Positions 1-64,000 of a stretch of DNA of 64,000 bases are shown in pieces. Source of the stretch: Carposina sasakii (Eukaryota > Arthropoda > Insecta > Lepidoptera > Carposinidae); assembly GCA_014607495.2 (NCBI GenBank), contig CP053160.1, forward strand, positions 1,488,001 through 1,552,000. The letters run 5' to 3'. Position numbers and translations under genes: made by a program. Positions within the stretch are counted from its first letter, which is position 1; every line of letters begins with the position of its first letter. Under the pieces are notes generated by a model. That model worked only from the letters and a program-made list of their open reading frames with translations. It was not told where the DNA came from and ran no database searches.

Positions 1-260
1 CTTGACAGGTTTTTGTGATGCCGCATTAGAATAAAACAATGTACACACATACATATAATCACGCCTTTATCCCTTACGGGGTAGGCAGAGCACCAAGGGC
101 CGATAGAACCACGTGGTGCCACTTCTGACCAATTTTGAGGGTATAGTTGAGATGTACAAGTTCGGTTAGTAGTGACAGGTGGTCAGCCCATCGCCTACAA
201 AACCCCAAGACCCTCTTGTCCTTCTACTGACTTGTACAGTATGCCCGGGAAGAGAAGCAG
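1..260 (-). repeat. Dispersed retroelement-like repeat, copy 1
   Basis: The segment from about 45 to 260 recurs at 49290-49392 and 58501-58710 with high similarity; shared landmarks are 'ccttacggggtaggcagagc' and 'tatgcccgggaagagaagc'. Read on the minus strand each copy ends in a short TATG/TACA microsatellite, as 3' tails of RTE-type or SINE elements do. I see no protein-coding capacity; the 85-codon open frame across it is incidental. Confidence 0.6.
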
Positions 261-2130
261 CTGTAGTATTTATACGTTTTTTTTTCACTCCCAGAACAGC
301 ATAAACAGCAGCAACAATGTAAAACCTTATATTTTAAATAATAAAAAAAAAGGTAACATTTGTGGCTTTTACTTGAAGTTAGAAGCAAAAAGGGGCGTGG
401 CATTTCGGCATGTCACACGAATCATTTAAAATTTATGAAATTATAAAATATTCTGTTTCCATAGTGGAGGCAAGACGAAGCTATAAGCACTAGCTTTCAC
501 AGTACAAGCAATCCTTCAAGAGTTACCGGCTAGGTTTGCCGTAAGAACAAGCTTTGCACGCACAACCTGATTGATTATGATTAGATAGAACTCGTCCTGC
601 CATGTAAGATAGATGGATACATAGAGAGGAATAGAATATTATAATATCTTTATCTCCTAAGGCTCCCCTGATATGCATACACGTTGTATACAAAAATAAA
701 CCGCTCTGACCTTCTATAACAATTTTATACTTCGTTTAAAACACTTACCTATCTATGGAATAATGTATTTGTCATGACTTCTACTACAAAAAGTATTTTG
801 TGCGTTTTTATGAGCAATACGAGGCTTTTTTTGCTATGTTATAATATGCTTAACGTAAATAGACAATAAATAATGTGTACATACGTAATTTACTATTTTT
901 ATTTACAAAGAAATTGCGACTTCTTTTTTATAACAAAAATATTCCACAAAATGAGAATTTATAAGAGCAACATTCAATTAAAGTTCTATTTTACAATAAG
1001 TAGGTAAGTACTAAGACGTCATGACAAACCATCTTTTATATTAATTTCGCGTCATTGCCTTCTATTTATACAATAAATAACATGAAATGTATACAATATC
1101 CACTACCATATTGTCCTTTGGTTATTATATCGTGATACTCTATAACTATAAGCGGTGTATTTAGCTGCTGCGTTTCATTTGCGTAAACGCAACGTAAGCT
1201 TAACTTGTACTATACGTTAACGCTACAAACTTCGTTATCTAATTAATGTATAACTTCGCACCAGTCTCCGAACGATATTATTATACTAAATAAATATATA
1301 CAAATACCTTAAAAAAGAAAAGAAAATCACAGCGTAAAATCACAATTAAAAATTAAACCAATAGCATTCACTCGACCTGTGTTGTCATCATTTGAGATCC
1401 CATTACAAAAATATATCTAATATTGCAAAATATATATTACAATTAAAACTACCATTATTACAGCTAGCAACATTAACAATGTAAGGACTCGAACGATAAG
1501 CTAATATTCTTCCAAATGTTATTTACTTACAAATCGGGGTTGCCAGAACAAATATAGCGTAAGTGTAGACTTATGCATCAATAAAAAGTATTCAAATGTG
1601 TATACGTTTTATCAAAAGTAAATGCAAGCATCAGTTCATATAAATAAGATGAAAGTAACTTAAAGCTGCTAAAAAGGACGATGTTAGTGATGGCAACCTC
1701 GATAAATTACTAAAGCCCTTAAGAATAGTAGAAATTATCTCTCTCAGGAATGGCCATCTACATAAGAATGGCTTACGTTTTAGTATTGTACCAAATAACA
1801 CTTTTGTACAACACTGTATAGTCATGCTATTCTGCTTACACTATAAATCAGTATATAGAGTCAAAGCGAGATGCAAGATCTTTTTGAGCGGTTTTACGTT
1901 ACATGTCCTATAATGGCATGGGAGAAAAGTGTGACTTGGTACGTGTCGTTATCGAGTAGCTGCCTTGCAAGGCTTACGTCACATATTATCTAAACCCATA
2001 GAATATTCCATCACGCCGATATCATACAATACTTTAACATTACAACTCGTGATATGTCCATCTCCACTAGTCTTTTCGTAGTTATGAATGACATAAAAAT
2101 ATTTGACGCATATAAGACCACAGATGTCAG
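261..2130. other. AT-rich stretch without recognisable gene
   Basis: I see no coding exon, RNA gene or clear repeat in this stretch. It lies downstream of the stop codon of the minus-strand Ig/FN3 gene (2951), so part may be its 3' UTR. No decisive polyadenylation site could be chosen among several AATAAA-like words on the minus strand. Confidence 0.4.
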
Positions 2131-2134
2131 CACG

Positions 2135-2300
2135 GTTTCGCCTTTTCTAGTCGCCCTACCCTTTTCTGTTACACAGAACCTTTATTTGTTAGAGCGAGAA
2201 AGATAATACGAATGCAATAACACGCGGCGGAAACAACGAGGTATTAGCATTCCCGCTATCTTTCTCGCTTTAGGAAATGACGGTTTTGAGTGGCAGAAAA
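2135..2300. repeat. MITE-like repeat with internal inverted repeat, copy 1
   Basis: The core contains 'agcgagaaaga' and, about 90 bases on, its inverse 'tctttctcgct'. A related sequence with the same internal arrangement lies at 4803-5021, so this is a dispersed family. The outer limits are approximate. Confidence 0.45.
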
Positions 2301-2751
2301 GGATCTAAGATCTATTCAGACCTTACCAAAACTGGATGTGGACTTTTGCAGCTAAATAGCTTACCCAATTATTCTGACATCCGTTTTAGCATCATCAAAA
2401 TAATATAAAATGATGACAATGTTTTTAAATCATTTCGATAATCCCTACATACGACCCATTAAAATATTATAGACCACCCATGGACAAAAAATAATTAATT
2501 CGTACAGTGCGAGAAGAAACTAAAGTCAGTACCTAATAGTGTAGTACTACTTTGACTTCTTATAGCACTGAACAGATTCTCTTTCAATCAACAACCAATC
2601 ATTTGTAAAAGCAAATGTGTTTTTTTTTCATTACTAAATTAACTTATAATATTTACGTATAAGACTCAGGTTTTACAATCAATAGTCAATTGAAGAAAAC
2701 ACACTTCTGCTCTGAAACCTTCCTGGCTATTTAGAAAGTTGTTATGTCAAC

Positions 2752-2839
2752 AAAACCAGCAATGTGTTACAAATTGACATAAAAAGTCATTTCAAATTAA
2801 CCGACTTTTTACGTTAATTTGAAATACATTGCTGGTTTT
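2752..2839. repeat. 88-bp near-palindrome (snap-back element)
   Basis: The ends are a perfect 14-bp inverted repeat (AAAACCAGCAATGT / ACATTGCTGGTTTT), and an inner pair 'taaaaagtc'/'gacttttta' continues the stem around a loop of about 14 bases. It lies just past the stop codon of the Ig/FN3 gene. It could be a tiny MITE or, if transcribed, a pre-miRNA-like hairpin; the sequence cannot decide. Confidence 0.6.
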
Positions 2840-2950
2840 TCACATTAGTTTAGGTCGTATGTAGTCGTCAAACCTACGATTTTCTTACAATCATGAGAAC
2901 AGACCCGAATCGGTGCGATAGAATATCCTAAGGTTCAGTATGGACGAGAA

Positions 2951-3096
2951 TCAGACCTGCCGGGGCTTCCCCGGGCCGGGGCAGTCCGTGGAGCGGATGA
3001 TGGAGCCCGGGCCGGCCCGGCGCGGCGCCTCCACGAACCCGGGGTTCAGGATTATGTTAGGCAGTAACTCCATCACGTCTTGCTCTTCGCCGTAGT
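2951..3096 (-). CDS. Ig/FN3 membrane protein, terminal exon 6 (cytoplasmic tail)
   Basis: The exon follows a good acceptor (ACAACAG at 3097-3103) and ends in TGA at 2951-2953. It begins with two bases that complete the codon left by exon 5, giving a tail starting DYGEEQDVMELLPNIILNPG and continuing with a basic, proline- and glycine-rich stretch. The base composition is strongly GC-rich against AT-rich surroundings, as in the other exons of this gene. The open frame continues upstream to 3310, but that part is a degenerate repeat in the intron and is not taken as coding. Confidence 0.72.
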
Positions 3097-3104
3097 CTGT
3101 TGTA

Positions 3105-3490
3105 GGTCGGGTATGGATTGTATGGTTGGGTAAGGGTAATATGTTGGGTAAGGGTAATGTTTTGGTAAGGATAACATGGTTAGGTAAGAGTAACATGTTT
3201 AGGTAAAGTTTACATGTTTCAATAAGGGTCACAAGTTTAGGTAAGGGTAACATGATTGGGTAAGGGTTACAAGTTTGGTTAAAGATAAAATGGTTAAGGA
3301 AAAGTAACATGCAAGGGTCACGTAATCGGGTAAGGGTAATAAAGTAAGGGTAAAATGGTCAAGTAAAAGTAATATAATAGAGTAAATGTAACAAGATCAG
3401 AAAAACATCGCATGGTAATCATGACATAATCAGATAAAGGTAATAAGGAAAGGTAATGCCAGGTTGTCAGGCACATGTAATGTTGATTTG
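3105..3490. repeat. Degenerate G-rich minisatellite
   Basis: About 18-20 imperfect units of roughly 20 bases share the core GGTAAGGGTAACATG. The array directly abuts the last exon of the Ig/FN3 gene and contributes to the intron upstream of it. It resembles no telomeric motif of insects (TTAGG). Confidence 0.65.
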
Positions 3491-3984
3491 TTAACAGGTT
3501 ATTTATACATACCATTACCGTGTGTGTGTGTTTTTGTTAGTGTGCAGTCCCGCAGTCCAAGCGTGCGTTCCAAGCGAGTGCGATAGAGGGAAAGAAGAAA
3601 AAATTGGAATGAATAAAAATATTTAAGTAAAAACAGCATTATCTTATCCAAAGGATAGTTAATGCACCATGCTAATAGAATTTATAGCCAATAAAAATCG
3701 GTTTCAAAATAATATATGCAATTTTTTTTTTATTTAATTTTTCCCAAACTAAGCCATTACTCTTTAGAAGCTGATTTTTGCGGCTATTAAAAATAATTAG
3801 AATACCTAGAATATGAGAAAAACAGCGGTAATTATATTGTGAAATGACATTCACATAATAAAAAATATCTTAGAAGGCTAAACTAAGCATCTCGTTTTAT
3901 AAGAGTTTCTAAAACTATTAAATGTAGCACTAAAAATCTAAGCATATTTAAAATACTCTTGAAATGTTTAAACATATACCTACA

Positions 3985-4060
3985 ATAAATAAGTTGGTGA
4001 GAGCTTTGCACGGAATGCGAGAGGTCCTGGGTTCGAGTCCCACTTGGGTGAAGAATTTTT
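3985..4060 (+). repeat. tRNA-like SINE head or tRNA relic
   Basis: The stretch 'gtcctgggttcgagtccc' matches a Pol III B box with a T-arm-like context, preceded by an A-box-like region. A complete cloverleaf cannot be drawn, so I call a tRNA-derived SINE fragment and not a functional tRNA. The word 'gtgaagaattttt' just downstream is repeated about 50 bases later. Confidence 0.4.
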
Positions 4061-4802
4061 TCATTTCTTAAAGTATATTTATCTCACTCTGGTGAAGAAT
4101 TTTTAATTTTCTTATTTCTTTATTAATAATTTTATAATATTTTATAACATATTTATAACCTACAATAAAAATAACTTGTCTGTGGAATTTTGGTCTAAGG
4201 TACCAAACTAGGACCAAATGCATATGATTCATAAAAAAATATTTGTGACACTGTAACATAATTAAGAGGGTAATAGAAGCATAAACCTTTAACCAAACAC
4301 GTCTCGGTCTGACTGACTTTTGACATATGAAAGTTATATCCGTTTTTCTATATTGAAAGATGTCACATAATAAAAAAAAAACTTATGCTTATGTATGCAA
4401 TTCATGTTATATTGTCTCATTGAAATGTCTGTTTTACTATAGGTAATACGTTTGTGCAGTTAATTAGATAAAGACATAATAATATTGTCTTAGAATTTAA
4501 CCTAATTTGTTCTATAAGTGGTCGAAGAATAGTAAAATGGTCCTAGATAAATCACAAAGTCGTAAATAGAGCTATTCATTAATTATATTTTTGGTTATTT
4601 GGTATAATTTTATATAAAAATATTTTAATAGGAGCCGTGCCTTTATGATGTCATAAATAATTTATGACAGTGCTCATATATATATCTATGCTCGATGCGA
4701 GAGTAAGCGGTAACTACATTAAAATTGTTTCGCTTTATGGCAAGATAGATAATCGTATACTACAATAATCACATATCATCTAAGAGGCTGATTCTTAACT
4801 TC

Positions 4803-5021
4803 TTAAGGGTGGACTACATAATTTGTGTTTTACCTTTTCACATCATCCTATCTCTTTCTGTTGCTCAGTATTGTCATTTGCTAGAGCGAGAATGATGATG
4901 AAAGAGGCGATAGCATTCTCGCTATTTTTCTCACTGTAGCAAATTAAGATTCTGAGCGACAGAGAAGCATAGGCCAACGAAAATGGTAAAGCGTGCTGAA
5001 AGGTGTGGTACAACCCTTATA
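4803..5021. repeat. MITE-like repeat, copy 2
   Basis: This is related to the repeat at 2135-2300, sharing the 'tagagcgagaa...tctcgct' inner inverted repeat. The ends carry 'taagggt' and 'accctta', suggesting short terminal inverted repeats. No coding capacity is visible. Confidence 0.45.
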
Positions 5022-6042
5022 CTACTAAATATTAAAATGTTTTACATTATAACAATTCCTCGTCCTATTCTATTCTATATTAGCTAATGGAAGCATTATG
5101 TATAAGAAAAATACTTATCTACAATACATGGTTAAGAATATATCTATAATACCTAATTGTATTAATTTTTAGCGAAGTCTTTTGATACATAATAAAGTGA
5201 TATAGCACAACCTTTAATATACTACACTTTTGGCTAAATATATATTTAGTGTATATCCAATATCAAGAAACATAGCAAGAGTAGGATTGAGTCTTCTAAT
5301 TAGAGTCTTTTAGAAGTTATAATTAGTTTTAAGAGAGCTTGTTCTACTACTCGTATGTTAGGATATAATAAGGTTTATTATACATAAATTCTATGTAATA
5401 ATTGACGTGTTGTAGTAGGCTTGGTCTGTGTGCTGATTTTAGTTCAATTATTTTAAAAGGTGCAATGTATAATTCCCTTACTCTATTGTTTAAAACAAAT
5501 TAATATTATTATTAGCACTTAATAGAAATATAGTATAAATATTAATAAAATAAAAAAATTAAGAAATAAATATAGTAATTAGAATTTTGAAGCCCGAATA
5601 ATATAATTATTTAAAAAAAAAACTATATAAATTGGAGATTCATTAAAATCTTAATCCTATGCCTATTAAGCAAAATATATTTGTATAATTCAATGTCTAA
5701 TTTACATAATTTAAAGGAGGAAAGTAATATTTGGTATAATTTTCATTTGCTTTTTATTTTTAATATAGCACCAATCAACTAATGCGAAAATAGATTTAAT
5801 GTTATTACTCGTAATTTAGTATTACACTAATAATAGCTGCTGAAATCTATCTAGTTCGCTGTTGCAGTTATAAAGCTAGTGAATCACTAGTAATTGAACA
5901 CCTAAACTAATTATTTTTATATTTTAATTCTATGTAAAAAATCTTGTAACTATTGCAAAATTTCAAATTGGCACTAATATATATTGCATTTGTTAACTTT
6001 GGAAGAGTGCAGATTTCTGATTAACCTATAATTTATTATTTG
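5022..6042. other. AT-rich intron sequence
   Basis: It lies in the 4.3-kb intron between exons 5 and 6 of the Ig/FN3 gene. I see no exon, repeat or RNA gene here. Confidence 0.4.
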
Positions 6043-6204
6043 CTAGTGGACGCCCGCGACTCCGTCCGCGTGGACTACAGAAATAACAAAATGTCAAAAT
6101 TATCCCGGATACAAAGTAGCCTATATGTTAAGTGGGACCTGTCACAATATATTCCTGAAAACTGCATCGAAATCGGTTCAGCCATTTCTAAGATTAGCGT
6201 GTAT
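6043..6204 (-). mobile_element. Helitron-like or MINE-like 3' end fragment
   Basis: On the minus strand the fragment ends GTCGCGGGCGTCCACTAG, preceded by a hairpin-forming GC-rich block, and contains 'aaagtagcctatatgttaa', a word common in lepidopteran interspersed repeats. The GC-rich end recurs at 25850-25880, and a third relative is at 44658-44800. Ending in CTAG after a hairpin is Helitron-like, but an RTE-type 3' end is an alternative. A hAT MITE (6205-6483) is inserted in it, and the fragment appears to resume at 6484. Confidence 0.45.
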
Positions 6205-6483
6205 CATGGAGAAGGTATAAAAGAGGAGGTGGGACTATGAACCGAGTCGTGTGGCAATCGTGAGGCCATGACGTCATGATAGGGGCGGAGCTTCAGGGCC
6301 AGTGTGTGTAGTCTTGTAGTTTAAGTAGTTTGACTAGTCACTACAAGGTGGTTTCTATGTAAATGGGCAGGGCTACAGTATTAGGATGCTCCCCTAGTCC
6401 CATACTTCACCCGCGCTCCGCGGCACACTATTTTTGTATGAAAATATACTTAGCCGCTGCTCCTCTTCTATTTCTTCTCCATG
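6205..6483. mobile_element. hAT-type MITE, CATGG family, copy 1
   Basis: The ends are imperfect inverted repeats beginning CATGGAGAAG. Flanking 8-bp sequences GCGTGTAT and GCGTGCAC agree at 6 of 8 positions and look like an aged target duplication. A second copy with a perfect duplication is at 46256-46559. No coding capacity. Confidence 0.75.
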
Positions 6484-7137
6484 GCGTGCACAAACATCGA
6501 TCCGTTACAATTTTATTATATGTTTAGAAGTGCATAAATCTATTAATTCCTGAAAATTTTAAAATACCTAATTATGTAAAATTAAGCGTACATATTTGCA
6601 ATGAAATTATAATATCAGGAAAATTATGTTTTTATAGTTATATCTAGTAGCACTCACTATGCTTTTGAAATTTTTATTAAGTAATTAATTTAATACTTAA
6701 CAAAATTTTGGTAATCACACTTTTATTTTTGGCAAAAATAGGAATAATTATGTCTATAACATCATCAGAGTTATTGTACCTATTATATTCCAGTCTGCAT
6801 AACCTACCTAATTGGGAATTGGTAACTAGAGAGTCCAAATAGCGTCTCCATTATTTATCATTACAAATAATGTCCTATGACAATAAATTATGTATGACAT
6901 TGTGTCATTCCGTATAAGTTACCACTGGATAAACTATAAAACCCCGTTAGAGTGGTTATTCGGAATATCCGTGTTATTTGTATGATGGTCTTTAATAAAA
7001 TGTCTAAAGCAGATCAAACAGAATAACCCAATAAATAGTAAAATAAACATAACACGTAGTATTATATGATGCTTAAATAGTATCAGGAATAAGAGCATTA
7101 TAACAATATTAATGCCGGTATAAACAGACATGTACCA

Positions 7138-7315
7138 GCGGAACTGCGTATCTCAAAACTTTGCTGGTAATGGCTACAAGAAAATGAAAAATAAAATAAG
7201 AAAAATATGTCATTTTTGACCAATTAAATTAATCTGCGCAAAAAATGACTTCTGCGTAAATTTTGTTAATCTGCGCAAAAAAACCACCAAAAACAGTCAG
7301 CATACGCAGTTCCGC
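7138..7315. mobile_element. MITE with 14-bp perfect inverted repeats
   Basis: The element starts GCGGAACTGCGTAT and ends with its exact inverse ATACGCAGTTCCGC. The interior holds three 'ctgcg(c/t)aaa' words and no coding frame. I found no convincing target duplication, so the superfamily is unassigned. Confidence 0.65.
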
Positions 7316-7415
7316 ATAATGCTCCATACAGCCAACCCTGCGCAAGGACACGTGCTAAGCTAGTAGCTCCAGAGCACGTAGAGCCTGCGCAGCGGCGGCG
7401 GCTAGGGCTGCTCAC

Positions 7416-7556
7416 CCGGGCGACGCCAGTCCCGGCACAAGGCGCAGCAAGTGCCCGCCGCTAGGATGGCCAGTGCGCCCAGCACCACGCATACTGCGGC
7501 CAGCCAGGCCCGAGGGTCGAAGGATTCCGCGCCTTCTAGGAAATGTTTGTACAGCT
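7416..7556 (-). CDS. Ig/FN3 membrane protein, exon 5 (transmembrane)
   Basis: The exon runs from acceptor TTTCCAG (7557-7563) to donor GGTGAGC (7410-7416). It encodes a short juxtamembrane segment and one hydrophobic helix (WLAAVCVVLGALAILAAGTC), followed by CRDWRRP, a cysteine/basic stop-transfer signal. This orientation puts the Ig and FN3 domains outside the cell. Phase is 1 at both ends, matching exons 4 and 6. Confidence 0.8.
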
Positions 7557-7729
7557 CTGGAAAGGGGGAGGTTTGAAGTCTTTTAGCCATAGTTGCACAG
7601 CATAGGTGATGAAAAGAAGACAGCGAAAAAATGTAAACTTTATTATCTTTGGTTTTCTGTTTACAATAAAAAATTAAGAAGAAGAAAGGGTTGTCATCTA
7701 CCCTAAAGTTGTAGGTAAAAGGTTGGTGG

Positions 7730-8165
7730 TAGACGGACGACAGAACATCATCCACCTGCCTTCTAGTTGACATAGAGCATGATGGCCGACCCACGAGCGG
7801 TTACTAATAATAAGGTAGGCGGCAAATGATAGACGGTAGATGATAAACAGTTGATAGTGGACGAAAGGGTCATAACAGTACGATAAGTGATGTCTACCTT
7901 TATTTACATTTTATCCCATATCGTATTATATCGACGACAGGTAGTGGGAGATGTTAGATGTTCGGTTATGATGGACGGTAGGAGAAAGGCGGAAATTACC
8001 AGACGTTAGGATGGTGAACGGTTGGTCAATGACGGTAGGAGATGGTCAGTAGGAGATAAAACTACAGACGTTAGGCAGTGGACGGAGATGGCAGACGCTA
8101 GTAGGTGGACGATAATGAGTGATAGTGGACGTTAGGTGGTTGACGGTAACGAATGACAGTGGACG
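7730..8165. repeat. Degenerate GACGGTAGG-type tandem repeat in intron
   Basis: Many imperfect copies of words such as 'gtggacg', 'gacggtagg' and 'agacgttagg' fill most of the 620-bp intron between exons 4 and 5. The units are too diverged to give a fixed period by eye. No coding or RNA signal is seen. Confidence 0.5.
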
Positions 8166-8175
8166 GCAGACTCAC

Positions 8176-8299
8176 CGGCCTCCTGGTCGCTGTAGAGCGT
8201 GGTGGCCAGCACCTCGACGGGCGGGCCGGCCCCCAGCGCGTTGGTGGCCCACACCCGGAACCAGTACGACGCGTTGGTGTCCAGGTGGTACACGTCGAT
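8176..8299 (-). CDS. Ig/FN3 membrane protein, exon 4 (FN3, second half)
   Basis: The exon encodes the C-terminal half of a fibronectin type III domain. The family core is visible as NASYWFRVWATNALGAGPP, the F-strand Y-x-F/V-R-V-x-A-x-N-x-x-G motif. The donor is GGTGAGT at 8170-8176. Two acceptors fit the same frame, GCGTCAG (exon start 8299) or CACAG (start 8305); they differ by two residues (RQ). GC content is far above the surrounding intron. Confidence 0.82.
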
Positions 8300-8590
8300 C
8301 TGACGCTGTGACGCGAGATATGCTACTTTAGAAAACCTTGTGGTGGACTGACGAAGAACGGATACAACTAAAGAGTGGATTGGAGAAGTTCGCTAAACTT
8401 TCTCTGACCAAATTAGTGAAATTCTTGAGAAAGATCAGGTCAAAAATACTCTAAAGGGACGCGCTTGTAAAAAGAATAATATAGAAGCCGAAGTGAAAAA
8501 TGTGTAATGGAATCGTAGCAAATGAAGATTTAGAAACAGAGACGTAACTTCAATTATGTATCTATGTAAAACCCTTCAAGTTTCATCCTG

Positions 8591-8754
8591 GACGTCCGCC
8601 CGCAGTAAAATCGTTGCAAAAAGCTAAACATTTGCGGGGGGGGTGCACAGGAGACTCGACAATTAATTTCTATGTGGAGTAGGCCTGTAGGGGGTCCACC
8701 AGAACCAGTTCACTTTTGAAAGGGGTCTATGATAAAAAAGTTTGGGAACCCCTG
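8591..8754. mobile_element. hAT-type MITE, CAGGGGTTCCC family, one end degraded
   Basis: The right end reads inward as CAGGGGTTCCCAAAC, the same terminus as the copies at 38007, 45032 and 49437, and the body shares 'ggtccaccagaaccagtt'. The left terminus is not recognisable, so the limit there is approximate. It lies in the intron between exons 3 and 4 of the Ig/FN3 gene. Confidence 0.6.
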
Positions 8755-9296
8755 CTTTAGACAGAGTGGTATAATAACTCTGTCCCAAAATGATTGAGCT
8801 TCATGGAAATTGAATACAAGATAATGTTTTGTTTGCGGTATGTATTAATAAATTTTTTGTCAATCAATGACATTCTCAATCGTGCGTAGAATTTCTAAAA
8901 CACGAGTAACAAGTTAAGCCAGTAATCGGAAAAGAGTACCTAAAGCCGTATTTTTCAAATAGATATTAACTAATTATCAATTAAAAGTAATTCGATGTTA
9001 TTATATAGGTATATCTTTCGGTCATTATAATTTAGATTACACGCTGTATTGTCAGGGATTGTGTAACAAAAGCATTATTTTTGTGCCGGCTACACAAATA
9101 TTAATGACAAACGTATTGTCGACCTATTTGTACTGAGGTTACGCATATTACCGCGAATAATAACTCTGTTTGCCGAGAATATAACACAAATATACCTGGG
9201 GGAATACACCTCTTGTTTCTAATTTTATACTTGTCTTTTGTTGAAACTAAGTACTAACAACACTATGTAGGTGTTTTTATTATCCAATCACTATAT

Positions 9297-9600
9297 TCTT
9301 AAAAACCAGCAGTCGGGCTAATTTTAAAAAAATAACACGGTTACAAAGCCTAATCAGTTTTATCTTCAAAATTAACAGTTCTCTACAATTTAGAACTACT
9401 TATGAAATCAATTAATCTAACACTTAACTTAAACAACCTCACAATCAGAAAAACTAATAAGAATCTACAACATCAAATAGCCAACAACCACACGTCCGAC
9501 ACGTTCGAAATCCGGCAGCAAAGTGAGCGTAAGCAGGGGCGCGTTCACTTTTATACTCTACTGCTAGGACCAGGCTCGGGAGAGGGGGCAGTTGGTAACA
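9297..9600 (-). repeat. 3' LTR of the gypsy-like element
   Basis: This appears identical over 304 bases to the repeat at 16237-16540. On the minus strand it begins TGTTACC and contains a TATA box (GTATAAAAG) about 40 bases in. The reading frame entering from the interior runs across the LTR start for about 15 codons before a stop, so pol appears to end inside the LTR. No clear polypurine tract precedes the LTR. Confidence 0.9.
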
Positions 9601-9994
9601 CGGCCAATTCTGACGCTACTGCGGCGTCCTCGTCCGTCTGCTCTTCTGTTGGTGCATTGATCTCGCCGGTTTCAGCATATAAAATTCACATACTAATTGA
9701 GACTCTTTTTAACGTGACATAATTATGACTAAGAAGATGATTTAGTTCAATAACATGATCTTACGCGTGCACTCGTGAAACCATATCTTTCACAAAATAA
9801 TCTTCTAAGACATATAGCTCATAATGAGCCCAACACAAGCAAAATACCCCAAAGAGCTAACTTAAAAGAAAAGTAAGAATTTTCTTATTAAACTTACTAA
9901 AATATGTACTTAGTTTGTTCAATTTTAGTAATCACCACATGTTGAGATTTAATCAAAACTTAACATGTCTGCCGTGCGACACGTTAAATGTGTA

Positions 9995-12870
9995 CACTAG
10001 GGTGTCCCTTATATGGCAAAAAAAATTTTTTTTTAGAATTTCGAAACGCATACCCTCTACTTTTTTTATAAATGCTAAAATGTACTTAAATATGAAATTT
10101 CATATTTGTAGCATGATTGCAACCCGTGCCGACCGAGCTCTAAAGTTTAATAAAAAATGGTTTTTGGCCTAACATTTTGGTTTGATCCAAAACTAATAAA
10201 AATGCAACAAATAATGTAAATATGAGTAAAAATAAAATAAGATCAACATAAACTTTTATTTAAATAGAAATTATGACAATAATTAATTAGGGTAACTTCT
10301 CTTTAGTGTAGTTTTTTTACAGTCTGGATACAGATTTCTATGTTCCTGAACACAACGCAACAAAAACTGTTTTTGCTCTTCTTCAGCCGTGATAAGTCCA
10401 TTAAAATCTTGCATTAATTTAACTGCTCTTTCAGCAGTGTCATTTACGACCTTCAAACGACTTATTCGTCTTCTAGCTTCTAAAAAAGTAGGATTTTCAC
10501 CCCAAGAAGATACATCTTCCCGAAGAAAACTGTCGTCGATCTGCAGTCGAGATAGAAATTGTTTGCTTCTTTGAGTCACAAAATCATCCAGTGTCATATC
10601 TGAAAGAAAGAAAAAACAGTTTAAATAAGTAAAAACTAAGCCACGAAACTTTGAAAAAAGAAACAAGAAAACAAGCTTACTAAACAAATTTTGCGTAATT
10701 TCTTCCTTCGATGGGAGATAGCGTTTAGCGGAATCTGAACTTTTGTCTTTGTTTAAATTATTAATCATTTTTATCTTTGTTTTGGAATCAACTTCTTCAT
10801 CAAAGAGTGATAACATGACTGTTTCTTCACACAAATACCATAAATGATGAACAAACTTGCTTATGGATGCCTTGGAACTAGTCGCGTCTACTTTTTCATA
10901 TTCTTTTAGAGCTTTCAAAAAGTACAAGTCTTGGTTAGGTGCTTTAATTGCCACTGTGCATTCGAGCCAAGGTTTAGTATACAAGGTGACGATAAATAAG
11001 CAAACATCTTGTAGAGCATTTTTGTCCTTTGCAGTAATTTTAAGTTGCGATTGAAGCAAACATATTTTTATAGAATAGATCGCTCTTGCCATCCATCGCG
11101 CTTGATGCAAAGCTCCGGGGGGCCTGAGTTTTAGTTTATTCTCTGTATTTCCTTCTAAGAACACAACGCATAGTTCAACCAATTCGCGGTAATCGTCTCT
11201 AATAAAAGATTTTTCCAGTTCAGTCTTATAAAAAGTCAACAAAGATTTAATGTTTGTCTCAGCAATATGTGTTTTAACGAAATTGAGAGGTGGCTCAATG
11301 TTATCGGTGATAATATTTTTCCAATTATCTCTTAACTTTTTGAAAATTGGAATATCTGGGCTACTTGTAATCTGCTTTACCTTGGTTTCAAAAACAGCTT
11401 TAAGGACCAACTCATATATATGATGACGACAAGCAAAAAGCAGCAATTCCCTTTCTAAAGTCTGCTCCAATATAGCACAAGCTCCACTGAAACGGCCAGT
11501 ATTTGAAGCTGTTGTATCGCAGCACATTATCTGTACTTTATCATGGAGGTTCCAATCAAAGAGTGCAGTTGAAATAGCTTTAGCTTGATGTTTTCCAGAA
11601 GAACTCTCTAATTTTGGTACTGCAAGAAGCTGTTCTCTATCGTCAAATGAAGCAATAATTGGCAAGCGTTCTTCTTTTGAACTTCGTACATCCAATCCAG
11701 GCAATAGTTTTCCATCCCAATGGACTGTGACTACGTCAGGCAAATTATTCTGGAAGTCAGTTTTTATTGCTTCTGCCCTGGATTTTCTCGCTTGAGTACG
11801 AATTCGCTGAATCGACGATTTGTTAATAGGGAAATCATCGCTGTTCAGACCAAGCGCTTCTACAACCGCATGAAGAATGTAAACTGAGTCCCTTATGCTT
11901 AATTGGCATCGATCTAAAGCTGCTACCAGTTTAGGAGTTATGAAACTTTTCGTGCCTCTTTTAGAACTTTTTTCAGAGCAAAGAATCTGAGTACTCAGTT
12001 CAGAGTTCGAAATCTGTTCCTCATCAGAATTCTCAAGACATGCCAAGCTATCTATCGAAGAAGTAGATGCAACAGCCAATAACTCTCTTTGTTTTACTTT
12101 TCTTTCCTCTTCTTCCAATCTTCTTTGCCTAACTCGTTCTTCTTTTTCCGCCAATTTTTTGTCAATTCCACCTAAGCATCCCGGTCGACCTGGCTCTCTC
12201 TGTTTCCTTAAAAATTCTTTGTCTTCCTCTATCTTCATTCTGTCGAAGGCATCAGCATGTGCAATATCAAATAAGTTATCAAGGTCTATTACAAAATTAT
12301 TTTCACGGTTCTTGAACGTCACCTGAATTTTCTTACAGTTTTTTTGCAGTTCCCTCCAAACATGGTATAAATCAACAAGTTTCTTCACGCAGTTAGGAAA
12401 TGCCTTCGTAGGAATTCTGGCTTTTTCCCAAAATATAATACACTCTCTTATAACAAGATTCGCACTTTCACTAACAGTCAGGTTGACTTGACGAATATTG
12501 TAAAATAAAACGGTGAGAACTTGTCGATTAGATGGTAATTTTGCACCATTTATCTGGTGGCTTGGCAGTCCGATAAGGTAAATATTTTGTTTATCACTTC
12601 GTAATTCCACAGACATCTTCACACAGTAAACAACAACTCACTAATAATGTTAGAAATCACGTATGAAATGGCAATTGAAACTCGCAGTAATAGGTCGCAG
12701 CGCTGCGCCCGCGTAACTTGTATGGACAAGTTAAAAACGCAAGTCGGCACGGGTTATCGTTTATAAATCGGGCTAATATTTATTTCTAGACTATATTAGG
12801 TCAATACGAAAGTTTTTAGAAGGTATGCGTAAAAATATATTGAAATTGAAATTTAAGGGACACCCTAGTG
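9995..12870 (-). mobile_element. DNA transposon with CACTAGGG ends and TA duplication
   Basis: Seventeen-base perfect inverted repeats (CACTAGGGTGTCCCTTA) bound 2876 bp, flanked on both sides by TA. It contains one large gene (10283-12622). The TA pair lies within a longer palindrome (GTGTACAC), so the exact ends could shift by a few bases. The left flank has a partial copy of the 61-bp satellite unit ('aacatgtctgcc'), so the transposon appears to have entered an existing satellite array. Superfamily is unassigned: the ends look CACTA-like, the protein does not. Confidence 0.85.
10283..12622 (-). CDS. Transposase-like protein of the 9995-12870 element
   Basis: The open frame has 779 codons. 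Residues 155-180 are a charged KR/E-rich probable coiled coil. The likely catalytic core has HWDGK (Asp303), CDTTASNTG (Asp369), and CRHH (398-401), a C-x2-H signature as found between the second and third catalytic acids of several RNase H-fold transposase groups; NDTAERAVK near the C-terminus may supply the last acid. A probable 81-bp intron (10600-10680, GTAAG...TTTCAG) lies in frame without stops; splicing it would remove 27 mostly hydrophobic residues and give about 752 aa. I recall similar uncharacterised proteins in other arthropods, but cannot name the superfamily. No stop or frameshift is visible, so it may be functional. Confidence 0.75.
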   Translation of the reverse strand: MKMSVELRSDKQNIYLIGLPSHQINGAKLPSNRQVLTVLFYNIRQVNLTVSESANLVIRECIIFWEKARIPTKAFPNCVKKLVDLYHVWRELQKNCKKIQVTFKNRENNFVIDLDNLFDIAHADAFDRMKIEEDKEFLRKQREPGRPGCLGGIDKKLAEKEERVRQRRLEEEERKVKQRELLAVASTSSIDSLACLENSDEEQISNSELSTQILCSEKSSKRGTKSFITPKLVAALDRCQLSIRDSVYILHAVVEALGLNSDDFPINKSSIQRIRTQARKSRAEAIKTDFQNNLPDVVTVHWDGKLLPGLDVRSSKEERLPIIASFDDREQLLAVPKLESSSGKHQAKAISTALFDWNLHDKVQIMCCDTTASNTGRFSGACAILEQTLERELLLFACRHHIYELVLKAVFETKVKQITSSPDIPIFKKLRDNWKNIITDNIEPPLNFVKTHIAETNIKSLLTFYKTELEKSFIRDDYRELVELCVVFLEGNTENKLKLRPPGALHQARWMARAIYSIKICLLQSQLKITAKDKNALQDVCLFIVTLYTKPWLECTVAIKAPNQDLYFLKALKEYEKVDATSSKASISKFVHHLWYLCEETVMLSLFDEEVDSKTKIKMINNLNKDKSSDSAKRYLPSKEEITQNLFSKLVFLFLFSKFRGLVFTYLNCFFFLSDMTLDDFVTQRSKQFLSRLQIDDSFLREDVSSWGENPTFLEARRRISRLKVVNDTAERAVKLMQDFNGLITAEEEQKQFLLRCVQEHRNLYPDCKKTTLKRSYPN

Positions 12871-12914
12871 TACACACAAGACCATAAACCACATATCGTC
12901 TCTCACTGAGAACG

Positions 12915-13660
12915 ACATGTCTGCCACAGACAAGTCTGCTAAATAACCTACACATGTCAGCTCATACTGAGCATAACATGTCTGCCACAGACAGGTCTGC
13001 TAAATAACCTACACATGTCAGCTCATACTGAGCATAACATGTCTGCCACAGACAGGTCTGCTAAATAACCTACACACGTCAGCTCATACTGAGCATAACA
13101 TGTCTGCCACAGACAGGTCTGCTAAATAACCTACACATGTCAGCTCATACTGAGCATAACATGTCTGCCACAGACAGGTCTGCTAAATAACCTACACACG
13201 TCAGCTCACACTGAGCATAACATGTCTGCCACAGACAGGTCTGCTAAATAACCCACACACGTCAGCTCATACCGAGCATAATGTGCCTGCCACAGACAAG
13301 TCCGCTAAATAACCTACACACGTCAGCTCATACTGAGCATAATGTGCCAGCCACAGAAAAGTCCGCTAAATAACCTACACACGTCAGCTCATACTGAGCA
13401 TAACATGTCTGCCACAGACAGGTCTGCTAAATAACCCACACACGTCAGCTCATACCGAGCATAATGTGCCTGCCACAGACAAGTCTGCTAAATAACCTAC
13501 ACACGTCAGCTCATACTGAGCATAACGTGTCTGCCACAGATAAGTCTGCTAAATAACCTACACACGTCAGCTCATACTGAGCATAATGTGCCTGCCACAG
13601 ACAAGTCTGCTAAATAACCTACACACGTCAGCTCATACTGAGCATAACGTGTCTGCCGCT
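12915..13660. repeat. 61-bp minisatellite, 13 copies
   Basis: The word CTGCC near the unit start recurs at 12921, 12982, 13043, 13104 and so on to 13653, twelve periods of exactly 61 bases with no net insertion or deletion. Units differ by scattered substitutions (for example 'acatgtctgcc' against 'atgtgcctgcc'). The array lies in the 3' part of the gypsy-like element, between the integrase end and the pol tail. Stops occur in the minus-strand frames, so it is not coding. Confidence 0.92.
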
Positions 13661-15531
13661 AACATAAAAATGTTAGTGCTCTCACACGCATCCGGGGTCC
13701 ATACTCCCCGCCAGAGAACCATGTATTCGGCAGCAGCCCGTGTCTTTTTACCATAGCACCCAGCAAGCAGCTGCAACTCGTAGCGGTCGTGAGGTTGCAT
13801 GCGAAGCATCTTATGAAGTCCTTGCATGCCCGAGTCCAGCTTCCCGGAACTTTGAGAGCTTTTGTTCGCAAAACAAAGTCACCAACAGAGAATGTTTTCG
13901 GCTGTCGGTGGCTTTTATTGACACTAGTCCTGACGATGTTGATCATCTGTAAGCAGATCAGAAACACGTTGCCGATTCATGGTTAATAGAGCCTCACGGT
14001 TAGAGTGTGAGCTGTTTAATGCAAATTCACATACCAAAGATTGAATGACGGGTGTTAGCAACCGCAGCGCCGAACATTGTGCAGTTGCCCGCTTGGTGAT
14101 ACCGAGCGTTAGCTACATCTTCCATAAGGTATCAGACCACGAAGCGCCCTTGTTGCTCGCAACACGCAGCATATCGAGGACCGCTCCGCAGCAACGTTCG
14201 GCCTGTCCATTCTTGCGGCGCATGCTAGGCGTGATAAAATGTATGAAGCTACCTAAACCACTCACCCAGTTTTGGAATGCAGAGCTTTCGTACATTCTGC
14301 CACGATCACAAACAATCATAGCCGGTGTGCCAATCAAAGCGATTGCGTTTGAAAACATTCGTTTCAGTTCTTCGGTTTCTCGTGTTTTTAGTTTTGGATG
14401 ACTTAGTTAACGCTTTTACTTTCTCCGGACTCGGCCTAACCTGACCATTCCCAATTAGTCGTCCTAAATATTCTACCTCAACATCAAAGAAGGTACTTTT
14501 TCTTTTTTGTTTATGGAAAAACCCGCAGCTGTAAGAGCCTTCAGTACATTTTGCAATCTATTTAATCCCTCTTCAATTGTATTAGATAGAATGAGAACGT
14601 CATCGATATATTTCAAATTTATATCACCATCAATTAGGTGTTTTTAGAGTATGAGAAATGATTCTTTGATAGACAATGGGGGCGTTTGCCAAACTATAAG
14701 GCATATTTAAGTATTTGTAGTGCCCTGTAGAAGTTACAAATGCAGTCTTATCAATGGGATCATCTTTCATAGGAACCTGGTGAAAGCCAGTTGCCATGTC
14801 GAGACTCGTGAAATATTTACAACTACCAACTTATCTATGTATCTTCGATTAGTGGCAAAGGGAAACGTTCTTTTACAGTAATCGCATTTAGTGCACGGTA
14901 GTCCACGCACATCCTATCGCTTCCATCCTTCTTTTCTCTTAAACTATTCCCTTATCAATAAGATCCTTCAATATCATTAACACGATTTTTCTCGTCAATG
15001 GAAAGCTTATATGGTCTATAACTTACAGGAACGGTACTTGTCAATTTTATTTCCATGCTGCCCGTACTAACTGTAGAAGTTGCTGTACCAGTAACAAAAT
15101 AATCGGAGAAATCGCGAATAAAGCAAACGATCTTTTTCACCGCCAACTAACGAGGTCTTTATTTTATCGGATACCACATACGATACATGGTACACGCTCG
15201 ATGAATCATCTACCCTAGTTAAACGTTGACAGTCGTTAGATCGAATATAAGTTACACCTTTTCTATTTGATACATAGGTGCCTATTAAAATTGGAGCATT
15301 AATACAATCGGAGGGTATAATGTAAAGATCTATTTCCAAAGATATTTCGGGAAATTCAATAATGGTAGTAACGAACGAAGTACATTCTACTTCCTGACTT
15401 CCCAGACCACGCATCAATCTATAAGTTGGCTTTTTATGGAGCCTTACATACATTAAAACTGATTCAGATACTAAAGAAATATCAGAGCCACTATCAAATA
15501 CGTTTTTATACTGGGATTCAATTCCGAACAA
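13633..15531 (-). pseudogene. Broken gypsy pol (protease, RT, integrase)
   Basis: Reading leftward: an aspartic protease with DSGSDISLVS (about 15500-15470); reverse transcriptase with LDMATGFHQVPM, a typical KTAFVT/G-x-Y block, and the catalytic YIDD at 14599-14610; an integrase segment at 14113-14358 including DRGRMYESSAFQ and a QAERC motif; then an integrase C-terminal region with FSVGDFVLR and DRYELQLLAG in different frames. The pieces are separated by frameshifts and stops, and the RNase H and integrase zinc-binding parts were not recognised. The order protease-RT-integrase identifies Ty3/gypsy rather than copia. It cannot make a complete Pol. Confidence 0.82.
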
Positions 15532-15552
15532 AAATTTACATCGGTAGATTGT

Positions 15553-16074
15553 TTACCACCAGCTTTTAAACTCGTTGTTTTGTAAAACAGTTGTCCACAA
15601 GATACCCAGTCTTTTTACAGTAACTGCAAGTCTTAACAAATTTTGTCGCCGTATTTGGAACCGTCTTACTTTTAAGCGATGCGCAATAATCAGTTTCGCG
15701 TGGCGTACTCTGAAGCGGAGGGGTATGACATTGGTCTTTGCGCGACTGTTAACTAGCAGTTGGAGTAGTTGAAACTGGCATTTGCCCCTCAAGCGCCTTT
15801 TCTTCTTCTTCATTCTCGCAAGAATACTAGAAAGTGGCTCGCGATGCGGACTACGACTACGTTCGAACGAACAATTACGGCGATCGCGACGACGTGAACG
15901 ACTATCATGTCGACGCCTCGGAGAACGCGAACACGTCTAAGAGCTACGATGCCTAGACTGTCTATCACAATCACGGTCATAGGAATCACGATAGTTGCGA
16001 GAATCGTTCTCTTTATGACGCTTACGCGTTTCATATTGTCAGTTACTAACATTTTTAGTTACACGTTCAGACAT
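15553..16074 (-). pseudogene. Remnant of gypsy gag with zinc knuckle
   Basis: A start at 16074 opens MSERVTKNVSN followed by a stop, then an RS/RD-rich basic tract interrupted by another stop. After a frame change a CCHC-like knuckle begins CSYCKKTGYLVDNC (about 15595-15640). There is room for only about 170 codons in all, so the capsid domain expected in a gypsy Gag is missing. The element could not assemble particles by itself. Confidence 0.7.
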
Positions 16075-16236
16075 AATGAAAAATTCACTTAAAACAAAAA
16101 TGTGGGTACTTACCAAAAATCACACAAAAACTACAAAACAACGAGAACAATACTTACAACAATCGACACTTTTTACAGTTTGCAAGGATAGCTACATAAG
16201 CGGCCTAACGCGTGGTAATTACCATCCCACTTCTGA

Positions 16237-16540
16237 TCTTAAAAACCAGCAGTCGGGCTAATTTTAAAAAAATAACACGGTTACAAAGCCTAATCAGTTT
16301 TATCTTCAAAATTAACAGTTCTCTACAATTTAGAACTACTTATGAAATCAATTAATCTAACACTTAACTTAAACAACCTCACAATCAGAAAAACTAATAA
16401 GAATCTACAACATCAAATAGCCAACAACCACACGTCCGACACGTTCGAAATCCGGCAGCAAAGTGAGCGTAAGCAGGGGCGCGTTCACTTTTATACTCTA
16501 CTGCTAGGACCAGGCTCGGGAGAGGGGGCAGTTGGTAACA
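16237..16540 (-). promoter_or_regulatory. 5' LTR of the gypsy-like element, with TATA box
   Basis: This appears identical to the 3' LTR. On the minus strand TATAAAAG follows the TG terminus by about 40 bases (around 16490), which is the expected place for the Pol II promoter driving the element leftward. The presumed primer-binding site begins directly after the LTR at 16236. Confidence 0.8.
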
Positions 16541-16860
16541 ATATATTATAAAACAAAGTCGCTTACCGCTGTCTGTCCGTCCCTATGTATGCTTAGATCT
16601 TTCAAATTATAACTCCCCAAGCCTCTACACAACGCCCCAATTTTTTTTCTTGGTCTCTTACCGCCCCCCTTTAGGCCTGCAGCGCCCATCAGGGGGCGTT
16701 ATCGCCCACTTTGGGAAAGGCTGCTAGATCGTGCAAAAGAAGTATACTTATGTAAGTACAAATTACAAATACAAAAGTACAAATACTTAATACAAACATA
16801 CACTCGAAAAACATATCCCTCCTTCTCGCGGGTAAAAACCAGCAGATTTCTACACTAGCG
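16541..16860. other. Intron sequence with repeat fragment
   Basis: The words 'gctgtctgtccgtccctatgtatgcttag' region (16565-16600) recall the ends of common lepidopteran repeats, but the fragment is too short to classify. Nothing else is recognised. Confidence 0.35.
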
Positions 16861-16869
16861 TAATCTCAC

Positions 16870-17060
16870 CGAGTTAGGACTGATATGGTTCGGGCTGATA
16901 GGCCTCCAGGGCTCCAGCGAGCCGTTGACAGGCGTGCCCGAGCGGTACTGCGCCGTGAAGTCGATGATGGGGTGTCCCCCGTCTCCCGCCACGTTCCACA
17001 GGATCAGCGCCAGGATGGTGGACGCGTGCACCGTCACGTTCACCAGCGGCGGCGGCTCCG
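16870..17060 (-). CDS. Ig/FN3 membrane protein, exon 3 (FN3, first half)
   Basis: The exon lies between acceptor GTCTTCCAG (17061 onward) and donor GGTGAGA (16864-16870). It encodes EPPPLVNVTVHASTILALIL, then the B-strand tryptophan (LWNVAGDGGHPI) and a Tyr-containing C strand (FTAQYRSG) of an FN3 domain. It starts in phase 1, fitting the single base left by exon 2, and ends in phase 0, fitting exon 4. The exon is GC-rich against its surroundings. Confidence 0.82.
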
Positions 17061-17079
17061 CTGGAAGACGAGTCATGGC

Positions 17080-17668
17080 ATTTAAGTACTTGGGCCCAGA
17101 ATACCTAGTAGTGCAGGTATAGTATTAGCTAGCACGGACATTTTACGCTCCTTAATATATACAGTGTATTCAATACACTATCAACAGTGATTGGAATGCA
17201 AAAGAGCCTATGTTTGCTTAGGTGGGCAGAAAAATTAAATTTGTTTTGGCCCTTGGAACATACCAAAAAAATATTATGGCCTTAAGGCTTCAAAAAGTTT
17301 GGAGACCCCTGGCCTAAGAGAATGGCCGAGTTCCTTAGTCGACTCTTGCTACAACCAAACCTTCTTTTCTACTAATAACATAATAAGGAACTTAGTAACA
17401 ACTGATAACCTAAACTAGCGCCACGCACCTACTTTGCTTTTCACAAAATACTTCATTTTAAAGGCGGCGCTAGTTGCTCTATGCTTGAATACAATCTATG
17501 TAATTCCATACAAAAAATGTTAGTTCCGATTTCATGCACGAGAGTTAGTCTATGATATGGACTGTAGTAACCAGCAGCCACAGGCCACAGGTAATGTATT
17601 CCAGCCTTGACCCAGCCCGTGTGTACGTTTCGAGAGCAAACACGGAACGTGGCATACTTTAATTGATA
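17080..17668. other. Intron flank left of the CACTA element
   Basis: Nothing coding is seen. At 17260-17312 a short stretch ending 'aagtttggagacccctg' looks like one end of the CAGGGGTTCCC MITE family, but its other end is not recognisable. Confidence 0.35.
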
Positions 17669-17959
17669 CACTGAGAAAAATTTAAGTATCCGACTTACTT
17701 AAAATACGTATAAAAATCGACCACTATGACGTGTGTATACCGCTACATTACGCGTACGTAGCTTATCTTACGTATCCAGCATACTGATGCATTTAATGGA
17801 GCCGCTTACGTAATTTACGAGTGGTATGATTTTCTACGTACGTACGTAAGTCGAAATCTTACTACGTATGTACGTAGTTCGCAAGTCGCTGCTGCTTGTA
17901 CAATAATGCACGATGCAGGTTACGTATTTAATACCGCAACATATGTACGTTACTGCTGC

Positions 17960-19090
17960 AGCATACATATTATACTGATGCTCGAACAGTAAAGCATGAT
18001 GTAACATACGTAAGATACTGATGCTCGAACAGTAAAGCATGATGTGACATACGTAAGATCCTGATGCTCGAACAGTAAAGCATGACCTAGCATACGTAAG
18101 ATACTTATGCTCGAACAGTAAAGCATGATGTGACATACGTACGATACTGATGCTCGAACAGTAAATCATGACGTAGCATACGTAAGATACTGATGCTCGA
18201 ACAGTAAAGCATGATGTGACATACGTACGATACTGATGCTCGAACAGTAAAGCATGACGTAGCATACGTAAGATACTGATGCTCGAACAGTAAAGCATGA
18301 CGTAGCATACGTAAGATACTGATGCTCGAACAGTAAAGCATGATGTGACATACGTACGATACTGATGCTCGAACAGTAAAGCATGACGTAGCATACGTAA
18401 GATACTGATGCTCGAACAGTAAAGCATGACGTAGCATACGTAAGATACTGATGCTCGAACAGTAAAGCATGATGTAACATACGTAAGATACTGATGCTCG
18501 AACAGTAAAGCATGATGTAGCATACGTAAGGTACTGATGCTCGAACAGTAAAGCATGATGTGACATACGTACGATACTGATGCTCGAACAGTAAAGCATG
18601 ACGTAGCATACGTAAGATACTGATGCTCGAACAGTAAAGCATGATGTGACATACGTATGATACTGATGCTCGAACAGTAAAGCATGATGTGACATACGTA
18701 CGATACTGATGCTCGAACAGTAAAGCATGACGTAGCATACGTAAGATACTGATGCTCGAACAGTAAAGCATGACGTAGCATACGTAAGATACTGATGCTC
18801 GAACAGTAAAGCATGATGTGACATACGTACGATACTGATGCTCGAACAGTAAAGCATGACGTAGCATACGTAAGATACTGATGCTCGAACAGTAAAGCAT
18901 GATGTGACATACGTATGATACTGATGCTCGAACAGTAAAACATGATGTGACATACGTACGATACTGATGCTCGAACAGTAAAGCATGATGTAGCATACGT
19001 ATGATACTGATGCTCGAACAGTAAAGCATGATGGAACATACGTACGATACTGATGTTCGAACAGTAAAGCATGATGTAGCGTACGTATGT
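17960..19090. repeat. 43-bp satellite, 26 copies
   Basis: CTGATG of each unit falls at 17975, 18018 and so on to 19050, that is 25 periods of exactly 43 bases with no net indel. The core is ATGCTCGAACAGTAAAGCAT followed by variable 'ga(c/t)gt(a/g)(g/a)catacgta'. Two alternating unit types are visible (CGTAGCATACGTAA and TGTGACATACGTAC). Long open frames (up to 439 codons) occur on the minus strand because 43 is 1 modulo 3 and the unit has no stop, so they are repeat artefacts. Confidence 0.95.
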
Positions 19091-19925
19091 ATTACTGCAG
19101 CATACGTACGCTACTGTTTCGGGGTCATTATTGCATTGCGTAGTATTTACCACTGCAGTATATTTACTGAAATTGATACAGTAAAATATGATGTAGTAAC
19201 CGTTTTTACTACAGCAACATATGTATCAGTAGTAAAGCTTTATTTTACCAGTGTCAGTATTGTACGAGTATGTATGTTGCTGAAGTAGAAATGGTTACTA
19301 CATCATATTTTACTGTATCAACTACGCATGGAGCAAAAATGCACCTGTAATGAGAAATCTAAATAAATATTATTACAGATTAATATAGAACATACACAAT
19401 GTAATAATAGAACCTACATTAATGATAAAAAATCAAATAAAAATAACAGACATCATAATTTTATTAAAGGAAATTGTTTACACTTAGGATAGATTTTTTT
19501 AAGTAACAACATAAATTATAAATGTATGTATTACCTTACCTTACTATAAAATGCAATTTTTATTGACTGAAATAGTGTTAGCAGTACTGTCAAACCTAAT
19601 GTTATTTGACCAACTTATGCTTGACAGACCGTAACACAATAGAAAGTACCTACTAACATATAAAAATGACCATTGACAAAGAAGTTGTAAACTATATGTC
19701 GAATATAATAAAGTATTTAAATTTTAATTGAATTTTGTTCAGCCCCCAAAAGACTTGTGCCCAATTGCACCAACTTGGATTTAAGTTTATTTGCGATTAG
19801 CACACGTGCTCTCCCTTTCAGTTATTGTCAAAAAGAACAAGATATCATATGTTCTATCAATCCGAGTTAATGCAAATGGATATTAACATACAATATAAAG
19901 ATAAGGCCTTCAGGGAGTAAGGAAA
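19091..19925. other. Left inner region of the CACTA element
   Basis: No gene is seen. From 19170 to 19320 'cagtaaaatatgatgtagtaac' and its inverse at 19290-19315 form an imperfect inverted repeat of about 25 bases per arm. The transposase 3' UTR presumably occupies the part just left of 19926. Confidence 0.45.
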
Positions 19926-22400
19926 TTATTCTAAGGTCCATCTAAGAGTAACATAAAGTTTTAAATTTGGCATTACAGTCATGGTGGCTGGCACAGGCGA
20001 AATAAGATCGTTATAACAATGAAAAAAGGTATCATAATTTTTTTCTTGCACTTCATATGCATAATAATGTTGATTAAAGTCTATGCAATCCAATGAAATG
20101 CATTTAAATACAACTTTTTCGTTGTTAAGCAAATAAATACTTTGAATTTTACCAAACTTTGGTAAACATGTGGATTTCAAAATATCCATAACTACAATGG
20201 ATGATAGCTCAAATCTTACACCATGTATCTTTACCCACGATAGTAAATAACAACAATTATTACCAACTATATCTGGAGGATGAAAGTTTAATTTTAGATA
20301 AGCATATTCTGATTCATTTAAACTTTTCTTTTTACCATATGTGATTGTGGTTTGTGGTTCATTTTTTAAAAAGATATCATTTAACATCAATTGGTGTTTT
20401 ATGGCTATTGTTTTACATACATTTGTTCTGTTATGCGATGCTCTGGCCACAAACTTAGATACTCGATGCTTGGCTTCAAATCTCATTGTCCAGATTTGTG
20501 TAAGGGGGCCAATTTTTTTTAACATTTCTGGATAATGTGTAAGAAAATGGAACTTTGGTTTTAAATTTGTTTTAGCTATGTGACAATAGAGCTCGTTTAA
20601 TTCACCTACTAAAAATTTTACTTGATCATAAGTATTTTCATGGATTGTGCGACTAAAAAGTTTATCTAACAATTGTCTTAATTTTATGTATAAAAACCAG
20701 ACTTCGTTTTCATCTGGGACGTTATATCCGACAATTAGCCCAAAGTAACGAACAAGAGTTAACATTTCAGATGCTGAACATTTTAACTTTATAGATGTGC
20801 CATCTTTTGATACAGCATTGCATGGTTTTGATGTTGAATCAGGACCATAATTAAAATACCGTATTCTTGAATTCAAATTATCAAAAGAAATGACCATTTG
20901 AGTCTGGATTAGATTTTGTATAATAAATGACATCACATATCGACAAGCCCCCTCTAGGTAATCATGTAAAACATCTACTGCAACATTTTCAAATAAGTTA
21001 AAACCATCTAAAGCAAGCCACGAACATTTTTCCTTAACACCAGTCTCGTAAATGTTGTCCATAATTAAATCATTTTCATAAATAACATTATTTCTTAGCA
21101 GTGTGCTGTTTTCATAAAACAAAGTTTTGATTTCTTCTTTGTTAGCACTACAAATTCTACACGGCCGATTTGCAGAAAAACTTTCAACAAAACCTAATAT
21201 AGCATTTAAACCTAAATTGTCGCCTGTAACAGCCGCTACATAAAATCTAATAACTCCTTCGTATTGGTCAGTTTTAATATATATGCCATTTATTCTTAAA
21301 TCATTGAGGGTATCAAAAACTTTTTGAAACATTATGTTGTTTCCTATTCTTGTTCTGTCTGATGAGTGAAAAATAGCTAGTAATAAAATATTTTGCAAAA
21401 GTGAGACATAGTGAGGAGGAAGACATGGCACCGAGACATAAACAGCTCCAAGTTTGTGTATTCCAGCGTGGCTTCCTAACGCATTGCCAATCTCGAAATC
21501 ATCGAAGTAGATGATTAACGGTAAAATCATTATATTATTATTCTCCACAGAATCTTTAATCATTTTGTTCCATACTGAACCCTGGACAATATTCTCTACA
21601 CCAAAAAAGTTGTTTTGTACAGTATGCAAGTATTCTAAGGTATCCTTCATATAATTTTTTGGTGAAAAAAGAAGTTCTAAATTCCTCTTTAAAGGAATCA
21701 CCTGTTCAGTACAATTAATTTGTATTAACAATGACCCAGCTGCTGTTTTTTTTGTCTCATTTCGTTGACCTACAACTACTTCATGAGGTTCGGCATAAGT
21801 TCCTAAAAGACTAAAAAATTTCAATCGTTTATGTTCAGAATCTAATTTCTTAAAAGCATCCCTGTAAGCATTCAATGTCTTTTCTACAGCGTTTTGAACA
21901 AATTCATGATTTTGTTTTTGTGATACTATATTTTCATTTAAGTATTGTAGCATAATATGTTCTGTTTGAGAGTGAAATTTTTTAAGACTTTCTACAAGTA
22001 CTTGCACAATATTACGTGGAACAGCTGGGTTAGCATATAGAGTCGATACCAAATTTGCAGCATGATGGACAAAAATATTGACGTTTTTTTTAGTAGTTAC
22101 TGGTGTGGGTATAGCATTATTTATTTTAAAAGTTTTAATGGGTGATAAAAGTAAATTTGGAATATTGGAATCTGAAACAGCATTATCATTATTTGATTGA
22201 AGTGAGAATGACGGTGACGACCCATGATCTCTAAGCAAGTGCTTTTTAAAAGATGCAGATGACAAATAATGACGATAACATGCTTGTTCCCCACACTGAA
22301 ATCCTGAAAATCTAACAGTTGATTTACAAAAAGTTTGTATGTGAGTTATAAGTAAAGTTGCAGATGATATTTCTTGCTTACAAAAATAGCATGTGAACAT
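19926..22400 (-). CDS. CACTA (EnSpm) superfamily transposase, 824 aa
   Basis: This single-exon frame is uninterrupted from ATG (22398-22400) to the stop. Two zinc fingers open the protein: C4, C7, H20, C25, then C36, C41, H54, H59. The catalytic region shows YFDDFEIGNALGSHAGIHK (Asp300/301), AAVTGDNLGLN (Asp394), a CRIC pair (414-417), DVLHDYLEG (476-484) and WTMRFEAKH (Glu642), which matches in order the D-D-E core and the HDxLEG/F-E-x-K-H blocks of EnSpm-type transposases. It should cut at the CACTG ends and integrate the element. The start lies two bases past the stop of the upstream SAM-domain gene, so both may share one transcript. I see no damage and regard it as potentially active. Confidence 0.88.
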   Translation of the reverse strand: MFTCYFCKQEISSATLLITHIQTFCKSTVRFSGFQCGEQACYRHYLSSASFKKHLLRDHGSSPSFSLQSNNDNAVSDSNIPNLLLSPIKTFKINNAIPTPVTTKKNVNIFVHHAANLVSTLYANPAVPRNIVQVLVESLKKFHSQTEHIMLQYLNENIVSQKQNHEFVQNAVEKTLNAYRDAFKKLDSEHKRLKFFSLLGTYAEPHEVVVGQRNETKKTAAGSLLIQINCTEQVIPLKRNLELLFSPKNYMKDTLEYLHTVQNNFFGVENIVQGSVWNKMIKDSVENNNIMILPLIIYFDDFEIGNALGSHAGIHKLGAVYVSVPCLPPHYVSLLQNILLLAIFHSSDRTRIGNNIMFQKVFDTLNDLRINGIYIKTDQYEGVIRFYVAAVTGDNLGLNAILGFVESFSANRPCRICSANKEEIKTLFYENSTLLRNNVIYENDLIMDNIYETGVKEKCSWLALDGFNLFENVAVDVLHDYLEGACRYVMSFIIQNLIQTQMVISFDNLNSRIRYFNYGPDSTSKPCNAVSKDGTSIKLKCSASEMLTLVRYFGLIVGYNVPDENEVWFLYIKLRQLLDKLFSRTIHENTYDQVKFLVGELNELYCHIAKTNLKPKFHFLTHYPEMLKKIGPLTQIWTMRFEAKHRVSKFVARASHNRTNVCKTIAIKHQLMLNDIFLKNEPQTTITYGKKKSLNESEYAYLKLNFHPPDIVGNNCCYLLSWVKIHGVRFELSSIVVMDILKSTCLPKFGKIQSIYLLNNEKVVFKCISLDCIDFNQHYYAYEVQEKNYDTFFHCYNDLISPVPATMTVMPNLKLYVTLRWTLE

Positions 22401-22402
22401 GT

Positions 22403-25400
22403 TTAATTAATTAATTGGAGATCTGACAATAGAGTATTTACAGCCTGTGTGGGTCTGTCAAATACTGTTTTAATGTTATAGCAGCCTAACTGTAAAAACA
22501 GCCAAATATCTTCAGATTCCTCTGGGTAACAAGCACTTGTTGCGAGAAATATTTTGAAAGCACAATCTACTGCTGTTATAAGTTTTGTTAACCGGTAAAG
22601 TGTATCATTAATAACAACATAAACTGCTTTAACATCAACTACTGACAGACCAACAAAAATTACAAAGGGCTGGACTGTACGTCCCAGCCTTAGCAGGTGC
22701 TCCTTTTTAGTTATGATTTTATTTGTAACTTCAGCTTCAGAAGTGGCTTGCATAATATAACCATCACAGACTTCCGCTCGTGAAGGCTTCCAAATGGGTT
22801 TATTTTTCTGCTTGCGTGCAGGTGAAATGTTTATAACATAAGATAGTAGCATTAAAGCAACATTGGTGTAAGTCTCGGGTTCATCTTCTAAAAAAAAAAT
22901 GTATTAAGTTATTTGTAAAAACTAGGATATTATGTATTATAATAACAACACTGTATAAACTCAAACCTTACCCTTAATAAGTCCTATTATATCAATTATT
23001 TTAGATTTGACTTCCTTGTCTCTGATCTTTTGTAATTTTAATTTAGCATATTTAACAATATCTTCTTTTTTTAGGGTAATTGTGGAAAATAGGTTGTTTT
23101 CTTTTCCTGGATACATACGATTAAAATCTGTCAGAAGCTGAAAAAAAATGATATTATTAGAGGTTTTTGAACTACATAAATTATCACAACACCTTTAAAA
23201 CACAACACATTAAAATGATAAGTTTATGAGGAAGTCATAGGCGGCAGCTAATATTATTGTTGAATATGGCCTACCTATATATTAAACTATCATTTAGCCA
23301 AGACACACCTTGTAGATTATGACTTATTATAAGTGTGAAGATTGTGTTCAAAAACTTAATAAATGTGTTGCAAAGAAAGCCAACTTTACTTACCAATGAA
23401 TATCCCTCAGGTTGTTTTAAGGCTGGAAAATCCTTGAAATAATCAATAATTTCACCTGCGGCAGAGCGTTTTAGGCGTTGGTCTGCAGTTTCTGCCCACT
23501 TGTCTTGAACCTCTTGCCATGGATCCACATTGTTTTTTAACCACGACAAAATATTTTCTTTTACCAGATCTGCAATTATTTTATTTTATTGATTAGTTTA
23601 TCAATAAAAAACAAGTTAAGTAAAATTCTGTGCTTTGAAATTACATACCACATTCTAGAGAGTCAATGTCATCTTCATTTATAGTTGAGGTTGATCTTGA
23701 TAGAGAGGATTGAGAAGATGAACGACTAATCCCAGGCAGCTCTCCACTTGTACGTAACTTCCTCCTTCGGCTTATGTAACTCTCATATAATTTTCCACTT
23801 GCATTTTTTTTAGCTAATCTATTGGTAGCCGATAAATATGGAGAATAATATACCACAACGCTTTCTTTATGAAATATTTTAACAATTTGGATAGCAAGTT
23901 TGGAAAACTCTTCACTAGTAATTTTTTTTGCTGGATTGTTTTGCAGTTTGTTTTCTATAAGCAGCTGGCTCAATTTCCTTCTAGAACTCTCGGACAGTAA
24001 TCCTCCTTCTCCTTCTTTAAGTATTGCTCTGCCATTTAAACTTTCCTGTATAAATAATTAATATTGTTTTCACTTAGGTTAAGGTAATGAAACATTATAC
24101 ACAAATAACAAATATTGTTTTGAAATTTAAAATCACTGGCAAGTATATCCACCCATTTAAGTTTCATAATGTTTTAAATAATATTAAAAAGAGAAAATAT
24201 TTGTATGTTTGTTTGTAAAGATTAAACCAGCATCTGTTACATTCACCAAATAAAATATGGCCTAAATACTATGAGAAAACAATATTAGGAATTTGCAACG
24301 AATGCATTATCTCCACTATACCTACCACTTCTAGAAGAAAATAAACTAATAACAATCTATCTACTCATTAACTACAAGCATTATGTTAATAACTGATTCT
24401 TACTTACCTTCTTCTTCATATACAGAGATAGTGCTGCAAATTTAGTTTGACTTGCAACATCCTACCCCAATAGGTAACACACAAACCTGTGATTGGTTTC
24501 ATGGCACAGCATTTGTAACGTATTTGCATCATACTACTAGCAAAGAATAAATAGATAACAGAAGTAACCACTTATCTACATAGGTATTTTGCCAATTATA
24601 ATAAGCACAAACTTAACTACACAATATTTTGTCAATAATCATACAGTAATATATGTATTTTATATATAAGTTACTAATAGTTTTAAACTACAAATTGTAT
24701 GTACTATGTAATGAAAATAGAAGTTACACTTAGTATTTTTGATACCTGCAAAACAAATCAAACATTAGAGTGAATAACTAAAATATAACATTATACCAAA
24801 ACCACAAACATGATTTGTACCTTGATAAAACTTTTTATTCCAGCAGGAAGCATGGTTTGTAAGACATACACTAAATATGCTTGCTAAGTGCAAGGCTTGC
24901 ACAGGCAATAGGTACATTTGTTGAAGATAACTTTAAAAAAGATTGGTCAACTTAGTCCTAAAGTTCTCTGTATACAAAGGATACCTAATTGAGAATTGAG
25001 TCTTATAAAGTGACTACATAGCCAATATAAAAATTTACTTACACTATCTCCAGAGCTCTCAGCTGAGGTTAATGTTATATCAGAATCTGTGTCTTCTATT
25101 TCTGATAGGATGTCATCAGTATTGTCCACCAACTAGAAATATTATATTAGGCTTATAAAATGACATTATTTAAAATACCTATTTACTTAAAGTACATTAA
25201 GTATGAGAAGACAGGCTGATAATGGTAATATTGAATTGCTCATATAAATTTAAGCCCCATCCCAAAGATTATTCATAAAATTTAACCAATAAAATTGTGA
25301 TTATGTACTTAATTTTGCTAATTAAGTATGTACATACTGTGTTTGAGATCTCATCAGTCTTCAGTTTTTGTGTTTCAAGGTATTTTTTAAACTTGAGCCG

Positions 25401-26327
25401 GAGACCAACTTTTGGTATTATTTCTTTTAGTTCCTCAGACCCTAACAGCAACGCTGCTTCAAAATCAATAGCATTGTCTGCAAAAACATCTAGAATTAGG
25501 TGCTATTTATTTAACAAAAAAAGAAACACTATGTTAACTATAGGGACTAAAAAATATTAATAATGATCTCATCTATACATACCTATAATAAATCTGTAAC
25601 TCAAGTTTTTCTGTACATTGGAGATATGGCAGTAAAAAAAATTATGTGGCCTTTTGAGAGCTAATAGAAGCCAAAACGATACTTTTTAGAATTTTTGTCT
25701 GTGTGTATGTCTGTCTGTCTGTATGTTTGTTCGCGCATCACCCAAAAAATTACTGGATCAAATTGAATACGGTTTTCACTATTTTATAGTAGGTCTAACT
25801 TAAAAACTGGTTTATGTTTTATCTCAATGTGACACTTTTTTCTGTAGTTCGCGCGGACGGAGTCGCGGGCGTCCGCTAGTCAAAAATAAATTAGCAACAC
25901 GTGCTTTATAATTTCAATGAAAATCAAGACAGTGAAAAGCAATATATGTAATGCCTTGTACATATTTGTTTAGAACAAACAGCACTGCCTATGTACGTAC
26001 AGGGGGCGAACACAAACTTACTGATATCAACGCATACCTTGTGCAATGCAGGAATAAAAGTCTCAAATCATCAGATCAATCAGAACTCAAGAAATAAATT
26101 CCACCCAATAGGTAGGTACTTACCGGCAAAAATGCTTATGAGCTTACCCAATCCATGTGAATTTTATATACCTATCGTCCATGACGCCGCTTGCAGTTTG
26201 TTTAAACTTGCTAGTTGCACGTGGTGGGTGACGAAACTCAAAGAAATAAATTCAGACTCAATAGGTACTTACCCGCGAAAATGCTAATAAGCTCCCCCAA
26301 TCCCAGGGAATTTAATATGTCCTCCAT
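22403..26327 (-). CDS. SAM-domain accessory protein of the CACTA element, 7 exons, 502 aa
   Basis: Exons (high to low): 26327-26273, 25477-25338, 25132-25043, 24045-23649, 23569-23394, 23137-22972, 22887-22403. Every intron is GT-AG and all phases fit, giving 503 codons including the stop. Exons 1-2 encode a sterile alpha motif: MEDILNSLGLGELISIFAD continued by NAIDFEAALLLGSEELKEII and PKVGLRLKFKKYLE. Exon 3 is acidic and serine-rich; exon 4 is basic with RSSSQSSLSRSTS; exons 5-7 resemble the second protein I recall in related animal EnSpm-like elements. SAM domains usually mediate self-association, so a role in assembling the transposition complex is inferred. The start is the only ATG before the SAM domain and has a strong donor 55 bases on. 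Exon 1 has a decayed duplicate just upstream. Confidence 0.82.
25685..25880 (+). mobile_element. Helitron-like 3' end fragment in intron 1 of the SAM gene
   Basis: The fragment runs from 'tctgtctgtctgtatgtttg' to GTCGCGGGCGTCCGCTAGT. GCGGAC and GTCCGC near the end can form a hairpin a few bases before CTAG, followed by T, as for a Helitron 3' end. It is the same family as 6043-6204. An RTE-like origin is the alternative. Confidence 0.45.
26124..26182 (-). pseudogene. Decayed duplicate of SAM-gene exon 1
   Basis: This resembles exon 1 (26273-26327) from 'gccgcttgca' upstream of the ATG to the GGTAAGTACC donor. It has an ATG and an intact donor but an internal insertion and an in-frame TAA (MDDRYIKFTWIG then stop). 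The duplication includes the immediate 5' flank, so a promoter may have been duplicated with it. Confidence 0.65.
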
Positions 26328-26339
26328 GGCGCCGCTTGC

Positions 26340-28590
26340 ACAAATCTCAATAAATCCGATAAATCGATAACTAAACACCAGACACGCAGCTTTGTTGCAC
26401 GCAGCTTAGAATTATTTTTTTTTGTTTTCTAAAGTGTGTTACCAACTCTAAAAAAAGATTTATCCCTAAACATATGTGAAAACCCCCTAAAATCGCTTAA
26501 ATTACTTGAAAATTCCCCTAAAAATTCTTCTATCACCACGACAATAATAAATTCACAAATAAGGAGATTTGGTGCTACCAACTCAAAAAAAAGTACTCTC
26601 TTCTCCAGTCATTAGAGTAGTTGAAATATAATTTCACTAAATATTACCTAATTCGAGTCGCTAGGTGTACAAATAATTGGCTACTTTGGAGTATTCCCAT
26701 ACTTTTGCTATATGAACAGTCACAAAACCCCTAAAAATACCCCTATACCCCTAAAAGTCCGAAAAAAAAACCCATCCCACTTACTTTCCCCCTAAATCTG
26801 GGGGGAAAACTAGTTGGGAACCGTGCAAGCCGAATAATAATAATTATGTTCGATAGTCAGGGTGTCCTATCCAGGTCATGCATTTCCGGAGATCAAGTTT
26901 TAATTTTCCCTTTAAGATATGTTCTCGTACAATTTACCCCAAATTAATTTTTTATCCAATATGAACCTTTTGCGAAAAAATCATTTGTCCTTGTATTTTA
27001 AAATAAATGGCGTATTTCTGCAGTGCTGGACATAGTTGGTTATATTTTATTGATTTATTTAATGTTTGCAATTAATTTAATTTTTATTTTTAAATTACTA
27101 ACATAGACTGTAAAGTGTATTACTAACTTAATATGGATGGACATCTGAAATAAAATTAATTATTATTATTATTATAACAAATTTGACAGTCACCAAAAAC
27201 AAAATACAGTATTCACTTATATTACCTTTATTAGCCTAAGCAAATTAGTAAAATCAGATTAAATAATTCGTGTAGTTTCGCACCAAAAACTAAAAAAAAA
27301 CATTGTTCCTACGTTGTGTACCTGAATTTTTAATAACATCTATTATTTTACTTTCTTTATAATTAAGGACACATAATTAAGAACATTTTTGTTTATATTG
27401 TTTTATAATTTTTAACAATAAGGGTTTATTGTTGAATTATTAAAATAACATTATATAAAAGTTATTAGGTTAAATATTACCAAAAAGCATAAATGTGTTT
27501 TTTTTCTTTAATCTGTTCATTATTTTGTTTGAAGTTTAGGTAATTTGTAATAAAAATCAATAAGCTATAAGTACTGCATTAATTAAACTGTCAGAGGCAA
27601 GCAGGGTGTCAGAAAAAGCTGGATAAGCCTGATGATCGACCTATCCTCCTAGGCAAAGTTGCATCCTTTACTTACATACATCTTTACCGACATTTAAGTC
27701 CTTGAAATTTAGAAAAATTGTGTATATTATAAAGGTTAGGTAAATAAGGCCAGGTATGACAAGCCATAAAGTTAATCTTCTATCTAAAACATTTCATGTC
27801 ATAATAATAAATAGAACCATGATACGTGAAAAAAAAGTTAAAATACGTGCAGAGTTGCAGCAGTTCACAGTACTAAAAGTCCCCGAGGGTGAGGGGTGAG
27901 CTAACGAGAGGAGAGGAGAGGGGATAAAGACCTTTTTTAGTATTTTTTTGTATATATTACGTAAACCAATAAGAATATCACGACAATAGGATAGTTCCAG
28001 TTTTTTATTTTAGTATGTAGTCGAAAGATCCATCAATAATAGAAACATTAGTGAAAGAACAATCTTTTTATCACAAAAACTTTCCGAGATATTTCAATAT
28101 CAATTGCACATTGCATTCCCAAAAACGCTTCATACTAAAACGCGGCACGGTCTGACGTTATGACTTTGCTTGTATGGATAAATAATAATAATTTTGTTCG
28201 ATAGCTATGTTAAAAGTTGCGTTTACGATAATAGTTTCATAACAAAAGTAGCTTTAAATAACATGGTTTATTCAATGATAGGAATTATTATTTTTAAATA
28301 ATTTTATACTTTTAAAATGGACTCGCCCATGCACTTTTTAATGATCATCAAGTAATCTATTTAAAAAAACGTTCGCACATCTTTCTTGTTTTATTTCATA
28401 TTATGCTAAAGCCTTTAAGCCTGTTATTTTTAACATATCTAACACCAGGCAGCTACCCTATTACTTATTACATGCATTACATATACATTAGGTAGGTACA
28501 TAAATTAGTTACTTATTTTTTTCTTCCAATAATGTTTATTTTTAATGTAGAATCAATGGTTTATGAGCTACGGGGTGATTAAGTGAGCTG
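26340..28590. other. Interior of the CACTA element without gene
   Basis: The right part must include the promoter of the SAM-domain gene, but no core promoter element stands out. At 27100-27180 'gaaataaaattaattattattattatta' looks like the 3' tail of an old retroelement. Otherwise nothing is recognised. Confidence 0.4.
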
Positions 28591-28594
28591 ATAA

Positions 28595-28972
28595 AAGTAA
28601 AAAACCGGCCAAGTGCGAGTCGGACTCGCGCACGAAGGGTTCCGTATCATTAAAAACGGCAAAAAATCACGTTTGTTGTATGGGAGCCCCCTTAGATATT
28701 TATTTTATTTTATTTTTAGTATTTCATATTATAGCAGCAATAGAAATACATCATCTGTGAAAATTTCAACTGTCTAGCTCTCACGGTTCAAGAGATCGAG
28801 CAAAAAACGGCAAAAAAACACGTTTGTTGTATGGGAGCCCCCCTTAGATTTGCATGGAATTTTAATTTTATTTGTTGTTATAGCGGCACTAGAAATACAT
28901 CATCTGTGAAAATTTCAACTCTCTAGCTATCACGGTCCCGTTCGGAACCCTTCGGGTACGGAACCCTAAAAA
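28595..28972. repeat. Common lepidopteran interspersed repeat
   Basis: It begins 'aaccggccaagtgcgagtc' and ends 'gtacggaaccctaaaaa'. I recall this arrangement from many moth and butterfly genomes. An internal segment, 'acgtttgttgtatgggagcc' through 'catctgtgaaaatttcaact', is present twice in tandem (about 28670-28780 and 28815-28925). No coding capacity. Confidence 0.7.
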
Positions 28973-29379
28973 GACAACCAACAGATAAAACAAGTCTATG
29001 CAGATACTGTAGTATTTTAGAATCAGAAAAACCCTTGTTGCGACAAAAGAAATAAATATTATGACTACAATTTTTTTTAATGTGTTCAGAAAATATTATA
29101 GGTATATTTCTCTCCAAAATTTCGTCAAAAAAATATGTTCCCAACATTTTTCCCACAGATTTGTTTTCCTATATTTTTCCCTAATTTAGGGAGAAACTCC
29201 CCAATATGGAGACCCTGGTTCGATTCGTTCGTGGTTGGAGCTTATTGTGTAGGGTAAGAGGGATTTAGATTCGATTCGATGCTTGTGTGTATCGATTAAA
29301 TACTATCCGTTTGATATTTATATCGGTACAATACGAGTAGCATTAGATCCGTTGACGGGTTGACGGAATATTCATGCAC

Positions 29380-29650
29380 TTGCATTCATTATAAGTAGGC
29401 GGTATACTTATAAAACGTTGTAGCTACGTGTTATCATAATCCAACAATATTAAATAAGTAGCCACTCTCCTGCTGACACACGCTCACTCACTACTTACAT
29501 AAGAAACGTAGACGGTAGGTACCATGACATGTAGGTAAATATACTGTGTCATTATAAGTAGGCGGTACCTATACCTCCTTATGAGAGGACGTTGTAGCTA
29601 CGTATCATAAGTATCCAACAGCATTAAATAAGTGTCTCGATTTATGTATC
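29380..29650. repeat. Diverged outlying units of the 149-bp satellite
   Basis: Two aged units carry the landmarks of the main array: 'tcattataagtaggcggta', 'acgttgtagctacgt', 'gacacacgctcac' and 'aaacgtagacggta'. They are in the same orientation as the left half of the main array and are separated from it by a later insertion. Confidence 0.7.
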
Positions 29651-29749
29651 GATCGATATAACAGCATTCGATCCGTTGGCGGGTCAATACTCGTTCACGC
29701 AGGAAAAAAAACAAAAAAATCTATGATGTACCTAGCTAAATATGAACTA

Positions 29750-30915
29750 GGGATGTTCATGTAAAAAAAAATATCGATATTTTTTTCGATATAATATATC
29801 GTAGTGTTATATCGATGCCTTGCGATATATCGAACAAACATATCGATATTTTGAAAATATCGTTATATTTGTTTGATAACGGTAATAAACAAAACAGACA
29901 ATTAATTATCACAGTTTGCTTCTTCTATACAATTTATAAAAGCTGTTTTATAAAATGCATACATTCATAATATCGTTATACACACTTAACGGTATTTATA
30001 TTTCGTAAACTATATTAAACAAAACAGACAACTTTTATAGGTTATATTTCACTGAAAACGAAACCAACAAAACAAGTGAGTGATCGATCATAAACACCAC
30101 AGATTATAAAAGTTTTGCTACTAGTACTGCCCTCGCGAAGAGCGCCTATCTCATGTCTGCGTTTCGTTATTGCAAAGGCTAGTTTTCTATAATCCGGGGA
30201 TTTTCGTTTTATTTTTACTCAAATTGTAGTCCAATCAACGGGGAAATTTAATATATGTAGACCCCAACATTAATTCCTCTGTTGCTAAAACTTTGCAGGA
30301 TGATAAAGTTAAGTTAATAGATTACGATTGATAAAATATCTAGGATTTTTACGATTTAGAACTGTGTTTTTTTTACTTTAACAAGAAAATTACGTTTAGA
30401 TCGCTACGGAAAATTTCTCTGTCCAAAATTCCTTCAGTATATGTCAGGATATATTAATAAGCATATATATGTAATATAATCTAGGAATATTTTGATATCG
30501 GAGAGCCTGAAATTTCGAATAATCAATTTTTTCTATAATTTTCTTAGAAAAAATCTTCCGTCCATTTAATTTTTTTTGTATGTGTTGATTTGCTTTGATG
30601 TATCGTTTAACACAACTATCTAGGAAATTTTCTTTTCAGAGCATAGTTTTTTGAGCTATTAAAAAATTCTAAATCGAATAAATCCTAGATAGTTTGTTAA
30701 TCGTAATCTATTAACTTTACTTTATCATCCTGCAAAATTTCAGCAACGGAGGAATTGATGTCAGGGTTAAACCCCCCATTGATTGGACTATTGACTATGT
30801 TGCAAATTTAAAGGAATAAGTCTTAGAGAACAAGTAGATTGTATAAAGAAAAAAAAATGTAATGTGTCACGATATATCGGATGAAATATATCGATATTAC
30901 ATTCGATACTAGTGT
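29750..30915. mobile_element. Foldback-like insertion with TATCGATA-rich ends
   Basis: Both ends are dense in TATCGAT and CGATATAT words (29780-29860, 30870-30900). Inside, 30222-30350 and 30655-30795 form a long imperfect inverted repeat with landmarks 'gcaggatgataaagt' and 'tagattacgatt' on both arms. No open frame of interest. I could not fix termini or a target duplication, so the limits are approximate. Confidence 0.55.
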
Positions 30916-31689
30916 TTTTTTCGAATTTGGAAACGAATTTTCGAGTCCTTAATCTCCTACACAAATCTTCATTTTTTTATTTCCACGAGCTTTGACATTG
31001 AATTTTGAAAAGAATTGTGGAGTCCTAAATCTACTACACACAAATTCTGTCGCTTACCATCTCCCTTAGCTGCAATTTCTTTCATCATCTACTGAGCCAT
31101 TTGCCTCGTTACCACTATGAATGAAATTCTATTTAATATGAACCTAGTTACTTATACAAAGGAAAAAACACTAAGCCAAAATGTTTAATAATACCTAATC
31201 ATTAATAATACTAGCTCTACAATAGGGTCCGATACCTAATTCCGTTTTACATAGGTGAACGAGAAAATATTTCATTTCTAATCGCTTCATGTCAAACGAA
31301 AACGTAGGTACGAAGGTACGAAGAGGTAGGTAGGTACGCAGCACGTGCCATACCTACTTATACATTGTCAGAACAAATAATAGTGGCCGCTATTTTGAAC
31401 TTTTAAATAGATATCCGGATTGCTACCAAAATCGTTATTTAACAATGTCCACGATTCTCAAACATGTAGGTAACCTATTTCAGAATGCACATAGGTAATA
31501 CCTAAGTGGCCGCTATATGATTTTCTTTTTACATTAATGGGCGGATTGGTTTTAAAATCGATATGTGACGGTTTCCAAACACTTCAGGTTAAACGTCTAG
31601 AATCTGGATGCAAAAAGTGATTGCCCCATTTGGAATTTTGTAGTTTGATTATTATTGAATTTGATAGTATTAAATATTATTATTAAACG

Positions 31690-34225
31690 TTGAAGCTACG
31701 CGTCTTAAGTATTTAACGCCATTATTTAAGACAGACGCTCACCCCTTACGTAAAAAATGTAGACGGGGTCATGACGTGAAAATATACTGTGTCATTATAA
31801 GTATGTGATTTACTTAAATAAACATGTAGCGTACGTACCTTAAGTATCCAACGCTATTCTCTAAGCAATCAGCTTTCTGACACACGCTTACGTAAAAAAC
31901 GTAGACGGTACCATGACATGTAAATATACTGTGTCATTATAAGTATGTAGTCTACTTATATAAACGTTGTAGCTTACGTATCTAAGTATCCAACGTCGTT
32001 ATGAAAATAGTCAACCTCCTGACATACGCTCACCCCTTACGTAAAAAACGTAGGCGGTACCATGAGATGTAAATATAGTGTGTCATTATAAGTATGTGGT
32101 CTACTTATATAACCGTTGTAGCTTACGTATATAAGTATCCAACGTCGTTATGAAAATAGTCAACCTCCTGACACACGCTCACCCCTTACGTAAAAAACGT
32201 AGACGGTACCATGACATGTAAATATACTGTGTCATTATAAGTATGTAGTCTACTTATATAAACGTTGTAGCTTACGTATCTAAGTATCCAACGTCGTTAT
32301 GAAAATAGTCAACCTCCTGACACACGCTCACCCCATACGTAAAAAACGTAGGCGGTCCCATGCCATGTAAATATACTGTGTCATTATAAGTATGTAGGCT
32401 ACTTATTTAAACGTTGTAGCTTACGTATCTAAGTATCCAACGTCGTTATGAAAATAGTCAACCTTTTGACACACGCTCACCCCTTACGTAAAAAACGTAG
32501 ACGGTACCATGACATATAAATATACTGTGTCATTATAAGTATGTAAATGTAGCTACGTATCTTAAGTATTTAACACCATTATTTAAGAAGTCAACTTACT
32601 CATACACATTCACATTTAAAAAAATGTAAGCGTGTATCAGGAAGTTGACTACTTTCATAATAGCGTTAGATACTTGAGATATGTCGCCATAACGTTTATA
32701 TCAGTAAATCACATACTTGATAATGACACAGTATATTTACATATCATGGTACCGCCTACGTTTTTTACGTAAGGGGTGAGCGTGTGTCAGGAGGTTGACT
32801 ATTTTCATAACGACGTTGGATACTTAGATACGTAAGCTACAGCGTTTATATAAGTAGACTATATACTTATAATGACACAGTATATTTACATGTCATGGTA
32901 CCGCCTACGTTTTTTACGTATGGGATGAGCGTGTGTCAGGAGGTTGACTATTTTCATCACGACGTTAGATACTTAGATACGTAAGCTACAACGTTTATAT
33001 AAGTAGACTACATACTTATAATGACACAGTATATTTACATGTCATGGTATCGCCTACGTTTTTTACGTATGGGATGAGCGTGTGTCGGGAGGTTGACTAT
33101 TTTCATAACGATGTTGGATACTTAGATACGTAAGCTACAACGTTTATATAAGTAGACTACATACTTATAATGACACAGTATATTTACATATCATGGTACC
33201 GCCTACGTTTCTTACGTACGGGATGAGCGTGTGTCAGGAGGTTGACTATTTTCATAACGACGTTGGATACTTAGATACGTAAGCCACAACGTTTATATAA
33301 GTAGACTACATACTTATAATGACACAGTATATTTACATGTCATGGTACCGCCTACGTTTTTTACGTAAGGGGTGAGCGTGTGTCAGGAGGTTGACTATTT
33401 TCATAACGACGTTGGATACTTAGATACGTAAGCTACAGCGTTTATATAAGTAGACTACATACTTATAATGACACAGTATATTTACATATCATGGTACCGC
33501 CTACGTTTTTTACGTATGGGATGAGCGTGTGTCAGGAGGTTGACTATTTTCATAACGACGTTGGATACTTAGATACGTAAGCCACAACGTTTATATAAGT
33601 AGACTACATACTTATAATGACACAGTATATTTACATGTCATGGTACCGCCTACGTTTTTTACGTAAGGGGTGAGCGTGTGTCAGGAGGTTGACTATTTTC
33701 ATAACGACGTTGGATACTTAGATACGTAAGCTACAGCGTTTATATAAGTAGACTACATACTTATAATGACACAGTATATTTACATATCATGGTACCGCCT
33801 ACGTTTTTTACGTAAGGGGTGAGCGTGGGTCAGGAGGTTGACTATTTTCATAACGACGTTGGATACTTAGATACGTAAGCTACAACGTTTATATAAGTAG
33901 ACTACATACTTATAATGACACAGTATATTTACATTTCATGGTACCGCCTACGTTTTTTAAGTAAGGGGTGGGCGTGTGTCAGGAGGTTGACTATTTTCAT
34001 AACGACGTTAGATACTTAGATACGTAAGCTACAACGTTTATATAAGTAGACTACATACTTATAATGACACAGTATATGTACATGTCATGGTACCTACCTT
34101 CTAAGTTTTTTACGTATGAGGTAGGCGTGTGTCAGGAGATTGACTACTTTCATAATGGCGTTGGATACGTAGCCACAATGTTCACATAAGTAGACCACAT
34201 ACTTACAATGACTAGGTAAAGAATA
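31690..34225. repeat. 149-bp satellite in a head-to-head inverted array
   Basis: GTGTCATTATAAG recurs in forward orientation at 31789, 31931, 32080, 32229, 32378 and 32527. Its inverse occurs at 32716, 32866, 33015 and then every 149 bases to 34058, with a last unit at 34202. So about 6 forward units meet 11 inverted units at a centre near 32620. Each unit has two TACGTA sites ('cttacgtatc', 'ccttacgtaaaaaacg'). No coding function; a 68-codon frame at its right edge is incidental. Confidence 0.93.
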
Positions 34226-34852
34226 CGTAATCGGTATACACTTGTAAGTAAGCGCAATTCGAATAGCCATCATGTTTCTATTTTTTATGTATACTATCAT
34301 AGTTCGGAATCATTATGCCCTATACATAATGTACTTAGAAAGAGTGATTATAAGCACCTAAAAATCTTTCATTATACTAAAACATCTGGTACATTAAGTA
34401 AGTATCCAGGAACGTTATGTCACTAGACAGAGTCGGTATAACGATTTCGCTCTAAATATTGACGTGATACGTTCTGAAATATACAGAATTCTGACATAAT
34501 GTTTCTAAATACTTATATTACTTACGCTGAAGTCGTATTTAACGGTACAGTGTACGTATAATGTTGGGGTTTACTTAAACTAAATATGTGGCACCATTAA
34601 CGGCATACGTATTTTGTAAGGGTTCCGGATCCTTAAAATCCAGATGTGACATACTTAATAACGATGCAGTACCCAGATACGTAGCTCGGAGGCATTATCC
34701 TTACAGAGCACGCTGTCGCATACTGCTTCGACAGTATGCCGTTTCTTTGTAAGTATGGCTCTTACATTTTACGTTTGAAATATACGTGGTAAGTAGCTTG
34801 CTGCAATACCATTACAATTTTGGTCTCCGTAAGTAACAAATTTTTCTCAGTG
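34226..34852. repeat. Right subterminal region and end of the CACTA element
   Basis: Short words such as 'acatactt', 'tacgta' and 'cttac' are frequent but no regular period remains. The end 34838-34852 is the inverted copy of the left CACTGAGAAAAATTT terminus. Confidence 0.6.
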
Positions 34853-34854
34853 TA

Positions 34855-36320
34855 TTTTATCACTATTCCACTTTCAGACTTATTAGCTTAGAAAAGTCCA
34901 AGAACCATCAGCATCGAGTGCCTAAGTACAGTCTTGTGCTCATGCGGGGCTTCACATATCTCGTCCGCGTAAACTTTACAATTCCTATTTTTTCCCATCG
35001 TTTCGATGGGAAAACCAGTTCTCCCCTACACTCTTCAAGGAAATAATCCGAATAGTTTCGGATTGCGTTGTTTTCACTCAAGCAGTCAATAATGGAAGAG
35101 TTTCAATAAATTGACAGAATAAAACACAAATTTTGTAGTAATTTAATCCCTTTCCTGAAAATAATGATAATGTAATAACTATTCTAACTGCAAAGATATA
35201 AAAATATAAGCAATGAAATGTTTGTTTCGGTCACGGTTCGGCTAATTGAACAAATGGCGCATTAATTTGGATTGGTCCTGCTCCTTTAGTAAATTAATTT
35301 GTTCCACTTTTTATTGTGCCAATATCAATCTAACGGACTGCTCCCATGGCCTTTTGGAATAAACGATATTACACTGCACGTTGTGAAATGGTCGAGGGAT
35401 TTATTGGTTCGTTTTCGATTTAGAAATACAAACTAGCAACATGCTTTTACAAGCTTTTAGACAATTTTTATGAGAATCCGAGATTATTTTTCATACATAG
35501 GACATTTTTCAACTACCTACATATGAAATTACATTCATACAACTAGAAGACTTTGTCATTTACAACGATAGTCATGCCGTGAGAATAATCCTTGAATAGT
35601 GTACAGATAAACACTTGGTTCAATGTTTTTATTTGTAGTCTTTGAACTTTACAAACTAAAAATTGTATTTTGATACAAAATACAAGTATGTTTATTTTAT
35701 ACATATTCTAAACTTTCAATGATTTATGTTGGGTTGTATATCTTAACCAAGTTTGAGCAGCATGTAATATCTGGTTTTTTTCAGCGTTGTAGAAAATAAA
35801 ACCTAATTTTGGCGACATGTAACGCTAAACGTGGCTATAGGACGTCCTTCGTAATCCTGCACTTCTGGGTACCCTATTTCGAGAAAACAATGGACTGTCT
35901 GTACGTGTACAATGTATGTAAGTAAAATTAAGCGCCGGCAATCAAACTGACTTTACAGATCAAGCAAAGAGAACATAAACGTAACTAACGATTGTCTCCT
36001 GCATTCGTTCACACGTGTCGTAATAATAAAATCGCCTGCATTTACCGCAAGATCAGCACCAGCATACATTGACCCGTCGCTGAGATGGTAAACACGGGGA
36101 GCGCCATAATCAGGGGTCAGTGTATAGTGGGCGCGGCGTAATGACCGTCATTAGCCGGCCTTGGCTGTGCCGCGGTGTCGTCTTCAGGTACGGTGGGATG
36201 TGTTATAGCAATTTGTTTACAACTGCATGAGAAATAACATGCTTGTTATATAAGAAAAGAGCTGTAGGCACATACATACTTCGTTTTTCCTGCAATCCAC
36301 GAGTTAGTAGGTACATAATA
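34855..36320. other. Intron sequence without gene
   Basis: This lies between the CACTA element and the CR1-like element in the intron after the Ig domain. I see no exon, repeat or RNA gene that I can support. Confidence 0.4.
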
Positions 36321-36322
36321 AA

Positions 36323-37955
36323 TTGCACATGTTCGAGACTGAGGTCCGTAATATCGATTTAAACGATATGTTAATGTGCAAGATAATATTAGGGGATTAC
36401 AATGAACTCTGTCTGTTGAAAGTCACCGACGACATTCGTCAGGCTATGGACAACTCTGTTGAAGCTACAATCCTGACTCTGTTGGATTTTAGCAGTGCAT
36501 TTAACTGTGTCGACTTTGACATTTTACTGGGCACTCTTGGCTCTCTCAACGTATCTCCTCAGGTAATAACGTGGTTCGATTCTTATCTTAAGGGCCGGTT
36601 GCAGTGTATACGCTCGGACGAGATGGCATCTGACTGGTGCGAGCTTACTGCAGGTGTGCCTCAGGGTGGCGTACTCTCGCCTCTCCTGTTTTCTATCTTC
36701 ATCAATTCTGTAGCTGATGTGGTGTCATCCAGTTTCCATCTCTATGCAGATGATCTGCAGTTATATCATCACTTTGATATTGTAGATCTTGATTCGGCCA
36801 CTGCTCTGATGAACCAAGACTTGGAAAAACTTTATAACTGGGCACAGTCATTTGGTCTTGTTGTCAATCCCAGTAAATCCCAGGCAATGATTATAGCCAG
36901 TAGGCACCTGCATGGCTTATTAGGTCAGTCCGTCATACCGCAACTATACTATAATGGGACTGCTATTCATTATACGGACAAAGCTAAAAATCTTGGGGTT
37001 ATCTTTGACAATAATCTCTCCTGGTCATTTCAGGTCAACGAGGTAAGTAGGAAGGTGCATTCTGCTTTTCATGCTCTTAAACGACTTCAGAACTTTCTCC
37101 CCTTCAAAACAAAAATCTCTCTGACCCAATCACTTCTTCTTCCCTTGCTAGACTATGCTGATGTTTGCTATCTTGATGCCAATGAGGAGCTGCTCAATAA
37201 ACTGGAACGACTCCAGAATCTGGGTATCCGTTACATATATGGTTTACGCAAATATGATCACGTTTCTCAATTTCGTAAAGAGCTAAGATGGCTCCCAATC
37301 AGACTTCGCCGGAATGCGCACATTTTAACTCTTTTATTTAAAATTCTTTATGATCAATCCTCTCCCCTGTATTTACGTGAAAGATTTGAGTATCTCTTCT
37401 CAAGAGACCATCCTTTGAGGTCTAATACAGCTTCCTTACTAAAAACTCCTCGTCACAATTCAGTTGCTTTTAACTTCTCTTTCACTGTCTATGCGGTAAA
37501 GCTATGGAACTCACTGCCTCACTCTGTGAGAGACTGTCCATCAGTTGATGTTTTTAGGAAAAGATTGAAGGTCCATTATTTATCTCTCCCATCTTCTTGA
37601 TAAATAAATAAATAAAATAAAAATAATTACATTTGATGTTATTTTTATCCTTTAGTTTGTATACTATTTATCTATGCTTATCTATGTTTATGCGTTTTAT
37701 TTAGGTATTTATGTTTATGTAGTCTATTTAGATGTTTTTGTTTATTTTAGGTTTATGTCTTTTCTTTTATTTAATTATTTAGTTTATTGGTCTGTTTGTG
37801 TGCACACATACCTACCTCTTATGTTAATTTCTCTTTCACGGTTGGTTTGCTGGAAGAAATCTCTTTTAGAGATAAGCACGCCTTTGTACATTTTCTTTGT
37901 CATAAACTTTATTTGTGAAAACTTTACTGTGTACAATAAAGCATAATAATAATAA
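36323..37955 (+). mobile_element. 5'-truncated CR1-group non-LTR retrotransposon
   Basis: An uninterrupted 425-codon frame (36323-37600) carries a reverse transcriptase from just before the first catalytic block: LLDFSSAFN, then GVPQGGVLSPLLF and the catalytic YADD at 36743-36754. The C-terminus (DYADVCY, LWNSLPHSVRDCP) matches CR1/L2-type proteins. The endonuclease and N-terminal RT are absent. A 3' UTR of about 350 bases ends in (ATA)4-5, a typical 3' tail of this group. The lack of stops suggests a fairly recent insertion. It lies antisense to the Ig/FN3 gene. Confidence 0.88.
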
Positions 37956-38006
37956 TAACTCTTCAGCAGGATTTATTCCATAGTGAAAGCGAGAGGCGGT
38001 CTAGAC

Positions 38007-38186
38007 CAACGGTTCCCGAAAGGTGGTCCGCAGAACCCTGGGGTTCCGTGAAAGGGCCGCAAGGGTTCCGTAAAAAATATTATCACACATTCCGTGACCA
38101 ACGTTGTTCGCGCGCACCGAAGTAGTTATCAAAGTAGGGTTCCGTTAGGAAAAGTATTCTTGGCAAAAAAAAATTGGGAACCCCTG
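38007..38186. mobile_element. hAT-type MITE, CAGGGGTTCCC family
   Basis: It begins CAACGGTTCCCGAAA and ends with the inverse of CAGGGGTTCCCAA. Flanks GTCTAGAC and CTCTAGAC agree at 7 of 8 bases, an 8-bp target duplication as expected of hAT elements. No coding capacity. Confidence 0.82.
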
Positions 38187-38435
38187 CTCTAGACAGCTAC
38201 GAGTAATAGCGGCGTCTCTTTTTAAGAGTTCATAGTAACCAGAAAGTGTCTGAAATATGTAGATCGATTCAAACCCCCCCTGGGGTTGACACATCCTTAC
38301 GTTACCATCCACTAGTCACATTGTACCGAAATATCAATTGAACAATGGAATCAATCTCCCGTTTAATTTCGGAATGCAGTTACAGTATGATCATGTTGAG
38401 ATATTGTCCTAAAGTGAGGGTATTTTTGCACTTAC

Positions 38436-38547
38436 TTCTGACAACGAGCTTGAGCCGGTCCACGAAGGCGGTCTCATTCTCAACACCACACTCGTACTGC
38501 CCCGCGTCTTCTGGAGTCACGCGGGTGAGAAGCAAGCTACCGTCCGA
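38436..38547 (-). CDS. Ig/FN3 membrane protein, exon 2 (Ig, second half)
   Basis: The exon is bounded by acceptor TTTCCAG (38548 onward) and donor AGTAAGT (38430-38436). It encodes SDGSLLLTRVTPEDAGQYEC, the classic D-x-G-x-Y-x-C of an Ig domain, then VENETAFVDRLKLVVR, the final strand. It starts in phase 0 after exon 1 and leaves one base for exon 3. Confidence 0.88.
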
Positions 38548-38599
38548 CTGGAAAGATCATAGAAAACAATTTTTCAACGAATCTTTATACTAAGCATAA

Positions 38600-41500
38600 G
38601 TCATAAGTGTTATAAAACGCGGGGTTTTGTTAGCAAGAAAACTGCTTGCTTTGATGAGGCATTACGTTACTATTCTGAAGATTTACAACTGGGAATCGTC
38701 GACTAATCTCCGCTAACTCTCGTAACTGACAACTTAGGTGGTAGGCGCAATCCGTTAGCGCTTCGATACAAATTCAATAGCTGCAATACACAGTCAACTA
38801 GAAGTAGAAAAAGCCCATTTCCTCGAGACCAGAGGGTCATGTGACCCTATTTCAGCAAATAGGTAATGTAAGGTAAACTAGTCTGACCACAGGCCGATCT
38901 CAAACTCCCATTTAATCATTATAATAAAGGACAATTAACATCGAGGTTATCGCGCTCTATTATGCATTAATAACCGGTCAGTTGTCACTAATCGTGAATA
39001 TTTAAAATCGCCAGCTTCGGTAAAATATGATGTTTTAAATATTCATACGTGTTGGTTGGTTAATATTAATAAAGCATAATGTGGTTTAATGGATGAGAAT
39101 TATATCTCATTAGGAAAGTGCATAGATTCACATCGAGTCACAATTCTTCTACAGAAGACTATTTAGGCAACATTCATAGGTCCATAAAAAAACAAGATCC
39201 TCGTTTAGTTGCGTAAATACTAAATGAATCCGCTGATCGGAATCTGTAACGGCCGGCTTTTTAGGACATAGATTTATCATACATATTACCAAGGAGAAGA
39301 TTGGCAAGAAGTGAAAATGACAGACCAGTCAGCAGTTAAGCTAATTTTAAGCCACAAGCCGGTACACGATATCCAATTTCATACAGTTGATCAGTTGTGA
39401 TGAAAAATGGTCCCATTTACGCCGACAAGTAAAATTTACGATCGAAGGTGGAAACAATAACCACGTCGCGTCCAACCCGCATACTGGACAGAGTGGTATT
39501 ACACGAAGTCTTGCTTTCCAGGATATTGCATTAATAAATCTTATAGGAAACAGGAACAAAAAACCAACTTCATTAAAACTCAACGTTTTTCCAAAGGTAT
39601 ACGAGGATAACTTCAAACTCTTCTGGGTTGGATGGTGGAAAAGCGATTAATGGGTTTCTCCAATTTCAGAAAATCATAGCCCCACAAGTAAAAAACTCCC
39701 ACACACCTTGAATAGTTAAAATTGATTAAATAGTGCAATCAACACCAATGATCGATAACAAACAATGAATTACTTAAATGTGTATTCGACCACGGACGGA
39801 GACATTAATTTAAACGTTTTGCACTTTTTCAGTCAGCTGCCCACAATATCAATTTCATAAAGACTAACAGAAACTCCAAAATACCGATTCAGTCCGGCCG
39901 AATTCAAGCCGACTGTGGATTGCATTTCAATCAAATTGAGTTGAATCCTTCATAGATTTCGGTCCCGAAGTGTTATCCAAAGTAGCTGTAGTTAGGTACT
40001 TTTAGAAAGGGAATGATATTAATACTACGTGTATTATGAATGCTTGGCTGTTACCTTTTCACGGGAAAACGGCTAAGCACATTCGCGAAATGTTTAATAC
40101 CGCGGGACTAATTATATTCCTGTAATCTACATGTATATATTCGCGAACATCTAGTGGTGATTACACCATGGTCACAGAGCGTGGACTATTCTATCCAATA
40201 AACCTTTTAACGAGCAAGTAATCCGTCGCTTAATTAGGTTCCAGAGTTCTATCCCAGCTTCGAATCCGATTTCCCTCAGTCGGTCGAAGCGTCGCGCCGC
40301 CATAACTCTTACTGCGGTGAGACTAGGAATATATATTAGAAACTTAAGAGCTAAATACCTATACTGTTCGAAATTGCCATTACTGCTTAGTTCGTCAGAT
40401 ATGGTTTGGTGTTTTTGTATTTCACCAATAGGTACTGAAATCCACGAGACATAATGACCTTCGATCCATGTCAATTAATTTCACCGTTTAGATAGCCAAC
40501 TAGAAGACCATCACTAAAGTGAGGAATTCACCAGTAACTTTACTCTGATAATCTTGTTACGCGTTTGTGGGAATTCTCTTTACTAATCAGCTACTAAGCG
40601 GCAACCACTTGATTGGTACTTAAGCGTACTATGACTCAAAATACTTAAAAAATATAATACAGTTTAGCTGACTAACTATTTCAAGTAATACTAAGCTACC
40701 TGATCTAACAACAGGTCCTTCGACTCGCCAGCAACATCTTACAATGACTTCCGCTTTTTCCGCTCCCAATGATGATATTCACGTGTTTTCTCATATTTAT
40801 AAACATTCATTAATTTACATTCATCCAATCTCTGCACACTAACTGGATTACAGTTAAGCTCTCCGTAATCTCGTATTAAAAGGGATTTACTTTGCGTGTT
40901 TCTAATGCTCTTACAATTTCTCCAGAGATAAGACGGTATTTATCAAGCGTAATATATTTTCAGAGTGAAGCCTTCGAACGTGATGTTATTAGTATAAAAC
41001 GCGGCCTTTGCTTACTTAAGACAATTTATAGAGAAATCCACGTTTTGATTAATAGGTTTTATCAAAAGGTGAATCTGTTTTCAAGCGCTTTTATTAAAGA
41101 CATATTATTTTCTATGATCAGCTGAAGGGATTAGATGTAAATTTTGATTATAGAATACAGAAGAATAAGAAAATGTGGTACTCGTACTGAATGCTTGTAT
41201 GAACAAACAAATAGGTTGCCCGCGACATCCATTTAGGCGATTATCACACTGCCGCGCACCATGCAGCGTAGCGCTTGAATGCGTTTTCTAACGTTGCTTG
41301 TAAGTATCTCCGTTTGTATAGAAAACACGCACAGTCCAACACACAGAAAATGCATCCACGCGCGTTCATGCAGATCACGCCTAGGTCCGTCGACATGCAA
41401 CACGCAGCGTGGTGCGCGTGGCAGTGTGTTTATCGCCGTAATGAGATGATTTCTACGATCATCTTTATCTCCCTCTCTCTTTGAAAAGTAGAGCCGGGCA

Positions 41501-44500
41501 TAAGGAGCTTTGACATGTAATGGTCCTCATAACGCTTCTACTGGTTACTTGCGCTATGACAGCAGAAGTAAAATAAAATGATATTCCACTTGTTAAATAT
41601 GGCTCAGAAGTTCGAACTTTTCGTTTAAAACTTTTCCAAGTAATTTATGTCCGTAATAAAAATGGGAATGAATAAAATTGTAATATGCATTTCGTGCTGG
41701 TAAGTACGTCGATCATGCTTTTTAATTTCAATTTAGACGTCCGTAAATAGAACATGCATGCGAGCCTTCCATAAAAGGACCTGCTAACGACTTGCTCGAG
41801 TGCAAGTCGTCTTAACTGCAGCATATTTGTGAACCCAAAGAAGACCTTACACCCGCAGCTCTAGAGCCGAACATTGTACGTTTTAACTGGGGGTGTGTTA
41901 ATGGGAAGTGTTGGGTATATACCTTGGATTAGTTCAAATGGAGGGAAACCCCGGCGACATGTACAGGCCTTACATAAATAAATGGTGGACGATTGTGAGG
42001 AAGTAGGACAAGCTTTGTGCAGTCCAGGCTTTCAACTTAACACACTTTCATCCCTTGCTGGCTTTTGGACTAAAGCTAATACTTAACTAGGTGAATTTTT
42101 CTAATTATGTGGCAATTATTTTCTACATATCTCCTAAACTTTACCTCTGCATTTGCATATAGACATTTGACAGCAAATTGTTTGGAATATCTGTTAAAAT
42201 TAGACGATGTTTAGCTTGAAATGTTTTTTTTTTTTATATTGCACCGTTAAGATTCATGATGTTTAAATGTGAAAAATAATAGCATTCCCATAAAAAGTCC
42301 GATATCGTGGTCAGATAGTTGAACATTTTCTTGGAACCCTGCCCAGAGTAGCCTAGATAGACCTCTGATATTTTTTTGATTCGTGCGGAACACTGCTAGG
42401 CTAGTTATTCTTCATGATTAGTTACTTTAAAGATAGGTAGGTAAGTAGGTTCTGCTAAGGGTAACCTATACATGGCATTTTAAAGGGTATGGGGTCGGTG
42501 GCTGACCTAAGTTAAAATGCCACATTATAAGCAAATCCTATTTATTCAAAAGATGCCGAAAGGTACCAGTTCGCAGGGCAGCCATTTCTCTTGTCGCCCC
42601 ATCGCAATAACTCAGACAAATCTGACAAATATTCTATTGCTCATGACACCGCAATCGGCTAAAACGTTTCATTGCATAAAAATGTTATTTTAATGAAATC
42701 ATTTGCATTATCTATACTAGAGATAGCCTGCTGCTCCGATCGTATATTTAGTACAATTTCATAAAAGTACCTATCGTGTTTTGGTATAGGTTTATCCAAG
42801 AAATAAAGGTCTGGCTTTCCGACACATTTGACGTCACTATCATCATCATTTTGTGCTACAAACTGTCAAACAAGATGAGACCCACATAGGCTATTATAAT
42901 CGTGACACGTATTTTGCTTCTGATTCCTCTAAGTCTAGTAGTTTCTAACCTTCTGACAAATACCCCGATGACCCTTTCGCAGATAGAAACTATTATGCAC
43001 CATATTATAAGCAAGCAGTTATCCGCATTATCGTTTTCTTCAGGTGATAAGATGATCAGAGAGCCTAAGGTATCCCAAATAATAAACATAATTATTTTCC
43101 AATAACCATGAATCTTCATGGAACTCGTGTTAAGACTAACAAAGAAACTCGTAACAAAAGAATCGTACACCAGGACATACAGACAAATGACAGACAGCTA
43201 TTCGTATTATATTAATCAAATTAAAGGGGGATGTACTCATAAAAACGTATACGGACGCATTACAATAGGGTTGGTTGGGTAAATAAGGCTGGGGACACAC
43301 ACAACTGACGACGACGACCGCTGTAAAAGCTTCACACTCGCACATAAAACACGTGACGTAATGCAATTAACGCACCCATTTGAATATAAGTGACAGGCGT
43401 TTGTGTTAATGTTTTGTGCATGTTGCTGCTTGGTAAAACTTTTTTTCTAACTAGATTCCTCGTGTAATGGTAGCGACACTACAATCAGTGCAGAATGAAA
43501 AGAAAACTATGCAATAATTGGGTAGGTATAGCCACAGATATGGTTTAGCTAAGTGCCTAATACCTGTTCATGATGAAATAAATTTAGTGGTATGGGCATG
43601 AGGCCAAGACTATGATCGAACCTACTACATACGTCGTTTCCCCCCGTCCAACGACGTATGTACTTTATTTTTTATCTCGGGAAAATACTTCATACTTGTT
43701 GTGCATTTCACGTCGACGGAGTTTAAAGTCCAATGGAAGTTATCCAGTACATTCATATACAGTAAATGCATGAGTCAGCTAGAAGTAGGGGAATGACTCG
43801 ACACATCCCCACCCTCTCACGTTACAACCACTAGCGCACCCTTAGGCTTGGTCACCGTGCGACAAATCTCGTGTTTCATTTTACGAACTAGGCAAATCGA
43901 TTTCTATGGCCCGACAACTTTCAAATACCTTTTAGACACGCTTGAAAAGGCTATTTTATTGTATTACGCAATATAACACAGAATATAACAATTATCAAAG
44001 AAGACAGGAGTTTACCATGAACTCTAAAGCAGGACTGACATAGGTATAGCGCTGCTATAGGTAGTGTAGAGCGACATCTCGTTGTCACGATGCAAACGGA
44101 AATAAATTTCATAGTAACCCCCTAATGTACTACAAAACAAGTTAGTAAAGTTAGGTTGGGTAGGTTGGTACGAGTATGCAAGAAATTGACTACATTTAAA
44201 GCTCCGAAAATACAACTTTTCAGGCACCTACCATATCAGACAAAAAGTGATCTGAAGTTGGAGGGAAGATCTAGGAACAAAATTTTTTAGTTTCATATTT
44301 AAAGAGACTTAGTTTGACGACACCATAGGCATAGGCCACAGATTCACTTGCTACAGAGATATATAATCCAAAATAGTACTCGTACCTACAGATATTACAG
44401 AGCTTACTACGCGCAATATGAAACATTCCTAATTTCACCGTGAGTTGCTTTTCAGAACCAGTGATTCATGTCCCGGGGAGAAAGTTCCTAGACGAATATG

Positions 44501-44655
44501 TCTCACCGAGGAACTTTACAATAAGCGCTTTTATATCAATGATAGGTACAAGTTACATAATAAATATCAGACAATACGGATAACTTATATGTGAACTTAT
44601 TGACTTGCGGGTTACATTAATTAGGCAGGGGAGGATACATAAGTGATTCATTTAT
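38600..44655. other. Long intron stretch without recognisable gene
   Basis: This 6 kb lies in the 14.9-kb intron that splits the Ig domain. The open frames here are short, lack domain features and overlap on both strands. A small palindrome, 'tggcattttaa...ttaaaatgcca', lies at 42473-42530. Nothing else can be supported. Confidence 0.45.
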
Positions 44656-44657
44656 GG

Positions 44658-44805
44658 ACGACAGCTGTTGCCCGCGACGGTGGTGGTTCGTGTTAGAGTA
44701 CAGAATGTAGCCTATATCCTTCTCCGTACTCCAAACTATACGTATGAAAAATTTCAACAAGATTGCTTGAGTAAAAGCGTAAAGAGGTAACAAACAAACA
44801 AATTA
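44658..44805 (-). repeat. Fragment of Helitron/RTE-like interspersed repeat
   Basis: The stretch 'cagctgttgcccgcgacgg' to 'gtaacaaacaaacaaa' contains 'tgtagcctatatccttctc', as in 6043-6204. The GC-rich end, conserved 'gtagcctat' and the final CAAA repeats fit the 3' region of a common lepidopteran repeat. Confidence 0.5.
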
Positions 44806-45031
44806 GTTAGGATTGGTAGTTAGCTCGAAGTTTGTTAGAAGCTTCAGTTACTTCATTGTTTTATTTAGCATGAAACATGATAGGATTGAAAATGAGATGA
44901 GCGAATGAATGTGCTTTTGACAGCTCTACGGTTTTGTATTATCTATGGTTTTTATGATATGAACATAGAGTTCGACAGGTGAACAGCGGATGAATTTATA
45001 TACGTACGTACGTAGGTACGTACATGTAGAA

Positions 45032-45196
45032 CAGGGGTTCCCAAACTTTTTTCTAATAGATCCCTTTCAAAAGTTAACTGGTTCTGGTGGACCCGCTACA
45101 GGTCTACACCACATAGGAATTAATTGTGAACGCCCATTTTTTCACGCCATCGTTGAATCCCATCGAGTCTCCTGTGGACCCCTTTGGGAACCACTG
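45032..45196. mobile_element. hAT-type MITE, CAGGGGTTCCC family, perfect target duplication
   Basis: The ends are CAGGGGTTCCCAAAC and the inverse of CAGTGGTTCCCAAAG. The 8-bp sequence ATGTAGAA is repeated perfectly on both sides (45024-45031 and 45197-45204). Its 165 bp have no coding capacity. Confidence 0.9.
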
Positions 45197-45459
45197 ATGT
45201 AGAACATAGTTGTGTTCCTAAAATGGGGAAGCCAAAACTGCAGAATCACAGAGGTTATCCTATAGCCACGTTTAGCATATCAGGGCCAGATGTAAAAGAT
45301 CTGTACGAGTATTTTGCTAGCTCCTTAGTCGACTCTTATAGTGAAGCCCCGCATCAGGCCAGGATATATGATTTTTTTAAAATAGTGCGATGAAAAGATC
45401 AGGGCCGAATTCATTATTCGTATGAACCTACTGTAATGTAAGTACCTATACATAGTATA

Positions 45460-45800
45460 CAGGTGATTTTTGGTCGTCAACGTTCCCGAAAACTACGGTA
45501 TCTCCTCATCATCACGATCATTTTTCTCCATGGAAGCATACCTGGGAAGTGTCTGGTTTCCAAAATATTAGGGTCCAAAGTTGAGTAAATAGACTGCGTT
45601 TTTCTGCATAAATGCACATTGACGCGTGTAGCAATATTTTTTCACGAGAAATTATTAATATCTGTCTATGAAAAAACTAGCATAAACACTGGATACTATA
45701 AATTTCGCCCGATCAAGTAATATTTTTTTGGCATAAACTTACTTTATTTGATGTATAGAGTAGTACCCTTCGTTAAGGGTGGCAACGAAAAAACATCCTG
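45460..45800. mobile_element. TA-flanked MITE, CAGGTGATTTTTGG family, copy 1
   Basis: The left end reads CAGGTGATTTTTGGTCGTC and the right end reads inward CAGGATGTTTTTTCGTTGCC, with TA on both sides. A full second copy is at 62981-63355, sharing 'ctccatggaagcatacctgg' and 'actggatactataaatttcg'. A TA duplication suggests Tc1/mariner-type mobilisation. Confidence 0.72.
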
Positions 45801-46255
45801 TACAGGTACTCAGTACGTTAAGTTGTTAGGGAACAAATAGAAAAATTAATCGCATAGCAAATACCACAGTAATTGTTAGTTTCCATCAGTAGGTAGCTTG
45901 AACACAGCTTGTAAACATATAATCAGCTACATAGTACTAAAGCGACGAGTTGCTTAATGGCTTACATTTTGTGTAGTGGTACCATGAAGGATGCAAAAAA
46001 AGGACGTGGCTTAAAACCTACGCCACAACGCTCGCTCTAAGAAAATACGAAACTTAGTTTCATCTGAAATAGACTCTTCTCTACCTAGGGTTTATGTATA
46101 TTATGGGCTGGTCGAATTGGTTAGAGCCAAGATTTACTGCTCGCTCACTGATGGCACCCTGTGCGACCTACCAATTACGTACTGCTTGAAATCTTAAATG
46201 AAACAGCATAGTTCAGTATTGTGTACTACGTTTGCCTTGTTACGATCGACTGGAC

Positions 46256-46559
46256 CATGGAGAAGGTATAAAAGAGGAGGTGGGACTATGAAGCGAGTCG
46301 TGTGGCAATCGTGAGGCCATGACGTCATGATAGGGGCGGAGCTTCAGGCCAAGTGTTGTAACGCAGTAGCTGTAACCACACGCTTATGCAAGTAGTTTGG
46401 CTAGTGGTTTTTAGTGGTACAAGGTGGTTTCTATGTAAATGGGCAGGGCTACAGTGTTAGGATGCTCTCCGCGTCCCATACTTCACCCCCGATCAGCGGC
46501 ACACTATTTTTGTATGAAAATATACTTAGCCGCTGCTCCTCTTTTATTTCTTTTCCATG
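46256..46559. mobile_element. hAT-type MITE, CATGG family, copy 2 with perfect target duplication
   Basis: The ends are CATGGAGAAGGTATAAAAG and the inverse of CATGGAAAAGAAATAAAAG. GACTGGAC is repeated perfectly at 46248-46255 and 46560-46567. The 304 bp match 6205-6483 closely, apart from a small central difference of about 25 bases. No coding capacity. Confidence 0.9.
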
Positions 46560-46569
46560 GACTGGACTA

Positions 46570-48310
46570 ATAGTCGCGATCGATCGATTGGCCATCCCTG
46601 TCAATCTATGTAGATCTGCAACCATCAAAGCTCTAGCAATATTTGAATCGCATATCCTCTCTGTACCATCTTCATGAGGCCACATGCATTGTGTAGCGAG
46701 TGTGTAATGAAAGGGTATGGCTGAAAGGGGTAATATGCAGATTGGAGCGACGAGACTGTACTGACAAGGTATCTTAACTTTCCTGACAAAGAACAAAGGC
46801 TAGACAAAGATGAAGATATATGAGATGTAGTAGTTGAGCTTGCTAAAGCTCCTAAAATAGCAGTTTTAAAGCATTTACCTTTTTTGTTAACAAGCTGATT
46901 ATCATCATTATTTCCCAAGACAGTCCTACTATCCTGGCCCTTCCTATTTGCTTTCCAAGAAAAATTACTTAATTTTCAGAAATAGGGTAGCTAGAACGGC
47001 TACGACCATATTACCTAAGCATTAGGGAGCAGATGTAAAAGATTAGTATTAAGGTTATAGCTCATAGTATGAGTTCCTTAGTCGACTTTTACGATATACA
47101 CAAGAGTATAGCCGCTGATGTATTCTAGTGAAATCATCAGCACAGGACGATCCATTTTTTTTTTGTTTAGTTTATCCCGAAGGAAAGGCAAGGGGAACTA
47201 AGAACAGCCATTGTCTTTAGGAAATGATTTCTGAATTTATGATGGATGATAAATGATGATGAATGGAAACGTCGGGAAAATCCTCAAGAACAAGTGTACA
47301 GTTAGTCAAAATTAAAAATTATTGCAGAAACAACTTATATGGGGCCATGAAGAGATCATATTCCGGCTAAAGTTTTACTCAGCTTACCTGCGTATAAAAC
47401 AATGCACACGCACTAGATTCACATCACAAGTAATCAAAATATAACTTATCTACCAGAAAACATCCCTTCCAGCTTTTCCCGCCGGATCCAGGACGATCCA
47501 AAATCGCTTATATTGCCATAAACATTGTTGTCTATAGATGCAATATAGTAGTTCTACGACACGATCGATAGAGTTCGCCGGTACACTTGGTCATAAATAA
47601 AACAGCACGAAATAAGGAAACACGTTCAAGAACGCTGTCCGTCTTCAAGGGCGCATTCAACAACTTTCTATAGAAGCGAATAAACTCGTTACTACGTTTC
47701 AATACAATTTTTTTCAGTGGGTAATTCCATTTGAGTTTGATTGATTACCTAGGCATTTAATATTATAAATGCGAAAGTAACTGTCAACATCTGTACATGT
47801 TAACTTTGGTTATCATCAAATGGACGATGATGACATACATAAGGACGTAGGCTTTTGGGGTTGTTGCATTCAATTCTGTGTTATACCCGTCTGTGCTTTT
47901 TAAGTTGAACATTATGATCTTTTATGAAGTTTACATATATAGGTACAAGGGGAATTAGCTTTATACTGTTCAGATACTGCGATACCGATATAGATCCATT
48001 TATGTGTATTTAAGTGACAAAGCATTTTCTGAAAATATTGCGGAGCCTCTGAAAATAGCAATCTTACTGTCTTTTAGAGAACTAGACAAAATACTCTCAT
48101 GATCCTAAAATATAACTTTCAGTGCAGGAGCTCTGCAGTAAGTTTAGACATTAAATACACATAATAAGATCGCCAGAAGTCTCAATTATGAACTGCAGCG
48201 TCCTTTTAGTTATGAATAAGTTCAGCGACAACTGCCGGATCCCGGACAACTTTTAGTTCGAAACATTTTCAACACTTGCTCCATTAGGAAGCCTTCATTA
48301 TCACATCACG
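46570..48310. other. Intron sequence without gene
   Basis: Overlapping open frames at 46414-46918 on both strands have no domain features. At 47762-47800 'taaatgcgaaagtaactgtc' is a fragment of a common repeat end. Nothing else is recognised. Confidence 0.4.
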
Positions 48311-48320
48311 TTATGTAGTC

Positions 48321-48727
48321 GGGTCTTTCGTCGGTTGACATCACGAGCCGGTGACACCACGGTGTCAACTGCACAAGGACCCTTTTTTGAATTGCGCGAT
48401 GGACCCCGTGGTGTCAATCGACCAATAAGTCTTTTGGACTTCGTCGTTTGACACCATAGTACTAAAGTAAAGATGACTAAGACCACTAGCACGAACAGAA
48501 ATAAGAAATGTTATTTCTGTACTGACCAGTAGAAAATTTTAGGTTTATTGAAAAGGTTGGTTAGAACCAAGGTGTCAAACGTCGAAGTCCAAAAGACTTA
48601 TTGGTCGATTGACACTAACACAGACTATTATATGACACCACGGTGTCCATCGCGCAATTCAAAAAAGGTCCTTGTGCAGTTGACACTGCGGTGTCATCGG
48701 CTCGTGGTATCAACCGACGAAAGACCC
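48321..48727. mobile_element. Foldback element with 8-bp target duplication
   Basis: Two arms of about 150 bases (48321-48466 and 48570-48727) are inverted copies, starting GGGTCTTTCGTCGGTTGA and rich in TGACACC words, around a loop of about 100 bases. The perfect direct repeat ATGTAGTC flanks both ends (48313-48320, 48728-48735). The mirrored short open frames in the arms follow from the inverted repeat. Superfamily is unassigned; 8-bp duplications occur in hAT, P and a few other groups. Confidence 0.88.
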
Positions 48728-49289
48728 ATGTAGTCTAACCAAGAGGAGATACCAAATCCCTGGTCTAACCGTATTGATGCTACAACGAACGTCAATGCGA
48801 AACAAAGTTAATGTAAATTGTTTTAACACCCAGGTTTGCGATATTATACTAATAAGATTATAATTATTATTCAAAACATCATAAAATAATTATTTTACTT
48901 CAATATGAACTTTGAATTTGTATGTATATTAAACAATCCTGACAATAACATTTTTCAGTAGGTCGAGGGATTTCCAACGGGAGCCTGGTAAATACACATT
49001 CGATACGATACCCTACGTTTCGATAATCCGATTCTTCCAATTCAATAACTCCGGCGTATCAGACGGAATTTATCTCAGTTTCCTATCGTAACAGGGATTT
49101 AACTGTTTGTTATGTCCAGTCAATACAAACATAGGCTTGTGCTTACGAATAGCTTTTAAATAAGCAAAGTGCTTACAGAAATATTTAGTAAATTGTGAAG
49201 TCATGATCGTAATATTATAAATATAATAGTTTAATCCTGCCCTGCCATGCATTAATATCATTAATACGAGTAACAACCATTATTCCTTA

Positions 49290-49392
49290 TTACATACATA
49301 TCACGCCTTTATCCCTTAACGGGGTAGGCAGAGCACCAAGGGCCGATAGAACCACATGGTGCCACTTCATTTTGAGGGCATAGTTGAGATGA
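49290..49392 (-). repeat. Dispersed retroelement-like repeat, copy 2 (short)
   Basis: This matches the first 100 bases of the repeat at 45-260, including the 'acatacatatcacgcc' tail, with a 12-base deletion near 'cacttc'. It is truncated on its right side. Confidence 0.6.
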
Positions 49393-49436
49393 AATACCAA
49401 CCTCCACAATTATAACATTAATAGGATATACTAAAC

Positions 49437-49549
49437 CAGTGGTTCCCAAAGTGGTTCAGGTGGACCCCCAGGTCTACGTTGGCGTGAAGTTCTATAGAAG
49501 GTCCACCAGAACGAGTAAACTATGAGAAAAAAAAGTTTGGTAGCCCCTG
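49437..49549. mobile_element. hAT-type MITE, CAGTGGTTCCC family, short form
   Basis: The ends are CAGTGGTTCCCAAAG and the inverse of CAGGGGCTACCAAAC. Flanks TACTAAAC and TCCTAAAC agree at 7 of 8 bases. At 113 bp it is a shortened member of the family at 38007 and 45032. Confidence 0.82.
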
Positions 49550-49831
49550 TCCTAAACAAACAAAATATTATATGGGCGTCAGAATGAGAACAGAATTTCA
49601 TCAGATCCTAGTTGGCAGTTAAATTAGGTTAGCTGAATCGCACCCCACGTATACAATATATGTATTATGCTATGCCCGACCACCCGAACATCGGTCCAAA
49701 TCGGGCCATTACATTTGGCATGTCAGCCAGCGCAAGGTCGAATGAGTTAGTCGACATATCTCTCCTCGCTCAATCATTGCTCAATTATATTGAATCGCAC
49801 CTTGTTAGATTATTACCTTAGTACGTTGGAC

Positions 49832-50697
49832 CAGCGTTGGCAACCGTACGATAATTATCGTACATGCACGATAATTTGATACCAGCGTACGATGTACGAT
49901 TGCGATTCATTATCGTACACAAATGTACGATAATTTTCGAATTTCGAAATGTTTCTTTTTTTTTAAAAATAAAATCGCAGATCGAAGTCTGAGCCGCAGG
50001 AGCTTCGCGACACCGACACAGAGCGACACTGGCGACACAGTAGCGATATTTTCGATGGATTCCTCTGTCTGTTGTTCTCTACAGTTAGAGTTAGGCCCAT
50101 CCCGACCAATCGGACACGATAGTTCCTTCCATCTTCCGTCTTCGTTTGTAATGGATTTCGATAGTTTCGTTCACTCATATACCTATATAGATAAGAAATA
50201 TATAAATATATATCTCGTTGAATATTACATATTTTGTCAATTTATGTGTTCATGAATAAATTTAATAATCGACTGATCAACTTTGGAGCCATTTTATTTT
50301 TGTAAAACTTTTGAAACACACAAATTTTCGCGCCATTTTCTACGCAATGTACCCATGTGAAAATCATAAAATTCGAAACAGGACATGACGAGCGGCTGAG
50401 CGCAATATAAGTTCGTAATAATATCTATTTTATTAATAATTTACGTTTTTTTATGTCATTCAAAAGTGTACGATAATTTTTCGTCAGGTACGATAATTTT
50501 ACGCCCCTGGTACGATCAGCGCATCATTCTAGGTTGCCAACACTGGCTGAGCGCAATATAAGTTCGTAATAATATCTATTTTATTAATAATTAACGTTTT
50601 TTTTATGTCGTTCAAAAGTATACGATAATTTTTCGTCAGGTACGATAATTTTACGCCCCTGGTACGATCAGCGCATCATTCTAGGTTGCCAACACTG
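49832..50697. mobile_element. Non-autonomous hAT element, CAGYGTTGGCAACC ends
   Basis: The ends are CAGCGTTGGCAACC and the inverse of CAGTGTTGGCAACC, and CGTTGGAC is repeated perfectly at 49824-49831 and 50698-50705. Subterminal regions are dense in TACGATAATT. The last 151 bases are present twice in tandem (from 50394 and 50545), including the terminus itself. The 110-codon frame inside has no recognisable domain. Confidence 0.9.
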
Positions 50698-50705
50698 CGT
50701 TGGAC

Positions 50706-53437
50706 GTTAATACAGCTAAAATTGCAGGGCTCGCAGTCATTTTCCACTGGCTCATATACCAACAACAAGCGGAATTGACATTGATATGGTCCACGTGGTC
50801 ACATAATACATTGAGGACATGACCTTTCAGCGGTGTACTCGGATAGTGCGTTCGAAGTTTATTTGAAAATAAACTACCATTAAATCGTCCCAGCACATGT
50901 ATACATATTTTTATCAAGTCCTATGCTGAAGCGAGTTTCACTAGAATACATCAGCTACATCTCCTATTGTGGATGATGTAAGAGTCGGGCATTCTCTCAG
51001 GCGATAAACTAGCAATTTGATCCTGTTGTTCTAGCTATCCCATCAAAAACAAGCCGAATCTACCTATAGGTATATATAAAATTAGATCACAAACAATAAA
51101 TTAGTCGCTGGTAATTTCAAAAGATGAAATTATACAAAGAAACCCAGAAATGAATTTTTAATGACATAAACGAAGGACATCAAACGACGACACTAACTAT
51201 CATAGAGTAGGTAGAAAATAGAGCCTATGAATTGCACAGAAAGGCAAATTGCATTATATCGTAAAACACAACCATCATGGTAACACACAAAGCATTTCTC
51301 TTCCTCTATAAATAAACTTCAATTAACTATACTCCCCAACGATAAACCTAATTGCACAAGTTACAACATAATTGATCGTTGTTCGCCGCATAGCCCTGCG
51401 TTGCCGTTCCTTCTGGTAGATGAATTCGCTTCGGCTTGACTAGATAGACCCATATTGGGACGATGACCTAACTCTAGCTAGGATAAACATATTATGCAAC
51501 ACCGGTCGATTTATTACGAAAGGTTAGATACAATTCTGTTATTTTGTACATGCACTGTAGTACATACATATAGTAAGTATAGTATGTAATTGTCAAATAA
51601 ATTCTATCTATCTATCTATATAGTAATTTTGTACATATAGGGTAGGGAAGGAGGTCACATATACCTAGGCCAATCAAATAGTAGAAGCTAATAGCTACAA
51701 GCTATAGATCAATAGACTACGAGATCTTTTCCCTAAAGCTAACGATATCGTCCGCGTAATCTTAAACCACTCGTTGTCCCTTGCCCCCGGGAATTTCGGG
51801 AAACTTTGTGCTCCTAAACCTACACACAAAAAGAACATAGACGCCTAATTTAGCTTCCTAGAAAGAGTAGTTTCACCCAGTAAAGGAAATAGAAGTGTAA
51901 ATATAATACTGATGGTAGTGAAAGTGAAAATAGCTTATTACGTAAATCTTAGCCACTAGGCTAAAAGCTATAGCCAACAGGCGTCTTCCTGCGATACAGG
52001 CGGTAAAGGTTGAGCTCCCCTGACGGCGGTCAGTCATTACATTACCGCTGAATGAATACCGGTTGCGACCAGTTATCTCGGCCGCAGTAACTCACATTAG
52101 TGTACTGCGTTGTATGTCCCGAAAACGAACGTAGTGGACACTTGATACAGGCGTTACGATTACAATTGATTGCTTTATTCCCGGCGGCTACGTTCGTATG
52201 GACTAGAAAAATTAAATAGTCGTAATTTTCCAGGATATGAAGTAATATCTCACGTTTTCGGACTCCAATGTAATTGAAATGTCCATATACCTACAATCCA
52301 TATACAAAATTCATCCTTTATTATATAAGAAATCCATATACAAAAGAATTTATAATGAAATAATTATTTATAGGTAACTGATTTAATAATAGGTACTTAC
52401 TTAAGTAACAAAAGATTAATGTGATATTGATAGCATTCTATTTTTAACACAGAAGCTACCTCTATGTAATTCAATGTAGTCAGAGATGATTATTTTAGAA
52501 ATTAGGTATAGGTATATGGTAGTATAATAAGTCTATTCTTATTATCTCATCTTCATCATTGTAAGAAAATAATATTCAGTACAATATAAATGTACCTATT
52601 CAAACAACAACAAAATATTATAAAATTATTAACAAAATATTTATAATTACTAGTTAACAGTTTTGTAAACAATCAATGGATAATTGCGTCTTTCACTAAA
52701 AAGCTGATCAGTAGTCTGAGCAGATAGTCAGATAAAATTGGTCAAACCTTTTAAAATGTGTTGATTTGGTTTTTGCCTAGCCACATATCACATGGATAAA
52801 CTGTTTTACTACTTAAATTGATTTTATTGTATGCTTCTTTGTTAAAAAAGGAAAACAGTATTCATAAAATACAATATTGAGTGGTTTTAAAACTGAATTG
52901 ATTTTGTGTCTTAATTAGTTAAAGTGCTCCCACACATCACCAATAATGCAAAAACGAAATGTAACAGAATGTTTGTGGATTGTTAGAAACTTTTCAAAAT
53001 GATACAAGCAGTCTTATCATGTTTTGGATCTGAAATGTCTTTATTTAAAAAGTCACTACATACCTAAAATGGGTTTTGGTTACCAATAGGAATAGGAATT
53101 TGGGTTTAGGAAAATATCTCAATAGTTGTTCATAGAACTTTGTGAATCTTAGAACTTTTTCTAAGGTGTATGAAGGTTTGATGTACATCACAATATTTTT
53201 TTCATGAAATTTACCTAGTACAGACAGAGGCTAGATATTTGCTGTACATAATTATAAAGTTCACTGGGTCAACTAGTGTTTATAATAAAATATTTATATG
53301 GTACATCATATTGCTGCTTGTCTTATTAAACTATATTTTAGAAGCATTACTTTTCATAAAATTATACCTACCTGCTTATGTTGCATCTAATTGAAGTCTC
53401 AAGATTTAAGATTTAAAGAAAAACAGAAATTACTTAC
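50706..53437. other. Intron sequence without recognisable gene
   Basis: This is part of the 14.9-kb intron between Ig exons 1 and 2. A CTAT microsatellite lies at 51605-51620. No exon or repeat family can be supported. Confidence 0.4.
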
Positions 53438-53592
53438 CAATATCTGATGGTGTGTGCGGTTCCCTCTGTGCACCCACTGTACATTTTGTGATGGTAAAGA
53501 AAGATATCCACCACAAGGAATTGTAACATTGGTACCCTTGTCTACAGCCAATTCCTTGATCTCTACAACTTCTGCCAAGCACCGAGGAAAAA
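53438..53592 (-). CDS. Ig/FN3 membrane protein, first recognised exon (Ig, first half)
   Basis: This is the 5'-most recognised exon of a gene running down to 2951 (exons 53592-53438, 38547-38436, 17060-16870, 8299-8176, 7556-7416, 3096-2951; about 290 residues). It encodes VVEIKELAVDKGTNVTIPCG with the first Ig cysteine, then VQWVHRG with the core tryptophan. Donor GGTAAGT is at 53432-53438; the acceptor is GTTATAG (exon start 53592) or CTTGGCAG (start 53571), both in the same frame. A signal-peptide exon must lie upstream and was not found. The domain plan (Ig, FN3, one membrane helix, short tail) suggests a neuronal or epithelial adhesion molecule; I do not recognise the orthologue. Confidence 0.78.
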
Positions 53593-54271
53593 CTATAACA
53601 AAACACAAAATTTAATTGCCTTGTTGTCTGAGTACAAATCAATTTAGATCAATTCATTCAGCTGGATTACTTACATTTTAAACCTAGGCAGAAAAAAGGC
53701 AACAGCACAACTTGGTAAAACATTATATTAAATTTTACCTACATCTATACACAACAATCCTTCAATTTCTATCTAGTGTAAAGTAAAAAGATTGTAATTT
53801 CCTATCTATACATTACAGAATATGACGGAAGGCAAAATAATAGGAAATAAATTCCACAAACTCACAACAAACGTCTGCACTCCATTCGTAAAATCATAGA
53901 CTATTTTTTAATTTTTTGTAAATGAAAAAACAAAACAAATGTCATGTTAATGTTGCCATATAAAAAAAATGAAGTGTGCGTGCCTTTGGCCGTACGTGAA
54001 GTACGTAAACGTCCAAAACCAGATCAGTCACATACACTACGTGGTCCATTGTGTAGAGAATTTTAATGGTGAACTATTCACCGGCAAGGAGCAAATTATG
54101 CAAAATGAGTCAAAAAATAAATATTAAATAGAAAAAATATCATAACAAACTTTTAGGTTACATATGTGCGAATGAAGACTAATTTAATTTGGTAATTTGT
54201 TTAATTAAAACAATAGGAAGATAAGTTTTTGTTAGAGGTTTTATAAATATATCAATAATTAACCTAAAAAC
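53593..54271. promoter_or_regulatory. Intergenic region between divergent genes, probable RRP40 promoter
   Basis: The 680 bases separate the minus-strand Ig/FN3 gene from the plus-strand RRP40 start. No clear TATA box is placed for RRP40. The upstream exon of the Ig/FN3 gene could lie here or beyond; an ATG at 53908 with a GTGAGT donor does not fit the phase needed. Confidence 0.35.
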
Positions 54272-54979
54272 ATGAAAGCGTCTGTTGGTGAAGTGGTAAT
54301 GCCCGGTGATATATGCGAAGAAATTATAGTTGCTGGTGAAAAAGGCAAAGTTATCCTTGGACCAGGTCTTCGAAAGGAATTAGAAAAAGTTTTTGTTATT
54401 AAAGCAGGTGTTCTAAAGAAAAAAAATCCTAATACTTATTGGGTAGACAGCTATCAGAAACGTTACGTTCCTTCAAGAGGTGAAAACGTAATAGGAGTAG
54501 TCGTAAAAGCGGGAGACATATTCCGTGTAGATGTTGGCGGTAGCTGCACAGCTTCTCTATCCTACTTATCATTCGAGGGTGCCACCAAGAAGAATCGACC
54601 TGAAGTCCAGGTTGGGGACGTAATTTATGCAAAGATGTTGGTGGCCAGTAAAGACATGGAGCCAGAACTGGTGTGTGTTGATTCTCATGGCAAAAAAGGC
54701 AGACTTGGTGTGTTAAGTGATGGCTTTATGTTTAAATGCTCCATAAATCTGGTTAGGAAAATACTCAGCCCACCTTGCTTATTATTAGAATCTATACGGA
54801 ATGAATGGCCTTTTGAAATTGCAGCAGGCATGAACGGAAGGTTCTGGATTAAAGCTAATACAATGAGGGAGACTATTGCAGTAGGCAATGCCATTTTGGG
54901 GGCCGAGTATTTATCTGACAGTGAAATTAAAACTATGTGTACTAATATAGCAAGTATACTTGCTGGACATGTTTCATAA
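54272..54979 (+). CDS. Rrp40: Exosome complex component RRP40 (EXOSC3)
   Basis: The 235-aa intronless protein has the RRP40 plan: N-terminal beta domain (1-75) with VMPGDI and LGPGLRK, an S1-like RNA-binding domain (about 76-150; GDIFRVDVGG, VQVGDVIYAKM), and a C-terminal KH-like domain (about 155-235) with the family's G-x-N-G motif in AAGMNGRFWIKA. RRP40 is one of three cap proteins that guide RNA into the exosome in nucleus and cytoplasm. The length is close to animal homologues. The start is the first ATG after upstream stops. AATAAA about 75 bases past the stop (near 55053) is a good polyadenylation signal. The frame is intact. Confidence 0.95.
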   Translation: MKASVGEVVMPGDICEEIIVAGEKGKVILGPGLRKELEKVFVIKAGVLKKKNPNTYWVDSYQKRYVPSRGENVIGVVVKAGDIFRVDVGGSCTASLSYLSFEGATKKNRPEVQVGDVIYAKMLVASKDMEPELVCVDSHGKKGRLGVLSDGFMFKCSINLVRKILSPPCLLLESIRNEWPFEIAAGMNGRFWIKANTMRETIAVGNAILGAEYLSDSEIKTMCTNIASILAGHVS

Positions 54980-55194
54980 TACAGATATGGAAAAACATAA
55001 TTTTTTTATTTGTGGCCCCTTCACATACATTTATGTATGGGATGTATTCTTTGTAATAAAAATCCTGCTATATTATGTATGTAACTTAAATACATTACTG
55101 ATTCTTCTTTATGTTATATCTTCACAATTTCAAATTGCAACTGTTGATTATAGGTATAACTCCTCATAAAGGAATGATACTAATCTTAATTTCC

Positions 55195-55320
55195 TTTTGT
55201 GCAGAAGCTACTAAAAAGAAAAAAACAATTTGGCGAGGTTGTAATGTTGGTCGATTACTTTTGTGCAGAAGCTACTAAAAAGAAAAAAACAATTTGGGGA
55301 GGTTGTAATGTTGGTCCATT
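55195..55320. repeat. 63-bp perfect-looking tandem duplication
   Basis: The unit 'cttttgtgcagaagctacta' to 'gtaatgttggtc' occurs at 55195-55257 and 55258-55320 with only two or three differences. It lies about 215 bases downstream of the RRP40 stop. Confidence 0.85.
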
Positions 55321-55436
55321 ATGTTCTAAATGTCTTAAAAGCAACTTAGTCCATAGATCCTTGGTTATCATTGTTTGAAAATACTATACTCTTGCCAGAA
55401 CTCAAACCCAGGATATTTGGCTCACTAGGTAATGGC

Positions 55437-57202
55437 TAGTGTTGCCGAACTATAGATAGTTGACCTCGAAAATCATCTATAATATCGAGAGTATCGATAG
55501 CCCCGTGAGGGGAAATACTATTGAAACACAGCAATACTATCGATAGTATTGAATTCGATAGTATTGTGTATGAATATTGGTTGATGTAGCTAGTAAATAT
55601 TTTGAGGCTGTTATCTTGATGTAACTATTTTATGTGAAGTGACCTGTATACATATCATCATCATCATCATTTACAGCCCTGAGAAGTCCACTGTTGGACA
55701 TAGGCCTCCCCCAACAACCTCCACTCCGACCGGTCGGAAGCAGACTGCATCCAACCGACGCCCGCAACCTTGGCCAGGTCATCCGTCCACCTCGCGGGTG
55801 GCCTTCCCACACTGCGCTTGCCGATACGTGGTATCCACTCTAGAACTTTCCGACTCCATCGGCCATCAGTTCTTCGAGCTATGTGCCCTGCCCATTGCCA
55901 CTTCAGCTTGCTGGACCGTTCAGCTATGTCGGTGATCTTTGTACGTCTGCGGATCTCCTCATTTCTGATTCGATCACGCAGAGAGATCCCAAGCATAGCT
56001 CTTTCCATCGCTCGCTGTGCGATCCTGAGCTTTTTTATGAGGCACATAGTTAGAGACCACGTCTCGGCACCGTAGGTCATCACCGGCAGCACGCACTGGT
56101 TGAATACCTTCGTCTTTAAGGACTGGGGTATCTTGGACACAAATTCGCCGAGTTACCTCCTTCTCAAAGTTGGACTTACCTAGTTTGACCGTCTGTCCCA
56201 GGTAAACATACTCGTCAACAACTTCAAGCATCGAGCTCCCAACCAGTACAGGAGTGGGCGGCACATGGACGTTCGACATGATCTTCGTCTTGTCCATGTT
56301 CATCTTCAGGCCCACCTGCTGGGAGACTCGATTGAGGCCATCGAGCATTGTGCTTAGATCCTTCAGCGATTCTGCCATGACCACGATGTCGTCTGCGAAC
56401 CGAAGGTGAGTGATGTATTGATGCCGAGTCCTTTCCATTCGAGAAGCTTAAAGGCGTCTTCCACTGCATTGGTGAAGAGCTTCGGAGAAATAACATCTCC
56501 TTGTCTCACTCCCCTCTGCAAAGAAATCGGCTCAGTGCTCCGCTCCTGTACTCGTACCGACATGGTGGCATTGCTGTATAAACACTTCAGCACTTCGATA
56601 TATCGATGGTCAATATGGCACCGCTGGAGAGACCGCAACACTGCCCATGTCTCGATCGAATCAAAGGCCTTCTCATAGTCCACGAACGCTAGGCATAGTG
56701 GCCGATTATACTCTTCCGTTTTTTGTATAATCTGCCTACATATACTAGTACTACATATATAGTATACATATACTAAATGTAAAAAAATGTTAAATGTTAA
56801 AAATAAAACAGTATACCTACTTAATGTAAAATAGTGCAACAGTATTTAAGGATTTTATCAATTTACTTGTAATTTACTGTTGTCACCTTAAATGACAATA
56901 AAAAATATACGCAAATATTTAAAAACCTTAAAACCATCTCATATCCTGTCGACCACTAGCTAGACAATTATGGTATTAGCAATACTATTGAGGAAAAGGT
57001 CACTATCGATGGGATAAAACTATCGATAGTTATTGCAATATTAAGGAGCAATAGTATCGATACTATCGATAGTACATACGATATTGAGCTTCGATAGTAT
57101 TGCTGTGTCAATAGTATTGCCCCTCACGGGGCTATCGATAGGACTATTGATACTATTGTTTTTGCCCAACTATCGATAGTGGACTATCGAGCGGCAACAC
57201 TA
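55437..57202. mobile_element. Non-autonomous hAT with TATCGATA repeats, split by an RTE-like element
   Basis: The ends are TAGTGTTGCCG and its inverse CGGCAACACTA. Flanks GTAATGGC (55429-55436) and ATAATGGC (57203-57210) agree at 7 of 8 bases. TAGTG fits the YARNG start typical of hAT termini. Both halves are packed with CTATCGATAGT-like palindromes and share 'cccc(g/t)(t/c)ga(g)gggg' blocks in opposite orientation. The RTE-like sequence at 55655-56740 is inserted in it. Confidence 0.82.
55655..56740 (-). pseudogene. 5'-truncated, frameshifted RTE-type retrotransposon
   Basis: Reading leftward: FVDYEKAFDSI (RT block with first Asp), GVRQGDVISPKLF, then after a frameshift LRFADDIVVMAES (catalytic FADD), and after another shift VMTYGAETWSL and VGRPPARWTDDLAKVAG, the C-terminal signature of RTE-type proteins. 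It ends in (ATG)n on the minus strand, at 55655-55670, as RTE elements do. The endonuclease and N-terminal RT are missing. At least two frameshifts (near 56405 and 56130) make it inactive. Confidence 0.88.
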
Positions 57203-57210
57203 ATAATGGC

Positions 57211-58500
57211 GGGTTCACCTAGAGAATAGGATCTCATCTAAATGTTCTCTAATTCTTTAAATGTAGTGTCTTTATAGCCAATCTTACCTGATTTAACATG
57301 AAGGTAGCCAAAAGCAACTCCAAATTGTAAATTGGACATACTGGGAATTTGGCATAATGCCTAAAGTTATTATTCTAGGCATAATCTTACACTGACATTT
57401 TATTTTCCATGTTGATGGATTTACAAGAAAGGAAAGAAACAAGCAAAAACAGTGATTGGAGATTTTTATTTTGGCAAATGTAACTAACCTATCATTTGAA
57501 ATCTCAATACATATGAAAACTACAACTGACTGACTCGACCATTTTTTGCACCTATTGAATAAATATTATGTACAGTGCGTGCCACATTACATTATATACA
57601 TTTATTGTGGCTTCATGAAACTTGGCAATTTTAATTATAAGCTATCATTTTAATAGGAGTTGAGTGACCAGAATATTCATTTAACAATATTTTAAGTAAA
57701 GAGTAACTTAAAAATAACTTGCATACTCAGATGTTTAAAATTACTTGACAGAGTTTAAATATGAACTAAGAAAGAACTATTCAATGCAGATGACACAAGT
57801 GGGATATTATATAAAATACTAACAGTCATTTTAATACTTACATATTACAGTGGGTTTTTTATAGAAATACATACTGAGGTGGTCTTGTCCAATCTGCAAT
57901 TAAATATAATGAACTGCCCACCCAGGGTACCCAGATCCAAAATCTCTAAGTAAAACAATGTATTTCTAATAGGACTGTCTTCGTACATCAGTTTAAGACG
58001 TACAGCAGAGTAGGCCTACTCTAACAATAAGCCTCCTTAGAAACACTAATAGTGGTAACTTTAAACAAATTACTTACAGTTTCAATAATGACAATTATTA
58101 AAGTTTAAAACCTCAACAACCTACCAAAAGGAATGTTCCATCTTATTTACAAAATTCAATACATTTATATAAACAATGTATTCTCAAACAATACTAAGAA
58201 ATGTACAATACATGATCATACTAACATTACATTGTGATACAATCCTGATATATTTTTTTTTAAACTGATGGAATGACTATTTTATTGTAATGAAAAACAG
58301 AATCAATGAAAATAATGAACAATCAAATTTAAATTCTAATAACTTTTAAAATATGAAACAGATCGATTTTGATAAAGCGAATTTTAAAGTCCAACTCTTA
58401 ATAGGTAGTTAAAAATTAAAACACATGAAATTTAGATGCACTTATCTGATGGTACCTACTTAATTTCAAGTTTGGGTCCTCAAGATAAGAGTTATTATTT
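57211..58500. other. AT-rich intergenic sequence
   Basis: No gene is seen. It separates RRP40 and its downstream repeats from the 3' end of the convergent KSR gene. Confidence 0.4.
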
Positions 58501-58710
58501 ACATACATACATATAATCACGCCTGTATCCCTTACGGGGTAGGCAGAGCACCAAGCACATGGTGCCACTTCTGACCGATTTTGAGGGTATAGTTGAGATG
58601 TACAAGTTCGGTTAGTAGTGACAGGTGGTCAGCCCATCGCCTACAAAACACCAAGACCCTCTTGTCCCTCTACTGACTTGTACAGTATGCCCGGGAAGAG
58701 AAGCAGCTAT
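58501..58710 (-). repeat. Dispersed retroelement-like repeat, copy 3
   Basis: This copy is very similar to 45-260 apart from a 19-base deletion at 'gggccgatagaaccac'. The tail is 'acatacatacatataatcacgcc'. The similarity of copies suggests relatively recent spread. Confidence 0.65.
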
Positions 58711-60024
58711 TATTTCTGAGTATCTATCTCTTTCAGTCTCACTCAATGCTCTGATGTTCAATATAACTTTTCATGAGGACATAAACTAGATATATAGGTA
58801 AACAATACTACAGACATGTGCATCCAACCCATTCGCGATCACAGCAAAGTTTCGTAACACTGTACAATATTATACATTATCAACAAAGCAGTCAACATTT
58901 CACATTTTATCATTAAATACGAAAATATAATTTAATCTATCGATTAATTAGAGATCAAGAATTTTTCTTACATTAGAATAAATGTACAATTAATATTATA
59001 TTAACAATGTACTAGATGTTACACTAAGTAACGAATACCCGTTCGTTATATTGTTATAATATAACAGTTTCAGAGTAGTTATTGCACAAACTGGGACAAA
59101 CATTAAGAAACTCTAATAGGATATCAAAGTAGTATTGAACTTAAAATATATACTTATAGGAAAGAGACAAAACAGAGAAGAGTGAAAAATTTCTCCCAAT
59201 TTGTCGATCTACACTATATTATATTTTATTAAATTCTTTTAAATTTTTGACATGTTCCTAACTATATTCAAGTATGGTTATGAATGTAAAAATCGTAAAT
59301 ATTGTTAATCACTGATACATTAGTCATCTGATATTTTTTGTAACTAGCAATACTCGTACATATTTATTTACAATGTAGGTAGCTTGTCACAATTTTTTAT
59401 TAGTGCAGATAATTGAATGCAAGTATATAATACTAGTCACCTGGTATTTAAATTGCTACAAGTAAATCACATTGCTTAATTTATTAGTATTTTTACATAC
59501 TATATACACAGTGTAACCTAATACACGAGTAGTTATTTATTATGCTGTTGCATCTATGTATTCGAGTAATACACAAATATAAAAATATTTCCAGTTTTTC
59601 ACTGATTCTACATATAAAATGCTGCTTCTGTCAAAACATGCCTCCTTTATGGGCAACACAGGGCCTTAATACAGTTTACATTTCGTTTTAATTTCCTACA
59701 AAGTAGTTGAAGTAGAGGGCTTACAATGCGATTATTTAGTAGTTTATGCAAAAATAACAGATTTAAATATATTCTAGCTAGACCAAAAAATTCAAAGTGT
59801 GTAATTCCACGTTATGCTAAACGTGTGTGTACGATCTCACTCGCGATCCTGCGGCTCTGGTTACCCCTTTTCGTGAACACAGCCGCGTGTACGTATGAAA
59901 AGGCCTAACTGATGTTCAAAAACTACTTTACCCAATACATTAAAACCAAAATGCGACGTCAGCCCGTATAGTGTGTAGTCGCCCTTAGCTAAGGCCTCAC
60001 GCACAAAGCAGCATCGAGCCGTTC
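58711..60024. other. Probable KSR 3' UTR and flank
   Basis: It lies directly downstream of the KSR stop codon on the minus strand. Several AATAAA-like words occur on that strand, but none can be chosen as the true site. No other feature is recognised. Confidence 0.4.
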
Positions 60025-63000
60025 TCAGAACACCGAGTCGGCAGAGCGGGACAGATGTACCGGGTGCGAGGGAGAGCGCGCTAGTCTCTTTCTAGGCAGC
60101 TTCTCTAGTGTGGAAAGGAGACGGGGGAAGTCGGGCCTCTCGCTCGCTCGGTACGCCCAGCAGAGCATTAGTATGTCCTGGAAAATCATTTTATGTTGAG
60201 GTATACAGAGCACAGAGCTTGGAAATAATTGAACTGTTTGAGACTTTTGACATCAAATGCAATAATGAAGTATTTTACGGTAATGGAGTTGGCTATCATC
60301 TTACAATACAATTTCATTTATCATCTTGTTGTTTGATATGGATATTTCTTTTGGGAAGAACTAGCAACATTGGAAATGTCATTAAGTGGGCTAGAAATCA
60401 TTATCTTCGGCTGCGGGACTTTTACTAACAGGGTAGGCAGAATATATGTTGTGAATTAATAATTTTTTAAATAAATAAACATAGATGACGTACCTTGATG
60501 TCTCGCGAGGCCTGTACGTTGGCGGGCGACTGCTTGACCCCCTTTCCGACCTGCCAGATGACTGCCTCCGGAGGCTGCCCTTTGAAGGGAAACTCCCCGC
60601 ATAGTAGCTCATACCACACGGTCCTGGAATATTATGACGTGTACATTTATTGTTGATATAAATAAATATATTTTACATATAAGCTCGCCTTTGTACTACA
60701 TACTGTCTAAAATAAATATTCACACACTTCACAACACATTAACCTAGTCTCACATTAAGATCCCTAAGGTCTTGTGTCGTGGGTACTAAGCAACGGTATA
60801 TAAATACATAGATAAGTATAGAAACATCCATGACTCTGACACAAACATCGATATTCAACATATGTACCAACGTTTGCACCTACCGGGATTCGAACCCAGG
60901 GCCTATGTTGTCACTTACCTACTGCACCGATCGGCCGCCAAAATATAGACACGACTGTATATCCAAGATGGGGTAGCTATAGGATTATCATAATCATCAT
61001 CAGCCTATTGCAGTCCACTGCTGGACGTAGGCCTCCCCCAGGGCACACCACTAGGCTACTGTCACAGAAAGGTTTTTGCCCAGTCAACACGCTAGGCAGT
61101 GACGATTACCTCAGTCTTTTAAAATTATTTTCAATCAAAAACATAGTTCAGGCTTGCGTAGTAAGTCGTTATTAAAGCATTTTAAGAATCCGTGAAATCT
61201 CTTATTAAATAAAAAGTTCCAATCGCCACCATTGCTGGGGACGAACGAAACTTTTTTCCCACTCATCCCCACTGGGGACGACAGGGTGGGGACGACTGGG
61301 AATAAACGAAATAGTCTATTTGGAGGATACGAGTGAAGTTTAAGATGTCAAATGTTAGAGAAAGACAGCAGTGGACATAATAAACTATATCCTGCAGATA
61401 GTGTCATCATCATCATCAGCCTATTGCAGTCCACTACAAGATTGCCGTGGGGGGTATTTGCCCATAGTCACCACGCTAGGCAGGCGGGTTGGTGACCGCA
61501 GTCTGATTTTTGGACTATGTTGTCAACACGGGAGGCGCTGCTGCCCACCTCCCGGAAACCCTTAATCGCCTCGTACGATACCCACGGGCAGGCAGAGGTG
61601 GTACGAACTCTACTTTGCCGGCACCACGCGGCTAAATGATGAGGCTGAGGTGGACTGTAATTCTGATCAGTGGTTATATGCGACTCACCCGAAGGCGTAG
61701 ACATCTGTGGCCTTGCAGAAGGGCAGATGCAGCGAGGCGTGCGGGCGCAGCGCGCGGACTAGTTCCGGCGCCAGGTAACATAGCCAGCCTGGTGGGATGC
61801 CTAGGCTGTCTCCACGTGCGCTAGGACAAACAAACTATGTTATACATATACATAAAAATCACACGGATTATGACAGCTGGAAATATGTATATTAATGGGT
61901 TTTCATAATATTGATGGGTTTTGTGATGATTTGTGAAGCTTTATGCAGCATACTCGTATTTTCAGTTGCCCGTTTCACAGAATAACTCGTATTCGCCTGA
62001 TTTCGAAACGTAACATTTTTTGTATGCCGAGACAATGTAGTCATGTAATGTACATAGTAACTAGCGCCATAATTTAATGGAACTATTTGGTGAAAGGTAC
62101 ACTAGCATAACAGAGTCAGATGTAAAAGATTAATGATAAATTAACAATAGGATTTCTACTCACAGTAGGCATAAAACTATGACATGACGCCCGAGTTCAT
62201 GTAATGTCTCTGTTATTGAGTAATAGGGTCGATTCCGGCAGTCATACTTAAACCTAAACCTAATCTTAGTCAGATCTATCTCTCCCCTTCTTAACATAAA
62301 TGGCTGAGAGAGAAAAGGACAGGTAGGATTAATTTTACGTTTAGGTTTAAGTGTGACTGCCGGAATCGACCACATTGTAATTGTAATGTTAAAAAAATGA
62401 TCACACAATCCGAACAACTTACTTGTTTTCACCACTAAAAAGTTTCACAATTTATGTACGGTGATATAAACAAAAAGGTCTAATAATGAAAGGAATGGAA
62501 TGGGTACTCACTTGTTCCCGAAGCAGAGTTTGGTGACACTGAACAGTCCGAAGTCCGTGATGACGACCTTTCCGTTCTCGAGGAAGATGTTCTTCGACTT
62601 GAGGTCCTTGTGTATTATACCGCGAGCGTGCAAGTAGCCCATACCCTGAGGAATACACGTAGTTATATAACTTCTTGTATTATTATTATTACTTCACGTA
62701 CATTGACTCGGGAAACAAAAATCGGTAAGTATATATTTTATCTAATTAATATTAACACATCCATCGTCGGCAGATTTTAAGTTCATCTATTATAACCAGG
62801 ACGCAAATAAGTGACGGCGAAACCTCTTGAAAACTAAGATGATGCAAATAGTAGTTGGCGGCACTGAATGTGCTAAGTATCTTATTTTTACACTGTACCA
62901 AACACCCAACGCGTAACCTGTATTTCATTAAATATGAGGATTATGGCGTATGCCATTTTCTTTTTTGACATAAACATATACAGAATGATTTTTGGTCGTC

Positions 63001-63669
63001 AACGTTACCGAAAACTACGGATACTCCTCATCATCACGATCATTTTTCTCCATGGAAGCATACCTGGGAAGTGTCTGGTTTCCAAGATATTAGGGTCCAA
63101 AGTTGAGTAAATAGACTGCGTTTTTCTGCATAAATACACATAGACGCGCGTAGCAAGATTTTTTCACGAGAAATAATAATTATCTGTCTATGAAAAAACT
63201 TGCATAAACACTGGATACTATAAATTTCGCTCAATCAAGTAATAAAAAAAAAATAAAAAAACATCGATTCCCAGCATTTTTTTTGGCATAAACTTACTTA
63301 ATTAGATGTACAGAGTACGTACCCTGCGTTCAGGGTGGCAACGAAAAAACACCTGTATACTGTATAGTATAGGATGCTTTAAATAAATGAGATTATATGT
63401 CAATGCAATACAATACAAGTACATCTGCGTATGTGTAATTCTGAAAACCTATTATACTCTAGTAAACAAACCGTACAACCCACCTGCGAGATCTGCTGCG
63501 CCACGATAACGCTCTTGTTGGCGGTGAACTTGTCGCGGCGCAGGTGTATGTGCGTGAACAGAGTCATACCCTTGCACAGTGACGTCACGATGGCGAGGCG
63601 AGGCGGCTTCATGCATGCGCCCATGAACAGCACGAGGTTCTCGTGACGTGTCTTACGGAACGTCGCCAC
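60025..63669 (-). CDS. ksr: Kinase Suppressor of Ras, C-terminal kinase domain (5 exons, partial)
   Basis: Exons: 63669-63484, 62645-62512, 61820-61689, 60623-60494, 60177-60025; all GT-AG and in frame, stop at 60025-60027. Encoded in order: [20 protein letters not shown] (hinge region), then [55 protein letters not shown] and [16 protein letters not shown]. The catalytic loop reads HKD in place of HRD and the activation segment DFGLFS, both hallmarks of KSR rather than RAF. KSR is the scaffold and allosteric RAF activator that joins RAF, MEK and ERK at the membrane. The N-terminal regulatory region, the start and the glycine-rich loop lie beyond the right edge. Confidence 0.93.
60760..60945 (-). 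repeat. tRNA-derived SINE
   Basis: On the minus strand GGTTCGAATCCCGGTAGGTG is a strong B box and TGGCGGCCGATCGGTGCAGT an upstream tRNA-like head. The copy lies in the intron between the last two KSR exons. I recall this head in many lepidopteran SINEs. Confidence 0.7.
60985..61645 (-). repeat. Two 3'-end fragments of RTE-like or SINE repeats
   Basis: At 60990-61060 and again at 61393-61645 the phrase 'catcatcagcctattgcagtccac' begins a repeat. On the minus strand this is a retroelement 3' end with an (ATG)n tail. The second copy is longer and includes 'cgcctcgtacgatacccacgg'. Open frames in it are incidental. Confidence 0.6.
62227..62371. mobile_element. 145-bp MITE with about 33-bp inverted repeats
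   Basis: The arms begin GGTCGATTCCGGCAGTCA and match for about 33 bases with one mismatch, ending near AACCTAAAC. It lies in the intron between KSR exons at 61689-61820 and 62512-62645. No clear target duplication was found. Confidence 0.75.
62981..63355. mobile_element. TA-flanked MITE, CAGGTGATTTTTGG family, copy 2
   Basis: The ends are CAGAATGATTTTTGGTCGTC and, inward from the right, CAGGTGTTTTTTCGTTGCC, with TA on both sides. It is highly similar to 45460-45800 apart from an insertion containing an A-rich tract near 63245. It lies in a KSR intron. Confidence 0.75.
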
Positions 63670-63679
63670 CTGAGACCAT

Positions 63680-64000
63680 TTATCATAATAATAATAAAAA
63701 GCCATTTATTCCATATTTCAACTTTACATTTGTGTAATGTTGTTAGTAAGTAGTTTATTAGTAAGTTTGCTTAAATTAAGTGAGTAGTGTTAGTTTGTAT
63801 CTGTGACTGCAATATGCCCCCCTAGCATGACCACGCATCGTGGATGTCGTATCGTACGCAATCGTATCGCCTCTATACAAAATTCAACATGGCGGCTATA
63901 TTTATCGTATGTCGATAAATAGATTTATCATAACGTGTTTCGCAGGTCATGCTACTTGAGCTGTAAGGGTAAAGGCCTCCTCCATCTTCTTCCATAACTC
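63680..64000. other. KSR intron with repeat-like sequence
   Basis: An AAT microsatellite lies at 63687-63702. The right end reads on the minus strand like the C-terminal end of a retroelement (ELWKKMEEAF), but the fragment is cut by the window. No KSR exon is recognised here. Confidence 0.35.

What the first reader, a model, noticed from the sequence alone, without database searches (positions are those of the whole stretch)
17669..34852. A 17-kb, apparently complete CACTA transposon
Fifteen-base perfect inverted repeats starting CACTG bracket an intact EnSpm transposase and an intact second gene. Few animal CACTA elements of this size with undamaged genes come to my mind. It is a candidate for an active or recently active giant transposon.
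Basis: partly seen in the sequence, partly recalled or inferred. Interest (0 to 1): 0.9.

Follow-up and report, generated by a model that had tools for sequence, protein, structure and literature searches.

The report
Young giant CACTA-like insect transposon family
The 17-kb stretch is a complete, very young giant jumping gene with near-identical full copies at nine places in this insect genome, and its transposase is predicted to fold like the enzyme that rearranges our antibody genes.

Summary
Perfect 15-bp inverted ends bracket 17,184 bp, and the own genome (399 Mb) holds nine complete copies of 15.0-23.7 kb plus one left-end and one right-end remnant. All nine have a 2-bp target duplication (TA in 7, CA, TT), none 3 bp. 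A paralogous repeat shows one empty site. The first 290 bp are identical in all nine; in compared blocks copies differ by 0.08-0.39%. Two of ten copies examined, the window's and C18:10.76 Mb, keep both genes open: an 824-aa transposase and a modelled 502-aa SAM-like protein. Four copies share a deletion and damage in both genes yet sit at four sites, so they moved in trans. The transposase model has the RAG1/Transib fold, the CMC C(2)C/H(3)H motif and a BAH-like C-terminus. TACGTA-rich arrays of unlike units load both ends, probably as binding sites. I file it in the CMC lineage, not plant-type EnSpm, because of the 2-bp duplication. Recent activity is well supported; present activity and horizontal arrival are inferred.

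The parts
17667..17668 (.). left copy of 2-bp target site duplication (TA)
   Evidence: 9 of 9 complete copies have a 2-bp match, 0 of 9 a 3-bp match
17669..17683 (+). left terminal inverted repeat CACTGAGAAAAATTT
17669..17971 (.). left terminal region outside the array, 10 TACGTA in 303 bp; first 290 bp identical in all nine complete copies
17972..19087 (.). left subterminal array of a 43-bp unit (26 copies by TRF)
   Evidence: 24-34 anchor words per copy in ten copies
19926..22400 (-). transposase, one exon, 824 aa from ATG 22400-22398, stop included in the range; N-terminal C2H2-like part, predicted RAG1/Transib-type core, predicted C-terminal BAH-like domain
22403..22887 (-). gene 2 exon 7 (model), stop TAA 2 nt before the transposase ATG
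22972..23137 (-). gene 2 exon 6 (model)
23394..23569 (-). gene 2 exon 5 (model)
23649..24045 (-). gene 2 exon 4 (model)
25043..25132 (-). gene 2 exon 3 (model)
25338..25477 (-). gene 2 exon 2 (model), second part of the SAM-like domain
26273..26327 (-). gene 2 exon 1 (model) with ATG, first part of the SAM-like domain
31730..32545 (-). right subterminal array of a 149-bp unit (5.5 copies by TRF), inverted relative to the next array
32629..34172 (+). right subterminal array of the same 149-bp unit (10.3 copies by TRF); 659-nt arms of the two arrays are 96% complementary
34173..34852 (.). right terminal region outside the arrays; last 560 bp 99.5-100% identical in the nine complete copies
34838..34852 (-). 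right terminal inverted repeat
34853..34854 (.). right copy of 2-bp target site duplication (TA)

Best explanation
It is one full-length, possibly autonomous copy of a very young, low-copy, giant cut-and-paste DNA transposon of the CMC lineage. Shown: exact ends, 2-bp target duplication, nine complete near-identical copies, two genes open in the window copy, a shared-deletion subfamily at four sites. Inferred: the transposase pairs the two ends, cuts at CACTG and reinserts with a 2-bp stagger, preferring TA, using a RAG1/Transib-type DDE core (candidates D300, D394, E642 counted from Met) and a zinc site (C414, C417, H618, H622). The TACGTA sites crowded in both ends are bound by the C2H2 part of the transposase or by the SAM-like partner, which would do the job of TNPA in maize Spm/En: mark the two ends and bring them together over 17 kb. 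Gene 2 and the transposase lie in tandem, 2 nt apart, and probably share one pre-mRNA. Proteins from open copies act in trans on deletion copies.
Against: No transcript, piRNA, excision footprint or second haplotype was available, so present activity is unproven. The two open transposase copies differ by 7 nonsynonymous and 2 synonymous changes: no sign of constraint between them. The gene-2 exon model has no RNA support and other splice choices also stay open; its SAM match (19.8 bits) is below Pfam's cut-off of 23 and the fold prediction of a relative failed (pLDDT 39). The window transposase has no Pfam match at E<=0.01. Other invariant acidic residues exist (D475, D479), and the structure tools printed no residue-by-residue superposition, so the DDE assignment is by position and spacing. 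TACGTA counts inside arrays are inflated by array copying. No DNA binding was tested.
Confidence: 0.9

Rival explanations
1. Origin rival: the family was recently acquired by horizontal transfer and then burst: one founder copy entered this lineage and spread to about ten sites, all while giant.
For: No older relics were found: the left- and right-end matches are near-identical; all 21 transposase match rows belong to the same copies except one family only 39% alike; substitutions outside the deletion group are all private.
Against: No near-identical element was found elsewhere: the best protein in the search is 59% identical (only the 7,996 candidates sharing most words were scored), and none of 56 pattern matches in viral contigs was confirmed. 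A quiet native low-copy family that woke up, its old copies lost, gives the same picture. The genome search scores only the best candidates.
Confidence: 0.35
2. The element is not mobile as a unit: the end repeats belong to separate short elements, or the copies are segmental duplications.
For: Sizes vary from 15.0 to 23.7 kb among copies; one left end and one right end occur without a found partner.
Against: Nine copies have both ends in the same order, a 2-bp duplication each, and different flanks; a related empty site exists for one. Length differences are explained by insertions, one shared deletion and array length.
Confidence: 0.01
3. The family is now dead or silenced: a past burst of about ten copies, with most genes broken and the two open copies silent.
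For: Only 2 of 10 copies examined keep both genes open; every complete copy has private changes; no constraint between the two open transposases; the 659-nt inverted arrays could make double-stranded RNA if transcribed.
Against: Complete copies are under 0.4% apart in the compared blocks and two retain open genes.
Confidence: 0.35

Closest known systems
Animal TRC elements of the CACTA superfamily (SmTRC1 of Schistosoma, elements of Aedes and Tribolium; PMC1636069, passages seen)
   Same: 2-bp direct repeats as target duplication, animal hosts, CACTA-related, alternatively spliced products, truncated derivatives.
   Different: TIRs there begin CCC, here CACTG; the Aedes element is 9.2 kb, here 15.0-23.7 kb.
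Plant CACTA/EnSpm (maize Spm/En; soybean 20.5-kb Tgmt*, PMC2613891, passages seen)
   Same: CACT-type ends, subterminal repeats, transposase plus a second DNA-binding product, trans-acting proteins moving deletion derivatives, comparable giant size.
   Different: Tgmt* has a 3-bp duplication, here 2 bp in 9 of 9; gene 2 here is SAM-like and not shown to be related to TNPA.
CMCT-clade families including fungal ESTA (PMC12730594, passages seen)
   Same: CMCT elements share CA..TG termini in most cases, 2-5 bp TSDs, and C(2)C plus H(3-4)H motifs; ESTA makes TA duplications.
   Different: The ESTA families described there are fungal and carry a TET/JBP gene; such a gene was not searched for across this element, only the two main proteins were scanned.
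RAG1 and Transib transposase
   Same: Predicted fold over model residues 109-681; spacing of the candidate catalytic and zinc residues is close to that of mouse RAG1 (RAG1 positions recalled, from no call).
   Different: About 10-13% identity; C2H2-like N-terminus and BAH-like C-terminus; 2-bp not 5-bp TSD (5 bp recalled).
Enlarged En/Spm families of the red alga Chondrus, 16-20 kb with 4-5 ORFs (cited in PMC6431247, passage seen)
   Same: Size class and superfamily.
   Different: Alga, 4-5 ORFs; here two genes were found, and much of the length is arrays, introns and other noncoding DNA.

Membership tests
[quoted passage not shown]
   CACTG...CAGTG in 9 of 9 complete copies
[quoted passage not shown]
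   2 bp in 9 of 9; related empty site for one
[quoted passage not shown]
   C413, C416, H617, H621 invariant between D393 and E641 in 58 aligned sequences (alignment numbering, add 1 to count from Met); definition from PMC12730594; the DDE assignment itself is by position and spacing
[quoted passage not shown]
   predicted model
Plant-type EnSpm/CACTA | 3-bp TSD | tested here: not met
   0 of 9 have a 3-bp match
Plant-type EnSpm/CACTA | tnp2 transposase, PF02992 | tested here: inconclusive
   no match for the window protein; 4 of 58 members of the alignment match at E<=0.01, the best with 25.9 bits against a cut-off of 28.6
Plant-type EnSpm/CACTA | subterminal repeats | tested here: met
Plant-type EnSpm/CACTA | TNPA-like protein that binds the subterminal repeats | not testable with these tools
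   gene 2 is a candidate by position only
Animal TRC (SmTRC1-type) | 2-bp TSD | tested here: met
Animal TRC (SmTRC1-type) | TIR beginning CCC | tested here: not met
   TIR begins CACTG
Mirage | closest relationship to Mirage transposases | not tested
   no Mirage reference sequence was compared

The most novel reading that the evidence does not exclude
A chromatin-aware, RAG1-fold giant transposon of animals: the transposase carries its own BAH-like histone-reading domain at the C-terminus, a SAM-like partner encoded 2 nt upstream coats TACGTA arrays at both ends to pair them over 17 kb, and the whole system entered this insect genome by horizontal transfer and burst within the last few hundred thousand generations.
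Probability: 0.2. Interest if true: 0.8.

Novelty: new variant of a known kind. Interest (0 to 1): 0.6.

Why it matters
Large size is generally thought to hinder cut-and-paste transposition (recalled, from no call); here a 15-24 kb element has spread to about ten sites with almost no divergence. The copies offer a natural test of how far-apart ends are paired: two genes, arrays of unlike units sharing one motif, and deletion copies moved in trans. The predicted RAG1/Transib fold with a BAH-like domain, if confirmed, would parallel the RAG recombinase's use of a histone reader (RAG2 PHD, recalled) and make it testable whether transposases gained such readers on their own.

Tried and rejected
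Separate short elements or segmental duplication: rejected. Miniature derivatives: a search with 300 bp of the left end gave only the ten giant copies; 560 bp of the right end gave nine complete matches and one more right end at C9:9055162, split in two pieces, whose left end was not among the left-end matches. Four of the 22 perfect TIR matches are not in pairs: C14:7091672 is a real left end whose right end was not seen in the 20 kb fetched, which hold a run of 197 N; C11:8084430, C14:12827062 and C26:2996478 do not match the element in the 45 bases inside the repeat, are not among the end matches and are taken as chance. Rfam: 0 matches at gathering score in 17000-35500. Relatives in viral contigs: none confirmed of 56 pattern matches. 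Gene-2 fold, tried on the relative P0121 with six sequences: pLDDT 39, unusable. TIRs of the second family (C13:9385063) were sought in 10 kb and not clearly found. A genome search with gene 2 did not complete, so its copy number outside the element is unknown. A profile search of PDB sequences with the transposase alignment gave mostly zinc-finger proteins over the N-terminal 60 or so residues in the 60 best rows shown of 131; RAG1 did not appear there, so the RAG1 link rests on the fold. Papers: the rows listed (20 of 45; 20 of 37; 12 of 14; 12 of 372; 4 of 4; 7 of 7; 8 of 11) show no giant lepidopteran CACTA family by title or abstract start; one search found 0 papers with BAH domain, transposase and CACTA together. 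This speaks for those searches only. The peppered-moth transposon was looked up because that genome is of similar size, 405 Mb in 31 chromosomes by the listing; no link was tested and the species of the window is not identified.
Full report
Check of the observation. The two perfect 15-bp inverted ends are present at 17669-17683 and 34838-34852. In the window's own genome (399 Mb, 31 contigs; species not named, lepidopteran-like by its protein relatives) the 15-mer occurs 11 times on each strand, against 1 and 0 for the reversed control. Eighteen of the 22 sites form nine convergent pairs: C8 (23,668 bp), C9 (16,041), C11 (15,050), C13 window (17,184), C13 (14,990), C15 (23,070), C18 (17,982 and 18,401) and C26 (15,055). 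A further left end lies at C14:7091672 and a further right end, with one changed TIR base, at C9:9055162. The three remaining perfect 15-mers look like chance.

Target duplication. All nine complete copies are flanked by a 2-bp repeat: TA in seven, CA in one (C18b), TT in one (C26b); none has a 3-bp match. From window dinucleotide frequencies the chance of nine 2-bp matches is about 5e-11 and of at least seven TA about 3e-6. Joined flanks of the nine were compared with all sequence then held (not the whole genome); only C18b found matches spanning the insertion point. In L032 the match (79% over 71 columns) is unbroken for about ten bases on either side of the point, with a single CA; in L027 (74% over 222 columns) it also runs through the point with a single CA, with a neighbouring mismatch and a 7-bp gap two bases further on.

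Age. The first 290 bp are identical in all nine complete copies and the last 560 bp 99.5-100% identical to the window's. In chosen blocks outside the arrays and the part of the transposase deleted in four copies (8,571 alignment columns), pairs of the nine differ by 7 to 33 substitutions, K2P 0.0008 to 0.0039. BLAST identities over long stretches (96.9-99.9%) are lower because they count indels and array differences. With a lepidopteran mutation rate of about 2.9e-9 per site per generation (recalled, from no call), this is of the order of 1e5 to 7e5 generations. At sites with at least seven of the nine copies present, all 14 substitutions shared by two or more copies lie within C9, C11a, C13b and C26b (11 in all four), and the other 62 are private, a star-like pattern outside the deletion group. 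Gene conversion could lower these values and was not tested.

Open and broken copies. The transposase frame is open in the window copy and in C18:10767107 (99% identical); it is broken in C8 (7 stops when read through), C18a, C15 and C14, and a central part is missing in C9, C11a, C13b and C26b. Those four have the same junction between window positions 20777 and 22419, with an 8-bp overlap, and share damage in gene 2, whose end the deletion also removes. Because they lie at four sites with different flanks, the deletion copy must have moved after losing its genes, with proteins made elsewhere; that last step is inference. Gene 2 is open under the window's exon model in 3 of 10 copies (window, C15, C18b). 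Both genes are open in 2 of the 10 examined; the C9:9055162 remnant was not fetched. Other size differences come from insertions (4.1 and 2.2 kb in C15, 0.5 and 0.6 kb in C18a, 0.8 kb in C9, several kb in the right part of C8) and array lengths. The two open transposases differ by 7 nonsynonymous and 2 synonymous changes, so there is no sign of selection between them.

Genes. The transposase is a single exon of 824 aa starting at 22400. A search of 5.8 billion proteins gave 131 relatives, 120 listed; only the 7,996 candidates sharing most words were scored. Most listed are unnamed; the named ones are from insects (Scirpophaga, Diatraea, Photinus, psyllids, a hoverfly, ants, a wasp, an aphid) and fish, one cluster also bearing a ferret name; the best is 59% identical. 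I aligned 57 of the 120 listed with it. Invariant residues include the candidate catalytic D299, D393 and E641 and the zinc motif C413, C416, H617, H621 (alignment numbering; add 1 to count from Met). Pfam PF02992 (tnp2) matches 4 of 58 members at E<=0.01, not the window protein. Gene 2, on the same strand, is modelled as seven exons with GT-AG borders, 502 aa, ending 2 nt before the transposase ATG. Several other splice choices also stay open, whose output was cut; I chose this one by canonical splice-site sequence and an unbroken SAM-like reading. SAM_1 matches at E 0.0011, 19.8 bits, under the cut-off of 23; among moth relatives P0129 reaches 25.6, P0121 22.3 and P0122 19.5 bits. Relatives of gene 2 found were 6 and, with a profile, 11 proteins, from Scirpophaga, Spodoptera and unnamed records; again only the 7,996 and 7,995 candidates sharing most words were scored. 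A second family in this genome (C13:9385063-9387519, 39% identical, 827 codons open) also has a gene-2 relative directly upstream (tblastn E 6e-19 and 2e-16), its last matched exon ending within about 0.1 kb of the transposase start.

Ends. The left end carries a 43-bp array, the right end two arrays of a 149-bp unit in opposite orientation whose 659-nt arms are 96% complementary. TACGTA is abundant at both: 76 of the window's 88 sites lie in the element, 37 in the left 1.75 kb, 36 to the right of 29.3 kb, 3 between. Outside the arrays the left 303 bp have 10 (mean 1.1 in 1000 shuffles, never reached) and the right 680 bp have 4 (mean 0.7, reached in 2 of 1000). With fixed bins (first 1.75 kb, last 3.2 kb) seven of the nine complete copies have 4 to 7 sites in the middle and 65 or more at the ends; C8 and C18b have 16 and 19 in the middle, probably because of an insert in the right array and longer arrays. 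I read this as binding-site arrays, as for TNPA in maize (PMC2613891, passages). That step is inference.

Classification. The CMC/CMCT features tested are met. Plant-type EnSpm requires 3-bp duplications, not met; animal TRC elements have 2-bp duplications, met, but CCC ends, not met. Mirage was not compared. I therefore call it a CACTG-ended, 2-bp-duplication variant of the CMC lineage.

Origin. No older relics of these ends were found and the only other transposase matched is 39% alike. This suggests recent arrival, possibly horizontal, but a native low-copy family is not excluded, and no close relative in another species was found.

Noticed in passing
C13:9385063-9387519 (L035, L036): A second, distant CMC-type transposase (39% identical, 827 codons open) with a gene-2 relative directly upstream; clear terminal repeats were not found in 10 kb, so it may be an old element or a domesticated gene.
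   Followed up: partly
31730-34172: Two oppositely oriented 149-bp arrays with 659-nt arms 96% complementary; a transcript through them could form long double-stranded RNA.
   Followed up: no
12915-13657: A 61-bp tandem array of about 12 copies, 94% matching.
   Followed up: no
10283-12637: A 784-codon frame on the minus strand without any Pfam match at E<=0.01.
   Followed up: no
36311-37600: Reverse transcriptase fragment (RVT_1, E 1.6e-23) just outside the element.
   Followed up: no
54263-54979: Frame matching exosome component RRP40 (S1 domain E 4.2e-32), probably a normal host gene.
   Followed up: no
19929-22400 in copies C8 and C18a: C8 and C18a share a 1-bp gap at the same place in the transposase, so one may descend from an already broken copy, or a run of one base slipped twice.
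   Followed up: no
C9:9055162-9058616: A right end with one TIR change, split in two pieces about 3 kb apart, whose left end was not found.
   Followed up: no
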